Source: Panicum virgatum (lineage: Eukaryota > Streptophyta > Magnoliopsida > Poales > Poaceae). Taken from it: a stretch of DNA of 64,000 nt. Below the pieces are notes generated by a model. It saw only the letters and a list, made by a program, of their open reading frames with translations. It was not told where the DNA came from and ran no database searches. Position numbers and translations under genes: made by a program. The DNA is taken from contig NC_053141.1 of NCBI RefSeq assembly GCF_016808335.1, forward strand, positions 19,103,756-19,167,755, written 5' to 3'. This document shows, piece by piece, positions 1 through 64,000 of the stretch (its first letter is position 1; each line of letters starts with the position of its first letter).

Positions 1-747
1 AGAACTTGGCTAGGCAGGCTAAGATCATAGCAAGATAACCAAGAACGAACTCTTTATGAATAGCATAACGATAGTCGGAATACAAAGCCATACCAGTGGC
101 CGAGGATTGCTCGTCGACCCCGAGACGACTGGATTCGCTAAGGAAATGAAGTACTAGTCTAGCTCCACTACCCTAAGAGTACAAGTCACAATGAGAGAGA
201 GAGGCTTCTCCAAGTGGTGTGTGTGAGAGAGAGAGGTGGGAGGCCCCTCTTATAGTGCTTGAGGTCGGTTCCCGCCATCTCTATACATGGAAATGAGCCA
301 AACCGCCTTTAGGAGGATAGGATTGGTCTTCCCACCAAAATGCATCTGGACGGGACTCGGGGGGGGGGGGGGGTGGGGGGGGGGGGGGTGTTCAGCCGAA
401 CCCCTGGTTCGGCCGGCCCCACCCTGCCGCCTCTCGCCATGCCTTCGTCTGGGAGACTACACAGTGGGTCCTCTTGTCAGGTAGTCGGTGCCGAGGCTTG
501 GATGGTCGGTTTGGTCTGTTAGGTGGGCCTCTTTTGCTTGTGTTACGCAGGACACTATCTTCTGTGGTTTCTTCTGCGTATTCTTCGTGTCTTCTTCTTA
601 TTCCGGACTTGTGCTCCTGAAAACATAAATTCTCCAAAACAACTATGGAGCTAGGTTAGTTCTACAAATATGTTAGTAAGAGGCATGGTTTTCCTTCTCT
701 TGTGAGTATAGTTGACGGTTATATTTTGCACTTAACGACCGTCAACA
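1..747 (-). repeat. Partial 3' LTR of Athila-like element A0
   Basis: Read on the minus strand, an LTR begins at 747 with TGTTGACGG, directly after a polypurine tract, and runs off the window at position 1. It aligns by eye, block by block, with the plus-strand LTR at 4073-5705: the TTAAGTGC start, the CTCCA(C/T)AGTTGTTTT block, a GGAACCGACCTC block, a TATA-like CTATAAG (about 248-260) and the stretch around GAGCAATCCTCGGC. It is the 3' LTR of a minus-strand element whose outer end is outside the window. The two LTRs are clearly diverged, so this is an older copy or a different subfamily from A1. Confidence 0.8.
359..390 (+). repeat. Near-pure G homopolymer tract inside the A0 LTR
   Basis: Thirty guanines interrupted by single T residues at 374 and 389. 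On the coding strand of the element this is a C tract just upstream of the promoter region. Such a run can form G-quadruplexes, and its length is unreliable in most sequencing chemistries. Confidence 0.9.
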
Positions 748-760
748 ACACCCCCAAGTT
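748..760 (-). other. Polypurine tract of A0
   Basis: On the minus strand the sequence reads ACTTGGGGGTGT immediately before the LTR start TGTTGACGG. It matches the position and form of the A1 tract at 50877-50888 (GCTTGGGGGAGT), which primes plus-strand synthesis in this family. Confidence 0.7.
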
Positions 761-2266
761 AGCCTTTTGCTCATCCCAAGCAAAACATGGCTGATGTTTG
801 TTGATCAGGAGTTGTTGCGATGTTGCATTTCCAACTTATACTTTAGGCACAACTGAATGCTTCTTACCTTGATTTTGAATAAGTTGGCCTTTTGTCCTTA
901 CCTCTTACCTTTACTCATGTGGGGCTTTTAGCTTCACCTCATCTTTGGCAGTTGAGAGTCAGAACGGTATCATAGAGTGCTTGTATTTCTCCCTTTAGTT
1001 CAACCGTCAATCCGGAGTTTTGTTAAGTTTTTCAAAAGAATTTTATAAAGTTCCTCGGATGATCTCTCTGATCGCTCGATGTGTATAATTCCTTACCAAG
1101 GCTTTTTATTGAGCCTTTCTTCCTCACCCTATCTCTAATGGTTGTTTTTGGTGGAGCTGTAGGTATGGAGGATTTGAAGGCTTACTTGCTTCTCATATTT
1201 TGCTAAGTCAAAGATCGGATCCGAAGGAGAAACAAGTCATAAACCTTGATCAATATGTGCTAGTGTGTGGATATTTTTGGTGGATGGTGTATGAACTCCT
1301 TAGTATGAACCATCTCTCTTTCTTTTTGGATAGGGGCTATCTCTTTTCTTTTTTTGACATGCCGAAGCATGTGGCATATCTTCTTTGGGTATGCTTCTTT
1401 TATTCTCTCTTTCTTTTTTTTGACATGCCGAGGCATGTGGCATACCTTCTTTGGGTATGTATCTTTTATTTCTTTTCTTTTTGCATAGCCCATATCCTAG
1501 ATGCAATTTTCAGAGATAGTTGTCATACATAAGCATGGAGTTTTATTTTGTGGATGGATAAGTGGAGTGCTTAATCCTAGTGTAGAAGCATAGCACATGG
1601 TGTGAACGTATATGTGATCTTGATCATGGAAGTATGAAATGAATCTCACTAAGGGTCACAACAGTTTGACAAAGCTCAATGAGATAGCAAGTTGCATATG
1701 TGGATGGTTTGCAATGAGAACAACATATGGCTTTGGATAGGAATTTCAAATCATCGAGGAACTTTATTATATTTTTGTGTTTTCAAAATAAAATACTCCG
1801 GATATCAAGCATAGCATAGGAAAGATCATAGCAACTCTATTTAACCATATCATAGCTCACAACAACTTAGATTTGGATCATGCTTTTGTTACCCACAAGT
1901 TTCAAGATTTAAGGTTTGAACTTAAAGCCCACGAACCCAAAACTAGGTAGAGCACAAAGTTGTAACTAAGCATATGAAGGAAATTAGCAGAGCAACTATT
2001 CATCATTTCAACAAGGAAAACTCACACCATGCTTACTACACATATTAAGGCAAAGAAAAAGATATTTTTGTTTTTTTCTAAGTTTTGTAGATTTTTATTT
2101 GATTTTAGATATGCAAATTTTTATTTGGTTTCATGCAAGATTTTGAAAGCGGTAAAGGATAGAGTTTGATACAAGTTACCTCTCATGGGGGTCCTCCCCC
2201 AAGCTAGCTTCAGGCTCACTGCTGTTGGTTGGGGTTGAACCCAGCCCAACAGTAGTAGGCCCTCCA
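761..2266 (-). other. 3' noncoding region of A0 with a tandem repeat
   Basis: This stretch lies between the env-like ORF and the polypurine tract of A0 and has no supportable gene. It aligns with 49346-50876 of A1. At about 1346-1472 two units of roughly 80 bp contain TTTTTTTGACATGCC, GCATGTGGCATA and TTCTTTGGGTATG; the same pair occurs in reverse complement at about 50095-50230. Each unit can fold back on itself because GCATACC and GGTATGC face each other. The region ends in AT-rich sequence at 2040-2160. Confidence 0.7.
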
Positions 2267-3738
2267 CTACTCTTGGGTCTGCTGTTGTTGTCGCTCCAAG
2301 TTGTGGATCCTCTCGCCTGTGTGTCGCTGCCAGTTCTGAGTTGCCTCGATGTGCTGGCCCAGGAATTCGTCGATGTTGGTGGTGCGCACGTTCATCTCGC
2401 CCATCTGTCGAGTCAGAGTGGCGAAACCTCTGGACGAGGCTGAACGTCTGGCGGAGATCGGGGGTCCACTAGAGCTGGAACTAGTGGACAGGCACCCTTG
2501 GGCCTGCCGTGCCCACTCCTCTGTACTTGCGTTGTGCCATGACGAACCTCCCGCCTCATGGTGGTATGAGGTTTGAGTATGCTGAGGCGGTGTTGGCGTT
2601 TCTTCCCTTCTGGTCCTGCTCCTTGTCATCTTGCCAGGTAAACCAAAAGCACTATGCCTACGGCCCCCTTCTCATTGAACGAGAGGGATGGTTAGTGCAC
2701 GACAATTATACAAATGGAAGTCCGCATTGGGCAGCGAAATCTCATTTGTATAGCCCATGAAGAGTCAGTCGGGCCTTTCTTAAGTGTGTGACCTTGAATC
2801 AAATAAGACTCATCTATATACGTGCGGTCACCCTCAATGAAGGGAATGGAATTCCCTTCTATGGCACTAACATGTGTAGCGATACGAGTAATCAATGAAG
2901 TACACTCAATAGGACCCGTCATGTTGAAATTCGAAAGCCATTGCTTAACCAAAGCTTGTGCGGGGGAGATTTTGATCTTGTTGACCATGGCATATAAAAT
3001 GATCAACTCGTCGTTGTGCATAGGTCGGACATCTTCTCTTGGAAAGAGAGTGATGGCTAACCACTTGTGCATCAAGCGAAGAGTTGGATTATGAATGTCA
3101 TTGCACCGGGGTGCAAATTTTCCATGGACAACTTGACCCGAAATCTGCCCCCAAAATTCATGACGATTAAAATTGCGGCAAGCTTGCTCAAGAGAAATCA
3201 GCCAGCGTTTGTTGAAATCGAGGTGGCTAGCAAAGGTTTTCCAAGAAAGCAAATAGTCCTTCCCGAAAAGTCGAAAATAAACCCCATTTTCCACCTCCCG
3301 AAGAGTGCAAAGGAATTGGATGGTGAGGAGCTGAGAACCGTACTCCTCAACGGGAGCGAAGTTGCTCCATCCAATTGCGTGCCAAACATTAGCGAAGTCT
3401 TCGTACATACCTGTTTTGATTAGGAGTTCCGGATTGAAGGCCCGGGTGTGGACGAAGCTTCGGTTTTTGATGATGGCGTAGGCTTGGCGCTCACGAGTGT
3501 CACGCAAGTCGAGGTAAGGAGCATCATCTTCATCAATTTCCATGGCCTCAGCTTGTAGTTCGGCTTGTAGTTCGGCTTGCACTTCTTCTTCTTGTTCGTC
3601 TTGTTCGTAGTCCATCGTGGTCGGTGTTGGTGTTGGTTCGGGGGAATGGCAAGAGCTTGACTCACCCCGCGAACGGGACGATTCTAACCTCGTCATCCTC
3701 TTGATGGCTCTGATTATCTTCCGACCTGCACCCTTCAT
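2267..3738 (-). pseudogene. Env-like ORF of A0 (resembles Athila ORF-1-type protein), broken
   Basis: An ATG at 3738 follows a 79-nt candidate intron. From there a frame is open to 2692 (348 codons). It begins with a basic R/S-rich stretch, continues through an acidic segment with M-D-Y-E-Q-D-E-Q and ends in a globular part containing F-R-L-F-G-K-D-Y and P-I-E-C-T-S-L. Near 2760 the frame shifts relative to the A1 copy, and the rest continues as a separate open stretch 2629-2267 with R-G-F-A-T-L-T-R-Q-M-G and a coiled-coil-like Q-rich end. No transmembrane segment or signal peptide is evident, so env-like refers only to the position usual in Athila elements. The family assignment is from memory and moderate; a generic plant retrotransposon protein is the alternative. 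The copy looks dead. Confidence 0.65.
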
Positions 3739-4072
3739 GCTTGCAACAAGAGCGAACAAGAACGAATGAGAACAACTAGATTCGGGTTACGTTAGTGAAA
3801 TGAAAATGAAACTCTTACCCGAATGTTGTTCCTCCGAGTGTGTAAATAATCTTGCAGCAAAGAAATGAGAGAGAGAGTTTTTTTGCAATCAAACTTGAGC
3901 CAAAATCCATTGAAAACCCGGGAGCAAAGTTTGAGAGAGTTTGAGAGGGAGTGAGTGAATGAGAGTTGAGTGTGAGAGCTTAACACCCACCTCTCAGCCT
4001 CTATATAAAGAGAGAATGGCCGGGCACCGTTGGGAGGAGCTGGGCACAACGGCTAGCAGCCGTTGGCAAAAG
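3739..4072 (-). promoter_or_regulatory. Internal promoter-like leader of the A0 env-like ORF
   Basis: On the minus strand there is a TATA-like CTTTATATAG (4001-4010), then a CT-rich leader, then a 79-nt candidate intron (3740-3818), then the ATG at 3738. The intron runs from CGG|GTAAGAG to TTGCAAG|C, contains a CTAAC branch-point-like motif and is T-rich. The same order and the same intron length occur in A1 at 30467-30735 despite sequence divergence. This suggests a separately transcribed and spliced mRNA for the ORF. The A0 sequence is cut at 4072 by the insertion of A1. Confidence 0.55.
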
Positions 4073-5705
4073 TGTTGATGGTGCTTAAGTGCCAAATCCG
4101 GCCGTCAACTATACTCAATAATAAAGGAAAACTATACGCCTTACTCACATATTTGTATCACTAACCTTGCTCCACAGTTGTTTTCGAGTTTTGTACATTT
4201 CAGATGAGCAAGAGCAGAATAGGACGAAAACACACAGTAGATGACGTACAACTACGCAGAATATTGCATCCGGCATCACACCCTTACAAAGAGGGCCCAC
4301 ATGTCAGAGGAAACGGGGCCTCCACGCAAGATGCACTACAGGATAAGGATAAGATCCAACGAATAAACCATCCAGCGGAAGATCAGGCCGAGGGGCTGCC
4401 AGGTGGGGTCGGCCGACCCCTAGGGTCGGCCGAACCTGGCCTGCAAGATGTCCAGGTGCATCTCGAGAGGAGTAGCTGCCAAGGCACTTGGTAACCTTCC
4501 ATATGTGCAATTGGCGGGAACCGACCTCTAGAGCTATAAATAGGGCCTCTCTCCCCCCCTCAACACACACACACCTCTCATTCCACTCTCTCCAAGAAGG
4601 CTCTCTGTTGCTCTCTTAGCTAGGTAGTGGAGCTAGGCTAGTTCTTCTTTAGTGAGCAAGTCGTCCTCAGGGTCATTGAGCAATCCTCGGCTTCCGGTAT
4701 GGCTTTGTATCCGACTTGTCAGACTTCTATTCATAATATAGAGTTGGGCCATTGTTGCTTTACTATCTTGATAGTTTATCAATCCATGCTTAGTTCGTTC
4801 ATAAGTTATGCAAAGGTCTTGGTTAGGCCAGATGATCCAGGTACGGATAGATGTTCATTGTGCTTTCGGGCTTGCTCTAGTATTTTACTTGTCCATCCGA
4901 AGGGTGGGTGACCCGGGGACGCTAGAGTAGTGACTTCATACACGAGTGTGGTGCTCGGGTATGCGGGATCCATCGGATATGACCGTGCTCCACGGTGTGA
5001 CTGGGGTAGACGACAGGTGGTGACAGCCCTGTTCGTCCGGCGTAACAGCTGTGTTGCGTTTAGCGTATTCCCCGACGTTCGGGTTCGGTGTAGGAGTTCA
5101 TGCAAAGAGGTAACGGAACTAGACATTCTCCAGTGCGGGACCTTCTCCCCGCTATCCCATTTTCCTGGCACCTGCAGTCCTAACCATGTCCTAACATAAC
5201 CCCAGCTTTGGATAGAAGCACTAGAACACCTAACCTAGCCTAAGCTCCAGCTGACTTAACATAGGATAGAGTAGTCCCCTTTCTTTTGTCGTTTCTCTCT
5301 TTTATTCCTTCCTCTTGGAGTGTGGTTGTGTGCTGTGTCACATTACCCTTGCTTATTCTTTACCCGGACTTACCCCTGTTAGAGTTTTGCCTATTGCTTG
5401 AGGCACAATATCATGGTTAATGTTAAGTACAATACCTTTGCCGCTGCCGTCCTTTGGGACACAAATAAATGACGATACCCTTACTCTTCGGGTGAAATGC
5501 TACAACGGTATATCCGTGCGCTTGCGAATCCTTCTGTAATCGTATTGATTATACCATGAGAGTGGCACCCCTTGGGTGCAGTTGTTAGGATGGGTTCGGC
5601 GCCCTCATTTCTAGTGATTGCACTAAGGACTACCAACAGGCAATTCTGAGGTTGTTACCGAGGTCATCGCAAACCCGGTATCGACTTAAGAAATGCCAGC
5701 AAGCA
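4073..5705 (+). repeat. 5' LTR of A1
   Basis: The LTR starts TGTTGATGG and ends CAAGCA shortly before the primer-binding site; length is 1633 bp. A TATA box CTATAAATAG lies at 4534-4543, followed by a CA- and CT-rich transcribed-like stretch. Its first 169 bp match the truncated 3' LTR at 50889-51057 with roughly eight differences, so A1 is much older than the Tekay elements here. Confidence 0.8.
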
Positions 5706-5709
5706 TTTC

Positions 5710-5727
5710 TGGCGCCATTGCCGGGGA
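5710..5727 (+). other. Primer-binding site of A1, tRNA-Asp type
   Basis: TGGCGCCATTGCCGGGGA directly follows the 5' LTR. The consensus of the Athila/Tat group is TGGCGCCGTTGCCGGGGA, complementary to the 3' end of tRNA-Asp, so there is one mismatch. Confidence 0.85.
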
Positions 5728-5859
5728 CGGCATGTGAACAAAGTTATTGTGCTGATATTAATCTAGGCTTTGTATTCAGGATATAGTCTTTACTCTTTCA
5801 GGCTAATGTCACTTTATGTCTTCTTTTATTTTTGATTTGAAAGAAGACAGGGGTAGTGT

Positions 5860-6693
5860 ATGACTGGTTTCTCCCTGCCGGAAAACTACACAGACAATCC
5901 AGAAAGGCTCGTGAGAAGGGCACGACCTCGCGTCGTTCCTCTTCTCGCCATCCTCCCGGCACAGGAACCCATTCAGGAAGCACCACTTGTTCCTGAGGCT
6001 ATGGCTGAAAAGGCCCTTCGCGAGTTCTCCGTCCCTCCACCGACAATGTGGCCACAGGCCCCAACATCAATGTCGGGGACGTGAACTTTGAGCTCAAATC
6101 AAGCCTCATCAACATGGTGCAGGCTAGCCCATTCTGTGGCAAGCCGAATGAGGATGCAAATGCACATTTGCAGAACTTTCTGGAGCTCTGCGATACTGTT
6201 GTCATATGGGGTGTCGCTGCCGATGCAATCAAGCTTTGTCTGTTTCCCTTTTCCCTCCTGGGGAAGGGGAAACAGTGTTTTTACAAAGAAAAGGACAAAG
6301 ACACCTAGGCCAAATGCTCCAAGGAGTTCCTCGCTAAATTCTTCTCGCTGGGCAAAACAAATGCCTTGCGCGAAAGAATTTCAAGTTTCCAGCAGACATG
6401 GATGGATTCCATCCCAGAAGCTTGGGAAAGGCTGCAGGAATACATCCTGGCCTGTCTTCATCATGGCATGGACGAGTGGCTCGTACTTCAAAGCTTCTAC
6501 AACAGGGGTGGAGCGATGAACGACTCCAACCCCGCACAAAGGGCATGCATACCGTCAAAGAGACGGATATGATTGCCAGTAAGCTGGGCCTCCTAATCAA
6601 GAAGATGGAGGAAGGGAGCAAGCAACAAATCCATGCTCCCGTCTACGCCATGGGTCGCACTTCACGTGCGAAGTCTGTGGCAGTGAAGGACAT
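5860..6693 (+). pseudogene. gag of A1, 5' half, frameshifted
   Basis: An ATG at 5860 opens a frame with a basic N-terminus. The gag core continues in another frame from about 6040 (N-I-N-V-G-D-V-N-F-E-L-K, then S-S-L-I-N-M-V-Q), so a one-base indel lies near 6040. An in-frame TAG at 6306-6308 follows, then a core segment including E-A-W-E-R-L-Q-E-Y, then at least one more frame change after about 6540. The last bases encode the first half of a zinc knuckle (C-E-V-C-G-S-E-G-H, from 6667), where element X is inserted at the site GACAT (6689-6693). The second half of the knuckle resumes at 23001. This is Athila-type gag by motif and context, and it is not functional. Confidence 0.8.
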
Positions 6694-9600
6694 TTTTGAC
6701 GCTCCTTAGCGCCCCAATTTATATACAGCAAGCGCACAGGATCGTGTAGCTTTTCCCTTAGAGTATTCCCCCAAGGTTTATCAATCCGTGGATCGACAAA
6801 GAACTACCCAAGGTTTTCCATCTAATCTAACGAATCTATCCTAACATGAAGCATGAATTGCACATATAGAGTAAACCTTTAATAGATATGAGTGTTGTGT
6901 AAAGGTTGATCTCATCCATGAATATAGGCGTAACCATAGCTAAACCAAAGACATGACTAGGCCTATTGTCATCTAGTTGTAGTTCAAGCTAACGAGCAAA
7001 CAAATCATGCATCTCAATCAATGGCATCTTTAAATCCAAAATCTCCAATCCGATCCTTCAATACCCCATCTACTAAAGCAATGCCCTGTCACGACGCCCC
7101 CCTTTGGATCAAAGCACCCTGAAGCAAGTCGAACCCCCTTTGGTAGTTCCGCCATGAACCTCTAGCCACCATGACTACAAGATCATGCTAAGCGATCTAT
7201 CTCGATAATAGATCTAGGATGAAGCAAACCCAAAGAAAAGAACGAAATCGAAAGAGAGAACATGGTCGCTAAAAGATTCGGAAGACATGATTATCATTAC
7301 TCACATAATAGATTCATTTGGATCGTCACCACCGAGTACATACCATTGACGACTCCAACTAGCTCATGAACTCCACCATGGCACAACCACGCAGGGAGGC
7401 CATGGCGGCTAGGGGCGGCCTAAGCCATCTCCTAGACAACTTCGAAGACTTGCGGCGGCCGTCGTCTCTGTAACACCCCGGGTGTCTGCACAGTAATTAA
7501 ATAGGTGTCTGCACAGTAATTGTGTATGTTTGCTATGCATCATGTGCTTGAATTACTTAAAAAGGATCTTTTTGTAATTATGAAAGGTTATATGTGTAAT
7601 TATGATTTTATGCAAGGTCCTTTATATAGTTATTTATGAATATAGCTTTTGTGGAGGGTGTTTTTGTAAAATTTCAGTGCATTTAATGCATGGTAGCCAA
7701 TTTTGCTTGTAAGTCTACATTTGAAGTGAAATTGCTTTGAAAAAGGCAAATTTCCTAGAATTCAAATTCCTTTCTATATTTTTAATTTTAGCTCTTGTAT
7801 CTTTGGTCAAATAAATTTTTGCACAACATCAAAGTTGTAGATCTTGAAAAGTTGAACAACTTTCATCTTGGGCACTTTTTCATTTGAGCCCTATTTTAAA
7901 AGTTATCGCTGGTTTACAGTTTAGTCCCTGGAATTTTTGGAAATTGCAAAATCGCCCTTATCCCCATCTCCCACCTCCCTGCTCTGCTTCTCGCCGCCGT
8001 CCACCGACAGCGCCGCCCGCCGGCGCCTTCCGGCCATTCCGGCCATTAATTTGCCGCGCGCTGGCACCCACGCGTCGCGGACGACCTCCTCCACCGCCCT
8101 CTAGCCTCGCGCTGGCCCTCTTCTTCCCGTGCCACGCGCCCCCGCAGCTTCCAGAGCCGCCTCGACGGCCGCCACCGCGACGCCGCCGTGGACAGCCCCG
8201 GGCAGAGCACACCGCCCTCTCTTCGCGCGCGCCCGGCCACTACAAAAGCCCCAGCAAGCTAATCCGTTCGCCCTTTCGCTTGCTCCTCGCTTCCAGACCC
8301 CAGAACACGCCGCCGCTCCACCGTGAACGCCGACGAGCTCCACCCCGCCGTTGCCTCGCTATTCCAGAGCCGCTCCGCCCAAATCGACCACGCAAATAGC
8401 TTTGCCTCCCTCTCGCGCAGCTCACGGGCTACTTCCCGTCAACCATCTTCCACCGGAGTCACCCCGCCGCCGTAGCCGAGCTCCTCAAGCCGCCGCTCGC
8501 CGTCGACATCCACTTTCCCGACCACCCCAGCCTCGATTCCAAGCACCCAGAGGTGCGCCTTGGACCTCTTTAGCCCCCACTACTGTTTCCCCTCGCCGCC
8601 GGTGAGCCCCTCGCCGGGAAACCGCCGGTCAAACCCGCGCTCCCCCTCTGACCCGACCCGAGGACCTCGGTTTTGAAATTCCAGAGAACCCAGGGGGTTA
8701 TTTGAATAGGCCTAGACACATATGAATAGTGCCTTAGGGACTTCTTTGCTATGATTTTCAGTGAACTTTAAAATTCAATATCAATTCATAGAAAATTCGT
8801 AAAATAGAAAATCTTGATGTTTTGGAATCCTCTTGAAGAGCTCTATGCAGTAGAACCATAATATGTTAGGCTTTAGTTGCAAGTTTTTGCTGTAGAATTT
8901 GATTTGTGTTACTAGTGCTTAAATATTAGTTGTTTTCATCTTTTTCTTAACTGCTGTATAAAGCCTTGTCTTGCAGGGAAACTTTTATGGTAGTTCACTC
9001 TTGTAACACTTGTTTTGCTATAAAAATTTCATGATCAGTTCTTTGGTGTAGCTATTTATTTGATTTAATCTTTGTTTAGTAGACTTTAATTTTGGTAAAT
9101 AGTTTCTATTCGTAATAAATCATGAATTTATTTCTGCATGCTCTTTCTAAGTAGCTTAGTTTGTCCAGGAAGATTGAGCCTCAGTTCATGACTAGAACAG
9201 GAGCTAAATTTGAATCTTGCCAAACAGATGTCTGTTTTGTTTATTTTCTCAGAATTAATTCTTTGTAGATAAAATCATGAAAAATTCACAGTAGCTATAT
9301 CATCCCTGTGTAGACCTACTGTTAAATTGTGAGCTCATTTTTTGTTTTAGTTTGACTAGTATAATTCAAACTTGTTCTAGGTGTTGTCTGAATGAATGAA
9401 TTGTTGTGATTAAATGGTTACATGTCTTGGCATGATTTTTACAGGGTAGCTTAATCTGTTCATGTTCTATTTAGGGTAGTGTTTTGGTAAATTAATTACT
9501 GTTTGTACTTTGAGTTATATGTTTATTTGCAAACATGGAAGTAATTGCTATAGGAATCCACCCCCACTTGTTCATGAAGTTAGTCAACTTCTTTTGTGCT

Positions 9601-9698
9601 GTTGATCATGATGCCTTGTGTAGTTAAATTTGTTATTTAACTACTCTATAAACGATTGCCCATGTCTGTTTTTAATGTTTTTCTGACATTACATATAG

Positions 9699-10928
9699 AC
9701 ACGACTGTCTTATCGGACGGGACGTACGAGCTGATCCCGGAATCTGACGGAGGTGATCTCGAAGCTCAAGTAAACACTGCTGAACTAACTGAAGCCCCGA
9801 ACCAAAGTTCGGAAGAGCCTAGAGCTGAAATAGTTAGCGACTACCGAGAAGGCAAGCCCCGGACATAACCTATATTTCAAATTATTATCATTTACTGTTA
9901 TTACTTACTTGTGCATTTATAGTTCTTAGGATTTGAATTGAAACCCTAGATGCATGATCCTAGGAACCTATGTACTGAACACTAGACTTGAGTTCGACTA
10001 CTTGATAAGCTTATAGGACCGGTAAAAGTCGAGTGATTGCCTGTCACTCGCGAGCTTTATAGGAATTGCCTGTTTACTTTCTGTTATCAATATAAGGACA
10101 ACGGACGGGGTTGTGATCGATATCATGACTTTATGTGAGACCCCGTCTGTGTTGATGAACTTGCTAAGGTCGCGGTGTGTGGTAGTGCTGGTTAAGTTTT
10201 TGAAAGTACTAGTCACATGCCGTAAATATGGTACGCGGCAAGCCTAGTAGCCGATTAGACCGGGGAGTGGATATACCTTTCACTCTCTCAGTAGGGATAG
10301 GTTTTATTGTTATGTTGCGCAACATCACGACTTCAAGGGACAAGGTTCGGCCTTGGAGCCCTGTAGTCGGGGAGAGTGACCCTATCCACAAGCCGGAAAG
10401 AAAGGTCAACGGTTGTTTGGGAATGACCCGACGGTGTTCCAGACGTGTGTGCTAGGTTATCCTTGCAAGGTTGAATTTCGATTCAGAATCGTCCGCCTCT
10501 CATGATGAAATGAGACTGCTTGATCTCTTTGCCACACAGAATAAGAAGAGCAACAATACTTTAATCAATCTTGATGTTTGCTTAGATTTCTACCATGATT
10601 GGATAGTAGTTGCTGACATAGAATGGTTAATCAACTAGAATCTTGAAAGCTAAAACTTGGAAGTAAGGACATACTCTTTATTGCTTTTCAGAAAAAGGAA
10701 AGCCAGAGCCTCACAAAACCTTGCATAGTCTAGTTAAAGTGAGCTACTTATACCCGTTGGCGGTTAAGTCTTGCTGAGTATTAGAATACTCAGCCTTGCT
10801 GTTGAAACCCTTTTTCAGGTATGAGTTTTGAGGATCAGATCGCTAGCTTGACCTATCCTTGCTCATTGCCTCCTGGCTGGTCCGTAGAGTGGGATACGTC
10901 TGCGACCGGCAATGACTATGACGAGTGA
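9699..10928 (+). CDS. LTR-embedded small spliced gene, T1 5' LTR (two conserved exons)
   Basis: Exon-like block a, 9699-9851 (153 nt), follows the acceptor CATATAG and encodes L-S-D-G-T-Y-E-L-I-P near its start and an acidic remainder ending R-E-G; it stops at a GC-type donor, GAGAAG|GCAAGC. Block b, 10819-10928 (110 nt), follows TTTTTCAG and encodes F-E-D-Q-I-A-S-L then P-C-S-L-P-P-G-W-S-V-E-W-D, with a TGA at 10926-10928. Block a ends with one base of a codon and b begins with two, so joining them gives a glycine and keeps the frame. T2 and T3 have homologous blocks at the same LTR positions with many synonymous differences. I do not recognise the protein. No conserved start codon is visible; a tentative upstream exon ends at AGAG|GTGCGC (8552) but has no ATG, so the 5' end is unresolved. 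Confidence 0.6.
10773..10794 (+). promoter_or_regulatory. Perfect hairpin just upstream of the LTR exon b acceptor
   Basis: GCTGAGTATT and AATACTCAGC face each other across two bases, 24 nt before the exon b acceptor. The same hairpin occurs in the T1 3' LTR (21972-21993), T2 (32741-32762, 44622-44643) and T3 (51557-51578, 60841-60862), where the loop is slightly changed but the arms still pair. Confidence 0.75.
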
Positions 10929-11306
10929 TACCATGCTTGGGCTAGCCTGGTATCCTTTTTGCGACGTGTTGTAGCCGTCGTGTTTTATCTTCCGCTGTTT
11001 AAACCCTGAAGCTTTACCCTTATGGCTTGTATAACTGTTTTACTTAAGTTGGCTTTGTAAATAATGATTTGAACTAGTTTGTAATCACTACTGAACTTGC
11101 CTGTGTTGTAAAATTTGTGGTTGTAATATCTCTGGACTCGCCTTCGTGCGGGGTAAGCTTGTTTGATCCGAGAATCGGTGGTTGTATCGGGACGTTACCC
11201 GATAGACCAAGAATTGTTCCGTTTGAAGTGCGTTTAAGCTAATGTTGCCTTTATGGTGATGGCCTGCGCACTTGAGCCGGGATAATTTAGGCGGTTCTGC
11301 CACAGC

Positions 11307-11318
11307 TGGTATCAGAGC
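11307..11318 (+). other. Primer-binding site of T1, initiator tRNA-Met
   Basis: TGGTATCAGAGC lies two bases after the LTR and is complementary to the 3' end of plant initiator tRNA-Met, the usual primer of chromoviruses. Confidence 0.92.
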
Positions 11319-11574
11319 TGCAAGCGTACACCAGAGGTATTGGAACCTTAAAAATCGCTTTCCGTATAAAATTGGAACAACAAGGTATTTCGGAAAACTA
11401 CGTTGGAATCGTTAAGGGTTGTGCATAGAACGTAAAGTCCTAGGGAATTTTACGGGTATTACTAGGTGATTATTTATGTATGGTTTATGTTATCTGGCTT
11501 CCAGCACTTTACATTTTTGTCAAACCATACTCACAAGCAACTCTTAATTCCTATAACGACGCACCTACGTTGAG

Positions 11575-11847
11575 GTAAGATGGTAAGGATCCTCAGTCAG
11601 CTGAGGGAGTCTGACCTTCCCGTCGGTGATGCGAGCCGAACGCTGCCCTCAAGCAGTGGCTTACTTGAGGTGCTTCCAATATACCGACTATTAGTTGACT
11701 ATATTGGAAGTAAAGTGTGCTCAGTCAGCTGAGGGAGTCTGACCTTCCCGTCGGCGATGCGAACCGAACGCTGCGCTCAAGCAGTGACCTACTTGAGCAG
11801 CTGCCAATATACTGACCTCGGTCGACTATATTGGGAGTAAAGGAACT
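11575..11847 (+). promoter_or_regulatory. T1 leader splice donor and tandemly duplicated hairpin block
   Basis: A strong donor, TTGAG|GTAAGA, starts at 11575. Just inside the putative intron, a block of about 128 bp occurs twice (from 11592 and from 11720). Each unit has CTCAGTCAGCTGAGGGAGTCTGAC, a CTCAAGCAGTG...CTTGAG stem and a CCAATATA...TATATTGG stem. T2 (43741-43855) and T3 (about 59950-60074) each have one unit in reverse complement, also next to a donor-like AG|GTATGC. Location after the donor and conservation in a defective element suggest an RNA packaging or dimerisation signal. Confidence 0.5.
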
Positions 11848-12579
11848 TGTGAATACGCCTCTGAGTAGCGTATGCTAACGTTGGCCATACGGCGGGAATT
11901 GTATGGCTGCCGCTTCTATAGTGAGCGGTAATGTTTGGGAACGCTTTCATGAGTGCTGGCATGAAAGGTTCATTGGATATATATATATGTTCTGTCAATC
12001 TTATGCAGGTACACTAACCGTGATTCGATAAGTTAAGAACGCTTAGAATGTATCGACTAGCTATATAGGGAGAGCCGTATCTATGTTATACCACCGTGCT
12101 AACCACGTAAGCCCAACCTTAGTTGGCAATTGTTTATCTTGTGAGGAACGAACAGGACGTGCATGCATATTTGGTTAATGTTCTAATTGATTCCTAGTCT
12201 TTGAAGTTGTTACATGATCTTTTTAAGGAATTCCTAGTATGAATCCTCATAGATAAGTGTTAGTGTGCTTAAAACATGAGTGAGTGAAATTTTGATTTTA
12301 GTAGCATGCTTGTTAAATGCTTAGGTTTCCTTGGATGAAAAATATGGTTTCGAGTCATGCCTTCCTCCTAAGCCCCATCTTGTTGTTGTAAGGATCTTTT
12401 CATTCCTTAGAATCTCAAATGATGAACCAGTACCGATTGTGGTTTATTATTCTTTGAGTGTGGAACCATATCATCTTTTGATTTAGAATCATATTTGTTT
12501 TTCCGCAGTCTTCTTAAAGCTTTATTTGAGAAGTCTTGAGATAATCACATTACTCACATTTGAATCCTTTTTGATTCAG

Positions 12580-13482
12580 ATGGCGACTTGTTCCCAGGTC
12601 TTTTGGGATAAGGAGGGAAATGCTCATACCGACTGTCTGTACTGGGAGGGTTTTCCGAGGATTCTTTGGGATTCACTTCGTATCTTCCACTACCCAGATC
12701 CACCCCAGTACACGGGATGCCAGTTTTCTGAGGATGGAATTAAGAAGAACAGAGTTACAATGACCATTCCTCAGCACCCCGCCTTGGAGTGGCCACCGAT
12801 TGAGATTGAGGTGATTGGGTACCGTCTTGTGGATGCTTTTGAGAAAGCAGCTCTCAACGCTATCACCACTTTTTGTGAGCACCATCCCGAGGAGGTAGCT
12901 GCATATCCTATTGGTTTGTTTCCAGCAGTCAGTACTGGTAATGCAGAGTGGCTGTTCAGGGTCACACACTTTGGGCACTTGATTGGAGATGTAGCGGATG
13001 AGACTATCGAGGCAGTAGTCAGATATATAAATGCTCAGTCTCACTACCAGATACTTCAGCAGCGACACATGGACCAGGTGATAGACTTGGCCCAGAGTTT
13101 TTAGCGAGGCCTACGTTTGAGGGATAATCAGATTCAGGGACTTCAGGATGCCATTGCTGGGAGGGATACTGCCATTGCACAGTTTGAGCATCAGGCTATG
13201 GAGCATGGTGCTGAGATAGAGCAGCGCAACATAGTTATTGGTTTTCTTTAGGGGCAGGTGAATGAGCTTCAAGCAGATTGGGCTGATGCTTTAGCACATG
13301 TTGGTATGCTCCAGGAGCAACTAGATGCCCCAGCCGAGCCTGCAGCAGCAGAAGAGGACCCAGAGGAGATTGAGGGAGTATCTGACTTAGATTCAGAGCA
13401 CGCACTTGCTGAGCCTAACCCTCAGCCGGATGACTCTTCTTCCGGCAGTGCCTCTTCTGTGGGCAACCTCGACGACTTCTAG
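12580..13482 (+). pseudogene. Extra ORF upstream of gag in T1, two nonsense codons
   Basis: A 300-codon frame starts at ATG 12580, immediately after an acceptor-like TTTTTGATTCAG, and ends at the TAG 13480-13482. It is interrupted by TAG at 13102-13104 and 13249-13251. The protein is homologous along its length to the intact 299-codon ORF of T2: an N-terminal block with W-E-G-F-P-R-I-L-W, a T-M-T-I-P-Q-H-P motif, T-T-F-C followed by G-L-F-P-A, then a Q/D-rich coiled-coil-like part and an acidic tail with E-E-I-E-G-V-S-D-L-D-S-E. There is no zinc knuckle, protease or polymerase motif. Function is unknown; extra ORFs in this position are known in some plant Ty3/gypsy lineages. Confidence 0.8.
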
Positions 13483-14122
13483 GCGCCTTAGACTAGTCCT
13501 AGATAGTTCGTGTTTTCTCTTGTTGTAGCTTATGTACATAGGGAAGAGATGTTGTAAATTAGCCCTAGGGAACAGTACCACTTGTTGTATTATATGTGGT
13601 AAGGGTGAGTGATATTAGGTTGTAAGAAAAATGCTACTTTGGATGTAAAATAAGTAGCGGCTACCAGTTTGGAAATCATGATCTTCCTACCTACCAAATC
13701 TCTTCATTTGTGTTTTTTTTTCACGCCGTTTGATGAATACTAAAGATTTTGCAAATTTTGTGGCATGTGTGCTCATCAAATGTTAGCCTGTTGAATCTGT
13801 GAGAATAAATTTTAGTCCAATCCCTTCTATGATCTCTGTTGTTTAGCAGCATAGCACATAGCAATGAAGAACGAATTGATAGATTATTTTCTTTACCCTT
13901 TGCTCTCAGCATTGAGTCTCTATACGATGAAGCATGAAGCTATCTAACAGCTGACCGGTTTTGATTTTTGTGGGTGGCACAGTTATGTGTTGTGCATATT
14001 GTGCTACACCGCATCTAGTTAAATTTTGCTGATTTTGTTTTATCCAATGTATGATCATTGCATGTACCATTGATTTTGGAAGCGAGAAATATGTATCTAA
14101 TGGATGTCTTCCATAATTACAG

Positions 14123-17100
14123 ATGGTTGGTCATACTCGCGGAACGCCTGATGGCTTCGGTTGTGAAGCTGGCAGTGGATCTCAGCAACCACCGCCACCC
14201 CCCGTCGAATCTGGCCGAGTTAATGGCCATGCAAACAGAGTTGCTTCGCCAGCTAGTCCAAGGGCAACAAAATCAGCCACGCCAACAGTATGGAGGGCGG
14301 GAGGCACAACCAGCGGGTTACCAGGAATTCTTTGGTACCCAACCTCCGCTTTTCAGCAAAGCTAATGACCCACTGGACGCCGATGCTTGGCTCCGTACCA
14401 TCAATTCCAAGTTTGCTTTGTTAGCAGTACCGTGTGTTGATGCAAGCAAGGCCCCCTTTGCCGCCCAACAGCTTCGTGGTCCTGCACGTATATGGTGGGA
14501 TAATTATTGTGCAATGCAGCCTGCTGAACATATCATATCTTGGGAGGAATTCAGAACTGCCTTCAGATCACATCATATTCCGGATGGACTAATTGAAAGA
14601 AAGCTGAATGAATTCTTGGCTCTAGATCAGGGAACCCGCACTGTTCTACAATATGCACAGACCTTCAATCATCTGTGCCAGTATGCGGGCCATCATGCTG
14701 ATACGGATGCCAAGAAACATAATCGTTTCCGTCGTGGCCTCACTACCAAGCTCAATGAACGCCTGAACCTTGTTCAGCCCAACACTTACAATGAGCTGGT
14801 CAACTTGGCCATTACGCAAGAGGACTGTATTGCTGCCCATCGTGCTGAGAAGAAGCGGAAGGCACCAACGGGACCCTCGAGTGCCCAGCCACCGAGGTAT
14901 CGTCTAGTGCAAAACACTCCACCCAGGCCTCCACCGAGAAATGCCCCAGTGGGCAGGCTTGTCTTTAGGCCGCCTCAGCAGCAAGGAGGATTCAGACCTC
15001 CAGTGCCGCAGCAACAGCAACAGCAGCCGCAACAGTAGCAACTTGGTCCAAGGCCAAATGTCCCACAATTCAATAGTGGGAATGGTAATAATCGATGCTT
15101 CAACTGCGGCAGTACTTCTCACTTTGCCAAGAATTGTCCGCAGCCCAGAAGAAATAATCCAGGGCAAAACTCCAACCAGAACAACAACAAAGGCAAGGGC
15201 AAGAGGCAAATGGTGCAAGTCCGGCAAGGGCGAGTTAACTTCACCACTCTTGCAGACCTTCCCGAGGGAGCACCAGTAATGACGGGTACTTTCTCTATCC
15301 ACAATAAACCCGCAATCATATTATTTGATTCTGGTGCAACGCATAGTTTTATAAGTGCCAAATTTGGAGCAAGGGTAGGATTGGACTTTTGTCATACTAA
15401 GGGATCTTTTATGATAACAACTTCTGGTGGGAAGATAGCTTCCAATCAAATCACTAGACATGTGCCAATTAAGCTGGGTAGTAAATTGATCAAGACAGAT
15501 TTGATCTTAATGAATTTAGAAGGCATGGATGTTATTCTGGGCTTGGATTGGATGACTAAACATAAAGTACTGTTAGATATCTCTTCCCGAGCTATTGAGA
15601 TAGATTCACCACATCAAGGAGCCACCATACTCTATCTACCACAACGAGAGTGCTTTAACTCTTGTGCCTATGCCGCAAAAGAAATTAAACTTGAAGATAT
15701 CCCTGTTGTGTGGGAGTATGCGGATGTATTTCCAGATGATTTGCCTGGAATGCCCCCTGATAGAGATATCGAGTTTGTTATTGAGCTTCAACCCGGTACC
15801 GCCCCTATTTCTAAGAGGTCGTACCGAATGCCTCCAAATGAGCTAGCAGAATTGAAAGTCCAACTCCAAGACCTTCTTGACAAGGGATTTATACGTCCGA
15901 GTTCTTCACCCTGGGGATGTCCAGCCCTATTTGTGAAGAAGAAGGATAACAGCTTGAGGCTATGTGTTGACTATCGACAACTCAATGCGGTCACTATTAA
16001 AAATAAGTATCCTCTTCTCCGCATTGATATTCTGTTTGACCAGTTAGCTGGAGCTAAGGTTTTCTCAAAGATTGATCTTCGTTCTGGCTACCATCAAATA
16101 AAGATCAAGCCTTGTGATATTCCAAAGACTGCTTTCTCTACCAGATATGGACTATATGATTATCTGGTTATGTCTTTTGGCCTTACCAACGCCCCAGCAT
16201 ATTTTATGTACTTGATGAATTCAGTCTTCATGCCGGAGCTGGATAAATTCGTCGTGGTTTTCATTGACGATATTTTGATCTACTCCAAGAATGAAGAAGA
16301 TCATGCTGAACATTTGCGTATCGTTCTTCAACGATTACGAGATCATCATCTTTATGCCAAATTCTCCAAGTGTGAATTTTGGTTGAACAGTGTGAAATTC
16401 TTAGGCCACACTATCTCCAGTGATGGTATATCTGTTGATCCAACTAAAGTACAAGAAGTGATGGATTGGGAATCTCCTATTTCAGTTCATCAAATTTGCA
16501 GTTTTCTTGGTTTAGCTGGATATTATCGTCGGTTCATTACTGATTTCTCCAGAATAGCCAAGCCTATGACGGAGTTATTGAAGAAGGGAGTGAAGTTTGT
16601 TTGGAATGATAAGTGTGAAGAAGCTTTCCAAACTCTCAAAGCACGATTAACTACTGCTCTAGTATTGGCTACACCGGACAGTACCAAACCTTTTGATGTC
16701 TATTGTGATGCTTCGGGTACGGGACTTGGTTGTGTGCTTATGCAGGACAGCCGGGTTATTGCTTATGCATCAAGAGCTCTCCGGAATCATGAGAAGAATT
16801 ATCCAACCCATGATCTGGAGTTAGCAGCTGTCATTCACGCTCTTAACATTTGGAGACATCATCTTATGGGAACTCACTGTAATATTTACACTAACCATAA
16901 GAGCCTCAAATATATATTCACTCAAGCTGATCTCAATATGAGACAGAGACGCTGGCTAGAGTTGATAAAGGATTATGATCTAGAAGTGCACTATCATCCA
17001 GGAAAGGCTAATGTGGTTGCGGATGCACTCAGCCGCAAGTCACAATGCCATTCTCTATCTGTAGAACTATTCAATGAAACTCTATGCCAGGAAATGATGA

Positions 17101-18656
17101 AGTTAAACTTAGAAATGGTACCTCAAGGAAGTTTGAACCATATATCCCTTGAGCCTACACTTCATGATAGCATCATCATGGGGCAATTACATGATGAGGG
17201 TATCAAGATCATCAAGGAAAAGTTATCACAAGGAGAAGCAAAGTATAAATGTTTCCGAGTGGATCATAGAGGAGTTCTATGGTTTGAATCTCGACTGGTG
17301 GTACCTAAGGATCATCAGCTTAGAAAGCAAATCCTTGATGAAGCACATCTATCGAAGTTTTCGATTCATCCCGGTGGTACCAAGATGTACCACGATCTCA
17401 AACAAAATTTCTGGTGGACTCGAATGAAAAGAGAGATCGCCAGATATGTTTCTGATTGTGATGTTTGTCAAAGAGTTAAGTCTAGTCACTTGAAAGTAGC
17501 TGGTACTCTCCAACCTTTACCCATTCCATCCTGGAAATGGGAGGACATCAGTATGGATTTTATCGTTGGTCTACCCACTACTCCTCTTAAGCATGATTCA
17601 GTGTGGGTAATCGTTGATAGACTCACCAAGACCGCTCATTTTATTCCAGTACACACAACTTATTCTGCCAAAAGGTACGCAGAGATTTATCTCGATCAGA
17701 TTGTTCGTTTGCATGGAATTCCAAAGACGATTATTTCTGATCGTGGGCCTCAGTTTATTGCACGTTTTTGGGAGCAGATGCAAGAATCCGTTGGAACAAA
17801 ACTAATTCATAGTTCAGATTATCATCCACAAACAGATGGGCAAACTGAACGCATCAATCAAATCCTTGAAGACATGTTAAGAGCATGTACTATTCAATAT
17901 GGCAAGAACTGGGTTAAGTGCCTAGCACTGGCAGAGTTTTCATACAATAACAGTTATCAATCCAGCTTGCAAATGGCACCATTTGAAGCATTATACGGTT
18001 GAAGGTGTCAAACTCATTTGAATTGGTCACAAGCAGGGGAACGCAAAATGTTTGGGCCAGATTTAGTCTCTGAGGCAGAGGAGCAAGTCAGAGTTATCCA
18101 GGTTAATCTTAAAGCAGCTCAATCAAGACAGAAAAGTTATGCAGACAAAAGAAGAGATCCTTTACAATTCGAGGTAGGGGACTTCGTATATTTGCGAGTA
18201 TCTCCTACTAAAGGTGTTCAACGCTTTGGCGTAAAAGGGAAATTAGCACCCCGATACATCGGACCATTTGAAATTATCAAAACTTGTGGACCCGTTGCTT
18301 ACCGACTTCGTCTTCCATCTCAGTTGGCTGCCATTCATGATGTCTTCCATGTATCACAACTCCGGAAGTGCACCAGGGTACCTACTGAGATCCTTGAACC
18401 ACAGGATATCGAGATTGAATCCGATCTATCTTATAAGGAGTATCCAATCAAGATTCTTGACACCAAAGAAAGAAGTACTAGAAGGGAGAAAGTTAAAATG
18501 TACAAAATCCAGTGGAATCAGCATATTGTAGAAGAAGCTACTTGGGAGACTGAGAATTTTCTCCAACGAAACTTTCCCGACTTTCTTAGAACCAATCCAG
18601 GTACCAAGTCTTTGCATCCTTTTCTTCCTGTAATCTCGGGACGAGATTCCTTTTAG
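14123..18656 (+). pseudogene. gag-pol of T1, one frameshift and two nonsense codons
   Basis: The ATG at 14123 follows an acceptor-like CATAATTACAG and begins M-V-G-H-T-R-G-T-P. A one-base gain in the C tract near 14195-14205 shifts the frame. The rest is one frame: gag core (W-W-D-N-Y near 14500), zinc knuckle [14 protein letters not shown] (about 15096-15137), protease D-S-G-A-T-H (about 15330), [12 protein letters not shown] (about 16260-16290), RNase H, integrase HHCC and D-D-E core (Q-T-D-G-Q-T-E near 17835), and a chromodomain-like end with V-K-M-Y-K-I-Q-W and A-T-W-E-T-E (about 18490-18555). Nonsense codons are TAG 15036-15038 (just before the knuckle) and TGA 18000-18002 (CGA in T2). 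The stop is TAG 18654-18656. Confidence 0.92.
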
Positions 18657-18666
18657 GGGGGAAGGC
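18632..18666 (+). other. T1 hairpin and polypurine tract
   Basis: AATCTCGGGACGAGATT (18632-18648) is a perfect 7-bp stem with a 3-nt loop, followed by the polypurine tract AGGGGGGAAGGC (18655-18666) abutting the 3' LTR. The hairpin recurs at the same place in T2 (36652-36668) and T3 (55804-55820). Confidence 0.85.
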
Positions 18667-21600
18667 TGTAACACCCCGGGTGTCTGCATAGTAATTAAAC
18701 AGGTGTCTGCACAGTAATTGTGTATGTTTGCTATGCATCATGTGCTTGAATTACTTAAAAAGGATCTTTTTGTAATTATGAAAGGTTATATGTGTAATTA
18801 TGATTTTATGCAAGGTCCTTTATATAGTTATTTATGAATATAGCTTTTGTGGAGGGTGTTTTTGTAAAATTTCAGTGCATTTAATGCATGGTAGCCAATT
18901 TTGCTTGTAAGTCTACATTTGAAGTGAAATTGCTTTGAAAAAGGCAAATTTCCTAGAATTCAAATTCCTTTCTATATTTTTAATTTTAGCTCTTGTATCT
19001 TTGGTCAAATAAATTTTTGCACAACATCATAGTTGTAGATCTTGAAAAGTTGAACAACTTTCATGTTGGGCACTTTTTCATTTGAGCCCTATTTTAAAAG
19101 TTATCGCTGGTTTACAGTTTAGTCCCTGGAATTTTTGGAAATTGCAAAATCGCCCTTATTCCCATCTCCCACCTCCCTGCTCTGCTTCTCGCCGCCGTCC
19201 ACCGACAGCGCCGCCCGCCGGCGCCTTCCCGGCCATTCCGGCCATTAATTCGCCGCGCGCTGGCACCCACGCGTCGCGGACGACCTCCTCCACCGCCCTC
19301 TAGCCTCGCGCTGGCCCTCTTCTTCCCGTGCCACGCGCCCCCGCAGCTTCCAGAGCCGCCTCGACGGCCGCCACCCGCGACGCCGCCGTGGACAGCCCCG
19401 GGCAGAGCACGCCGCCCTCTCTTCGCGCGCGCCCGGCCACTACAAAAGCCCCAGCAAGCTAATCCGTTCGCCCTTTCGCTTGCTCCTCGCTTCCAGACCC
19501 CAGAACACGCCGCCGCTCCACCGTGAACGCCGACGAGCTCCACCCCGCCGTTGGCTTGCTATTCCAGAGCCGCTCCGCCCAAATCGACCACGCAAATAGC
19601 TTTGCCTCCCTCTCGCGCAGCTCACGGGCTACTTCCCGTCAACCATCTTCCACCGGAGTCACCCCGCCGCCGTAGCCGAGCTCCTCAAGCCGCCGCTCGC
19701 CGTCGACATCCACTTTCCCGACCACCCCAGCCTCGATTCCAAGCACCCAGAGGTGCGCCTTGGAGCCCTTTTGCCCCCACTACTGTTTCCCCTCGCCACC
19801 GGTGAGCCCCTCGCCGGGAAACCGCCGGTCAAACCCGCGCCCCCCTCTGACCCGACCCGAGGACCTCGGTTTTGAAATTCCAGAGAACCCAGGGGGTTAT
19901 TTGAATAGGCCTAGACACATATGAATAGTGCCTTAGGGACTTCTTTGCTATGATTTTCAGTGAACTTTGAAATTCAATATCAATTCATAGAAAATTCGTA
20001 AAATAGAAAATCTTGATGTTTTGGAATCCTCTTGAAGATCTCTATGCAGTAGAACCATAATATGTTAGGATTTAGTTGCAAGTTTTTGCTGTAGAATTTG
20101 ATTTGTGTTACTAGTGCTTAAATATTAGTTGTTTTCATCTTTTTCTTAACTGCTGTATAAAGCCTTGTCTTGCAGGGAATCTTTTATGGTAGTTAACTCT
20201 TGTAACACTTGTTTTGCTATAAAAATTTCATGATCAGTTCTTTGGTGTAGCTATTTATTTGATTTAATCTTTGTTTAGTAGACTTTAATTTTGGTAAATA
20301 GTTTCTGTTCGTAATAAATCATGAATTTATTTCTGCATGCTCTTTCTAAGTAGTTTAGTTTGTCCAGGAGGTTTGAGCCTCAGTTCATGAATATAACAGG
20401 AGCTAAATTTGAATCTTGCCAAACTGATGTCTGTTTTGTTTATTTTCTCAGAATTAATTCTCTGTAGATAAAATCATGAAAAATTCACAATAGCTATATC
20501 ATCCCTGTGTAGACCTACTTTTAAATTTTGAGATCATGTTTTGTTTTAGTTTGACTAGTATAATTCAAACTTGTTCTAGGTGTTGTCTGAATGAATGAAT
20601 TGTTGTGATTAAATGGTTACATGTCTTGGCATGATTTTTACAGGGTAGCTTAATCTGTTCATGTTCTGTTTAGGGTAATGTTTTGGTAAATTAATTACTG
20701 TTTGTACTTTGAGTTATATGTTTATTTGCAAACATGGAAGTAATTGCTATAGGAATCCACCCCCACTTGTTCATGAAGTTAGTCAACTTCTTTTGTGCTG
20801 TTGATCATGATGCCTTGTGTAGTTAAATTTGTTATTTAACTACTCTATAAACGATTGCCCATGTCTGTTTTTAATGTTTTTCTAGCATTACATATAGACA
20901 CGACTGTCTTATCGGACGGGACGTACGAGCTGATCCCGGAATCTGACGGAGGTGATCTCGAAGCTCAAGTAAACACTGCTGAACTAACTGAAGCCCCGAA
21001 CCAAAGTTCGGAAGAGCCTAGAGCTGAAATAGTTAGCGACTACCGAGAAGGCAAGCCCCGGACATAACCTATATTTCAAATTATTATCATTTACTGTTAT
21101 TACTTACTTGTGCATTTACAGTTCTTAGGATTTGAATTGAAACCCTAGATGCATGATCCTAGGAACCTATGTACTGAACACTAGACTTGAGTTCGACTAC
21201 TTGCTAAGCTTATAGGACCGGTAAAAGTCGAGTGATTGCTTGTCACTCGCGAGCTTTATAGGAATTGCCTGTTTACTTTTTGTTATCAATATAAGGACGA
21301 CGGACGTGGTTGTGATCGATATCATGACTTTATGTGAGACCCCGTCTGTGTTGATGAACTTGCTAAGGTCGCGGTATGTGGTAGTGCTGGTTAAGTTTTT
21401 GAAAGTACTAGTCACATGCCGTAAATATGGTACGCGGCAAGCCTAGTAGCCGATTGGACCGGGGAGTGGATATACCTTTCACTCTCTCAGTAGGGATAGG
21501 TTTTATTGTTATGTTGCGCAACATCACGACTTCAAGGGACAATGTTCGGCCTTGGATCCCTGTAGTCGGGGAGAGTGACCCTATCCACAAGCCGGAAAGA

Positions 21601-22503
21601 AAGGTCAACGGCTGTTTGGGAATGACCCGACGGTGTTCCAGACGTGTGTGCTAGGTTATCCTTGCAAGGTTGAATTTTGATTCAGAATCGTCCGCCTCTC
21701 ATGATGAAATGAGACTGCTTGATCTCTTTGCCACACAGAGTAAGAAGAGCAACAATACTTTAATCAATCTTGATGTTTGCTTAGATTTCTACCATGATTG
21801 GATAGTAGTTGCTGACATAGAATGGTTAATCAACTAGAATCTTGAAAGCTAAAACTTGGAAGTAAGGACATACTCTTTATTGCTTTTCAGAAAAAGGAAA
21901 GCCAGAGCCTCACAAAACCTTGCATAGTCTAGTTAAAGTGAGCTACTTATACCCGTTGGCGGTTAAGTCTTGCTGAGTATTAGAATACTCAGCCTTGCTG
22001 TTGAAACCCTTTTTCAGGTATGAGTTTTGAGGATCAGATCGCTAGCTTGACCTATCCTTGCTCGTTGCCTCCTGGCTGGTCCGTAGAGTGGGATACGTCT
22101 GCGACTGGCAATGACTATGACGAGTGATACCATGCTTGGGCTAGCCTGGTATCCTTTTTGGGACGTGTTGTAGCCGTCGTGTTTTATCTTCCGCTATTTA
22201 AACCCTGAAGCTTTACCCTTATGGCTTGTATAACTGTTTTACTTAAGTTGGCTTTGTAAATAATGATTTGAACTAGTTTGTAATCACTACTGAACTTGCC
22301 TGTGTTGTAAAATTTGTGGTTGTAATATCTCTGGACTCGCCTTCGTGCGGGGTATGCTTGTTTGATCCGAGAATCAGTGGTTGTATCGGGACGTTACCCG
22401 ACAGACCAAGAATTGTTCCGTTTGAGGTGCGTTTAAGCTAATGTTGCCTTTATGGTGATTGCCTGCGCACTTGAGCCGGGATAATTTAGGCGGTTCTGCC
22501 ACA
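18667..22503 (+). repeat. 3' LTR of T1
   Basis: 3837 bp, starting TGTAACACCCCGGG and ending TTCTGCCACA, with the same internal order as the 5' LTR. It is followed by the target-site duplication GTCTC (22504-22508). Differences from the 5' LTR are scattered, as expected of independent mutation after insertion. Confidence 0.92.
20898..22127 (+). CDS. LTR-embedded small spliced gene, T1 3' LTR copy
   Basis: Block a is 20898-21050 and block b is 22018-22127, with the same acceptors, GC donor and phase as the 5' LTR copy. Both frames stay open. A visible change in block b, TCA to TCG in the P-C-S-L segment, is synonymous. Because it sits in the 3' LTR it would have its own upstream promoter, so it could be expressed independently of the rest of T1. 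Confidence 0.55.
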
Positions 22504-23002
22504 GTCTCCCTCCGGTCTTGGCCCTAGGTTTTCGTGGAGTTCTGGGTGGATGGATGCTGCGAGTTGAATAAGGTGCGAGCTATTTATAAGCCGAGGAAGC
22601 CACCGATCGAAGGGGAGGCCGAACCGCCTCGGAAACGGGCTAGGTCCTTTGGGCTTAATCCCGAAGTATCTTGATTTCATCTTCGTGGGCTTGGTCCTTT
22701 GGGCTCTCTTGTAGGATGGATGTGCATGAATGGGCTTCGAATCAACATGGGCTTTGGTCTTTCCTTTGGGCTTTGGCCTTCGTCTTTCTTCGTGTTGGCG
22801 CTCGATCACGGGTCTCGTCATTTCATGCTCCAAAATAGGCCAAAAACCTGCAAAAACGAAGTTCCTCCAAAATATATGTGCAAATGTGAAAATGACCAAT
22901 AATTAGGCCAGGGTTAGGACGGTTAGTGATTTTGATATTAAATTCATGCCATTATCAAGGATAAACAAGGGATAAAATGGGTACTTAAGGAGCGCCAACA
23001 GA

Positions 23003-24574
23003 CATTCGGGGAACGACTGCCCTGAAACCCATGAAGACTGCGCCTACCTCAACAACAACAACAACGAGTACCGTCCACAACAAGGAGGCCAGGGGTGGAA
23101 CCAGCCACGTCCACCATTTCAGGGAGATAATAACTATAATTCTTCTTACAATTCAAATTTTAATTCGAACCAACCTCCTTTGAGGGATCTTGTTCTTGGC
23201 CAAGTTAAAATCAACGAAAATATAAATAAAAAGCTTTTGGCCAATGACAAATACCTGGAAAGTTTAAATGTAAAGCTTGAAACTTTTTCTTCAACTCTTA
23301 AAAATCAATTAAGTTTCAACAAAATGATCGAAACCCAGCTTGCACAAATTGCTGCTGCTTTACCTGCTGTTGAGAGCGGGAAGATCCCGTGGCAACCCAA
23401 GACTTCCGTTGAAAATGTTAGCATGGTGTCTACAGGACGGGGTAACTCATCCTGGAGGCCACCACGCAATAACCATGTAGGTAGGTACATTCCCCCAAGA
23501 AACGATGTTTGGGATGGCATGTTGGCAGTAGTGCAAGAGGATCTAGGGGTCCCCATGATCAGCTGCTCGATCTACATCAAACACTTCGGGCGATGCCTTT
23601 GCGATCTGGGGGCAAGCGTGAATATAATGCCCAAGGTAATCTATGAAGAACTTGATTATCCTGCTCTTTCCCCAACAACCATGCTCGTACAGCTTGTAGA
23701 TTTGACTATTCGGTATCCCGAAGGGATAGCCAAACACGTCTTCATATGAGTACAAGATTCCTTCATCCTTGCCGACTTTGTGGTAATGGATATGGAGGGC
23801 GACCTCGGAGTCGATCTCGTACTTGGGTGACCTTTCCTAAGGTCCGCCAAGGCAAGGATCGATGTTGGAAAGGGAGAAATCCTCTTCCGAGTCAGTAGGG
23901 AGGATATGTTCTTCAGGTTCAAGAAAAGGGAGGAGCAACACTTCATGATTCAACAAGATAGTGAAGGGCAAGCACTCTGGGGTGCACCGGAACTCTAGCC
24001 AGAACACTGGCCCTCCACACCTAGAAGAAAGAAGAAGGCGAAGAAGGTGTGGTGGAAGGTTGAGAGTTCGGCCTTGTCCAATTCTCTAGGACGAGCCGAC
24101 CAACGGTAAGAACGATGGAGAAAAGTCGTGCACGTCAGACTATAAACAACGCGCCCTTACCAAAGGTAAATTGGTATTTATCTCATATTCGCTTTTTCCA
24201 CTTTTCAAATTTTCTTTGCACCTCATTTGATTTCTCCACTACATGTTTGAAATTTTGAAAATCGTTTTCTGCATGCTGGAATTTTTCTAGCAAATTTTCC
24301 CTTTTCACAAAAAACCAATTTTTTTTGAGTTTTAAAATCCTTTAGGAAAAAATAATTTGGACATCTTTTTGAGCAAACTTTTGGCCGTGCACCATATTTT
24401 CATAGTTTTTGACCGTTGAGGAAGTACTAGGCCGAAGGGGCACCAGGGGGGCCCACCCTGGTGCCGGCCGACCCAGGGCCAATGGTTCCTGGCCCCCACC
24501 TTTTCCAACGGCTACCTGACCGTTGTGGCTTGCCTCTCCTCGGGTGCACAAGACAAGTCCTCTTTAAATAGAGC
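23003..24574 (+). pseudogene. A1 gag 3' half and protease, copy A (continuous with the 5' half)
   Basis: The frame resumes in the zinc knuckle (H-S-G-N-D-C) and is open to TGA 23747-23749, through an N-rich linker and a helical stretch with K-I-N-E-N-I-N-K-K-L. It contains an Athila-type protease motif C-D-L-G-A-S-V-N-I-M-P (about 23598-23632). After the TGA the protease end L-V-L-G-(stop)-P-F-L follows (TGA where copy B has CGA), then noncoding sequence up to a TATA-like TTTAAATAG (24563-24571). At 24574 similarity to copy B (28899-30478) ends abruptly and the X internal region begins. No RT follows. Confidence 0.75.
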
Positions 24575-27440
24575 TCGACTTTCTTACCTTCAAATTGATG
24601 CGAAGCCATGGTCCTTCATGCAAGAGGTGAAGGTGTTCCATGCAGATCTTATTCCACTTCCCATGTTGGACATGATCAATCACGCTTAATGGAAAATTTG
24701 TCCAATCGTCTCTCACATCATCGTCACCTCCTTCTTTGTTGTCCTTCGTCGCTACCTTTCTTTTCACAGATTTTCCTCTCTGTCCAGATTGGGAGTTGCA
24801 CCAACCAATTGATCCAATGCAAGGTGCTCGAAATCTTCTTTCCAACAAGTCTTCATTTTCCCAAAACGCATTCCAATCGAGGGAGTTATGCCCCTTTTTC
24901 CCCGTCACTGCAATCTGTCCCGTGCTGATTTCAGCACGTGCATCTCCGATGTTTGAGACATAGATCCTCCCGTGGGTGTTCAATTGTATCGATCATGGAT
25001 GTGTTGAACCGAGGACTTGATGGAGATCCTAAATATTCAACTTTCTTGCATTGTAAATCTCTGGACTTGTGTACAAAATTGATGAGGCTTAGCGACGTCC
25101 GTTCTTGAAACTTGAAGATGTTGATGATTGTGTTCAAAATTTTGGGCACGGTTTCCCTCCTCATCATTTGAGTTTCTTGTCCTGCATGGTTAGTGAAATT
25201 CAGGGCTTGTCCCGACATGTGCTCTTTTAGGGTCATGAGCTTGACCAAGCGCAAAGCAAGATCGAAATTTGCAATTATTTGTAAACATATGCAACATAAT
25301 CACATCCTCAATTAAATTTCATCAACAAGGCATGGTGTAATTAAATGCAGTATGCGTTTCTTGCATAGCGCGGAGCTCATTATTAGGCAGAGGTTCTTTA
25401 AGTGTGAAATCAACATTCTGAAGAAACTCTAGCCTATCATCATGAAAAGAACAAGGCATAGAATTTAAACTTTCATTCCGACTATCGGTTCGAGCATGAG
25501 ATTTTTAAAGATTATCAACAAAACCAATAGAAGCTTGAGAATTCAATTTTATACCTTAGCCTCGGAGCTTTTTCATACTCATTGGAGTCATGGTGCTTTG
25601 TGCGAGATGTCATCTTGATGCACTCTTCGTGGTCCGTCGTGGTTTGCTTCTCACGTCTCCATGTGTTGAATGTTGCGCTCTTGTAATCCGTCGTTGTTTG
25701 TTTGCAACATCTTCGTTTGTCGAAGGTCGACCGCTTGTGCCTTCATTTGCCAATGTCATTGGGGTTCTTCCTCTGCTCCAAACCTGTGAATTTTATTATG
25801 TACGCTTGATGAAAGCATCGCCCAAGCTTCCATTCATTGTTGTCATCGTCATCTTCTCTATCTTGTTCTCATCTCGTTGCTCCTGCCTCTTCTTCGTGGA
25901 ATCTCTCATGTATACTCAATAGAACATATACTAAAATATAGATCTATTGAAATTTTTATGAAATTACATTTCCAACGAGTGGTCATTCATCTTAAACCGA
26001 GTCCAAACGAGAGAGTTATGCCCGTTTCACTTTTGGCGCTGCGTGCTGTCCAGAAATTTTCAGAGTGCAGAACCTTCAATGTTTTGGCCATACCCGCTTG
26101 TAGGAATCTCCAATTGACTTGGTTCTTGATTTGTTGGAACAGGAACTTCGTGGAGCTTTTGAATATCCAAAAATATGCTGCTATTTGCTTCTGAGGTCGA
26201 GCTGGACATTGATGAGAACAATATCTTCTTGTGAATTCATCCGAAGATGTCAATGATCTCGATCATGTGGTCTTTGGAGCGTAGTGTCGTGCGTCCCTAG
26301 GCTTCAAGGTCATCACCATTGATTACCAGAAAATATCATGGCTTCAATGATGTGTCTTCTCCATTGTTCTTGCTCTACCCAAGGTGTCGGGATTGGAAGA
26401 TACTCCTGTGCTTCGTGTTGATGATCCGAACGGTTTCCTTCCTTGATAGCATCACTCGATTTGAAGTATATCGAGCATCCCACTGGAGAAGATAGGTGGT
26501 GTCGTGGTTCTTCTAATCTTGTTGCCCCCAGCTTTGGTCAACTTCAAATCATCATCTTTTGCGTACACAGCCTTCCAACCATCCTTTGACATCGTCATCA
26601 CCTTCTTCGTCGGGTGCTACTGCCTCTGTCCTCGTTAAATTCCCCTTCATCCAGTGCAGAACATGTACCAAACTTCTGCTCCATTGCAAGGTTCATCAAA
26701 TTATCTTTCCAACAAGTGGTCATTCGCCCCAATTAGACTCCGGATAAAGAAGTTATGCTTGTTTTATTACGGTGCTGCAATATGTCCAGAGGGATTTCAG
26801 AACGCGCAGAGTTGAAAGATTTTACCATAACTCTTCACACCGATCTCCAAAGTTGACGGTTCTTGATCCATTAGAAAAAAGACTTGACGGAGCTTCAAAA
26901 TAATCTATTATTTGCTCATGGTACTTCTCTGATCTTGGACGAAAAACTCATCACAACAGTAACACTTTATAGATGATGATGATCGCACGATTTTCTTCGC
27001 GGGCATGCTTCATACCTATTACTTGAACAATCAATTCTTCCCAAAAACATTAGTCTTTAAAATTAATTGACACGGGGGCGTACCTTATTTATCATCTTTT
27101 GCTTTGGGGAGTGGGGACTCGATAGCGGATGCTGGGCCACTAACAAAAGTTAGCACCTGCTACTAAGGAGCGAATCTTGATGTTGTTGCCGTCATGTCGA
27201 TGTGGATGTTGTTGATGTTCGATGTCGAGGCTCCTCGATCATCTTGTTGCCGATTGTTGAAGTGGATTATGGACTTCTCGAAGTCCAAGTTTGGTGTCTA
27301 GCTTTTTCCACCTGCTTTCAAGGACACAAACAAGAAAACAAGGGTATATGCAATAATAAAAATTAGGGTTAGTCCAAAAAACTAGATAGATCGCCCTAGG
27401 GTTCGAGTTGCCGATCCCCGGCAACGGCACCAGAAAAGCT
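24575..27440 (-). mobile_element. Internal region of element X (non-autonomous, no coding capacity seen)
   Basis: It runs from the breakpoint at 24575 to the right-hand X LTR and carries X's PBS on the minus strand at 27415-27432. Only short, unconvincing ORFs are present and none shows gag or pol motifs. Three diverged copies of a roughly 100-bp motif occur at about 24845-24945, 25974-26075 and 26711-26815; each has CAAC(A/G)AGT, GTTATGC and TGTCC in the same order. This looks like a large non-autonomous derivative with a noncoding interior. Its 3' end next to the left LTR, including a polypurine tract, is missing at the breakpoint. Confidence 0.65.
27415..27432 (-). other. Primer-binding site of X, tRNA-Asp type
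   Basis: On the minus strand the sequence is TGGTGCCGTTGCCGGGGA, one base from the Athila/Tat consensus TGGCGCCGTTGCCGGGGA. It lies eight bases from the LTR edge at 27441 and fixes X in minus orientation. Confidence 0.85.
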
Positions 27441-28898
27441 TGTTGACGCTCCTTAGCACCCCAATTTATATACCGCAAGCGCACGGGATCGTGTAGCTTT
27501 TCCCTTAGAGTATTCCCCCAAGGTTTATCAATCCGTGGATCGACAAAGAACTACCCAAGGTTTTCCATCTAATCTAATGGATCTATCCTAACATGAAGCA
27601 TGAATTGCACATATAGAGTAAACATTTAATAGATATGAGTGTTGTGTAAAGGTTGATCTCATCCATGAATATAGGCGTAACCATAGCTAAACCAAAGACA
27701 TGACTAGGCCTATTGTCATCTAGTTGTAGTTCAAGCTAACGAGCAAACAAATCATGCATCTCAATCAATGGCATCTTTAAATCCAAAATCTCCAATCCGA
27801 TCCTTCAATACCCCATCTACTAAAGCAATGCCCTGTCACGACGCCCCCCTTTGGATCAAAGCACCCTGAAGCAAGTCGAACCCCCTTTGGTAGTTCCGCC
27901 ATGAACCTCTAGCCACCATGACTACAAGATCATGCTAAGCGATCTATCTCGATAATAGATCTAGGATGAAGCAAACCCAAAGAAAAGAACGAAATCGAAA
28001 GAGAGAACATGGTCGCTAAAAGATTTGGAAGACATGATTATCATTACTCACATAATAGATTCGTTTGGATCGTCACCACCGAGTACATACCATTGACGAC
28101 TCCAACTAGCTCATGAACTCCACCATGGCACAACCACGCAGGGAGGCCATGGCGTCTAGGGGCGGCCTAAGCCATCTCCTAGACAACTTCGAAGACTTGC
28201 GGCGGCCGTCGTCTCCCTCCGGTCTTGGCCCTAGGTTTTCGTGGAGTTCTGGGTTGATGGATGCTACGAGTTGAATAAGGTGCGAGCTATTTATAAGCCG
28301 AGGAAGCCACCGGTCGAAGGGGAGGCCGAACCGCCTTGGAAATGGGCTAGGCTGGCCGACCCCATGGGCCTAGGCCGGCCGGCCTACCCTCTTTCGGGCT
28401 CGCCTCGGTCTCATCTTTCGCGTGTAGACTCCTCGCATCTTCTAGAATTTATGTCATTCACGATTGCACCCCTTTGGACGTCGTTATCTTGGAGATATCT
28501 TCGGGGAAAGGATAGGATAGGGAATCCTTCCTTAACTCTTCATTTGCTTTGCTTAATCCCGAAGTATCTTGATTTCATCTTCATGGGCTTGTTCCTTGGG
28601 CTCTCTTGGAGGATGGATGTGCATGAATGGGCTTCGAATCAACATGGGCTTTGGTCCTTCCTTTGGGCTTTGGCCTTCGTCTTTTTTCGTGTTGGCGCTC
28701 GATCATGGTTCTCGTCATTTCATGCTCCAAAATAGGCCAAAAACCTACAAAAAACGAAGTTCCTCCAAAATATATGTGCAAATGTGAAAATGACCAATAA
28801 TTTGGCCGGGGTTAGGATGGTTAGTGATTTTGATATTAAATTCATGCCATTATCAAGGATAAACAAGGGATAAAATGGGTACTTAAGGAGCGCCAACA
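27441..28898 (-). repeat. Right LTR (5' LTR) of element X
   Basis: 1458 bp, from TGTTGACGCTCC to GGAGCGCCAACA, followed by GACAT (28899-28903), the same target sequence that flanks the left LTR. A minus-strand TATA-like TTATAAATAG lies near 28288-28298. It keeps the roughly 190 bp missing from the left LTR and shows the intact site (GTCGTCTCCCTCC near 28207) into which T1 inserted in the left copy. Confidence 0.85.
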
Positions 28899-30478
28899 GA
28901 CATTTGGGGAACGACTGCCCCGATACCCATGAAGACTGTGCCTACCTCAACAACAACAACAACAATGGGTACCGTCCACAACAAGGAGGCCAGGGGTGAA
29001 ACCAGCCACGTCCACCATTTCAGGGAGGTAATAACTATAATTCTTCTTACAATTCGAATTTTAATTCGAACCAACCTCCCTTGAGGGATCTTGTTGTTGG
29101 CCAAGTTAAAATCAATGAAAATATAAATAAAAAGCTTTTGGCCAATGACAAATCCCAGGAAAGTTTAAATGTAAAGCTTGAAACTTTTTCTTCAACTCTT
29201 AAAAATCAATTAAGTTTCAACAAAATGATCGAAACCCAGCTTGCACAAATTGCTGCTGCTTTACCTGCTGTTGAGAGCGGGAAGATCCCGGGGCAACCCA
29301 AGACTTCCATTGAAAATGTTAGCATGGTGTCTACAGGACGGGGTAACTCATCCTGGAGGCCACCACGCAATAACCATGTAGGTAGGTACATTCCCCCAAG
29401 AAATGATGTTTGGGATGGCATGGTGGCAGCAGTGCAAGAGGATCTAGGGGTCCCCATGATCAGCAGCTCGATCTACATCAAACACTTCGGGCGATGCCTT
29501 TGCGATTTGGGGGCAAGCGTGAATATAATGCCCATGGTAATCTATGAAGAACTTGATTATCCTGCTCTTTCCCCAACAACCATGCTTGTACAGCTTGTAG
29601 ATTTGACTATTCGGTATCTCGAAGGGATAGCCAAACATGTCTTCATATGAGTACAAGATTCCTTCATCCTTGCCGACTTTGTGGTAATGGATATGGAGGG
29701 CGACCTCGGAGTCGATCTCGTACTTGGGCGACCTTTCCTAAGGTCCGCCAAGGCAAGGATCGATGTTGGAAAGGGAGAAATCCGCTTCCGAGTCGGTAGG
29801 GAGGATATGTTCTTCAGGTTCAAGAAAAGGGAGGAGCAACACTTCATGATTCAACAAGATAGTGAAGGGCAAGCACACTGGGGTGCACCGGAACCCCAGC
29901 CAGAACACCGACCCTTCACACCTAGAAGAAAGAAGAAGGCAAAGAAGGTGTGGCGGAAGGTTGAGAGTTCGGCCTTGTCCAGTTCTCCAGGACGAGCCGA
30001 CCAATGGTAAGAACGATGGAGAAAAATCGTGCACGTCAGACTATAAACAACGCGCTCTTAGCAAAGGTAAATTGGTATTTATCTCATATTCGCTTTTTCC
30101 ACTTTTCAAATTTTCTTTGCTCCTCATTTGATTTCTCCACTACATGTTTGAAATTTTCAAAATCGTTTTCTGGATGCTGGAATTTTTCTAGCAATTTTTC
30201 CCTTTTCACAAAAATACCAAAAATATTTTTTGAGTTTTAAAATCCTTTAGGAAAAAACAATTTGGACATCTTTTCGTGCAAACTTTTGGCCGTGCACCAT
30301 ATTTTCAAAATTTTTGACTGTTGAGGAAGCACTAGGCCGAAGGGGCACCAGGGGGCCCACCCTGGTGCCGGCCGACCCAGGGCCAACGGCTCCTAGCCCC
30401 CACCTTTTCCAACGGCTACCTGACCGTTGTGGCTTGCCTCTCCTCGGGTGCACATGACAAGTCCTCTTTAAATAGAGG
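28899..30478 (+). pseudogene. A1 gag 3' half and protease, copy B, plus spacer
   Basis: A second copy of the segment at 23001-24574, mostly collinear, with scattered differences (roughly 97% by eye). The gag/protease frame has the same TGA after H-V-F-I (29648-29650). The downstream protease segment L-V-L-G-R-P-F-L is open here and runs to TAA 30008-30010. From 30011 to 30466 the sequence is AT-rich noncoding and carries no RT. Unlike copy A, this one continues into the env-like ORF, so it is the right-hand flank of the original X insertion. Confidence 0.75.
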
Positions 30479-30735
30479 CCGAGAGGGGTGTTGAGCTCTC
30501 TCATGCTCACACACTTACTCACACTCCCTCTCACACATTCTTGCTCGGGTTTCCTTTGGATTGCAGCTCAAGTTGATTACAAAAACTCTCTCTCTCTCTC
30601 TCTCATTTCTATGCTGCAAGATTGTCTACACACTTTGAGGAACAACTTTCGGGTAAGAGTTTCATTTTCATTTCGCTAACGTAACCTGAATCGAGTTGTT
30701 CTCGTTCGTTCTTGTTCATTCTTGTTGCAAGCATG
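30467..30735 (+). promoter_or_regulatory. Internal promoter-like leader with 79-nt intron before the A1 env-like ORF
   Basis: TTTAAATAG (30467-30475), a CT-rich leader, then a candidate intron 30653-30731 (CGG|GTAAGAG to TTGCAAG|C) containing CTAAC about 20 nt in and a T-rich 3' part. The ATG follows at 30733. The intron is exactly as long as in A0, and all landmarks are conserved. Confidence 0.55.
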
Positions 30736-30745
30736 AGGGGTGCAA

Positions 30746-31555
30746 TGATGAGGACATCGCTGCATCGGATGCGTACACATTGAAGTCTGACTCGTCTACA
30801 ACTTGGACTTCGTTTCCTTCTCGGATTCCAGAAACAGTCTGCACCAAAAACAATGTCATGGACACATACGGAGTCCATTTGAGAACTTTATATGGTTGGA
30901 AAGATAATTTCATAACCTTTCCAACACCATCAGATTCAGGTCCATAGATGTTCGGAGTCAACGGCAATTCTTAAAACAAGTCGACGTCCAGAATCTGGAA
31001 AGGTGCTGCGCCACCTCTTTTGGGCCAATGGCCCGTGTATCGTGTCGGGCCTTAAGCCCAAGTTGAGGGCGCCCACCTCTAGTCGCCCCAACCCTAGGTC
31101 ACCTGGTTCTTCTATAAACTCAGTAGCCGCCGCCGCTTTGAGTCGGGTTTTGTTTAGTCTTGAGTTTTCCTTTGAGGAACAGACATTGCATCGTTGTATC
31201 TGTGGAGACTAGTCCTTATACATTGATCCAGGGCCCCCGTTCTTGATCTCCTCCACTGTGTCGATTAGTCCTTTGGAATCGAGTTCTTGAACCCCACTTT
31301 GATTTTTGCTTTATACACATCTGCAATTTCAGATTGCGTGTTTATTCTTTCTTGCTTGTGTTCTTCGATTCGCTTGTAGGAAAAGCCTTCTCGGTGAGGT
31401 CAATCACGTTGTGCTTGGTTGATAACCAGCGGAGCGGTGGTGTAATGGTTGCAGGCTTCGAATTCGTGTCTGATTAGAAGTCGGATCGCCAACATCACGT
31501 ACTCCATCAATCGAATCTACCCTACCTCTCAGAAGATCGGGCCTAGTCTACATCA
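30746..31555 (+). repeat. Solo LTR, 810 bp, family not recognised
   Basis: It begins TGATGAGGACATC and ends GTCTACATCA, flanked by TGCAA (30741-30745) and TGCAG (31556-31560). The uninterrupted A0 sequence has GGTGCAGG at the equivalent place, so the duplication is TGCAG with one later change. It contains a TATA-like CTATAAACTC (about 31111-31121), as expected of an LTR promoter. No internal region remains, so recombination between two LTRs is likely. Confidence 0.75.
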
Positions 31556-32241
31556 TGCAGGGCGGAAGATTTCCGGAGCTTTCAAGAAGATGACGGGGTT
31601 AGGCTCATCCCGTTCACGGGGTGAGTCAAGCTCTCATCATTCCTCCGAACGTACACCAACACCAATCACGATGGACTATGAGCAAGACGAACAAGAAGAA
31701 CAATTTGAGGAGCAAGCTGCAGAACCGCAAGCCGAGGACATAGAAATAGATGAAGATGATGCACCGTACCTGGACTTGAGAGATGACCGAGAGCGTCAAG
31801 CCTACGCCATGATCAAGAATTGAAGGTTTGGTCATACTAGAGCCTTCGATCCGGATCTTCTCAAGAAAACAAGTATGGACATTGACTTTGCTCGTCTTTG
31901 GCATGCGGTTGGATGGGATGGCTTTGTGCTCGTTGAGGAGAATGGTTCTCATCTCCTCACCATCCAGTTTCTTTGCACTCTTCAGGAGGTGGACGACGGT
32001 GTTTCTTTCTGTCTTTTTAGAGTTGAACGCTATTTTAATCGGAGAAATTTCAACCACCTCCTTGGTTTTAGCACACGCTTGCTAGTTTCCCTTGCAAAAG
32101 CTTGCCGCGGTTTTGATCAACATGAGTTTTGGGGTTTGATTTCGGGTCAAGTTGTTCATGACAAGTTTGCACCTCGGTGCAATGACATTCAAAATCTGAC
32201 TCTTCGCTTGATGCACAAGTGGGTGGCTATCACTCTCTTTC

Positions 32242-35200
32242 TGTGGCGGAACCACCCAAAACTACTGGGCCCGGGTGCACTGATCTTCGTTGCTAAGCAA
32301 CTCTGACCCAATTTCGGCACTCACCGGTAGTTCCTCGAGTGAAGCCTCGATAAAAGCCACGCTATTCCAGGATCAGCAGACAACACTCACACGAAGGTGA
32401 GCCCAGAGATTACAACACAAACCATTTCATACATCTCAGAGTGATTGCAGCGGAAAGAAAATTTATTACAAACCATGTTCAGAGTAGCACAGTACTACGG
32501 AGTTCCAACTACTCAATTATTTAAGTCTCATGTTCAGCGGAAGCATTAAAAGATAACTAACGAAATAACGTGACGCATCGGTAAAGCCCGTACGAATGCG
32601 TCACTCAGCGGGAGGGTGATTAGCACTAGCTGAAGGGCCATCCCACTCAACCGACCAACCCGGAGGCAGAGTACAAGGCCAAGTAAGACTCGCAAACAGA
32701 TCTTCAAAGTTAGTACCTGAAAAACAGTGCCACAAGCAAGGCTGAGTATACTAATACTCAGCAAGACTGACCCGTCTCCGGATATAACATAGTCCGATAA
32801 CTAGACATGCAAGGCTTTTTTTTGGTTGGTAGGGTTTGTTTGCCAAAAATGCCGCTAAGTGTTGATCCTTACTTTCAGGTTTTACTTAGCCAGATTCTAG
32901 TGGAATTAACCATTCTAAATTTGCAACTAACTCTACTCAAACATGGTAGAGCAACCATTTAATCAACCAGCCGTATTATCATCATCCTGTTCCACTTGTT
33001 ACTCTATGTGACCGAAATCATTAAGCAATCTCATGCCGTGAGAGGCGGACGATTCCGAATCGAATTTCAACCTGGCCAGGGGAACCTAGACCACACGCAT
33101 GGGGATTGACTTCGCTCCCGCCCACGCTACTTTTCCCCTTTCTTTCCAGTCCGTGGATCCGGGTCACCCTCCCCGACTACAGAGTCCGACCACTCTGCAC
33201 CCGTACGTCGCGACAAAAATATCAACCCTACTTCTACCAAGAGGGTGAATGGTCGTTCCACTCGCCGGTCCAATCAGGTACTTAAGCTTACCGATTACCA
33301 TATTTCTCGGTATGTGGCTAGTACTTTCAAACGCTTAACGAAATGAGCCACACACCACGACCTTAGCCATTTTTGACTATACCAGCGGGGTATCACAACT
33401 ACACAACCCCGCCCGTTGTCCTTACATTTCAACAGGAATTAAAGTCAGTACAATTCCTATTTGCTCGCGAGAGGCAGGAAACCACTCGACTTCTACCGTA
33501 CCTATTTAGCCTGGCAACTAGTCGATAAAAAGATCCGGTATCAAACATAGGTTCCTAGGGATCATGCATCTATGGTTTTCGATCAACGCCTAGAAAACTT
33601 AAATGCAGAAAAACAAAATATTACAGTACATTAATAAATAGATAGCTGAATGATAATTCGGAAAATAGTGGGATTATGCTCCGGGGCTTGCCTTCTTGGG
33701 CACTGTCAGGCCGAAAAGCTTCTGGAGCTTGGCCCAGGTCTTGAGACAAGTTAGTACAGTTCAGATTAATCTCCTGCTCCGCACGAGAGTCCGCGGGCAC
33801 CAGTTCGTAGTCTCCGTCCGTGAGATTACCCGTTTCTATATGCAATGCAAGATTATGAGTTATTCATGGATAACAATTTCTTTCCTTCACGATAAAGTTG
33901 TAGTCCACTTAAGTTATTTTAGTGCCGATTTCACATTTCATTGCATGGGCAATCGTTTATAGAGTAGTAAGCATAACTATGGTTATTCATGAATGAGTGG
34001 GGTTTTGGGTTTTCATTTTTAATTTCAACACATAACATGCTTTCATTATTTCTTAACATCACAACTACTAAAGAGCTAGTGATGAACACTAAAGTAACTC
34101 AGATTCAAAATAAGTAATTATGGTATAGATTTCAACATTTAACCATAAAGCAAAAACTATAACTAATCATGCAAAAGGATTACTCTAGTTACTTCATATT
34201 TTTGTACAGAATGTTCCACATGGATTCTGATGCTACAAATTTTATGCAAGCAACTTTCAAGCATGAACTCAGTACTGCAATTTTTCCAGATTTTATACAC
34301 TTATATAGCAGAGGTGATAAAAAGATTAAAAACAGCAAGCCATTTACAAAGATTAATTCTACAGAAAGTTTTACTGAGGATTTGGTTCTAAAATTTTTAC
34401 CAGAGACTATTCATGAGATATACATACTTCAGAAAATTTTTCAAGATTTAACTCACTATGATAAATTAATTATTCAGTTAACTTAGCATGAGTTTGCATA
34501 AAATTATCAAGGTGCATTTGACCAGTATTGCATTTGAACTTTTTATTACAGATATAATATACTCTAAACAAGATCATGCCCAAAAATCATGCCCAGAAAC
34601 ATTGTGGATTACTCAAAACAAAAATAGTAAACCTAACCATAAGATGCTAAGCATGATTATTCGACAAAGCCAAACTCAGTAACTGCAGCTCAAAATTTTT
34701 AGACAGGAACACAGAGCTAAAATGAGACTCCAGAAATAAACATGGATTTTTCTGAACATAACAACTATATATGAGGAATTAAGTTGATTAAACAAGCATA
34801 AATCATGGTATATAGCAAATGAACTCTAATAAATCTGAAATTTAGGTATTAGCAGTGTTCTCGTTTTACATGCACGCAGTAAAAATTTCAGAGCAAGTTC
34901 GTGTGCATATTTTCCAGAATTAAATCGAGAAAGCTAACCACAGATTAGAGAATCTTGATTGTTCTAACATGATAACTGTTGTGGTTTGGTGTCATCTTTT
35001 TACTGTGACCTTATCATCCTATTAGTGATAACATATCCAAAAATCAAGGTCATTTGATGAGCAGAACTTCATGAACATGCACAAGGTGGTTTTCTTAATC
35101 TTTTTCCTAGATTAAATTCGGTTGAGTTTCTGCAAATGTGAATGTTACAAAATTTGTAGATTTTGTTACAATGATTCCAGATCAGTTGAGTTTGCATTTT

Positions 35201-36632
35201 TCTGATTTTTCTGTGATTTGTTTCGCATTTTAGAAGTTCACTGGTATACACTGTAAATCTTGCAGAGACACCCTTGAACGAAAAAAACAAATTACAACCG
35301 GGTCCTTCGCCGGCCTTCTCCGCCGTGGCATCTTGCCGGTGGTGTTCTGCGGTGCAGGGCTTACCGGGGCTGCCACGGGGAGGCGCGTGGGGGAGAAAGG
35401 ATCGAGGAACACCTACCCTGGTCGACGTTCGAGCGTTTGGAGCACAGGTTCGAGCTCGTCGGCGTTGATGGCGGGCTGGTTGTTCGGTTCGCCGGCGCTG
35501 GAGGTGAAGGAGGGCTCGGGGTAGGGGAACAAGGCGCGCACGAGCACCGCGTGAGCTCGTGGATGCTTCTGGGGTAGCTGTCGGGCTCGGTCTTCCCCGG
35601 AGATGGCCGGTCCGCGGTGAGCCTGAGCTCGCCGGCGGCGGCGCAAGAAGGGAATGGCGTCGGGAGGGGGTCTGGGTTCGATTCCGCGCGCGGGGAGCGT
35701 ATCTAGGAGGTGGCGAAGCTATTGCGGTGGTCGGAGGGAGCAATGTGGGGCTGGGCTAGCCGGTCCGCGCGAGCGGGATCTCGGCGGCCATGGCGGAGCG
35801 GCGGGAGGAGGAAGAAGGGGAAGAAGGGGCGCGTCTGTGGGTTCTGTGGGTCTTTATAGGCCAACGAGCTCCGGGGTGAGGAATGGAGCGACTGGGGGCG
35901 GTCGATTTGGGTCAGGGGCGCACGACGGCGAGCGGGCGGAGCGGCAGCGGCGCGGCGCATGGCGGGGGTGTCGTGGCGGCCCGGGAAGCGGTCTGGGACG
36001 CGTGTGGGCGTGGGAGGGTGCCAAGGGGCGGGCCAGGTGGCGCGGAGAGGCTTCCCCGGGTCCATTTGGCCGCGGGCGCGCGGTGGACGAAGTCCACCGG
36101 CGGCGTACGGCGGGCGGCGCGAACAGAGCAACCGGGGGAGAGAGAGATGGAGATAAGGGCATAAATGTGATTTCTGAAATTCCAGGGACCTCTCGGTAAA
36201 CTAAAATTATCTCCTATTTGGAGGGCTCAAATGGAAAAGTGTTGAATACCACTTTTGCATAATTTTTCAAGATCTACAACTTTCGTGTTATGCAAATTTT
36301 CATTTGAAACTCACATTTCGAACTATTGGTGCATTTGCATATTGGCACAAAAGGACTCTAGTTTTATTCAGTTTTTGAATTGATTTTGGCTGAAGTTCAA
36401 TTGAGCACATGTCAATTGAAACACCTCTCATGAGCCAACAAAAATTTTGTGCACCTTTATGAATTAAATTTTGAGTAGCTTTTCACTCCTTTTTCTTTTT
36501 CCTTTAATTTCTTTTGTATGATTTGTCTTTTATTTGATCCTTTCTCTTTAAATTAATTTCTCAAATTTTTCTTTTAACTTTAACTAAGGTACATTGATTG
36601 GATTTAAAGGTGCTAACACCTGAGGTGTCACA
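32242..36632 (-). repeat. 3' LTR of T2
   Basis: On the minus strand it starts TGTGACACCTCAGG and ends GGTTCCGCCACA. It contains a GC-rich island (35290-36150) with a TATA-like CTATAAAGAC (35851-35860), a donor-like CCAGG|GTAGGT (35417/35416), the two conserved exon blocks, the hairpin (32741-32762) and an AATAAA (32462-32467). Confidence 0.92.
32601..33835 (-). CDS. LTR-embedded small spliced gene, T2 3' LTR
   Basis: Block a is 33835-33692 (144 nt) after the acceptor GCATATAG, with L-T-D-G-D-Y-E-L-V-P and ending A-Q-E-G at the GC-type donor AAGAAG|GCAAGC. Block b is 32716-32601 (116 nt) after GTTTTTCAG, with N-F-E-D-L-F-A-S-L, then P-C-T-L-P-P-G-W-S-V-E-W-D and a TGA at 32603-32601. Block a starts with two bases and ends with one, as in T1, so the reading frame survives splicing. 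Codons shared with T1 differ mainly at third positions, for example GAG/GAA, GCT/GCG, AGC/AGT, TGC/TGT and CCT/CCG. Function unknown; the start codon is not resolved. Confidence 0.6.
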
Positions 36633-39600
36633 ACCTACCCCCCTTAACAAGAATCTCGTCCCGAGATTGGATGATTGAATTTGAGGTGGGGAAAAGGATA
36701 TACCTGAGGTAGAGCTAAGGAAACCCGGATAGTGTCGATTAAGATAATCCTCCGTCTCCCAAGTGGCTTCTTCTTCAGTGTGATGAGACCACTGAATTTT
36801 ATACATTTTTACCACCTTTCGACGAGTACCTCTCTCTTTTTGATCCAGAATTCTGAGTGGATATTCGGTATATGAGAGATCGGGCTCCACTAAAATTTCC
36901 TGTTGATCAATGATTTCCGTAGGGACTCGAACACATTTCTTGAGTTGGGATATGTGGAAAACATCATGGATGGCGGCAAGTCGTGAAGGAAGTCGCAAGC
37001 GATAAGCCACGGGTCCACATTCTTCAATGATTTCATAAGGCCCGACGTAGCGGGGTGCGAGCTTACCCCTGACTCCGAAACGTTGAACGCCTCGAGTTGG
37101 GGATACTCGTAAATAGACGTGATTACCAACCATGAACTTCAAAGGATCCCTTCTTTTATCGAAATAACTCTTTTGCCGAGACTGGGCTGCTCGGAGATTT
37201 GCTTGTACTATTTTTACTTTCTCTTCAGCCTCGACCACTAATTCAGGTCCAAAGATTTGACGCTCTCCAGTCTGGGACCAACTCAAAGGGGTTCGACACC
37301 GTCGACCGTACAAGGCCTCGAAGGGTGCCATCTTCAGACTGGCCTGATAGCTGTTATTATAGGAAAACTCCGCCAAGGATAAACATTTGTCCCAGTTCTT
37401 GTCATAATGAATGACACATGCTCGAAGCATATCTTCAAGAATTTGATTAACCCTTTCGGTCTGTCCGTCAGTCTGTGGATGGTAAGCTGAGCTTCGAATT
37501 AATTTAGTTCCGAGAGCTTCTTGGAGTTGCTCCCAAAACCTTGCCACGAACTGAGGACCACGATCCGATACAATTGTTTTGGGTATACCGTGTAGGCAGA
37601 TAATCCGATCCATATAGATCTCAGCATATTTCTTGGCTCTATATTCAGTATGCACTGGAATAAAATGAGCAGTCTTTGTGAGCCTATCAACAATGACCCA
37701 AATGGAATCATGGTGCTGAGAAGTATTTGGTAAGCCCACAATGAAATCCATGCTGATATCTTCCCATTTCCAGGATGGAATTGGTAGAGGTTGGAGAGTT
37801 CCAGCAACTTTCAAGTGACTAGCCTTCACTCTCTGACAGGTGTCACATTCTGCGACATATTTGGCAATCTCTCTCTTCATGCGAGTCCACCAAAAATTTT
37901 GTCTGAGATCTTGGTACATCTTGGTGCTACCCGGATGAATAGAAAATTTAGAGAGATGTGCTTCGTCTAGGATTTGTTTCCGCAGATCAGGATTCTTGGG
38001 AACGACTAGGCGATCCTCGAACCACAAAATTCCTTTATGGTCCACTCGGAAACACTTATATTTATTTTCACCTGCTACTACTTGCTGCTTGATGATACCA
38101 ACACTTTTGTCGTGTAATTGTGCCATGATGACCTGGTCATAGAGTGTCGGTTCCACCGAAATATGATTCAAAGAGCCCTGAGGAATAATTTCTAATTTCA
38201 GCCTTTGCATTTCAGCACACAATGTGTCATTATATGACTCCATTGCAAGGCAATTGCAGTGAACCTTGCGACTGAGCGCATCGGCTACCACATTAGCCTT
38301 GCCCGGGTGATAATGAACCTCCAGATCATAATCTTTGATTAATTCCAGCCATCTTCGTTGCCTCATATTCAGCTCACTTTGAGTGAAAATGTATTTGAGA
38401 CTCTTATGGTCGGTATAGATATTGCAATGGGTGCCCATAAGATAATGTCTCCAAAGCTTGAGAGCATGAATAACGGCGGCTAGTTCCAGATCATGAGTGG
38501 GATAATTTAGCTCGTGTGGCCGAAGAGCTCGGGAAGCATAAGCTATCACCCGATTGTCTTGCATTAGAACACAACCAAGACCAGTGCCTGAAGCATCACA
38601 ATAAACATCGTATGGTTTATTGTTGTCAGGTTGAGCCAAGACTGGTGCAGTGGTTAGATGTGCTCTCAATGTATGGAATGCTTCATCACACTTTGTGTTC
38701 CATTTAAACTTGACATCTTTTCTTAGTAGTTCTGTCATGGGCTTAGCAATTCTGGAGAAGTCCGGAATAAATCTGCGGTAATACCCCGCCAAGCCGAGAA
38801 AACTGCGGATCTGATGAACTGAAGTAGGAGGCTTCCAGTCCATCACTTCTTGTACTTTGCTGGGATCAACTGAAATGCCTTCACTAGATATAGTGTGACC
38901 CAGAAATTTGACTGTGTCCAGCCAGAATTCACACTTGGAGAATTTTGCGTACAGCTTATGATCTCTGAGACGTTGAAGAACAATGCGCAGATGTTGCTCA
39001 TGTTCTGCTTCATCTTTGGAATAGATCAGAATGTCGTCAATAAAGACCACGACAAACTTGTCAAGTTCCGGCATAAATACCGAGTTCATGAGATACATAA
39101 AATAAGCCGGAGCATTGGTGAGACCGAAAGACATAACCAAATATTCATAGAGACCATATCGGGTTGAGAAGGCGGTCTTGGGAATATCGCAAGGCCGGAT
39201 TTTAATTTGATGATAACCCGAACGAAGATCAATCTTGGAGAAAATCTTTGCTCTAGCCAATTGATCAAACAGTACATCAATGCGGGGAAGTGGATATTTA
39301 TTTTTGATGGTCACCGCATTGAGAGGCCGGTAGTCAACACACAACCTCAGACTGTCATCCTTCTTCTTTACGAACAATGCTGGGCAACCCCAAGGTGAAG
39401 CACTTGGGCGAATAAAACCCTTGTCCAAAAGTTCTTGTAGCTGGATTTTTAGTTCAGCTAATTCTTTAGGCGGCATTCGGTACGGCCTTTTTGAAATAGG
39501 TGCGGTACCAGGCTGAAGTTCAATGATAAATTCGATATCCCGGTCTGGCGGCATACCAGGTAAATCGTCCGGAAACACATCTGCATATTCACGGACTACC

Positions 39601-41168
39601 GGAATATCTTCGAGACGAATATCTTTCATGGCATAGGCACAAGAGTTGTTGCATTGGTGATGAGGTAAATATAGAACCGATTGACCATGAGTTGGAGAAT
39701 TTATTTCGACAGCTCGGGAAGTGATATCTAACACTACCCCATGTCTTTTCATCCATTCCATTCCCAAAATAACATCAATTCCTTCTAGTGGTAATAGGAT
39801 TAACTCGGTTGAAATCGTTCTACTACCCAACTTAAGCGGTGCTGTTCTAACCATTTGGTTGGATGCTATTTTACCACAAGGAGTAGATATCATATAAGAG
39901 CCTTTGGTGTGGCAAAAATCTAAACCAACTTTTGCTCCAAACTTAGAACTAATGAAGCTATGAGATGCACCAGAATCGAATAAGATAACTGCGGGGTGAT
40001 GGTTTATAGAGAATGTACCCGACATGATTGGTGCTCCCTCGGGAAGTTCAGCAAGATTGGTGAAGTTAAGTCGGCCCTGCCTGACTTGAATGGTTTGCCT
40101 CTTGCCCTTATTCTGATCGTTCCTGCGAGAAGCCTGCCCTTGAGTTTGTCCCGCCTGGGGGCACATCTTGGCAAAGTGATCTGGACTCCCGCATCGGAAA
40201 CAGCGGTTATTGTTATCAGGGCGAGCGGCTGGCTGAGTATTCGGCCTAGGGCCGTTCTGCTGCTGCTGAGGTGCAAATCGAGCTTGCTGAGGAAACCCGA
40301 ATCGAGTCTGCTGCTGCTGTTGGGGAGGTCGAATAATCCAACGCCCTGGCTGAGGGGCCTTCTGAGAGAGTGCGGGTGGGCTATTTTGCACAATACGATA
40401 CCTCGGTGCAGAGGCACTCGAGGGTCCAGCAGGTGCCTTGCGCTTCTTTTCAGCGCGGTGTGCAGAAATAAGATCTTCCTGAGATATAGCCATATTCACC
40501 AATTCATTGAAGGAGTCTGCACGGACAAGATTTAGCCTTTCTTGTAACTTGGTGCTAAGGCCTCGACGGAAGCGTTCACGCTTCTTAGCGTCGGTATCCG
40601 CGTGATGTCCAGCATATTGACACAATTGATGGAATACTTGAGCATACTGCACCACGGTACGAGTGCCCTGAGTTAAGGCCAAGAACTCGTTGAGCTTACG
40701 GTCAAGAAGTCCAGCTGGAATATGATGATCTCGAAAAGCCAATTTGAATTCATTCCAATTCACCACATGATCAGCCGGTAGCATCCCGTGGTAATGATCC
40801 CACCACATACGAGCTGATCCGCGAAGCTGCTGCGCGGCATAGCGAGTCTTGTTCGCTTCGGAACAAGGAGTAGTCAATAGAGAAAACTTGGACTCGATCG
40901 TGCGAATCCAAGCGTCAGCGTCCAGAGGCTCATCCGCTTTATTGAACAGCGGAGGCTGAGTACTGAGGAAATCTTGGTAGCTCGCCTCTTGTGCGTGATG
41001 AGCATGATGCCCACCCCGCGGTTGCTGCTGAGCTTGAACCAGCTGCCGCAGAATTTCCGTCTGGGCGGCAAGAACCTCAGCAATACCCACTGGTGGAGGA
41101 GGTGGAGGTGGATCGCCATTCCCTCCGGCTCCAAAACCACTAGGGGTGCCTCGAGTTGATCCAACCAT
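36561..41168 (-). CDS. gag-pol polyprotein of T2, single open frame of 1535 codons
   Basis: The ATG at 41168 directly follows an acceptor-like ACATTTCAG. Domains in order: proline-rich N-terminus and gag core (W-W-D-H-Y), CCHC zinc knuckle near residues 322-335, aspartic protease D-S-G-A-S-H near 394, RT with [10 protein letters not shown] near 709, RNase H with Y-C-D-A-S-G-T-G near 856, integrase zinc-binding region about 1070-1112, integrase core (D near 1141, S-D-R-G-P-Q-F near 1202, Q-T-D-G-Q-T-E near 1235) and a chromodomain-like end about 1434-1482 ([14 protein letters not shown]). It would make virus-like particles, copy the RNA and integrate it, with the chromodomain steering target choice. 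Unusually, the frame reads past the usual stop, through the hairpin and polypurine tract, and ends 72 nt inside the 3' LTR. Confidence 0.93.
36633..36668 (-). other. T2 polypurine tract and hairpin
   Basis: On the minus strand: AATCTCGGGACGAGATT (36668-36652), then TTAAGGGGGGTAGGT ending at 36633, directly before the LTR start TGTGACACC. Both lie inside the open gag-pol frame. Confidence 0.85.
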
Positions 41169-41822
41169 CTGAAATGTGAGTACTTTTGCATTAGGCTCAT
41201 CATTATCATCATTTCAAATGGAATATACAACTCAAAGTGACATGGAGATACTGGAAATTGCTTAATCAGGTTGTGCAGCAACGCCAGCGATACGAAAACG
41301 CTCATAACTGGAGTTCGAGACTTGATATAAACTTGAAATTTTTACAGGAGATAGATAATTTCATGATCTACAACTTTGGTAGTCATCACAAAGTCAGATT
41401 TCCAGAGTAGGTTAGTCGAAAAATTCATTTACTCCTCCTCTGGTTTTTCTGTTTCACAGAAAACAGAGCTTCTGTAATTTGCGATTATCTCCTGCAATAC
41501 CAATCCGTTTGGGCTGAAATTTTGCGAGCAGGTTCCTGATGAAATTTGGAACAACTTTGGTATTCAACTCAGGAGCTAAATCCGAAAGGAAAAGAGGATA
41601 AAAATTCGAACTAGCTGCTGCCTTCAGCTTTTTGCAGACCACTGATAATTAACACTAGTAGCATTAGGGGTTCATTACATCCATCGTGCTCTCATTTCTA
41701 CTTGGTCACTCCTAACATCAGTACTAAGGGGGTTACTCAACTCTAAGTTAGCCTAGTAGCCATGATCCAAAAGTAGGCCACACTAAGAGGAGTCTACAAA
41801 AGCTAAGAAACAGCGCCTCGGT

Positions 41823-42722
41823 CTACATGTTGACCGATGCCTCACTCGCCGCGGGAGTGTGAACCTCAACCGGCGCGGGCTGCGGCGCCTGGTCCTCGGA
41901 GTCCATCTCTGAAACGCCCTCTATCTCCTGGGGCTCGTCCTCCTCGTCCACCTGCATCTCGTCGGGAGGTGCGTGAAGGGCATCCTGCGCGTGCTGTATC
42001 GCGTGGAGCTGCCCCTGAGCCTCGTCCACCTCAAGCTGCAGGTCGTGAAACTGGTCCTCCAGGAAGTTGATCGTAGCGTCACGATCCGACACAGTGTCCT
42101 GAAGCTCGTGAACCTGGCCGTGGAGCTGGGCGATAAGAGTAGCCCTGCTCTCGAGCTCGGTACTAGCCTCCTGAAGCTGCCCATCTCTCAGCTGGACTGC
42201 CAGGTGCAAGGCCTGAGCGTGGTCCACCAACTGAGCGACGGCGTAACTCTGGTAAGTGTGAAGCCTGTAGAGGCCGTCCAAGCACATCGCTGTCGTCCGA
42301 AGTGCCCCGACCGGGTCAAGGGTAGCGACCACATCCACGTGTGCCATCCGGTCGAGCCAAAGCGGGTCTGCCGGGTCAGGTGCAGGGAACAACCCGAACG
42401 CGGTCAGAACTACCTCCAGAGGGCGCAAAGAGCAAAAGGTGGTCATCGCCCTCATGGCGGTAAGCTCCCAGGTGTCCAACAGGTAGTGACCGACCATCTG
42501 AGTCACGATCGGCTCCCACCCGTTGAGCGGGTGCTGCGGAATCACCATTGTCACACTGCAGCGACGAACTCCGTCCTCCACAAACTCGTGGCCATCGTAA
42601 ACCGGTGGCTGGAGGTAACCGGCTGCACTCAAAAGCTCCCAAAGACGGCGGGGAAACCCGTCCCAGTGCAGGCAGGCGGAGTGCACGTGCCCCTGCGCGT
42701 CAACGACCAGCAGCTCTTCCAT
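41823..42722 (-). CDS. Extra ORF upstream of gag in T2, intact (299 codons)
   Basis: The ATG at 42722 abuts an acceptor-like TTTTGTTGGGACAG; I chose it over the upstream TTG because of that junction and the match to T1. The protein has an N-terminal block with H-W-D-G-F-P-R-R-L-W, then T-M-V-I-P-Q-H-P, T-T-F-C and G-L-F-P-A-P. A long amphipathic, Q/L/D-rich stretch (about residues 165-250) looks like a coiled coil, and the tail is acidic with E-I-E-G-V-S-E-M-D-S-E. It is homologous to the broken T1 ORF and nearly the same length. No catalytic motif, signal peptide or membrane segment is visible. It could be a structural or RNA-binding accessory protein; that is inference. Confidence 0.85.
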   Translation of the reverse strand: MEELLVVDAQGHVHSACLHWDGFPRRLWELLSAAGYLQPPVYDGHEFVEDGVRRCSVTMVIPQHPLNGWEPIVTQMVGHYLLDTWELTAMRAMTTFCSLRPLEVVLTAFGLFPAPDPADPLWLDRMAHVDVVATLDPVGALRTTAMCLDGLYRLHTYQSYAVAQLVDHAQALHLAVQLRDGQLQEASTELESRATLIAQLHGQVHELQDTVSDRDATINFLEDQFHDLQLEVDEAQGQLHAIQHAQDALHAPPDEMQVDEEDEPQEIEGVSEMDSEDQAPQPAPVEVHTPAASEASVNM

Positions 42723-44108
42723 CTGTCCCAACAAAAGACCGATGGATCAGCTGATGGTAACAAGAACTACTAACTCTGGAACAGTGAAAGAAATGGCCAA
42801 AACTGTAGAGAACTTGCTTCAAAAATTCTCAAAAATTTACACAAGATCCCTCTGATATTAAGGAACAATTCACCTAGTCATCACTAAGGTCAATTCAGAT
42901 TCCATGGGGGTGATATGCTCAGGTATTCAGAGTGATGCCAACCAGGAAAACTGAGTGTCCAGAGAGGGTGTATTTTGACTATAACTCTCAACCCAGACGT
43001 CAAAATTTTTTCAAATTTTTATGGTAAGCTCATCACTTAGTTGTCTACAACTTTCATGTTGAACGATTTTTAGTTTGAACAACTTATAAAGGTCGAAAAA
43101 TTTCAGTTGTATAGACTGTTCAGAGTTAACAGTTTTACACATGGTTGATCCAAAAATACAAAGGCCATGCTAGAAGGCTTCAAAAATTTTCAAATTTTTA
43201 CAGCAGCTTGATAACTTAGGAAACATCATTTAGTCTTACTACCCCAAGTCGATTTGAGTGACTTAACAGAAGGTTAAAATTCGTGGAAACCAGGTTACAG
43301 ACTTTCTGGATGCTCCGTAGGATAGTATTTTCGCTGATTTACTTGCGATTTCTCCAGAGATTTATTTGCTAACCTTTTTGAGAATGAATGCAGAACCTAT
43401 ACGTCCTCACCAAGGAAAAATTGCCAAGTAACCTTGGTCTTACGCGATGACTTTGGTGGCATACATATTACGTCTCTCACTATATAGCTACTCGATATAG
43501 CTAGATAGCCTATAATTCGATTTCGAGTTAGCGTACCTGCAGAAGATTGACAGTATATAAAATGAACCTTTCGTGCCAGCACTCACGAAAGCGTCCCCAT
43601 ACATTACCGATCACTATAGAATCGGCATCCATACCATTACCGCCGTATGGACAACGTTAAGCATACGTTATCGAAACAACGTATTGACTGAGTACCGTCT
43701 TTGACGGGGAATTGAATTCCAATTTCGAACCATTACTCCCCATATACTCAACCGAAGTTGGTATATGGGCAGCAGCTCAAGTAGGCCACTGCTTGAGCTC
43801 CAGCGTTCGGCTCGCATCACCGACGGAAAGGTCAGACTCCCTCAGCTGACTGAGTAAGCATACCTTCGTGGCGATGATGTAGTTGCAGAATTTAGATTAC
43901 AGAATTTAAATATTGAAAAGTAATGTGCTGGAAGTTAGCCATACAAAATAAGCCACCTGATTATACCCATAAGATCCCATAGGGCTTTACGTTCTAGACT
44001 TGTCCTTGGAGATCCTAAACTCTTTCAAAAACTTTAGTAGTTTTGAAGTCAAGTTTTGATTTATTGTTTTGAAAACCGAGGCTGTCATCTCTGGTAGGCT
44101 GTCTGCGA
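42723..44108 (-). promoter_or_regulatory. T2 leader: splice donor, hairpins and imperfect repeats
   Basis: Between the PBS and the extra ORF. A donor-like CACGAAG|GTATGC has its exon end at 43864. Acceptors abut the extra ORF (42723-42724) and gag (41169-41170), giving candidate introns of 1141 and 2695 nt. A CTCAGTCAGCTGAGGG hairpin (about 43840-43855) and a CTCAAGCAGTGG...CTTGAG stem lie just inside the intron. From 42780 to 43300 several imperfect copies of a motif with AAAATTTTT, CAACTTTCATGTTGAAC and TCGAAAAATT occur. Confidence 0.5.
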
Positions 44109-44120
44109 GCTCTGATACCA
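44109..44120 (-). other. Primer-binding site of T2, initiator tRNA-Met
   Basis: GCTCTGATACCA on the plus strand is the complement of TGGTATCAGAGC, two bases from the 5' LTR edge at 44123. It fixes the minus orientation. Confidence 0.92.
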
Positions 44121-44122
44121 GC

Positions 44123-47100
44123 TGTGGCGGAACCACCCAAAACTACTGGGCCCGGGTGCACTGATCTTCGTTGCTAAGCAACTCTGACCCAATTTCGGCA
44201 CTCACCGGTAGTTCCTCGAGTGAAGCCTCGATAAAAGCCACGCTATTCCAGGATCAGCAGACAACACTCACACGAAGGTGAGCCCAGAGATTACAACACA
44301 AACCATTTCATACATCTCAGAGTGATTGCAGCGGAAAGAAAATTTATTACAAACCATGTTCAGAGTAGCACAGTACTACGGAGTTCCAACTACTCAATTA
44401 TTTAAGTCTCATGTTCAGCGGAAGCATTAAAAGATAACTAACGAAATAACGTGACGCATCGGTAAAGCCCGTACGAATGCGTCACTCAGCGGGAGGGTGA
44501 TTAGCACTAGCTGAAGGGCCATCCCACTCAACCGACCAACCCGGAGGCAGAGTACAAGGCCAAGTAAGACTCGCAAACAGATCTTCAAAGTTAGTACCTG
44601 AAAAACAGTGCCACAAGCAAGGCTGAGTATACTAATACTCAGCAAGACTGACCCGTCTCCGGATATAACATAGTCCGATAACTAGACATGCAAGGCTTTT
44701 TTTTGGTTGGTAGGGTTTGTTTGCCAAAAATGCCGCTAAGTGTTGATCCTTACTTTCAGGTTTTACTTAGCCAGATTCTAGTGGAATTAACCATTCTAAA
44801 TTTGCAACTAACTCTACTCAAACATGGTAGAGCAACCATTTAATCAACCAGCCGTATTATCATCATCCTGTTCCACTTGTTACTCTATGTGACCGAAATC
44901 ATTAAGCAATCTCATGCCGTGAGAGGCGGACGATTCCGAATCGAATTTCAACCTGGCCAGGGGAACCTAGACCACACGCATGGGGATTGACTTCGCTCCC
45001 GCCCACGCTACTTTTCCCCTTTCTTTCCAGTCCGTGGATCCGGGTCACCCTCCCCGACTACAGAGTCCGACCACTCTGCACCCGTACGTCGCGACAAAAA
45101 TATCAACCCTACTTCTACCAAGAGGGTGAATGGTCGTTCCACTCGCCGGTCCAATCAGGTACTTAAGCTTACCGATTACCATATTTCTCGGTATGTGGCT
45201 AGTACTTTCAAACGCTTAACGAAATGAGCCACACACCACGACCTTAGCCATTTTTGACTATACCAGCGGGGTATCACAACTACACAACCCCGCCCGTTGT
45301 CCTTACATTTCAACAGGAATTAAAGTCAGTACAATTCCTATTTGCTCGCGAGAGGCAGGAAACCACTCGACTTCTACCGTACCTATTTAGCCTGGCAACT
45401 AGTCGATAAAAAGATCCGGTATCAAACATAGGTTCCTAGGGATCATGCATCTATGGTTTTCGATCAACGCCTAGAAAACTTAAATGCAGAAAAACAAAAT
45501 ATTACAGTACATTAATAAATAGATAGCTGAATGATAATTCGGAAAATAGTGGGATTATGCTCCGGGGCTTGCCTTCTTGGGCACTGTCAGGCCGAAAAGC
45601 TTCTGGAGCTTGGCCCAGGTCTTGAGACAAGTTAGTACAGTTCAGATTAATCTCCTGCTCCGCACGAGAGTCCGCGGGCACCAGTTCGTAGTCTCCGTCC
45701 GTGAGATTACCCGTTTCTATATGCAATGCAAGATTATGAGTTATTCATGGATAACAATTTCTTTCCTTCACGATAAAGTTGTAGTCCACTTAAGTTATTT
45801 TAGTGCCGATTTCACATTTCATTGCATGGGCAATCGTTTATAGAGTAGTAAGCATAACTATGGTTATTCATGAATGAGTGGGGTTTTGGGTTTTCATTTT
45901 TAATTTCAACACATAACATGCTTTCATTATTTCTTAACATCACAACTACTAAAGAGCTAGTGATGAACACTAAAGTAACTCAGATTCAAAATAAGTAATT
46001 ATGGTATAGATTTCAACATTTAACCATAAAGCAAAAACTATAACTAATCATGCAAAAGGATTACTCTAGTTACTTCATATTTTTGTACAGAATGTTCCAC
46101 ATGGATTCTGATGCTACAAATTTTATGCAAGCAACTTTCAAGCATGAACTCAGTACTGCAATTTTTCCAGATTTTATACACTTATATAGCAGAGGTGATA
46201 AAAAGATTAAAAACAGCAAGCCATTTACAAAGATTAATTCTACAGAAAGTTTTACTGAGGATTTGGTTCTAAAATTTTTACCAGAGACTATTCATGAGAT
46301 AAACATACTTCAGAAATTTTTTCAAGATTTAACTCACTATGATAAATTAATTATTCAGTTAACTTAGCATGAGTTTGCATAAAATTATCAAGGTGCATTT
46401 GACCAGTATTGCATTTGAACTTTTTATTACAGATATAATATACTCTAAACAAGATCATGCCCAAAAATCATGCCCAGAAACATTGTGGATTACTCAAAAC
46501 AAAAATAGTAAACCTAACCATAAGATGCTAAGCATGATTATTCGACAAAGCCAAACTCAGTAACTGCAGCTCAAAATTTTTAGACAGGAACACAGAGCTA
46601 AAATGAGACTCCATAAATAAACATGGATTTTTCTGAACATAACAACTATATATGAGGAATTAAGTTGATTAAACAAGCATAAATCATGGTATATAGCAAA
46701 TGAACTCTAATAAATCTGAAATTTAGGTATTAGCAGTGTTCTCGTTTTACATGCACGCAGTAAAAATTTCAGAGCAAGTTCGTGTGCATATTTTCCAGAA
46801 TTAAATCGAGAAAGCTAACCACAGATTAGAGAATCTTGATTGTTCTAACATGATAACTGTTGTGGTTTGGTGTCATCTTTTTACTGTGACCTTATCATCC
46901 TATTAGTGATAACATATCCAAAAATCAAGGTCATTTGATGAGCAGAACTTCATGAACATGCACAAGGTGGTTTTCTTAATCTTTTTCCTAGATTAAATTC
47001 GGTTGAGTTTCTGCAAATGTGAATGTTACAAAATTTGTAGATTTTGTTACAATGATTCCAGATCAGTTGAGTTTGCATTTTTCTGATTTTTCTGTGATTT

Positions 47101-48513
47101 GTTTCGCATTTTAGAAGTTCACTGGTATACACTGTAAATCTTGCAGAGACACCCTTGAACGAAAAAAACAAATTACAACCGGGTCCTTCGCCGGCCTTCT
47201 CCGCCGTGGCATCTTGCCGGTGGTGTTCTGCGGTGCAGGGCTTACCGGGGCTGCCACGGGGAGGCGCGTGGGGGAGAAAGGATCGAGGAACACCTACCCT
47301 GGTCGACGTTCGAGCGTTTGGAGCACAGGTTCGAGCTCGTCGGCGTTGATGGCGGGCTGGTTGTTCGGTTCGCCGGCGCTGGAGGTGAAGGAGGGCTCGG
47401 GGTAGGGGAACAAGGCGCGCACGAGCACCGCGTGAGCTCGTGGATGCTTCTGGGGTAGCTGTCGGGCTCGGTCTTCCCCGGAGATGGCCGGTCCGCGGTG
47501 AGCCTGAGCTCGCCGGCGGCGGCGCAAGAAGGGAATGGCGTCGGGAGGGGGTCTGGGTTCGATTCCGCGCGCGGGGAGCGTATCTAGGAGGTGGCGAAGC
47601 TATTGCGGTGGTCGGAGGGAGCAATGTGGGGCTGGGCTAGCCGGTCCGCGCGAGCGGGATCTCGGCGGCCATGGCGGAGCGGCGGGAGGAGGAAGAAGGG
47701 GAAGAAGGGGCGCGTCTGTGGGTTCTGTGGGTCTTTATAGGCCAACGAGCTCCGGGGTGAGGAATGGAGCGACTGGGGGCGGTCGATTTGGGTCAGGGGC
47801 GCACGACGGCGAGCGGGCGGAGCGGCAGCGGCGCGGCGCATGGCGGGGGTGTCGTGGCGGCCCGGGAAGCGGTCTGGGACGCGTGTGGGCGTGGGAGGGT
47901 GCCAAGGGGCGGGCCAGGTGGCGCGGAGAGGCTTCCCCGGGTCCATTTGGCCGCGGGCGCGCGGTGGACGAAGTCCACCGGCGGCGTACGGCGGGCGGCG
48001 CGAACAGAGCAACCGGGGGAGAGAGAGATGGAGATAAGGGCATAAATGTGATTTCTGAAATTCCAGGGACCTCTCGGTAAACTAAAATTATCTCCTATTT
48101 GGAGGGCTCAAATGGAAAAGTGTTGAATACCACTTTTGCATAATTTTTCAAGATCTATAACTTTCGTGTTATGCAAATTTTCATTTGAAACTCACATTTC
48201 GAACTATTGGTGCATTTGCATATTGGCACAAAAGGACTCTAGTTTTATTCAGTTTTTGAATTGATTTTGGCTGAAGTTCAATTGAGCACATGTCAATTGA
48301 AACACCTCTCATGAGCCAACAAAAATTTTGTGCACCTTTATGAATTAAATTTTGAGTAGCTTTTCACTCCTTTTTCTTTTTCCTTTAATTTCTTTTGTAT
48401 GATTTGTCTTTTATTTGATCCTTTCTCTTTAAATTAATTTCTCAAATTTTTCTTTTAACTTTAACTAAGGTACATTGATTGGATTTAAAGGTGCTAACAC
48501 CTGAGGTGTCACA
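44123..48513 (-). repeat. 5' LTR of T2
   Basis: 4391 bp, offset by exactly 11881 from the 3' LTR with no indels I can see. Its TATA-like box is at 47732-47741 and the AATAAA at 44343-44348. Confidence 0.92.
44482..45716 (-). CDS. LTR-embedded small spliced gene, T2 5' LTR
   Basis: Block a is 45716-45573 and block b is 44597-44482. Both are identical in sequence to the 3' LTR copy as far as I can see, with the same acceptors, GC donor and matched phases. It lies between the LTR's TATA-like box and its AATAAA, so a transcript polyadenylated inside the LTR would contain it. Confidence 0.6.
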
Positions 48514-49345
48514 CTTTCCAAGAGATGATCCACGACCAGTGCGGAATGATGAGTTGATCATATTATACACCATGGTCAATAAGATCTGAATCTCCCCCGC
48601 AAAAGCAATGGTTAAGCAATGGCTCACAAATTTTTGGATGATGGGTCCTATTGAATGCACTTCTTTGGTTACCCGCATCGCATCAAACATGGAAATCTTA
48701 GATGGGAACCCCGTTCCTTTAATTGAGGAGCCCCGTGTTATGATCGATGAGGCTTATTTGGTTCAAGGCCACATACTCAAGAAAGGCCCGGATGACTCCT
48801 TGATTTTCTTTTCTCTCGGTTATGCAAATGAAATTCCGTTGCCAAACGCGGGATATCATTTATATAACTCCCGTTCGCTAACCATCCCTCTTGTTCCACA
48901 AGAGGAGAGCCGCAGGCATAGTGTTTCTGGTCTTCCTGGTAGGGTTACAAGAAGCAGGGCCAGAAGGGAGGAATTCATGCAGCAGCAACCTCAGCCTCAA
49001 CCACAGCAATATGAGGCTGGAGGTTCGTCATGGTAGAGTGCCAGCTCCATTGAGTGGGCACGGTAGGCCACAGGGCACTGGTCCACCAACTCTAGTTCCA
49101 GTGGACCCCCGCAATGTACAGCTTTGTCCAGAGGCTTCGCCACTCTGACTCGGCAGATGGGCGAGCTGAACGTGCGCACCACCAACATCGACGAGTCGCT
49201 GGGCCAGCACATCGAGTCAACTCAAAACTGGCAGCGATACACAGGTGAGAGGATCCACAACCTGGAGCAGCAACAGCAGCAGATCCAAGAGGAGTGGAGG
49301 GCCTACTACTGTTGGGCTGGGTTTAACCCCAACCAACAGAAGTGA

Positions 49346-50876
49346 GCCTGAAGCTCGGGGAGGACCCCCATGAATGGTACCTTGTATCAAACTCTATCTT
49401 TACCGCTTTCAAAACCTTGCATGAAACCAAACAAAATTTTGCAAAATTCTAAAAATCCATAAAAAATTGCATAACTAAAATGAAATAAAAATTGGCAAAA
49501 CCTAGAAAAATCCAATAATATTTACTTGCTATCCAGTATGTGTAGTAAGCATGTGTATCCTTGTTGAGATGATGAATAGTTGCTCTGTTAGTTCCTTTCA
49601 TATGCCTAGTTACAACCTTGTGCTCTTCCTAAATTTTGAGTTTGGTGGCTAGTTGTTCAAACCTTAAGCTTGAAACTCGTGGGTAGCGAAAAGCAGAATT
49701 CGAATCTAGGTTGTTATGGGTTATGATATGGCTAAAAAGTGTTGCTATGATCTTCTCCTACGTGATGCTTGATATCCGGAGTATTCCTTTTCAAAAATAC
49801 AAAAAAATGAAAGTTCCTCGGTGATATGCAATTCCCATCCAGAGCCATATGAGTTACAAGTTTGAAAAGCCTTTCCACATATGCAACTTGTCTTCTTATT
49901 TAGCTTTGTCAAATTATTGTGACCCTTTGAGAGAATTATTTCATACGTCCATGATGAAGATCACATATATGTCCACGCACATGTTATACTTCTACACTTG
50001 GAAGATAGCAAGTATATTCATCCATCCACAAATAAACCTCCATGTTATACCTTGTCTATCTCTCTCCAAAGTTATCATCATAATGTATGGGTTACAAAAA
50101 AAAAAGATGCATACCCAAAGGTGTGCCACATGCCCACAAGGCATGTCAAAAAAAAGGAGAGGAGAAAAAGATGCATACCCAAAGAAGGTATGCCACACGC
50201 CCACAAGGCATGTCAAAAAAAAGAAAAAGAAAATACATCCCATTCCAAAAATATTACAAGGGAGAGAGAATTCATATAAAGGAGTTTCATCCACCATCCA
50301 CCAAAAATACCCACAAACTTGCACATCTTGATCAAGGTTTATGACTTGTTTCTCCTTTGGATCCAGTCTCTGACTTAGAAAAATATGAGAAGCAAGTTCG
50401 CCATCATACCTACAGATCCACCAAAAAGAAGCCATTAGAAGTAGGATGGAAAAGAAAGGCGCATAAAAAGGCCTTGGTGAGGAATGAAACACATTTGAGC
50501 GATTCGAGAGATCACCCGAGGGACTTACAAAATTTCTTTTCAAAAACTTTATAAAACCTCCGGATTGACGGTTGAACAAAGGAGTGGTAAGTGGTACTCT
50601 ACAAGCCGTTCTGACCCTCAACCGCCAAAGATGAGGATGATGCTATAAGCCCCACAGGAGTAAGGTAAAAGGTGCGAACAAGGGCAACTTATTCAGAATA
50701 AAGGTAAGAACACTTGGTTGTGCCCTGTGCATAAGCCAGTAATGCGACATTGTAGCAACTCCTGATCAACAACCTAAGTCTAAAACTTTGCTCGGGATTG
50801 TCAGTAATACGACATTGTAGCAAGTCCTGATCAACAACCTAAGTCTAAAACTTTGCTCGGGATGAGCAAAGGGCTA
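49346..50876 (+). other. 3' noncoding region of A1
   Basis: No gene is supported. Two repeat units with GCATACCCAAAG, GGTATGCC and AAGGCATGTCAAAAAAA lie at about 50095-50230 and match the A0 repeats. Near the end a segment of about 66 bp is tandemly duplicated (about 50739-50804 and 50807-50870; both contain CTGATCAACAACCTAAGTC). The polypurine tract follows. Confidence 0.7.
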
Positions 50877-51057
50877 GCTTGGGGGAGTTGTTGATGGAGC
50901 TTAAGTGCCAAATCCGACCGTCAACTGTACTCAATAATAAAGGAAAACTATACGCCTTACTCACATATTTGTATCAGTAACCTTGCTCCACAGTTGTTTT
51001 CGAGTTTTGTACATTTCAGATGAGCAAGAGTAGAATAAGACAAAAACACACAGCAGT
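50877..51057 (+). repeat. Polypurine tract and truncated 3' LTR of A1
   Basis: GCTTGGGGGAGT (50877-50888) precedes TGTTGATGGAGC, the LTR start. The LTR matches 4073 onward for 169 bp and is then cut by T3 at 51058; the last five bases, GCAGT, should be the T3 target-site duplication. The rest of this LTR should lie beyond 64000. Confidence 0.8.
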
Positions 51058-54000
51058 TGTGGCGGAACCACCCAAAACTACTGGGCCCGGGTGCACTGAT
51101 CTTTGTTGCTAAGCAACTCTGACCCAAATTAGCACTCACTGGTAGTTCCTCGAGTGAAGCCTCGATAAAAGCCACGCTATTCCAGGATCAGCAGACAACA
51201 CTCACACGAAGGTGAGCCCAGAGATTACAACATAGGACATTTCATACATCTCAGAGTTTGCAGCGGAAAGGAAAAATTTATTACAACCATGTTCAGAATA
51301 GTAAGTACTACAGAGTTCCAAACTACACACATTATTCAAGTGTCATAGTTCAGCGGCAGCATTAAAAGGTATCTAGCGAAATAACGTGACGCATCGATAA
51401 AGCCCGTACGAAAGCGTCACTTAGCGGGAGGGTGGTCAGCACCAGCTGAAGGACCATCCCACTCAAAAGACCAGCCCGGAGGCAAGGTACACGGCCAAGC
51501 AAGACTTGCAAACAGATCTTCGAAGTTAGTACCTGAAAAACAGTGCCACAAGCAAGGCTGAGTATACTAATACTCAGCAAGACTGACCCGTCACCGGATA
51601 TAACATAGTCCGATAACTAGACATGCAAGGCTTTTTGGTTGGTGGGGTTTGTTTGCCAAAAATGCCACTAAGAGTTGGTCCTTATTTTCAGATTTTATCT
51701 AGCCATCTTCTAGTTGGATTAACCATTCTAATTTGCAACTAACTCTACACAAATATGGTAGAGCAATCATTTAATCAACCAGCAGTATTATCATCATCAT
51801 GTTCCACTTGTTACTCTATGTGACCGAAAACATTAAGCAGTCTCATGCCGTGAGAGGCGGACGATTCTGAATCGGATTTCAACCTGGCCAGGGGAACCTA
51901 GACCACACGTATGGGAACCAAGTCACCCACACAACATTTCCCCTTTCTTTCCAGTCCGTGGATCCGGAACACCCTCCCTGACTACAGAGCCCGACGTCTC
52001 TGCACCCGTACGTCCGGACAAAAAAATAAAACCTACTTCTACCAAGAGGGTGCGAGATCGTTCCACTCGCTGGTCCAATCAGGTACTTCAGCTTACCGAT
52101 TACCATATTTCTCGGCATGTGGCTAGTACTTTCAAACGCTTAACGAAATGAGCCACACACCGCGACCTTAGCCATTTTGCCTACACCAGCGGGGTATCAC
52201 AACTACACAACCCCGCCCGTTGTCCTTATATTTCAGCAGGAATTAAAGTCAGTAAAATTCCTATATGCTCGCGAGAGGCAGGAAACCCCTCGACTTCTAC
52301 CGTACCTAATTAGCATGGCAACTAGTCGATAAAAAGATCCGGGTATCAAACATAGGTACCTAGGGATCATGCACCTAAGGTTTTCGATCAACTCCTAGAA
52401 AACGTAAATGCGCAATAAAAATTATTACAACATATACAAATAGTAAGATGAATATAAGGCGTAAAATAATGGGATTATGCACCGGGGCTTGCCTTCTTGG
52501 GCACTGTTCAAAGGTAGCCTTGGGCTCTTCCGAACATTGGTTCGGGTCTTGATTCAAGTCAGTACAACTAAGGGAGACACTCTCCGGAGTGGTAGTATTC
52601 GCGGGCACCAACTCGTAATCACCGTCGAGTAGATTTACCGTTTCTATATGCATGCAGAAATGATATTGTTACAACATAACATAAATATATTTCTTTCCTT
52701 CACTATAAAGTTGTAGTCCAGAATAGCACGTGTTTGTTGTGGTGGTCTTAGTTAACTTTATTTTCTGGGCAATCGTTTATAGAGTAGTTCTTAATTTCAC
52801 TTTACTTCATAAAAGAGCTGTGTGTTTTGATTTTTATTCTTATCATTAAAACATAGCAGACTTTCACTATTTCATAGCAACCAATTTACTCATGAGCTAG
52901 TGATGAAAAACTAAAGTAACTCAAATCAGGTACTTTAGCATCTATGGTATAGTTTTCAGCATCTAATCATAAAGCAATTATCCATAACAAAGCATGTAAT
53001 TAGATTACTCTAGTTGCTTCACCTTTTTGCACAGCAAGTTTGACATGGGTTATGGTGCTACAAATTTTATGGGAGCATCTACCAAGCATCTACTCAGTAC
53101 TGTAATTTTTCCAGATTTTGTTCACTTATGTAGCTGAGGTAATAAAAAGAACAAAAACAACAAGCCATTAACTAAGATTAATTCTCCAGAGAGTTGTACT
53201 AGGTATATGATTGTCAAATTTTTACCAGAGCCTATTCATGAGCTAAACAAACTCCAGAAAAATTATCGAGCTTTATAACCACCAGATAAATTAGTTATGC
53301 ATTTAACTTAACATGATTTAGCATAAATTTCTTAAGGTGCATTTAACCAGTACTACATATGAAATTTTTATTACAGATAGAACATACTGTAAGCAAGATC
53401 ATATCCAAAAATCAAGATCAGTTATGTTATAGATTACTCAGAACAAAAATAGTAAATCTAGCCCTAAGATGCTAAGCATGATTATTCAACAAAGAAAAAC
53501 TCAGTAACTGCAGCTCAAAATTTTTAGACAGGAACATATAGCTAAAAAGAGACTTCAGAAATAAATATAGATTTTTCTGAGCATAAGAACTATATATGGA
53601 GAATTAAGTTGATTAAACAAGCATAAAACATGGTATATAGTAAATGAACTCAAATAAATCTGAAATTTATGGATTCACAAGATTTCAGTTACACATGTAT
53701 GCAGTAAAAATTCCAGAGCAAGTTCATGTGCATATTTTCCAGTATTAAATCAAAAAAAGCTAGCAACAGATTAGAGAATCTTGATTGTTCTAACATGATA
53801 ACTGTTTTGGTTGGGTGTCATTTTTTTACTGTGATCTTAATATTCCATTAGTGATAACATACCCAAAAATCAAGGTCATTTGCTGAGTATAACTTCATGA
53901 ACATGCATAAGGTGATTTTCTTATTCTTTTTCTCAGATTAAAATAAAGGCAAAATATGAACATATGAATGTAACAAAAGTTGTAGTTCTTGTTTCAAGGA

Positions 54001-55784
54001 TTTCAGAACATTTTAGTTTGCATTTTTCTGATTTTTATACGATTTTCTAGGCATTTTTGAAGTTTGCTGTTTTGAGGTTCATGTACATTTTGCAGTTGGA
54101 CCCTTGGAAGTTTTGTGTCTTTTAACTGTAGGTCCCTGGCGGAGATGAGTGAACAGAGGAGGTTTGGCGCGGCGGTTCCCGGCGATGGGGTTGGCCGGCG
54201 GCGAGGGGTTTGTGGGGGAAAAGAGAGAGGAGACCGAGGCGCACCTTATGGTGGTCTTGGATGGGTCGGGGGCGGCCGGGAGGTGGGTCGCCGGCGATGT
54301 ACAGGGGCGGCGGCCATGGGAGCTCGGCTCCGGCGAGCTCGGGTGAGGTAGGGAAGGGGCGTTTGGGCTTGGGAGCATCAGCGTGTTGAGAGGAATCCAT
54401 TCTGGGTCTCGATTGGAGCCGAGGAGGGGCGGAGGGGGTGGTTCCACGGTGAGCCGAGCTTGCCGGCGCCAATGGCCGTGGTGGATGGGGTCTGGGCGCG
54501 CGAGGGGGCTCGGGGTCCTTTTATAGGCGGTGAAGGAGAGGGAGGGAGCTCCTGGGAGTGCAGTGCGCCATCCGGGGGAGGTTGATTCGGCCGGGCAAGG
54601 GCGGAGGTAGGCGACGGCGAGCGGCGACGTCGTTTGGGCGGCGTGGCGCATGGCGGGCGTCGTGGCGGCCGTCCAGGTCACCATGGGAGCGTGGCAAGCG
54701 GAGGACGAGCCAGGGCGACGCGGTTCCGAGCAAAACCAGGGGCGCACAGGCCCATACGGCCGTTCCCGGGGCGGTTTGCCGTCGCCGGAGTACGGACGGC
54801 GTGAGAGAGAGGGAGGTGTGCTGGCAGTGGCAGTTTCGTAATTAGACCAAAGTTCCAAAACCCAGTTCTGTAATTTCAATTTTTCTCCCTCATCTTGGCC
54901 TCAAATGAAAAAGTGTTGAATACCACTTTTGCTCAGTTTTTCGAGATCTACAACTTTTGTGTTATGCACTTTTTCATTCGAGCAATGGTTTGAGAGTTAT
55001 TTAATTATTTCAAAAACTGCCATTTAAGGTACTCATCATTTCATGTGAATTTTGTCACTTTTACTCCTAGGCTTCAACTAGGTTTTTGTTGAACATGACA
55101 TGGTGAATATGTCTATTCATTTTCATAGGCTTCATTGCATTGGTTTGAAGTTATTTTAACTTCCTTAACACTAGAAATAGAACTCCTATTTATTTGATTT
55201 GTTTAAATCTTGAATTTGCCAAAATGTCTTTTAATTTAAACTATGTGTCACAAAAATATGAATGTGTCTTTTAACTACATTGTTATGACAAGTTTAGCTT
55301 GAAAGTTTTGAGAATATTAAAGTAACAAGTTTTCTATCCACACATACTCCTATACAAGGATGCATTAGTGTTTTTTTTATAAATCTTTGTTATCATGAGC
55401 CAAAGGAATGTTTAACCTTTTGTTCGAATTTTTATTTTGTTTAAACTAGTAGCTCTTCATAAATCAAATAATGGTTCTATTGATCTTTGCATTTGAGGGC
55501 TTTCCAGTTTGGATTTGATTTGCACAGCAAGTTTATAGCTCATTATGAGAAGTATATTTATTTTTTTATTTTTGCCTTATTTACCACACATGTCAAGTCA
55601 AGTTTAAAAGGGTACCAATTATTGTGTTTCAAACACATTGCACTCAAACACATGCACACATACATTTACACACAGGTTTGCAAGAACTAGATATAGGGTT
55701 CTTATTTAAGTTTTCTTAGCTCATTTGTGTGTGAAGTTATGTTAATTGCCTAGCTTTGGTTAAACTGACACCAGAGGTGTCACA
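51058..55784 (-). repeat. 3' LTR of T3
   Basis: On the minus strand it starts TGTGACACCTCTGG and ends GGTTCCGCCACA. It holds a GC-rich island (54120-54840) with TATA-like CCTATAAAAGGA (54516-54527), donor-like ATAAG|GTGCGCC (near 54243), the two exon blocks, the hairpin (51557-51578) and AATAAA (51278-51283). Overall order matches the T2 LTR, to which it is clearly related but diverged. Confidence 0.9.
51417..52643 (-). pseudogene. LTR-embedded small gene, T3 3' LTR (frame broken at the junction)
   Basis: Block a is 52643-52493 (151 nt), with L-L-D-G-D-Y-E-L-V-P; block b is 51532-51417, with N-F-E-D-L-F-A-S-L, P-C-T-L-P-P-G-W-S-F-E-W-D and a TGA. The acceptors and GC donor (AAGAAG|GCAAGC) are conserved, but block a is one base out of phase compared with T1 and T2. 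Splicing would therefore hit a stop soon after the junction. Both T3 LTRs share this defect. Confidence 0.55.
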
Positions 55785-55820
55785 GCCTACCCCCCTTAAA
55801 AAGAATCTCGCCCCGAGATT
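55785..55820 (-). other. T3 polypurine tract and hairpin
   Basis: On the minus strand AATCTCGGGGCGAGATT (55820-55804), then TTTTTAAGGGGGGTAGGCT up to 55785, directly before the LTR. The hairpin keeps its stem with one loop change. Confidence 0.8.
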
Positions 55821-55859
55821 CAGGTGAATAAACTAAGTGTGGACAGTGTGCGTGCCTTT

Positions 55860-56760
55860 GGTTGGTGAAACCAGAAGGTAGACATTATTACCGACTTCGA
55901 GTTGCAAAGATTTTCTTCTTTTTATCCAAATAACTCATTTGGCTAGAGTGTTCAGCTCTAAGATTTTCTGGTATTATCTTTGGTTGTTATTCTGCCTAAT
56001 GATCAAGTCTGGTCCAAAATGTTATGGTCTTTGGTTTGTGACCAACTCAAAGGAGTTCGACACCTTTGATCATACGATGCTTTAAATAGTGCCATTTTCA
56101 AGCTTGCTTGATAGCTGGGTGAGAACTCTGCTAAAAACGGGCATTTGTCTTCATGGTTGTCATAATGAATGATGTAAGATCTTAGCATGTCTTTTAAGAT
56201 TTGGTCCACTTTTCAGTTTGGCCGTCGGTTCGAGGATGATAAGCTGAACTTCAGTTTGGTGACAGGAGAAGATTGCAAGGGATTTCCCAAAAAGTGTGCT
56301 AGGAGTTGAGCACTACTATTGAATTTAATTGTATGTGGTATGATATGTAGACCACAATGTAATCAAGATGAATACCGGCTCACTTCTTGGTAGTATGAAT
56401 AGTGTGTAATTGAAGAAAAGGTCAGTTGTCGATAATGATCCATATGGAATCAGGCCTTGGAGAGGTGCTTGGCAAACAAATCATGAGATCCATAATCGGC
56501 AAAAATGGGAGTGTAACGGGTATTTATAAGTGGTCTCGGTATAGCATTATGAGATATACTTAGCGAGAAATTTGCCTAGGGTCTTGATATATTTCATTAA
56601 TACCCAAGTGATTGAAAAGCTTTGGAAGGAGGTGACCTATCAAGAATTGGTTTTCATATATCATGATTCATTTTATCCACTATGGAGATTCGAACGATAA
56701 AATTATATCCCTATCGTAGTTAAACATTTAGGGCTTCTCCATTCTTTAAAAGAGCTTGTG
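55860..56760 (-). pseudogene. Integrase remnant of T3
   Basis: Decayed sequence collinear with T2 37090-38100. A short open stretch (56209-56003) keeps I-L-K-D-M-L-R-S, then A-S-L-K-M-A-L-F-K-A and [10 protein letters not shown] from the integrase C-terminal core. Upstream and downstream parts are recognisable only in fragments with many indels. The chromodomain segment between it and the polypurine tract is deleted. Confidence 0.7.
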
Positions 56761-56779
56761 CTTGACGATTTTCGCAGGA

Positions 56780-57660
56780 CAGATTCTGAGTAGCTGATAG
56801 AATTTAGCATAACTGATGAATCCAAGGTCGAAAAATTGTCAAATTTTTACTGGGGGTGCCTAAGATAATTGTGATCATTTCCTCTAGTCAACTCTAACTC
56901 AGAAACAGAGCTTAAGATAGTCAAATCCTTAAGTGTTTGCAGGAAGGTTGACCCAGATTTCAGACTGAACAGAGGGCTAGTATTTTGACTGTAAGTACCA
57001 AACCACTTGAAAACAAATTCTCAAAATTTTTCAGTAGCTTCTAGACTCAGTTCTCCACAACATTCATGTTGAACACTTTCTCAGGAAAGGCGTTTAAGTG
57101 GGTCGAAAAATTCATGTGGCCAGACTGCTACAAGTTGACAGAATCATAGGGGTTTACCAAAAGACTGGATTTTGAGGGTTACAATTCTCAAAAAAAATTT
57201 CAAAATTTTACAGAAGTAAGGAGATTTGTTTTACTACATTTTGTTCCACAGGCTCAACTTATTTTGAGGTAGTTGATCAGGTCTAAAAATTTGGGTTTTC
57301 TCTTCTGTACCTACCGGTCCGCTTACATTTGATTGCCTTCTAGGATGGAGATTGCAATGTGGCAATGCAGATATGTGGTTAAATGAGTTAAAGCACCCAT
57401 GGGAGATAAGTTTGTGTCGATTTAATATACGGATACAGCGACCCATACTCCTAAGAAATATGCCCACGGATTGGTGCATTTGTCCTGAGGTAAGCTAGTG
57501 GATGTGCGGTTCATGGTGTGATGGTACACATGGTTTATGCACATAATGTGGTACACACAAGTGTGCTGAGTATGTGCCTGGGCATGCGTTGCACATGTTG
57601 CAATGCAGTGTACTGACCAAGAAAGTTATGCAAGTTCTTTATATTTATGTTGACCTGAAT
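56780..57660 (-). other. Leader-like repeat region of T3 in the place of pol
   Basis: No coding sequence. It resembles the leader repeats of T2 and T3, with AAATTTTT, TCGAAAAATT, CAACATTCATGTTGAAC and AAAATTTTACAG. Its position between integrase remnant and gag is where protease, RT and RNase H belong, so a leader-derived duplication or replacement seems likely. The part 57480-57660 has GTG-rich sequence with no recognised feature. Confidence 0.5.
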
Positions 57661-57667
57661 TTAGAAA

Positions 57668-58513
57668 TCAAATCAACACATTACTCATCCTTGATATGCT
57701 AACTAGAGAGCCAGGTGAGTTGGAAATAGGGAAGGTATGACGGGTACCATCATGAATTTCTTCAAGAGTGGTGAAATTGATCCTTCCTTGTTCGACCTGA
57801 TCAGCCTGTTTCTTGCGCTCATCCCGCAATCTTTTGCGCATGCTTTTATTTGTTTGGCTAGAACCTTGGTCCTGATTTTGCTGTGTGGCTTGAGGACATC
57901 TTCGAGCGAAGTGGGTAAGACTTCTACAGATGAAACAACGGTTCGTCTCACTCGGACCACTGTGCTGTTTGCATCGTAAGGATGTCTTCACTAGCATATC
58001 TACTGAACCATTCTCGGGTATAGTGCACCTAGCTGGGTCCATGGTTTCACGGACAGGCGAGCGAGTTCTTGCTCTTAGGACTGTGTTGGCAACAATAGCA
58101 TTGCGGGTTTGCCTTTTACCCCGGGGAACGAATTTCGTGCATGTAATTTCCCATCCACTCAAGTCTATATTGCTTGAGCCATGCTTGGGGGTCAGACACT
58201 TTACTTGGTCATCCTTAAGTTTCATCGGAAGTTGTGATGGCGGCATTAGGGAATCCGCGTGAACATCCTTTATTTCTTGTGTCTCTTCCTGGAGCTCTTG
58301 ATAGTCTACAACTGGAGATTGGTGGACCTTGTGCCCATCTAGTTGAAATTGTTGTTGCTGCAGAAAATGAGAAATCGCTTGCTGTCCCTGAACAAGTTGT
58401 CGAAGCAACTCATTTTGGGTGGCAAGTAATTCTTCAAGGCCGGGTGGTGGTGGCTGCGATCTGCTACCACTGGCACCGAAATTATCTAGAGTACTATGGG
58501 TTGCTCTCACCAT
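57668..58513 (-). pseudogene. gag remnant of T3, open for 281 codons but with shifted core
   Basis: The ATG at 58513 abuts an acceptor-like ATATATTTCAG. The N-terminus (M-V-R-A-T-H-S-T-L, a P-rich stretch, then E-L-L-R-Q-L-V-Q-G-Q) and the C-terminal zinc knuckle (C-F-I-C-R-S-L-T-H-F-A-R-R-C, residues 193-206) are in one frame. In between, the conserved gag motif around A-W-L is present in another frame (about 58190-58150), so compensating indels replaced the gag core with unrelated residues, and most of the core is deleted. It reaches the R-I-N-F-T-T-L segment just before the protease and then stops. A functional gag is unlikely. Confidence 0.7.
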
Positions 58514-60327
58514 CTGAAATATATGAGTTCAAGCATCAGCGATATGATTCGTATAGCTTCCAAGATGCAATGAACAAGTGTGCAACACAATAGAACACAA
58601 CAAATGCTGTGTAACCAGTTTGTGCAGCGTTAGTCGTTACAAAGAAATTTGTAACTTTCTTTTGGTTCATCGAAACTTTCTAAAATTTTGAAAGCAACTA
58701 GATAATTTCACGTGCTACATCTTTGGTAGTCAACTCAGAGGCTAATTCTAAGAGTAAGATGGTTGAAATTGTCCATTACTACACCTCTGGTTTTCTGAAC
58801 ATAGTCTCTGTATCTAGGCCATAACTCCTACTATATACATCTAATGAAGTTGAAATTTTGTAGACATGTAGCTTAGGTTGTTTGGAGCAACTTTGGTATT
58901 CAACCCCAAGGCTAAAACAATGGTTAAGATGGTTGAAATATTCGGTCTTTGCTTCTCTGTTCTGGCTGTTTTCAGCAGGCCGGGTGATCGTTTTTTTTTT
59001 CACCAGGGACAATCTACTTGGCATAAAATTCTCAAACTTTTACAGAAGATGCCCAAGGTAGTGAGGAACATTTCATCTAGTCAACACTAGGGCCAGTTCA
59101 GATCAAAACAAGGTGATATGCTCAAGGTTTTGAAGCGATGTCAAACCAGAAAACAGATTGTCCAGAGAGGGTGAAATTTGACCATATCTACCAAACCACA
59201 TGACAAAGATAAATCAAAATTTTACAGTGAGTTCTTCATCAAGTTTCCTACAACTTTTGTGTTGAACGATTTTTCAGATGAGCAACTTAATATTGTCGAA
59301 AAATTCACTTTAGACAGATTGCTCTAATTTGACAGATTTGCAGAAGGTTACTATAAATTTGAAAACACTAAGGTAGAGAACTTAAAAAAATTCTCATATT
59401 TTTAAAGCAGCTTGGAATTTTGCGTAGCTACATTTCATATTACAACCCAAACTTGATTTGAAGTGATTTTCATATGTTAAAAATTCGAGGAAACCAGAAT
59501 TTCCAGATTACACAGATTTGCTAAATGATCCTTAATGATGGATTTGTGACCTTTTCGATTACAATTTCTTCCAAAGGTTTCTTTGCTGAAGATTTGAGAA
59601 TGAATGCAGAGCCTATTCGTCCTCACCAAGGAAAAGAATTACCAAGTAACCTTGGTCTTACGTGGTTAGCTTCAGTGGCATACATAATACGTCTCTCACT
59701 ATGTAGCTACTCGATATAGCTAGATAGCCTAGAATTCGATTTTGAGTTAGCATACCTGCAGAAAATTGACAATACATAAATTGAACCTTTCGTGCCAGCA
59801 CTCACGAAAGCGTCCCCATACATTACCGATCACTATAGAATCGGCATCCATACCATTACCGCCGTATGGACAACGTTAAGCATACGTCATCGAAACAACG
59901 TATTGACTGAGTACCGTCTTTGACGGGGAATTGAATTCCAATTTCGAACCATTACTCCCCATATAATCAACCGAAGTTGGTATATGGGCAGCAGCTCAAG
60001 TAGGCCACTGCTTGAGCTCCAGCGTTCGGCTCGCATCACCGACGGGAAGGTCAGACTCCCTCAGCTGACTGAGTAAGCATACCTCCGCGGCGACGATGTA
60101 GTTGCATAATTTAAATGGCGGAATTTAAATACTGAAAAGTAATGTGCTGGAAGTTAGCCATACAAAATAAGCCACCTGATTATACCCATAAGATCCCCTA
60201 GGGCTTTACGTCCTAGACTTGTCCTTGGAGATCCTAAATTCTCTCAAAAACTTTAGTAGTTTTGAAGTCAAGTTTTAATTTGTTGTTTTGGAAACCGAGG
60301 CTGTCATCTCTGGTAGGCTGTCTGCGA
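58514..60327 (-). promoter_or_regulatory. T3 leader: donor, hairpins and repeats, extra ORF absent
   Basis: Donor-like CGCGGAG|GTATGC (exon end 60083) and an acceptor at 58514-58515 give one candidate intron of 1569 nt. The CTCAGTCAGCTGAGGG hairpin (about 60059-60074) and a CTCAAGCAGTGG...CTTGAG stem follow the donor. Leader repeats resemble T2 42780-43300 (59040-59560) and T2 41280-41640 (58620-58960). The two parts meet near 58980-59020, exactly where the extra ORF sits in T2, so the ORF has been lost between them. Confidence 0.55.
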
Positions 60328-60339
60328 GCTCTGATGCCA
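60328..60339 (-). other. Primer-binding site of T3, one mismatch
   Basis: GCTCTGATGCCA on the plus strand, the complement of TGGCATCAGAGC; one base differs from the tRNA-Met site of T1 and T2. It is two bases from the LTR edge at 60342. Confidence 0.85.
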
Positions 60340-60341
60340 GC

Positions 60342-63300
60342 TGTGGCGGAACCACCCAAAACTACTGGGCCCGGGTGCACTGATCTTTGTTGCTAAGCAA
60401 CTCTGACCCAAATTAGCACTCACCGGTAGTTCCTCGAGTGAAGCCTCGATAAAAGCCATGCTATTCCAGGATCAGCAGACAACACTCACACGAAGGTGAG
60501 CCCAGAGATTACAACATAGGACATTTCATACATCTCAGAGTTTGCAGCGGAAAGGAAAAATTTATTACAACCATGTTCAGAATAGTAAGTACTACAGAGT
60601 TCCAAACTACACACATTATTCAAGTGTCATAGTTCAGCGGCAGCATTAAAAGGTATCTAGCGAAATAACGTGATGCATCGATAAAGCCCGTACGAAAGCG
60701 TCACTCAGCGGGAGGGTGGTCAGCACCAGCTGAAGGACCATCCCACTCAAAAGACCAGCCCGGAGGCAAGGTACACGGCCAAGCAAGACTTGCAAACAGA
60801 TCTTCGAAGTTAGTACCTGAAAAACAGTGCCACAAGCAAGGCTGAGTATACTAATACTCAGCAAGACTGACCCGTCACCGGATATAACATAGTCCGATAA
60901 CTAGACATGCAAGGCTTTTTGGTTGGTGGGGTTTGTTTGCCAAAAATGCCACTAAGAGTTGGTCCTTATTTTCAGATTTTATCTAGCCATCTTCTAGTTG
61001 GATTAACCATTCTAATTTGCAACTAACTCTACACAAATATGGTAGAGCAATCATTTAATCAACCAGCAGTATTATCATCATCATGTTCCACTTGTTACTC
61101 TATGTGACCGAAAACATTAAGCAGTCTCATGCCGTGAGAGGCGGACGATTCTGAATCGGATTTCAACCTGGCCAGGGGAACCTAGACCACACGTATGGGA
61201 ACCAAGTCACCCACACAACATTTCCCCTTTCTTTCCAGTCCGTGGATCCGGAACACCCTCCCCGACTACAGAGCCCGACGTCTCTGCACCCATACGTCCG
61301 GACAAAAAAATAAAACCTACTTCTACCAAGAGGGTGCGAGATCGTTCCACTCGCTGGTCCAATCAGGTACTTCAGCTTACCGATTACCATATTTCTCGGC
61401 ATGTGGCTAGTACTTTCAAACGCTTAACGAAATGAGCCACACACCGCGACCTTAGCCATTTTGCCTACACCAGCGGGGTATCACAACTACACAACCCCGC
61501 CCGTTGTCCTTATATTTCAGCAGGAATTAAAGTCAGTAAAATTCCTATATGCTCGCGAGAGGCAGGAAACCCCTCGACTTCTACCGTACCTAATTAGCAT
61601 GGCAACTAGTCGATAAAAAGATCCGGGTATCAAACATAGGTACCTAGGGATCATGCACCTAAGGTTTTCGATCAACTCCTAGAAAACGTAAATGCGCAAT
61701 AAAAATTATTACAACATATACAAATAGTAAGATGAATATAAGGCGTAAAATAATGGGATTATGCACCGGGGCTTGCCTTCTTGGGCACTGTTCAAAGGTA
61801 GCCTTGGGCTCTTCCGAACATTGGTTCGGGTCTTGATTCAAGTCAGTACAACTAAGGGAGACACTCTCCGGAGTGGTAGTATTCGCGGGCACCAACTCGT
61901 AATCACCGTCGAGTAGATTTACCGTTTCTATATGCATGCAGAAATGATATTGTTACAACATAACATAAATATATTTCTTTCCTTCACTATAAAGTTGTAG
62001 TCCAGAATAGCACGTGTTTGTTGTGGTGGTCTTAGTTAACTTTATTTTCTGGGCAATCGTTTATAGAGTAGTTCTTAATTTCACTTTACTTCATAAAAGA
62101 GCTGTGTGTTTTGATTTTTATTCTTATCATTAAAACATAGCAGACTTTCACTATTTCATAGCAACCAATTTACTCATGAGCTAGTGATGAAAAACTAAAG
62201 TAACTCAAATCAGGTACTTTAGCATCTATGGTATAGTTTTCAGCATCTAATCATAAAGCAATTATCCATAACAAAGCATGTAATTAGATTACTCTAGTTG
62301 CTTCACCTTTTTGCACAGCAAGTTTGACATGGGTTATGGTGCTACAAATTTTATGGGAGCATCTACCAAGCATCTACTCAGTACTGTAATTTTTCCAGAT
62401 TTTGTTCACTTATGTAGCTGAGGTAATAAAAAGAACAAAAACAACAAGCCATTAACTAAGATTAATTCTCCAGAGAGTTGTACTAGGTATATGATTGTCA
62501 AATTTTTACCAGAGCCTATTCATGAGCTAAACAAACTCCAGAAAAATTATCGAGCTTTATAACCACCAGATAAATTAGTTATGCATTTAACTTAACATGA
62601 TTTAGCATAAATTTCTTAAGGTGCATTTAACTAGTACTACATATGAAATTTTTATTACAGATAGAACATACTGTAAGCAAGATCATATCCAAAAATCAAG
62701 ATCAGTTATGGTATAGATTACTCAGAACAAAAATAGTAAATCTAGCCCTAAGATGCTAAGCATGATTATTCAACAAAGAAAAACTCAGTAACTGCAGCTC
62801 AAAATTTTTAGACAGGAACATATAGCTAAAAAGAGACTTCAGAAATAAATATAGATTTTTCTGAGCATAAGAACTATATATGGAGAATTAAGTTGATTAA
62901 ACAAGCATAAAACATGGTATATAGTAAATGAACTCAAATAAATCTGAAATTTATGGATTCACAAGATTTCAGTTACACATGTATGCAGTAAAAATTCCAG
63001 AGCAAGTTCATGTGCATATTTTCCAGTATTAAATCAAAAAAAGCTAGCAACAGATTAGAGAATCTTGATTGTTCTAACATGATAACTGTTTTGGTTGGGT
63101 GTCATTTTTTTACTGTGATATTAATATTCCATTAGTGATAACATACCCAAAAATCAAGGTCATTTGCTGAGTATAACTTCATGAACATGCATAAGGTGAT
63201 TTTCTTATTCTTTTTCTCAGATTAAAATAAAGGCAAAATATGAACATATGAATGTAACAAAAGTTGTAGCTCTTGTTTCAAGGATTTCAGAACATTTTAG

Positions 63301-64000
63301 TTTGCATTTTTCTGATTTTTATACGATTTTCTAGGCATTTTTGAAGTTTGCTGTTTTGAGGTTCATGTACATTTTGCAGTTGGACCCTTGGAAGTTTTGT
63401 GTCTTTTAACTGTAGGTCCCTGGCGGAGATGAGTGAACAGAGGAGGTTTGGCGCGGCGGTTCCCGGCGATGGGGTTGGCCGGCGGCGAGGGGTTTGTGGG
63501 GGAAAAGAGAGAGGAGACCGAGGCGCACCTTATGGTGGTCTTGGATGGGTCGGGGGCGGCCGGGAGGTGGGTCGCCGGCGATGTACAGGGGCGGCGGCCA
63601 TGGGAGCTCGGCTCCGGCGAGCTCGGGTGAGGTAGGGAAGGGGCGTTTGGGCTTGGGAGCATCAGCGTGTTGAGAGGAATCCATTCTGGGTCTCGATTGG
63701 AGCCGAGGAGGGGCGGAGGGGGTGGTTCCACGGTGAGCCGAGCTTGCCGGCGCCAATGGCCGTGGTGGATGGGGTCTGGGCGCGCGAGGGGGCTCGGGGT
63801 CCTTTTATAGGCGGTGAAGGAGAGGGAGGGAGCTCCTGGGAGTGCAGTGCGCCATCCGGGGGAGGTTGATTCGGCCGGGCAAGGGCGGAGGTAGGCGACG
63901 GCGAGCGGCGACGTCGTTTGGGCGGCGTGGCGCATGGCGGGCGTCGTGGCGGCCGTCCAGGTCACCATGGGAGCGTGGCAAGCGGAGGACGAGCCAGGGC
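60342..64000 (-). repeat. 5' LTR of T3, truncated by the window
   Basis: Matches 51058-54716 at a constant offset of 9284, with about ten substitutions and no indels seen. By comparison about 1.07 kb remains outside the window. Its TATA-like box is at 63800-63811 and AATAAA at 60562-60567. Confidence 0.9.
60701..61927 (-). pseudogene. LTR-embedded small gene, T3 5' LTR (frame broken at the junction)
   Basis: Block a is 61927-61777 and block b is 60816-60701. Both match the other T3 LTR, including the phase error, except that the last codon of block b is GAG here and AAG at 51422-51420. The T1 and T2 families also end in GAG. Confidence 0.55.

What the first reader, a model, noticed from the sequence alone, without database searches (positions are those of the whole stretch)
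9699..10928. LTRs of three Tekay families encode two short exon-like blocks conserved at the protein level
At equivalent places in all six LTRs (T1 9699-10928 and 20898-22127; T2 33835-32601 and 45716-44482; T3 52643-51417 and 61927-60701) there is a block with D-G-x-Y-E-L-[IV]-P and a second with F-E-D..A-S-L..P-C-x-L-P-P-G-W-S-x-E-W-D ending at a stop codon. Between families the codons differ mainly at third positions (GGG/GGT/GGA, GAG/GAA, GCT/GCG/GCA, AGC/AGT, TGC/TGT, CCT/CCG, TCC/TCG/TCT) while the residues stay the same. That is the mark of selection on a protein, in a part of the element normally regarded as noncoding. I know of no described LTR-encoded protein of this kind.
Basis: seen in the sequence. 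Interest (0 to 1): 0.93.

Follow-up and report, generated by a model that had tools for sequence, protein, structure and literature searches.

The report
Spliced mini-gene inside retrotransposon LTRs
The terminal repeats of these grass retrotransposons, usually taken as noncoding, carry a small two-exon gene whose joined form occurs in public sequence data and whose amino acids are conserved between families while its silent sites are not; its product is likely a helper protein of the element, though what it does is untested.

Summary
In each LTR the two blocks are the exons of one small gene: exon 1 ends at a GC splice donor (AAG|GCAAGC), exon 2 starts after TTTCAG, and in T1, T2 and a fourth family (T4) the phases fit, so a Gly codon spans the joint. 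I predicted this joint from the window; protein searches then returned six public ORFs, among 248 retrieved, that run straight across it. In genomic copies the exons lie 940-983 bp apart. The joined DNA is absent from the 1.13-Gb genome (0 matches for three families), against 2,929 matches for one unspliced donor sequence. Exon 2 differs between families mostly at silent sites (pS 0.57-0.89, pN 0.08-0.14), and a blind scan ranks exon 2 and exon 1, in these frames, first and second on the coding strand.

Against universality: T2 has no ATG in the joined frame and a stop just upstream; T3, which lacks RT, is out of frame at the joint. The product is acidic (pI about 4), gives only a low-confidence structure, and has no significant Pfam match. 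Best reading: an LTR-encoded, spliced accessory protein; its function is inferred. Seven literature searches turned up no description.

The parts
9640..9661 (+). T1 5' LTR: core-promoter-like element ACTACTCTATAAACGATTGCCC upstream of exon 1 (TATA-like 9647-9652)
   Evidence: all but invariant in the 12 copies aligned, flanks diverged; promoter role inferred, not tested
9662..9698 (+). T1: in-frame ATG (9662) and 12 codons leading to exon 1; ends in CATATAG, a candidate but unproven 3' splice site
   Evidence: ATG not conserved between copies; CATxTAG found in 83 of 83 copies with a regex that demands it
9699..9851 (+). T1 5' LTR exon 1 coding block, ends at donor AAG|GC
9852..10818 (+). T1 5' LTR GC-AG intron, 967 nt
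   Evidence: joined form of this type in P0002, P0008, P0037, P0121, P0122, P0127
10773..10794 (+). perfect 9-bp hairpin GCTGAGTAT-TAGA-ATACTCAGC, ends 24 nt before the acceptor in this LTR
   Evidence: (present in 83 of 83 copies, by a regex that demands its 5' part)
10819..10928 (+). T1 5' LTR exon 2 coding block with stop
20898..21050 (+). T1 3' LTR exon 1
22018..22127 (+). T1 3' LTR exon 2 with stop
33692..33835 (-). T2 3' LTR exon 1
32717..33691 (-). T2 3' LTR GC-AG intron, 975 nt
32601..32716 (-). T2 3' LTR exon 2 with stop
45573..45716 (-). T2 5' LTR exon 1
44482..44597 (-). T2 5' LTR exon 2 with stop
52493..52643 (-). T3 3' LTR exon 1 (151 nt; out of frame with exon 2 at this donor)
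51417..51532 (-). T3 3' LTR exon 2 with stop
61777..61927 (-). T3 5' LTR exon 1 (out of frame with exon 2)
60701..60816 (-). T3 5' LTR exon 2 with stop

Best explanation
Each LTR of these elements carries a small two-exon gene: exon 1 (T1 9699-9851) and exon 2 (10819-10928) flank a GC-AG intron of about 0.95 kb, their joined form occurs in public sequence data, and the joined product, an acidic chain of about 85-120 residues that is likely an accessory factor of the element, is conserved mainly at the amino-acid level. Likely working: a transcript from the LTR promoter would either keep the intron and serve as genomic RNA, or lose it and serve as messenger for the small protein. The weak GC donor and the hairpin before the acceptor would keep splicing partial. 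That no intron-free LTR of three families was found in the genome is what would be seen if only unspliced RNA is reverse transcribed. Shown here: the exon structure, the junction in sequence data, the coding constraint, the absence of matches to joined exon DNA. Inferred: the promoter, the RNA origin of the junction ORFs, partial splicing, translation, and the role; for the role, help with expression or anti-silencing of the element seems likelier than a structural part, since the chain is short and acidic and no confident fold was predicted.
For: (1) The junction was predicted from the window before any protein search. The query was the predicted T1 joint, and P0002, P0008 and P0037 cross the same joint (SDYREG|MSFEDQ, SYAQEG|NTFEDM, SYAQEG|ETFEDM). 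P0121 (T2-like, SAQEG|TNFEDL), P0122 and the more distant P0127 followed. P0131 (33 member sequences) is the unspliced twin of P0008. (2) In the genome the halves of P0008 lie 0.94 kb apart; its exon 1 is matched at 98% in 6 copies, and exon 2 at 94% lies 943 nt further on in copies such as C5:60860120. (3) Joined-exon DNA: 0 matches with up to 3 mismatches for T2, T4 and T1, against 1,442 + 1,487 for the unspliced T4 donor sequence and 0 for its reversed control. (4) Regexes for donor, hairpin and acceptor fitted 83 of 96 sequences, introns 940-983 nt; four of the fetched loci are the window's own T1 and T2 LTRs again, so 79 of 92 places. (5) Coding constraint. (6) T1 and T2 keep the frame; T2 has an uninterrupted gag-pol and T1 the same domains in broken frames; T3, which is out of frame, has no detectable RT. 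(7) pI about 4.05.
Against: The T2 family (6 distinct sequences at 30 places) has no Met in the joined frame and an in-frame stop just upstream, so its start must be non-AUG or lie on an unseen exon; in T1 and T4 copies the in-frame ATG is also inconsistent. The T3 frame, out of phase at the joint in the window copies, is shared by all 150 matches scored (the best of 7,130 candidates for a T3-frame query, so a leaning sample); T3 is abundant all the same. The six junction ORFs come from unnamed metagenome-type sources; that they are RNA is inferred from the missing DNA joint, and some may come from other species. No peptide or ribosome data. Two other ORFs (P0064, P0113) join the same donor to sequence not found in the window or the 90 loci, so exon 1 may also splice elsewhere. 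Intron and flanks are conserved too (intron identity T1-T2 0.70, T2-T3 0.92), so DNA-level constraint acts as well.
Confidence: 0.72

Rival explanations
1. The two blocks are the last two exons of a longer spliced protein: an upstream exon would be joined at the conserved CATxTAG just before exon 1 and supply the start codon.
For: CATxTAG in 83 of 83 copies although the residue varies I/V/L (the regex demanded it); the coding signal starts close to it; no ATG in T2; stops just upstream in T2 and many T4 copies.
Against: P0008, P0037 and P0121 read straight through the CATxTAG site; a search for longer proteins (142-451 residues) holding the exons gave 14 hits among 35 candidates, exon 2 copies without exon 1 or any recognisable upstream exon; in roughly 1 kb upstream, none of the best-listed third-position-biased windows is free of stops (seven listed per pair and window size).
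Confidence: 0.17
2. The joined frame is a conserved-peptide upstream ORF: its nascent chain would act in cis on ribosomes, controlling translation of the accessory or gag-pol frames further down the same RNA, and no free protein is needed.
For: The frame lies in the 5' LTR upstream of the 5'aORF and gag; the strongest conservation is towards the C-terminus, and the last residue before the stop is Glu in the full-length T1, T2 and T4 copies and in the six junction ORFs.
Against: A variable tail of 10-12 residues separates the conserved core from the stop; no AUG in T2; the first 14 residues of exon 1 are also somewhat conserved.
Confidence: 0.12
3. Constraint acts on DNA or RNA (promoter, packaging, structure) and the reading frames are incidental.
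For: Intron and leader stretches are conserved as well; the hairpin before the acceptor is nearly invariant.
Against: Third-position bias in two exons in consistent phase, junction ORFs with exactly the predicted joint, and frame kept through length changes of 9 nt in exon 1 and 6 nt in exon 2 (T1 against T2).
Confidence: 0.04

Closest known systems
Additional ORFs (aORFs, eORFs) of plant Ty3/gypsy elements, including the Tekay 5'aORF (PMC11728184, PMC7264820, PMC6317226: passages seen)
   Same: Extra coding capacity outside gag-pol, conserved within families, often without a known domain; the same elements here also carry a 5'aORF (T2 41823-42734, T1 12580-13479).
   Different: The passages sort aORFs as 5' or 3' of gag-pol and mostly describe frames of hundreds of codons (one of 70); none in those passages lies in the LTR. 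This one lies wholly inside the LTR, so each element has two copies, and is about 90 codons in two exons. The T1 5'aORF found no match in the LTR exons at E 1e-3.
CERV of the nematode retrotransposon Cer1 (PMC10309623: passages seen)
   Same: Accessory protein made from a spliced message while the unspliced RNA is the genome; a similar division of labour is inferred here.
   Different: CERV is 517 residues from five exons, partly sharing gag sequence; the LTR protein is about 90 residues, acidic (pI about 4) and poor in basic residues, so a Rev-like export role is not indicated by its sequence.
Ogre and EVD-type splicing of plant LTR retrotransposons (PMC6317226 passages for Ogre; EVD splicing recalled)
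   Same: Intron removed from only part of the transcripts (in our case inferred).
   Different: In Ogre the intron separates parts of the polyprotein; here donor, intron and acceptor all lie within the LTR.
Retroviral proteins encoded in an LTR, e.g. MMTV superantigen (recalled, no call)
   Same: Protein coded in the terminal repeat from a spliced message.
   Different: No sequence or size similarity claimed; U3 location in MMTV, here downstream of the TATA-like element.

Membership tests
Plant LTR-retrotransposon accessory ORF (aORF) | Conserved coding frame in the element besides gag-pol | tested here: met
Plant LTR-retrotransposon accessory ORF (aORF) | Lies in the internal region, 5' or 3' of gag-pol, outside the LTR (location outside the LTR is recalled; the passages give only 5' or 3' of gag-pol) | tested here: not met
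   Both exons lie inside the LTR in all six window copies
U2-type GC-AG intron | Donor AG|GC(A)AG and acceptor AG at the exon ends | tested here: met
   GAAG|GCAAGC and TTTCAG| in the window LTRs and the 83 of 96 sequences that fitted regexes demanding them; the consensus itself is recalled
U2-type GC-AG intron | Removed from RNA | tested here: inconclusive
   Six ORFs cross the joint and the joined DNA is absent from the genome, but the libraries cannot be shown to be RNA
Tekay chromovirus (host element) | gag-PR-RT-RH-INT order with 3' chromodomain | tested here: inconclusive
   T2 and T1 show all pol domains in order; the Chromo match is 21.8 and 23.7 bits, below the 25.1 cut-off
Tekay chromovirus (host element) | RT phylogeny | not tested
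Conserved-peptide uORF | AUG-initiated frame upstream of a main frame | tested here: not met
   No Met in the T2 joined frame (0 of 6 distinct sequences); T1 window copies and P0002, P0008, P0037 do have one
Conserved-peptide uORF | Peptide-dependent control of the downstream frame | not testable with these tools
   needs a reporter assay
CERV- or Rev-like export factor | Basic RNA-binding region | tested here: not met
   T1 21 acidic to 2 basic residues, T2 16 to 2, T4 19 to 3

The most novel reading that the evidence does not exclude
A new kind of retroelement gene: a complete spliced protein gene living inside the LTR, so that each insertion carries it twice and each solo LTR would still carry it, with an intron that must be kept in the genome RNA and removed from the message; its small acidic product would act in trans on the thousands of related LTRs (for example against silencing or on LTR transcription), letting non-autonomous relatives such as T3 drop the frame.
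Probability: 0.3. Interest if true: 0.88.

Novelty: new variant of a known kind. Interest (0 to 1): 0.74.

Why it matters
LTRs are annotated as noncoding control regions and masked before gene finding. If they encode a conserved spliced protein in thousands of copies, then (1) a player in the biology of a very successful grass retrotransposon group has been overlooked; (2) solo LTRs and LTRs near genes could express or donate coding exons (P0064 and P0113 look like such cases); (3) the choice between genome RNA and messenger becomes testable at one splice site; and (4) the more than a thousand short unnamed ORFs in metagenome-type data that matched here (a few are named hypothetical protein) are likely host LTR sequence.

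Tried and rejected
Rejected: two separate short peptides, because phases, donor and acceptor fit one joint and database ORFs confirm it. Selection against AUG in exon 1: counts are low but expected from the dinucleotides. An upstream coding exon in about 1 kb of U3: none seen. A longer fused protein: none among 14 hits. A known domain: five of the six junction ORFs were scanned and Pfam gave only E 0.18-0.2 matches below cut-off; PDB profile best E 0.27; Rfam none. Structure: six-sequence alignment, pLDDT 55, pTM 0.16, so no fold search was made. IMG/VR: 31 stretches matched a pattern, none a relative. Spare leads: the other parts of P0064, P0113 and P0048 found no convincing match in the window or the 90 loci. 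The hairpin folds only 1.1-1.9 sd below shuffles and hardly varies, so there is no covariation evidence.

Rows left out: 13 of 96 sequences did not fit the donor, hairpin and acceptor regexes (L061 seems to fail for a changed base after the acceptor; the others were not read one by one). Four of the 96 are window LTRs fetched again (L001, L002, L037, L041). L055 and T3 were left out of the codon counts, T3 out. In one search the T1 comparisons did not list exon 2: windows of 40 codons with a stop were dropped and the T1 open frame there is only 40 codons. Genome matches are best-scored samples (40, or 150 of more than 7,000 candidates), so copy counts are lower bounds and young copies are over-represented. 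Protein lists show 120 of 1,073 and 120 of 3,779 hits.

Full report
Setting. The window lies at G000:C6:19103756-19167755 of a 1.13-Gb assembly in 627 contigs. Its size, and hits spread over large contigs C1 to C18, suggest switchgrass; that is recalled, not tested. T2 has an uninterrupted 1535-codon gag-pol with PR, RT, RNase H, integrase and a weak chromodomain match. T1 has the same domains in broken frames. T3 keeps a gag-like N-terminus and zinc-knuckle region and integrase remnants, but no RT beyond an E 7.8 match.

Anatomy. Block 1 and block 2 are in phase for one splice. Block 1 ends ...GAA G|GC AAG, the strong form of a GC donor (consensus recalled). Block 2 follows a pyrimidine tract and CAG, then GT ATG AGT (T1), GT ACT AAC (T2, T3) or GA AAT ACT (a fourth family, T4). 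Joining gives GG(T/A), Gly. I collected 90 genomic loci and the 6 window LTRs; four loci are window LTRs again. Regexes demanding donor, hairpin and acceptor fitted 83 of the 96 (79 of 92 places), with introns of 940-983 nt. In 80 of the 83 the donor is in the expected phase; the two T3 LTRs and L055 are not. A 9-bp hairpin with a TAGA or TAGT loop, nearly invariant, ends 23-26 nt before the acceptor.

The junction in sequence data. With the predicted T1 joint as query, a search of 5.8 billion predicted proteins gave 1,073 hits, 120 listed. Most of the listed ones are unspliced exon 1 reading on into the intron (...EGKPRT), but three cross exactly the predicted joint. A profile search (3,779 hits, 120 listed) added P0121, P0122 and the divergent P0127. 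Of 248 proteins retrieved in three searches and sorted by regex, 6 cross the joint, 213 match the unspliced EGKP-type pattern, 14 hold exon 2 without exon 1, and 15 are other: 11 look like unspliced variants, and P0064 and P0113 join the same donor to foreign sequence. All six junction ORFs are from JGI sources. They cannot be copies of this genome's DNA: the joined 27- to 30-mers of T2, T4 and T1 have 0 matches at up to 3 mismatches, while a 27-mer over the unspliced T4 donor has 2,929. The halves of P0008 lie 0.94 kb apart in genomic copies. I infer that these ORFs come from spliced RNA, some of it of this or a very near host.

Selection. Nei-Gojobori between families: exon 2 core (26 codons) pS 0.88, pN 0.14 (T1-T2); 0.57, 0.14 (T1-T4); 0.89, 0.08 (T2-T4). 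Both exons together: dN/dS 0.20, 0.28, 0.25. First 14 codons of exon 1: pN 0.18-0.35 against pS 0.32-0.75. Exon 1 tail: dN/dS 0.67, 0.35, 0.79; tail of exon 2: T1-T4 even 3.5 on few sites. So exon 2 is under strong constraint, the start of exon 1 moderate, the rest weak. A blind scan over independent pairs ranks exon 2 and exon 1 first and second for third-position bias on the coding strand. A 40-codon whole-LTR scan of T2 against T3 ranks exon 2 first of the 91 stop-free windows kept, out of 855; the T1 comparisons of that call did not list it, since its open frame in T1 is too short for the filter. A finer whole-LTR scan of T2-T3 alone is not decisive: several windows with stops reach p-values as low or lower.

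What does not fit. T2 copies have no Met in the joined frame and a stop six codons upstream of the LHIET stretch. T1 window copies do have an in-frame ATG at 9662 (99 codons in all), and P0002, P0008 and P0037 have in-frame ATGs. The CATxTAG before exon 1 looks like a further acceptor, but P0008, P0037 and P0121 read through it. T3 has an exon 1 of 151 nt and meets a stop right after the joint; its frame is shared by the 150 matches scored with a T3-frame query. Since T3 lacks RT it may depend on others, and loss of an accessory frame would then be tolerated; that is inference. Between T2 and T3 exon 1 is 65% identical while the intron is 92% and the 350 nt after exon 2 are 94%, with divergence rising from just before the TATA-like element, so an exchange of that segment is as likely as fast evolution.

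Mechanism. The TATA-like element 45-150 bp upstream of exon 1 places the gene at the start of the LTR transcript (inferred). Reverse transcription rebuilds LTRs from packaged RNA, so packaging of spliced RNA should leave intron-free LTRs; none was found for the three families searched. The economical model is partial splicing: unspliced RNA is the genome, spliced RNA is the messenger of the LTR protein. The product is acidic and poor in basic residues; its model is of low confidence, from six sequences, which fits disorder but does not prove it. A structural or RNA-binding role is therefore less likely than a regulatory one; this last step is a guess.

Known relatives. Extra ORFs are well described in plant Ty3/gypsy elements, including a 5'aORF of Tekay (PMC11728184 passages; PMC7264820 one passage; PMC6317226 passages). 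T1 and T2 carry a 5'aORF too. I found no report of a coding exon pair or GC-AG intron inside an LTR (listings read; passages of five papers seen; the library holds open-licence papers only). CERV of Cer1 is the nearest functional analogue seen (PMC10309623 passages).

Verdict. It is one spliced mini-gene in the LTR, conserved as protein in T1, T2 and T4 and out of frame in a non-autonomous relative. Function, start codon and host range of the gene are open.

Noticed in passing
window 11869-12168 (T1), 43404-43667 and 59600-59886 (T2, T3, minus strand): Conserved leader stretch after the 5' LTR with two hairpins, one showing a paired A-T to G-C change (CTTTC[AG]TGAGTGCTGGCA[TC]GAAAG), followed by a 3'-splice-site-like TGCAG|GTA; possible packaging or splice signal.
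   Followed up: partly
window 41823-42734 (-) and 12580-13479 (+): Tekay-type 5'aORF, uninterrupted frame of 303 codons in T2, broken into two frames in T1; 34% identical over 277 residues.
   Followed up: partly
window 51054-64000: T3 is a non-autonomous relative of T2: LTR and leader alike, no detectable RT, degenerate integrase, yet at least 150 copies in the genome.
   Followed up: partly
window T2 LTR about 33692-34043 against T3: The stretch from just before the TATA-like element to the end of exon 1 is only 55-79% identical between T2 and T3 (60-column steps) while the LTR downstream is 79-100%; exchange or fast evolution.
   Followed up: partly
P0064, P0113: LTR exon 1 joined at the same GC donor to sequence not found in the window or the 90 loci; the LTR may donate a first exon to neighbouring transcripts.
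   Followed up: no
window 2692-3759 (-): ORF of 355 codons matching the ATHILA ORF-1 family (Pfam, E 4.7e-12).
   Followed up: no
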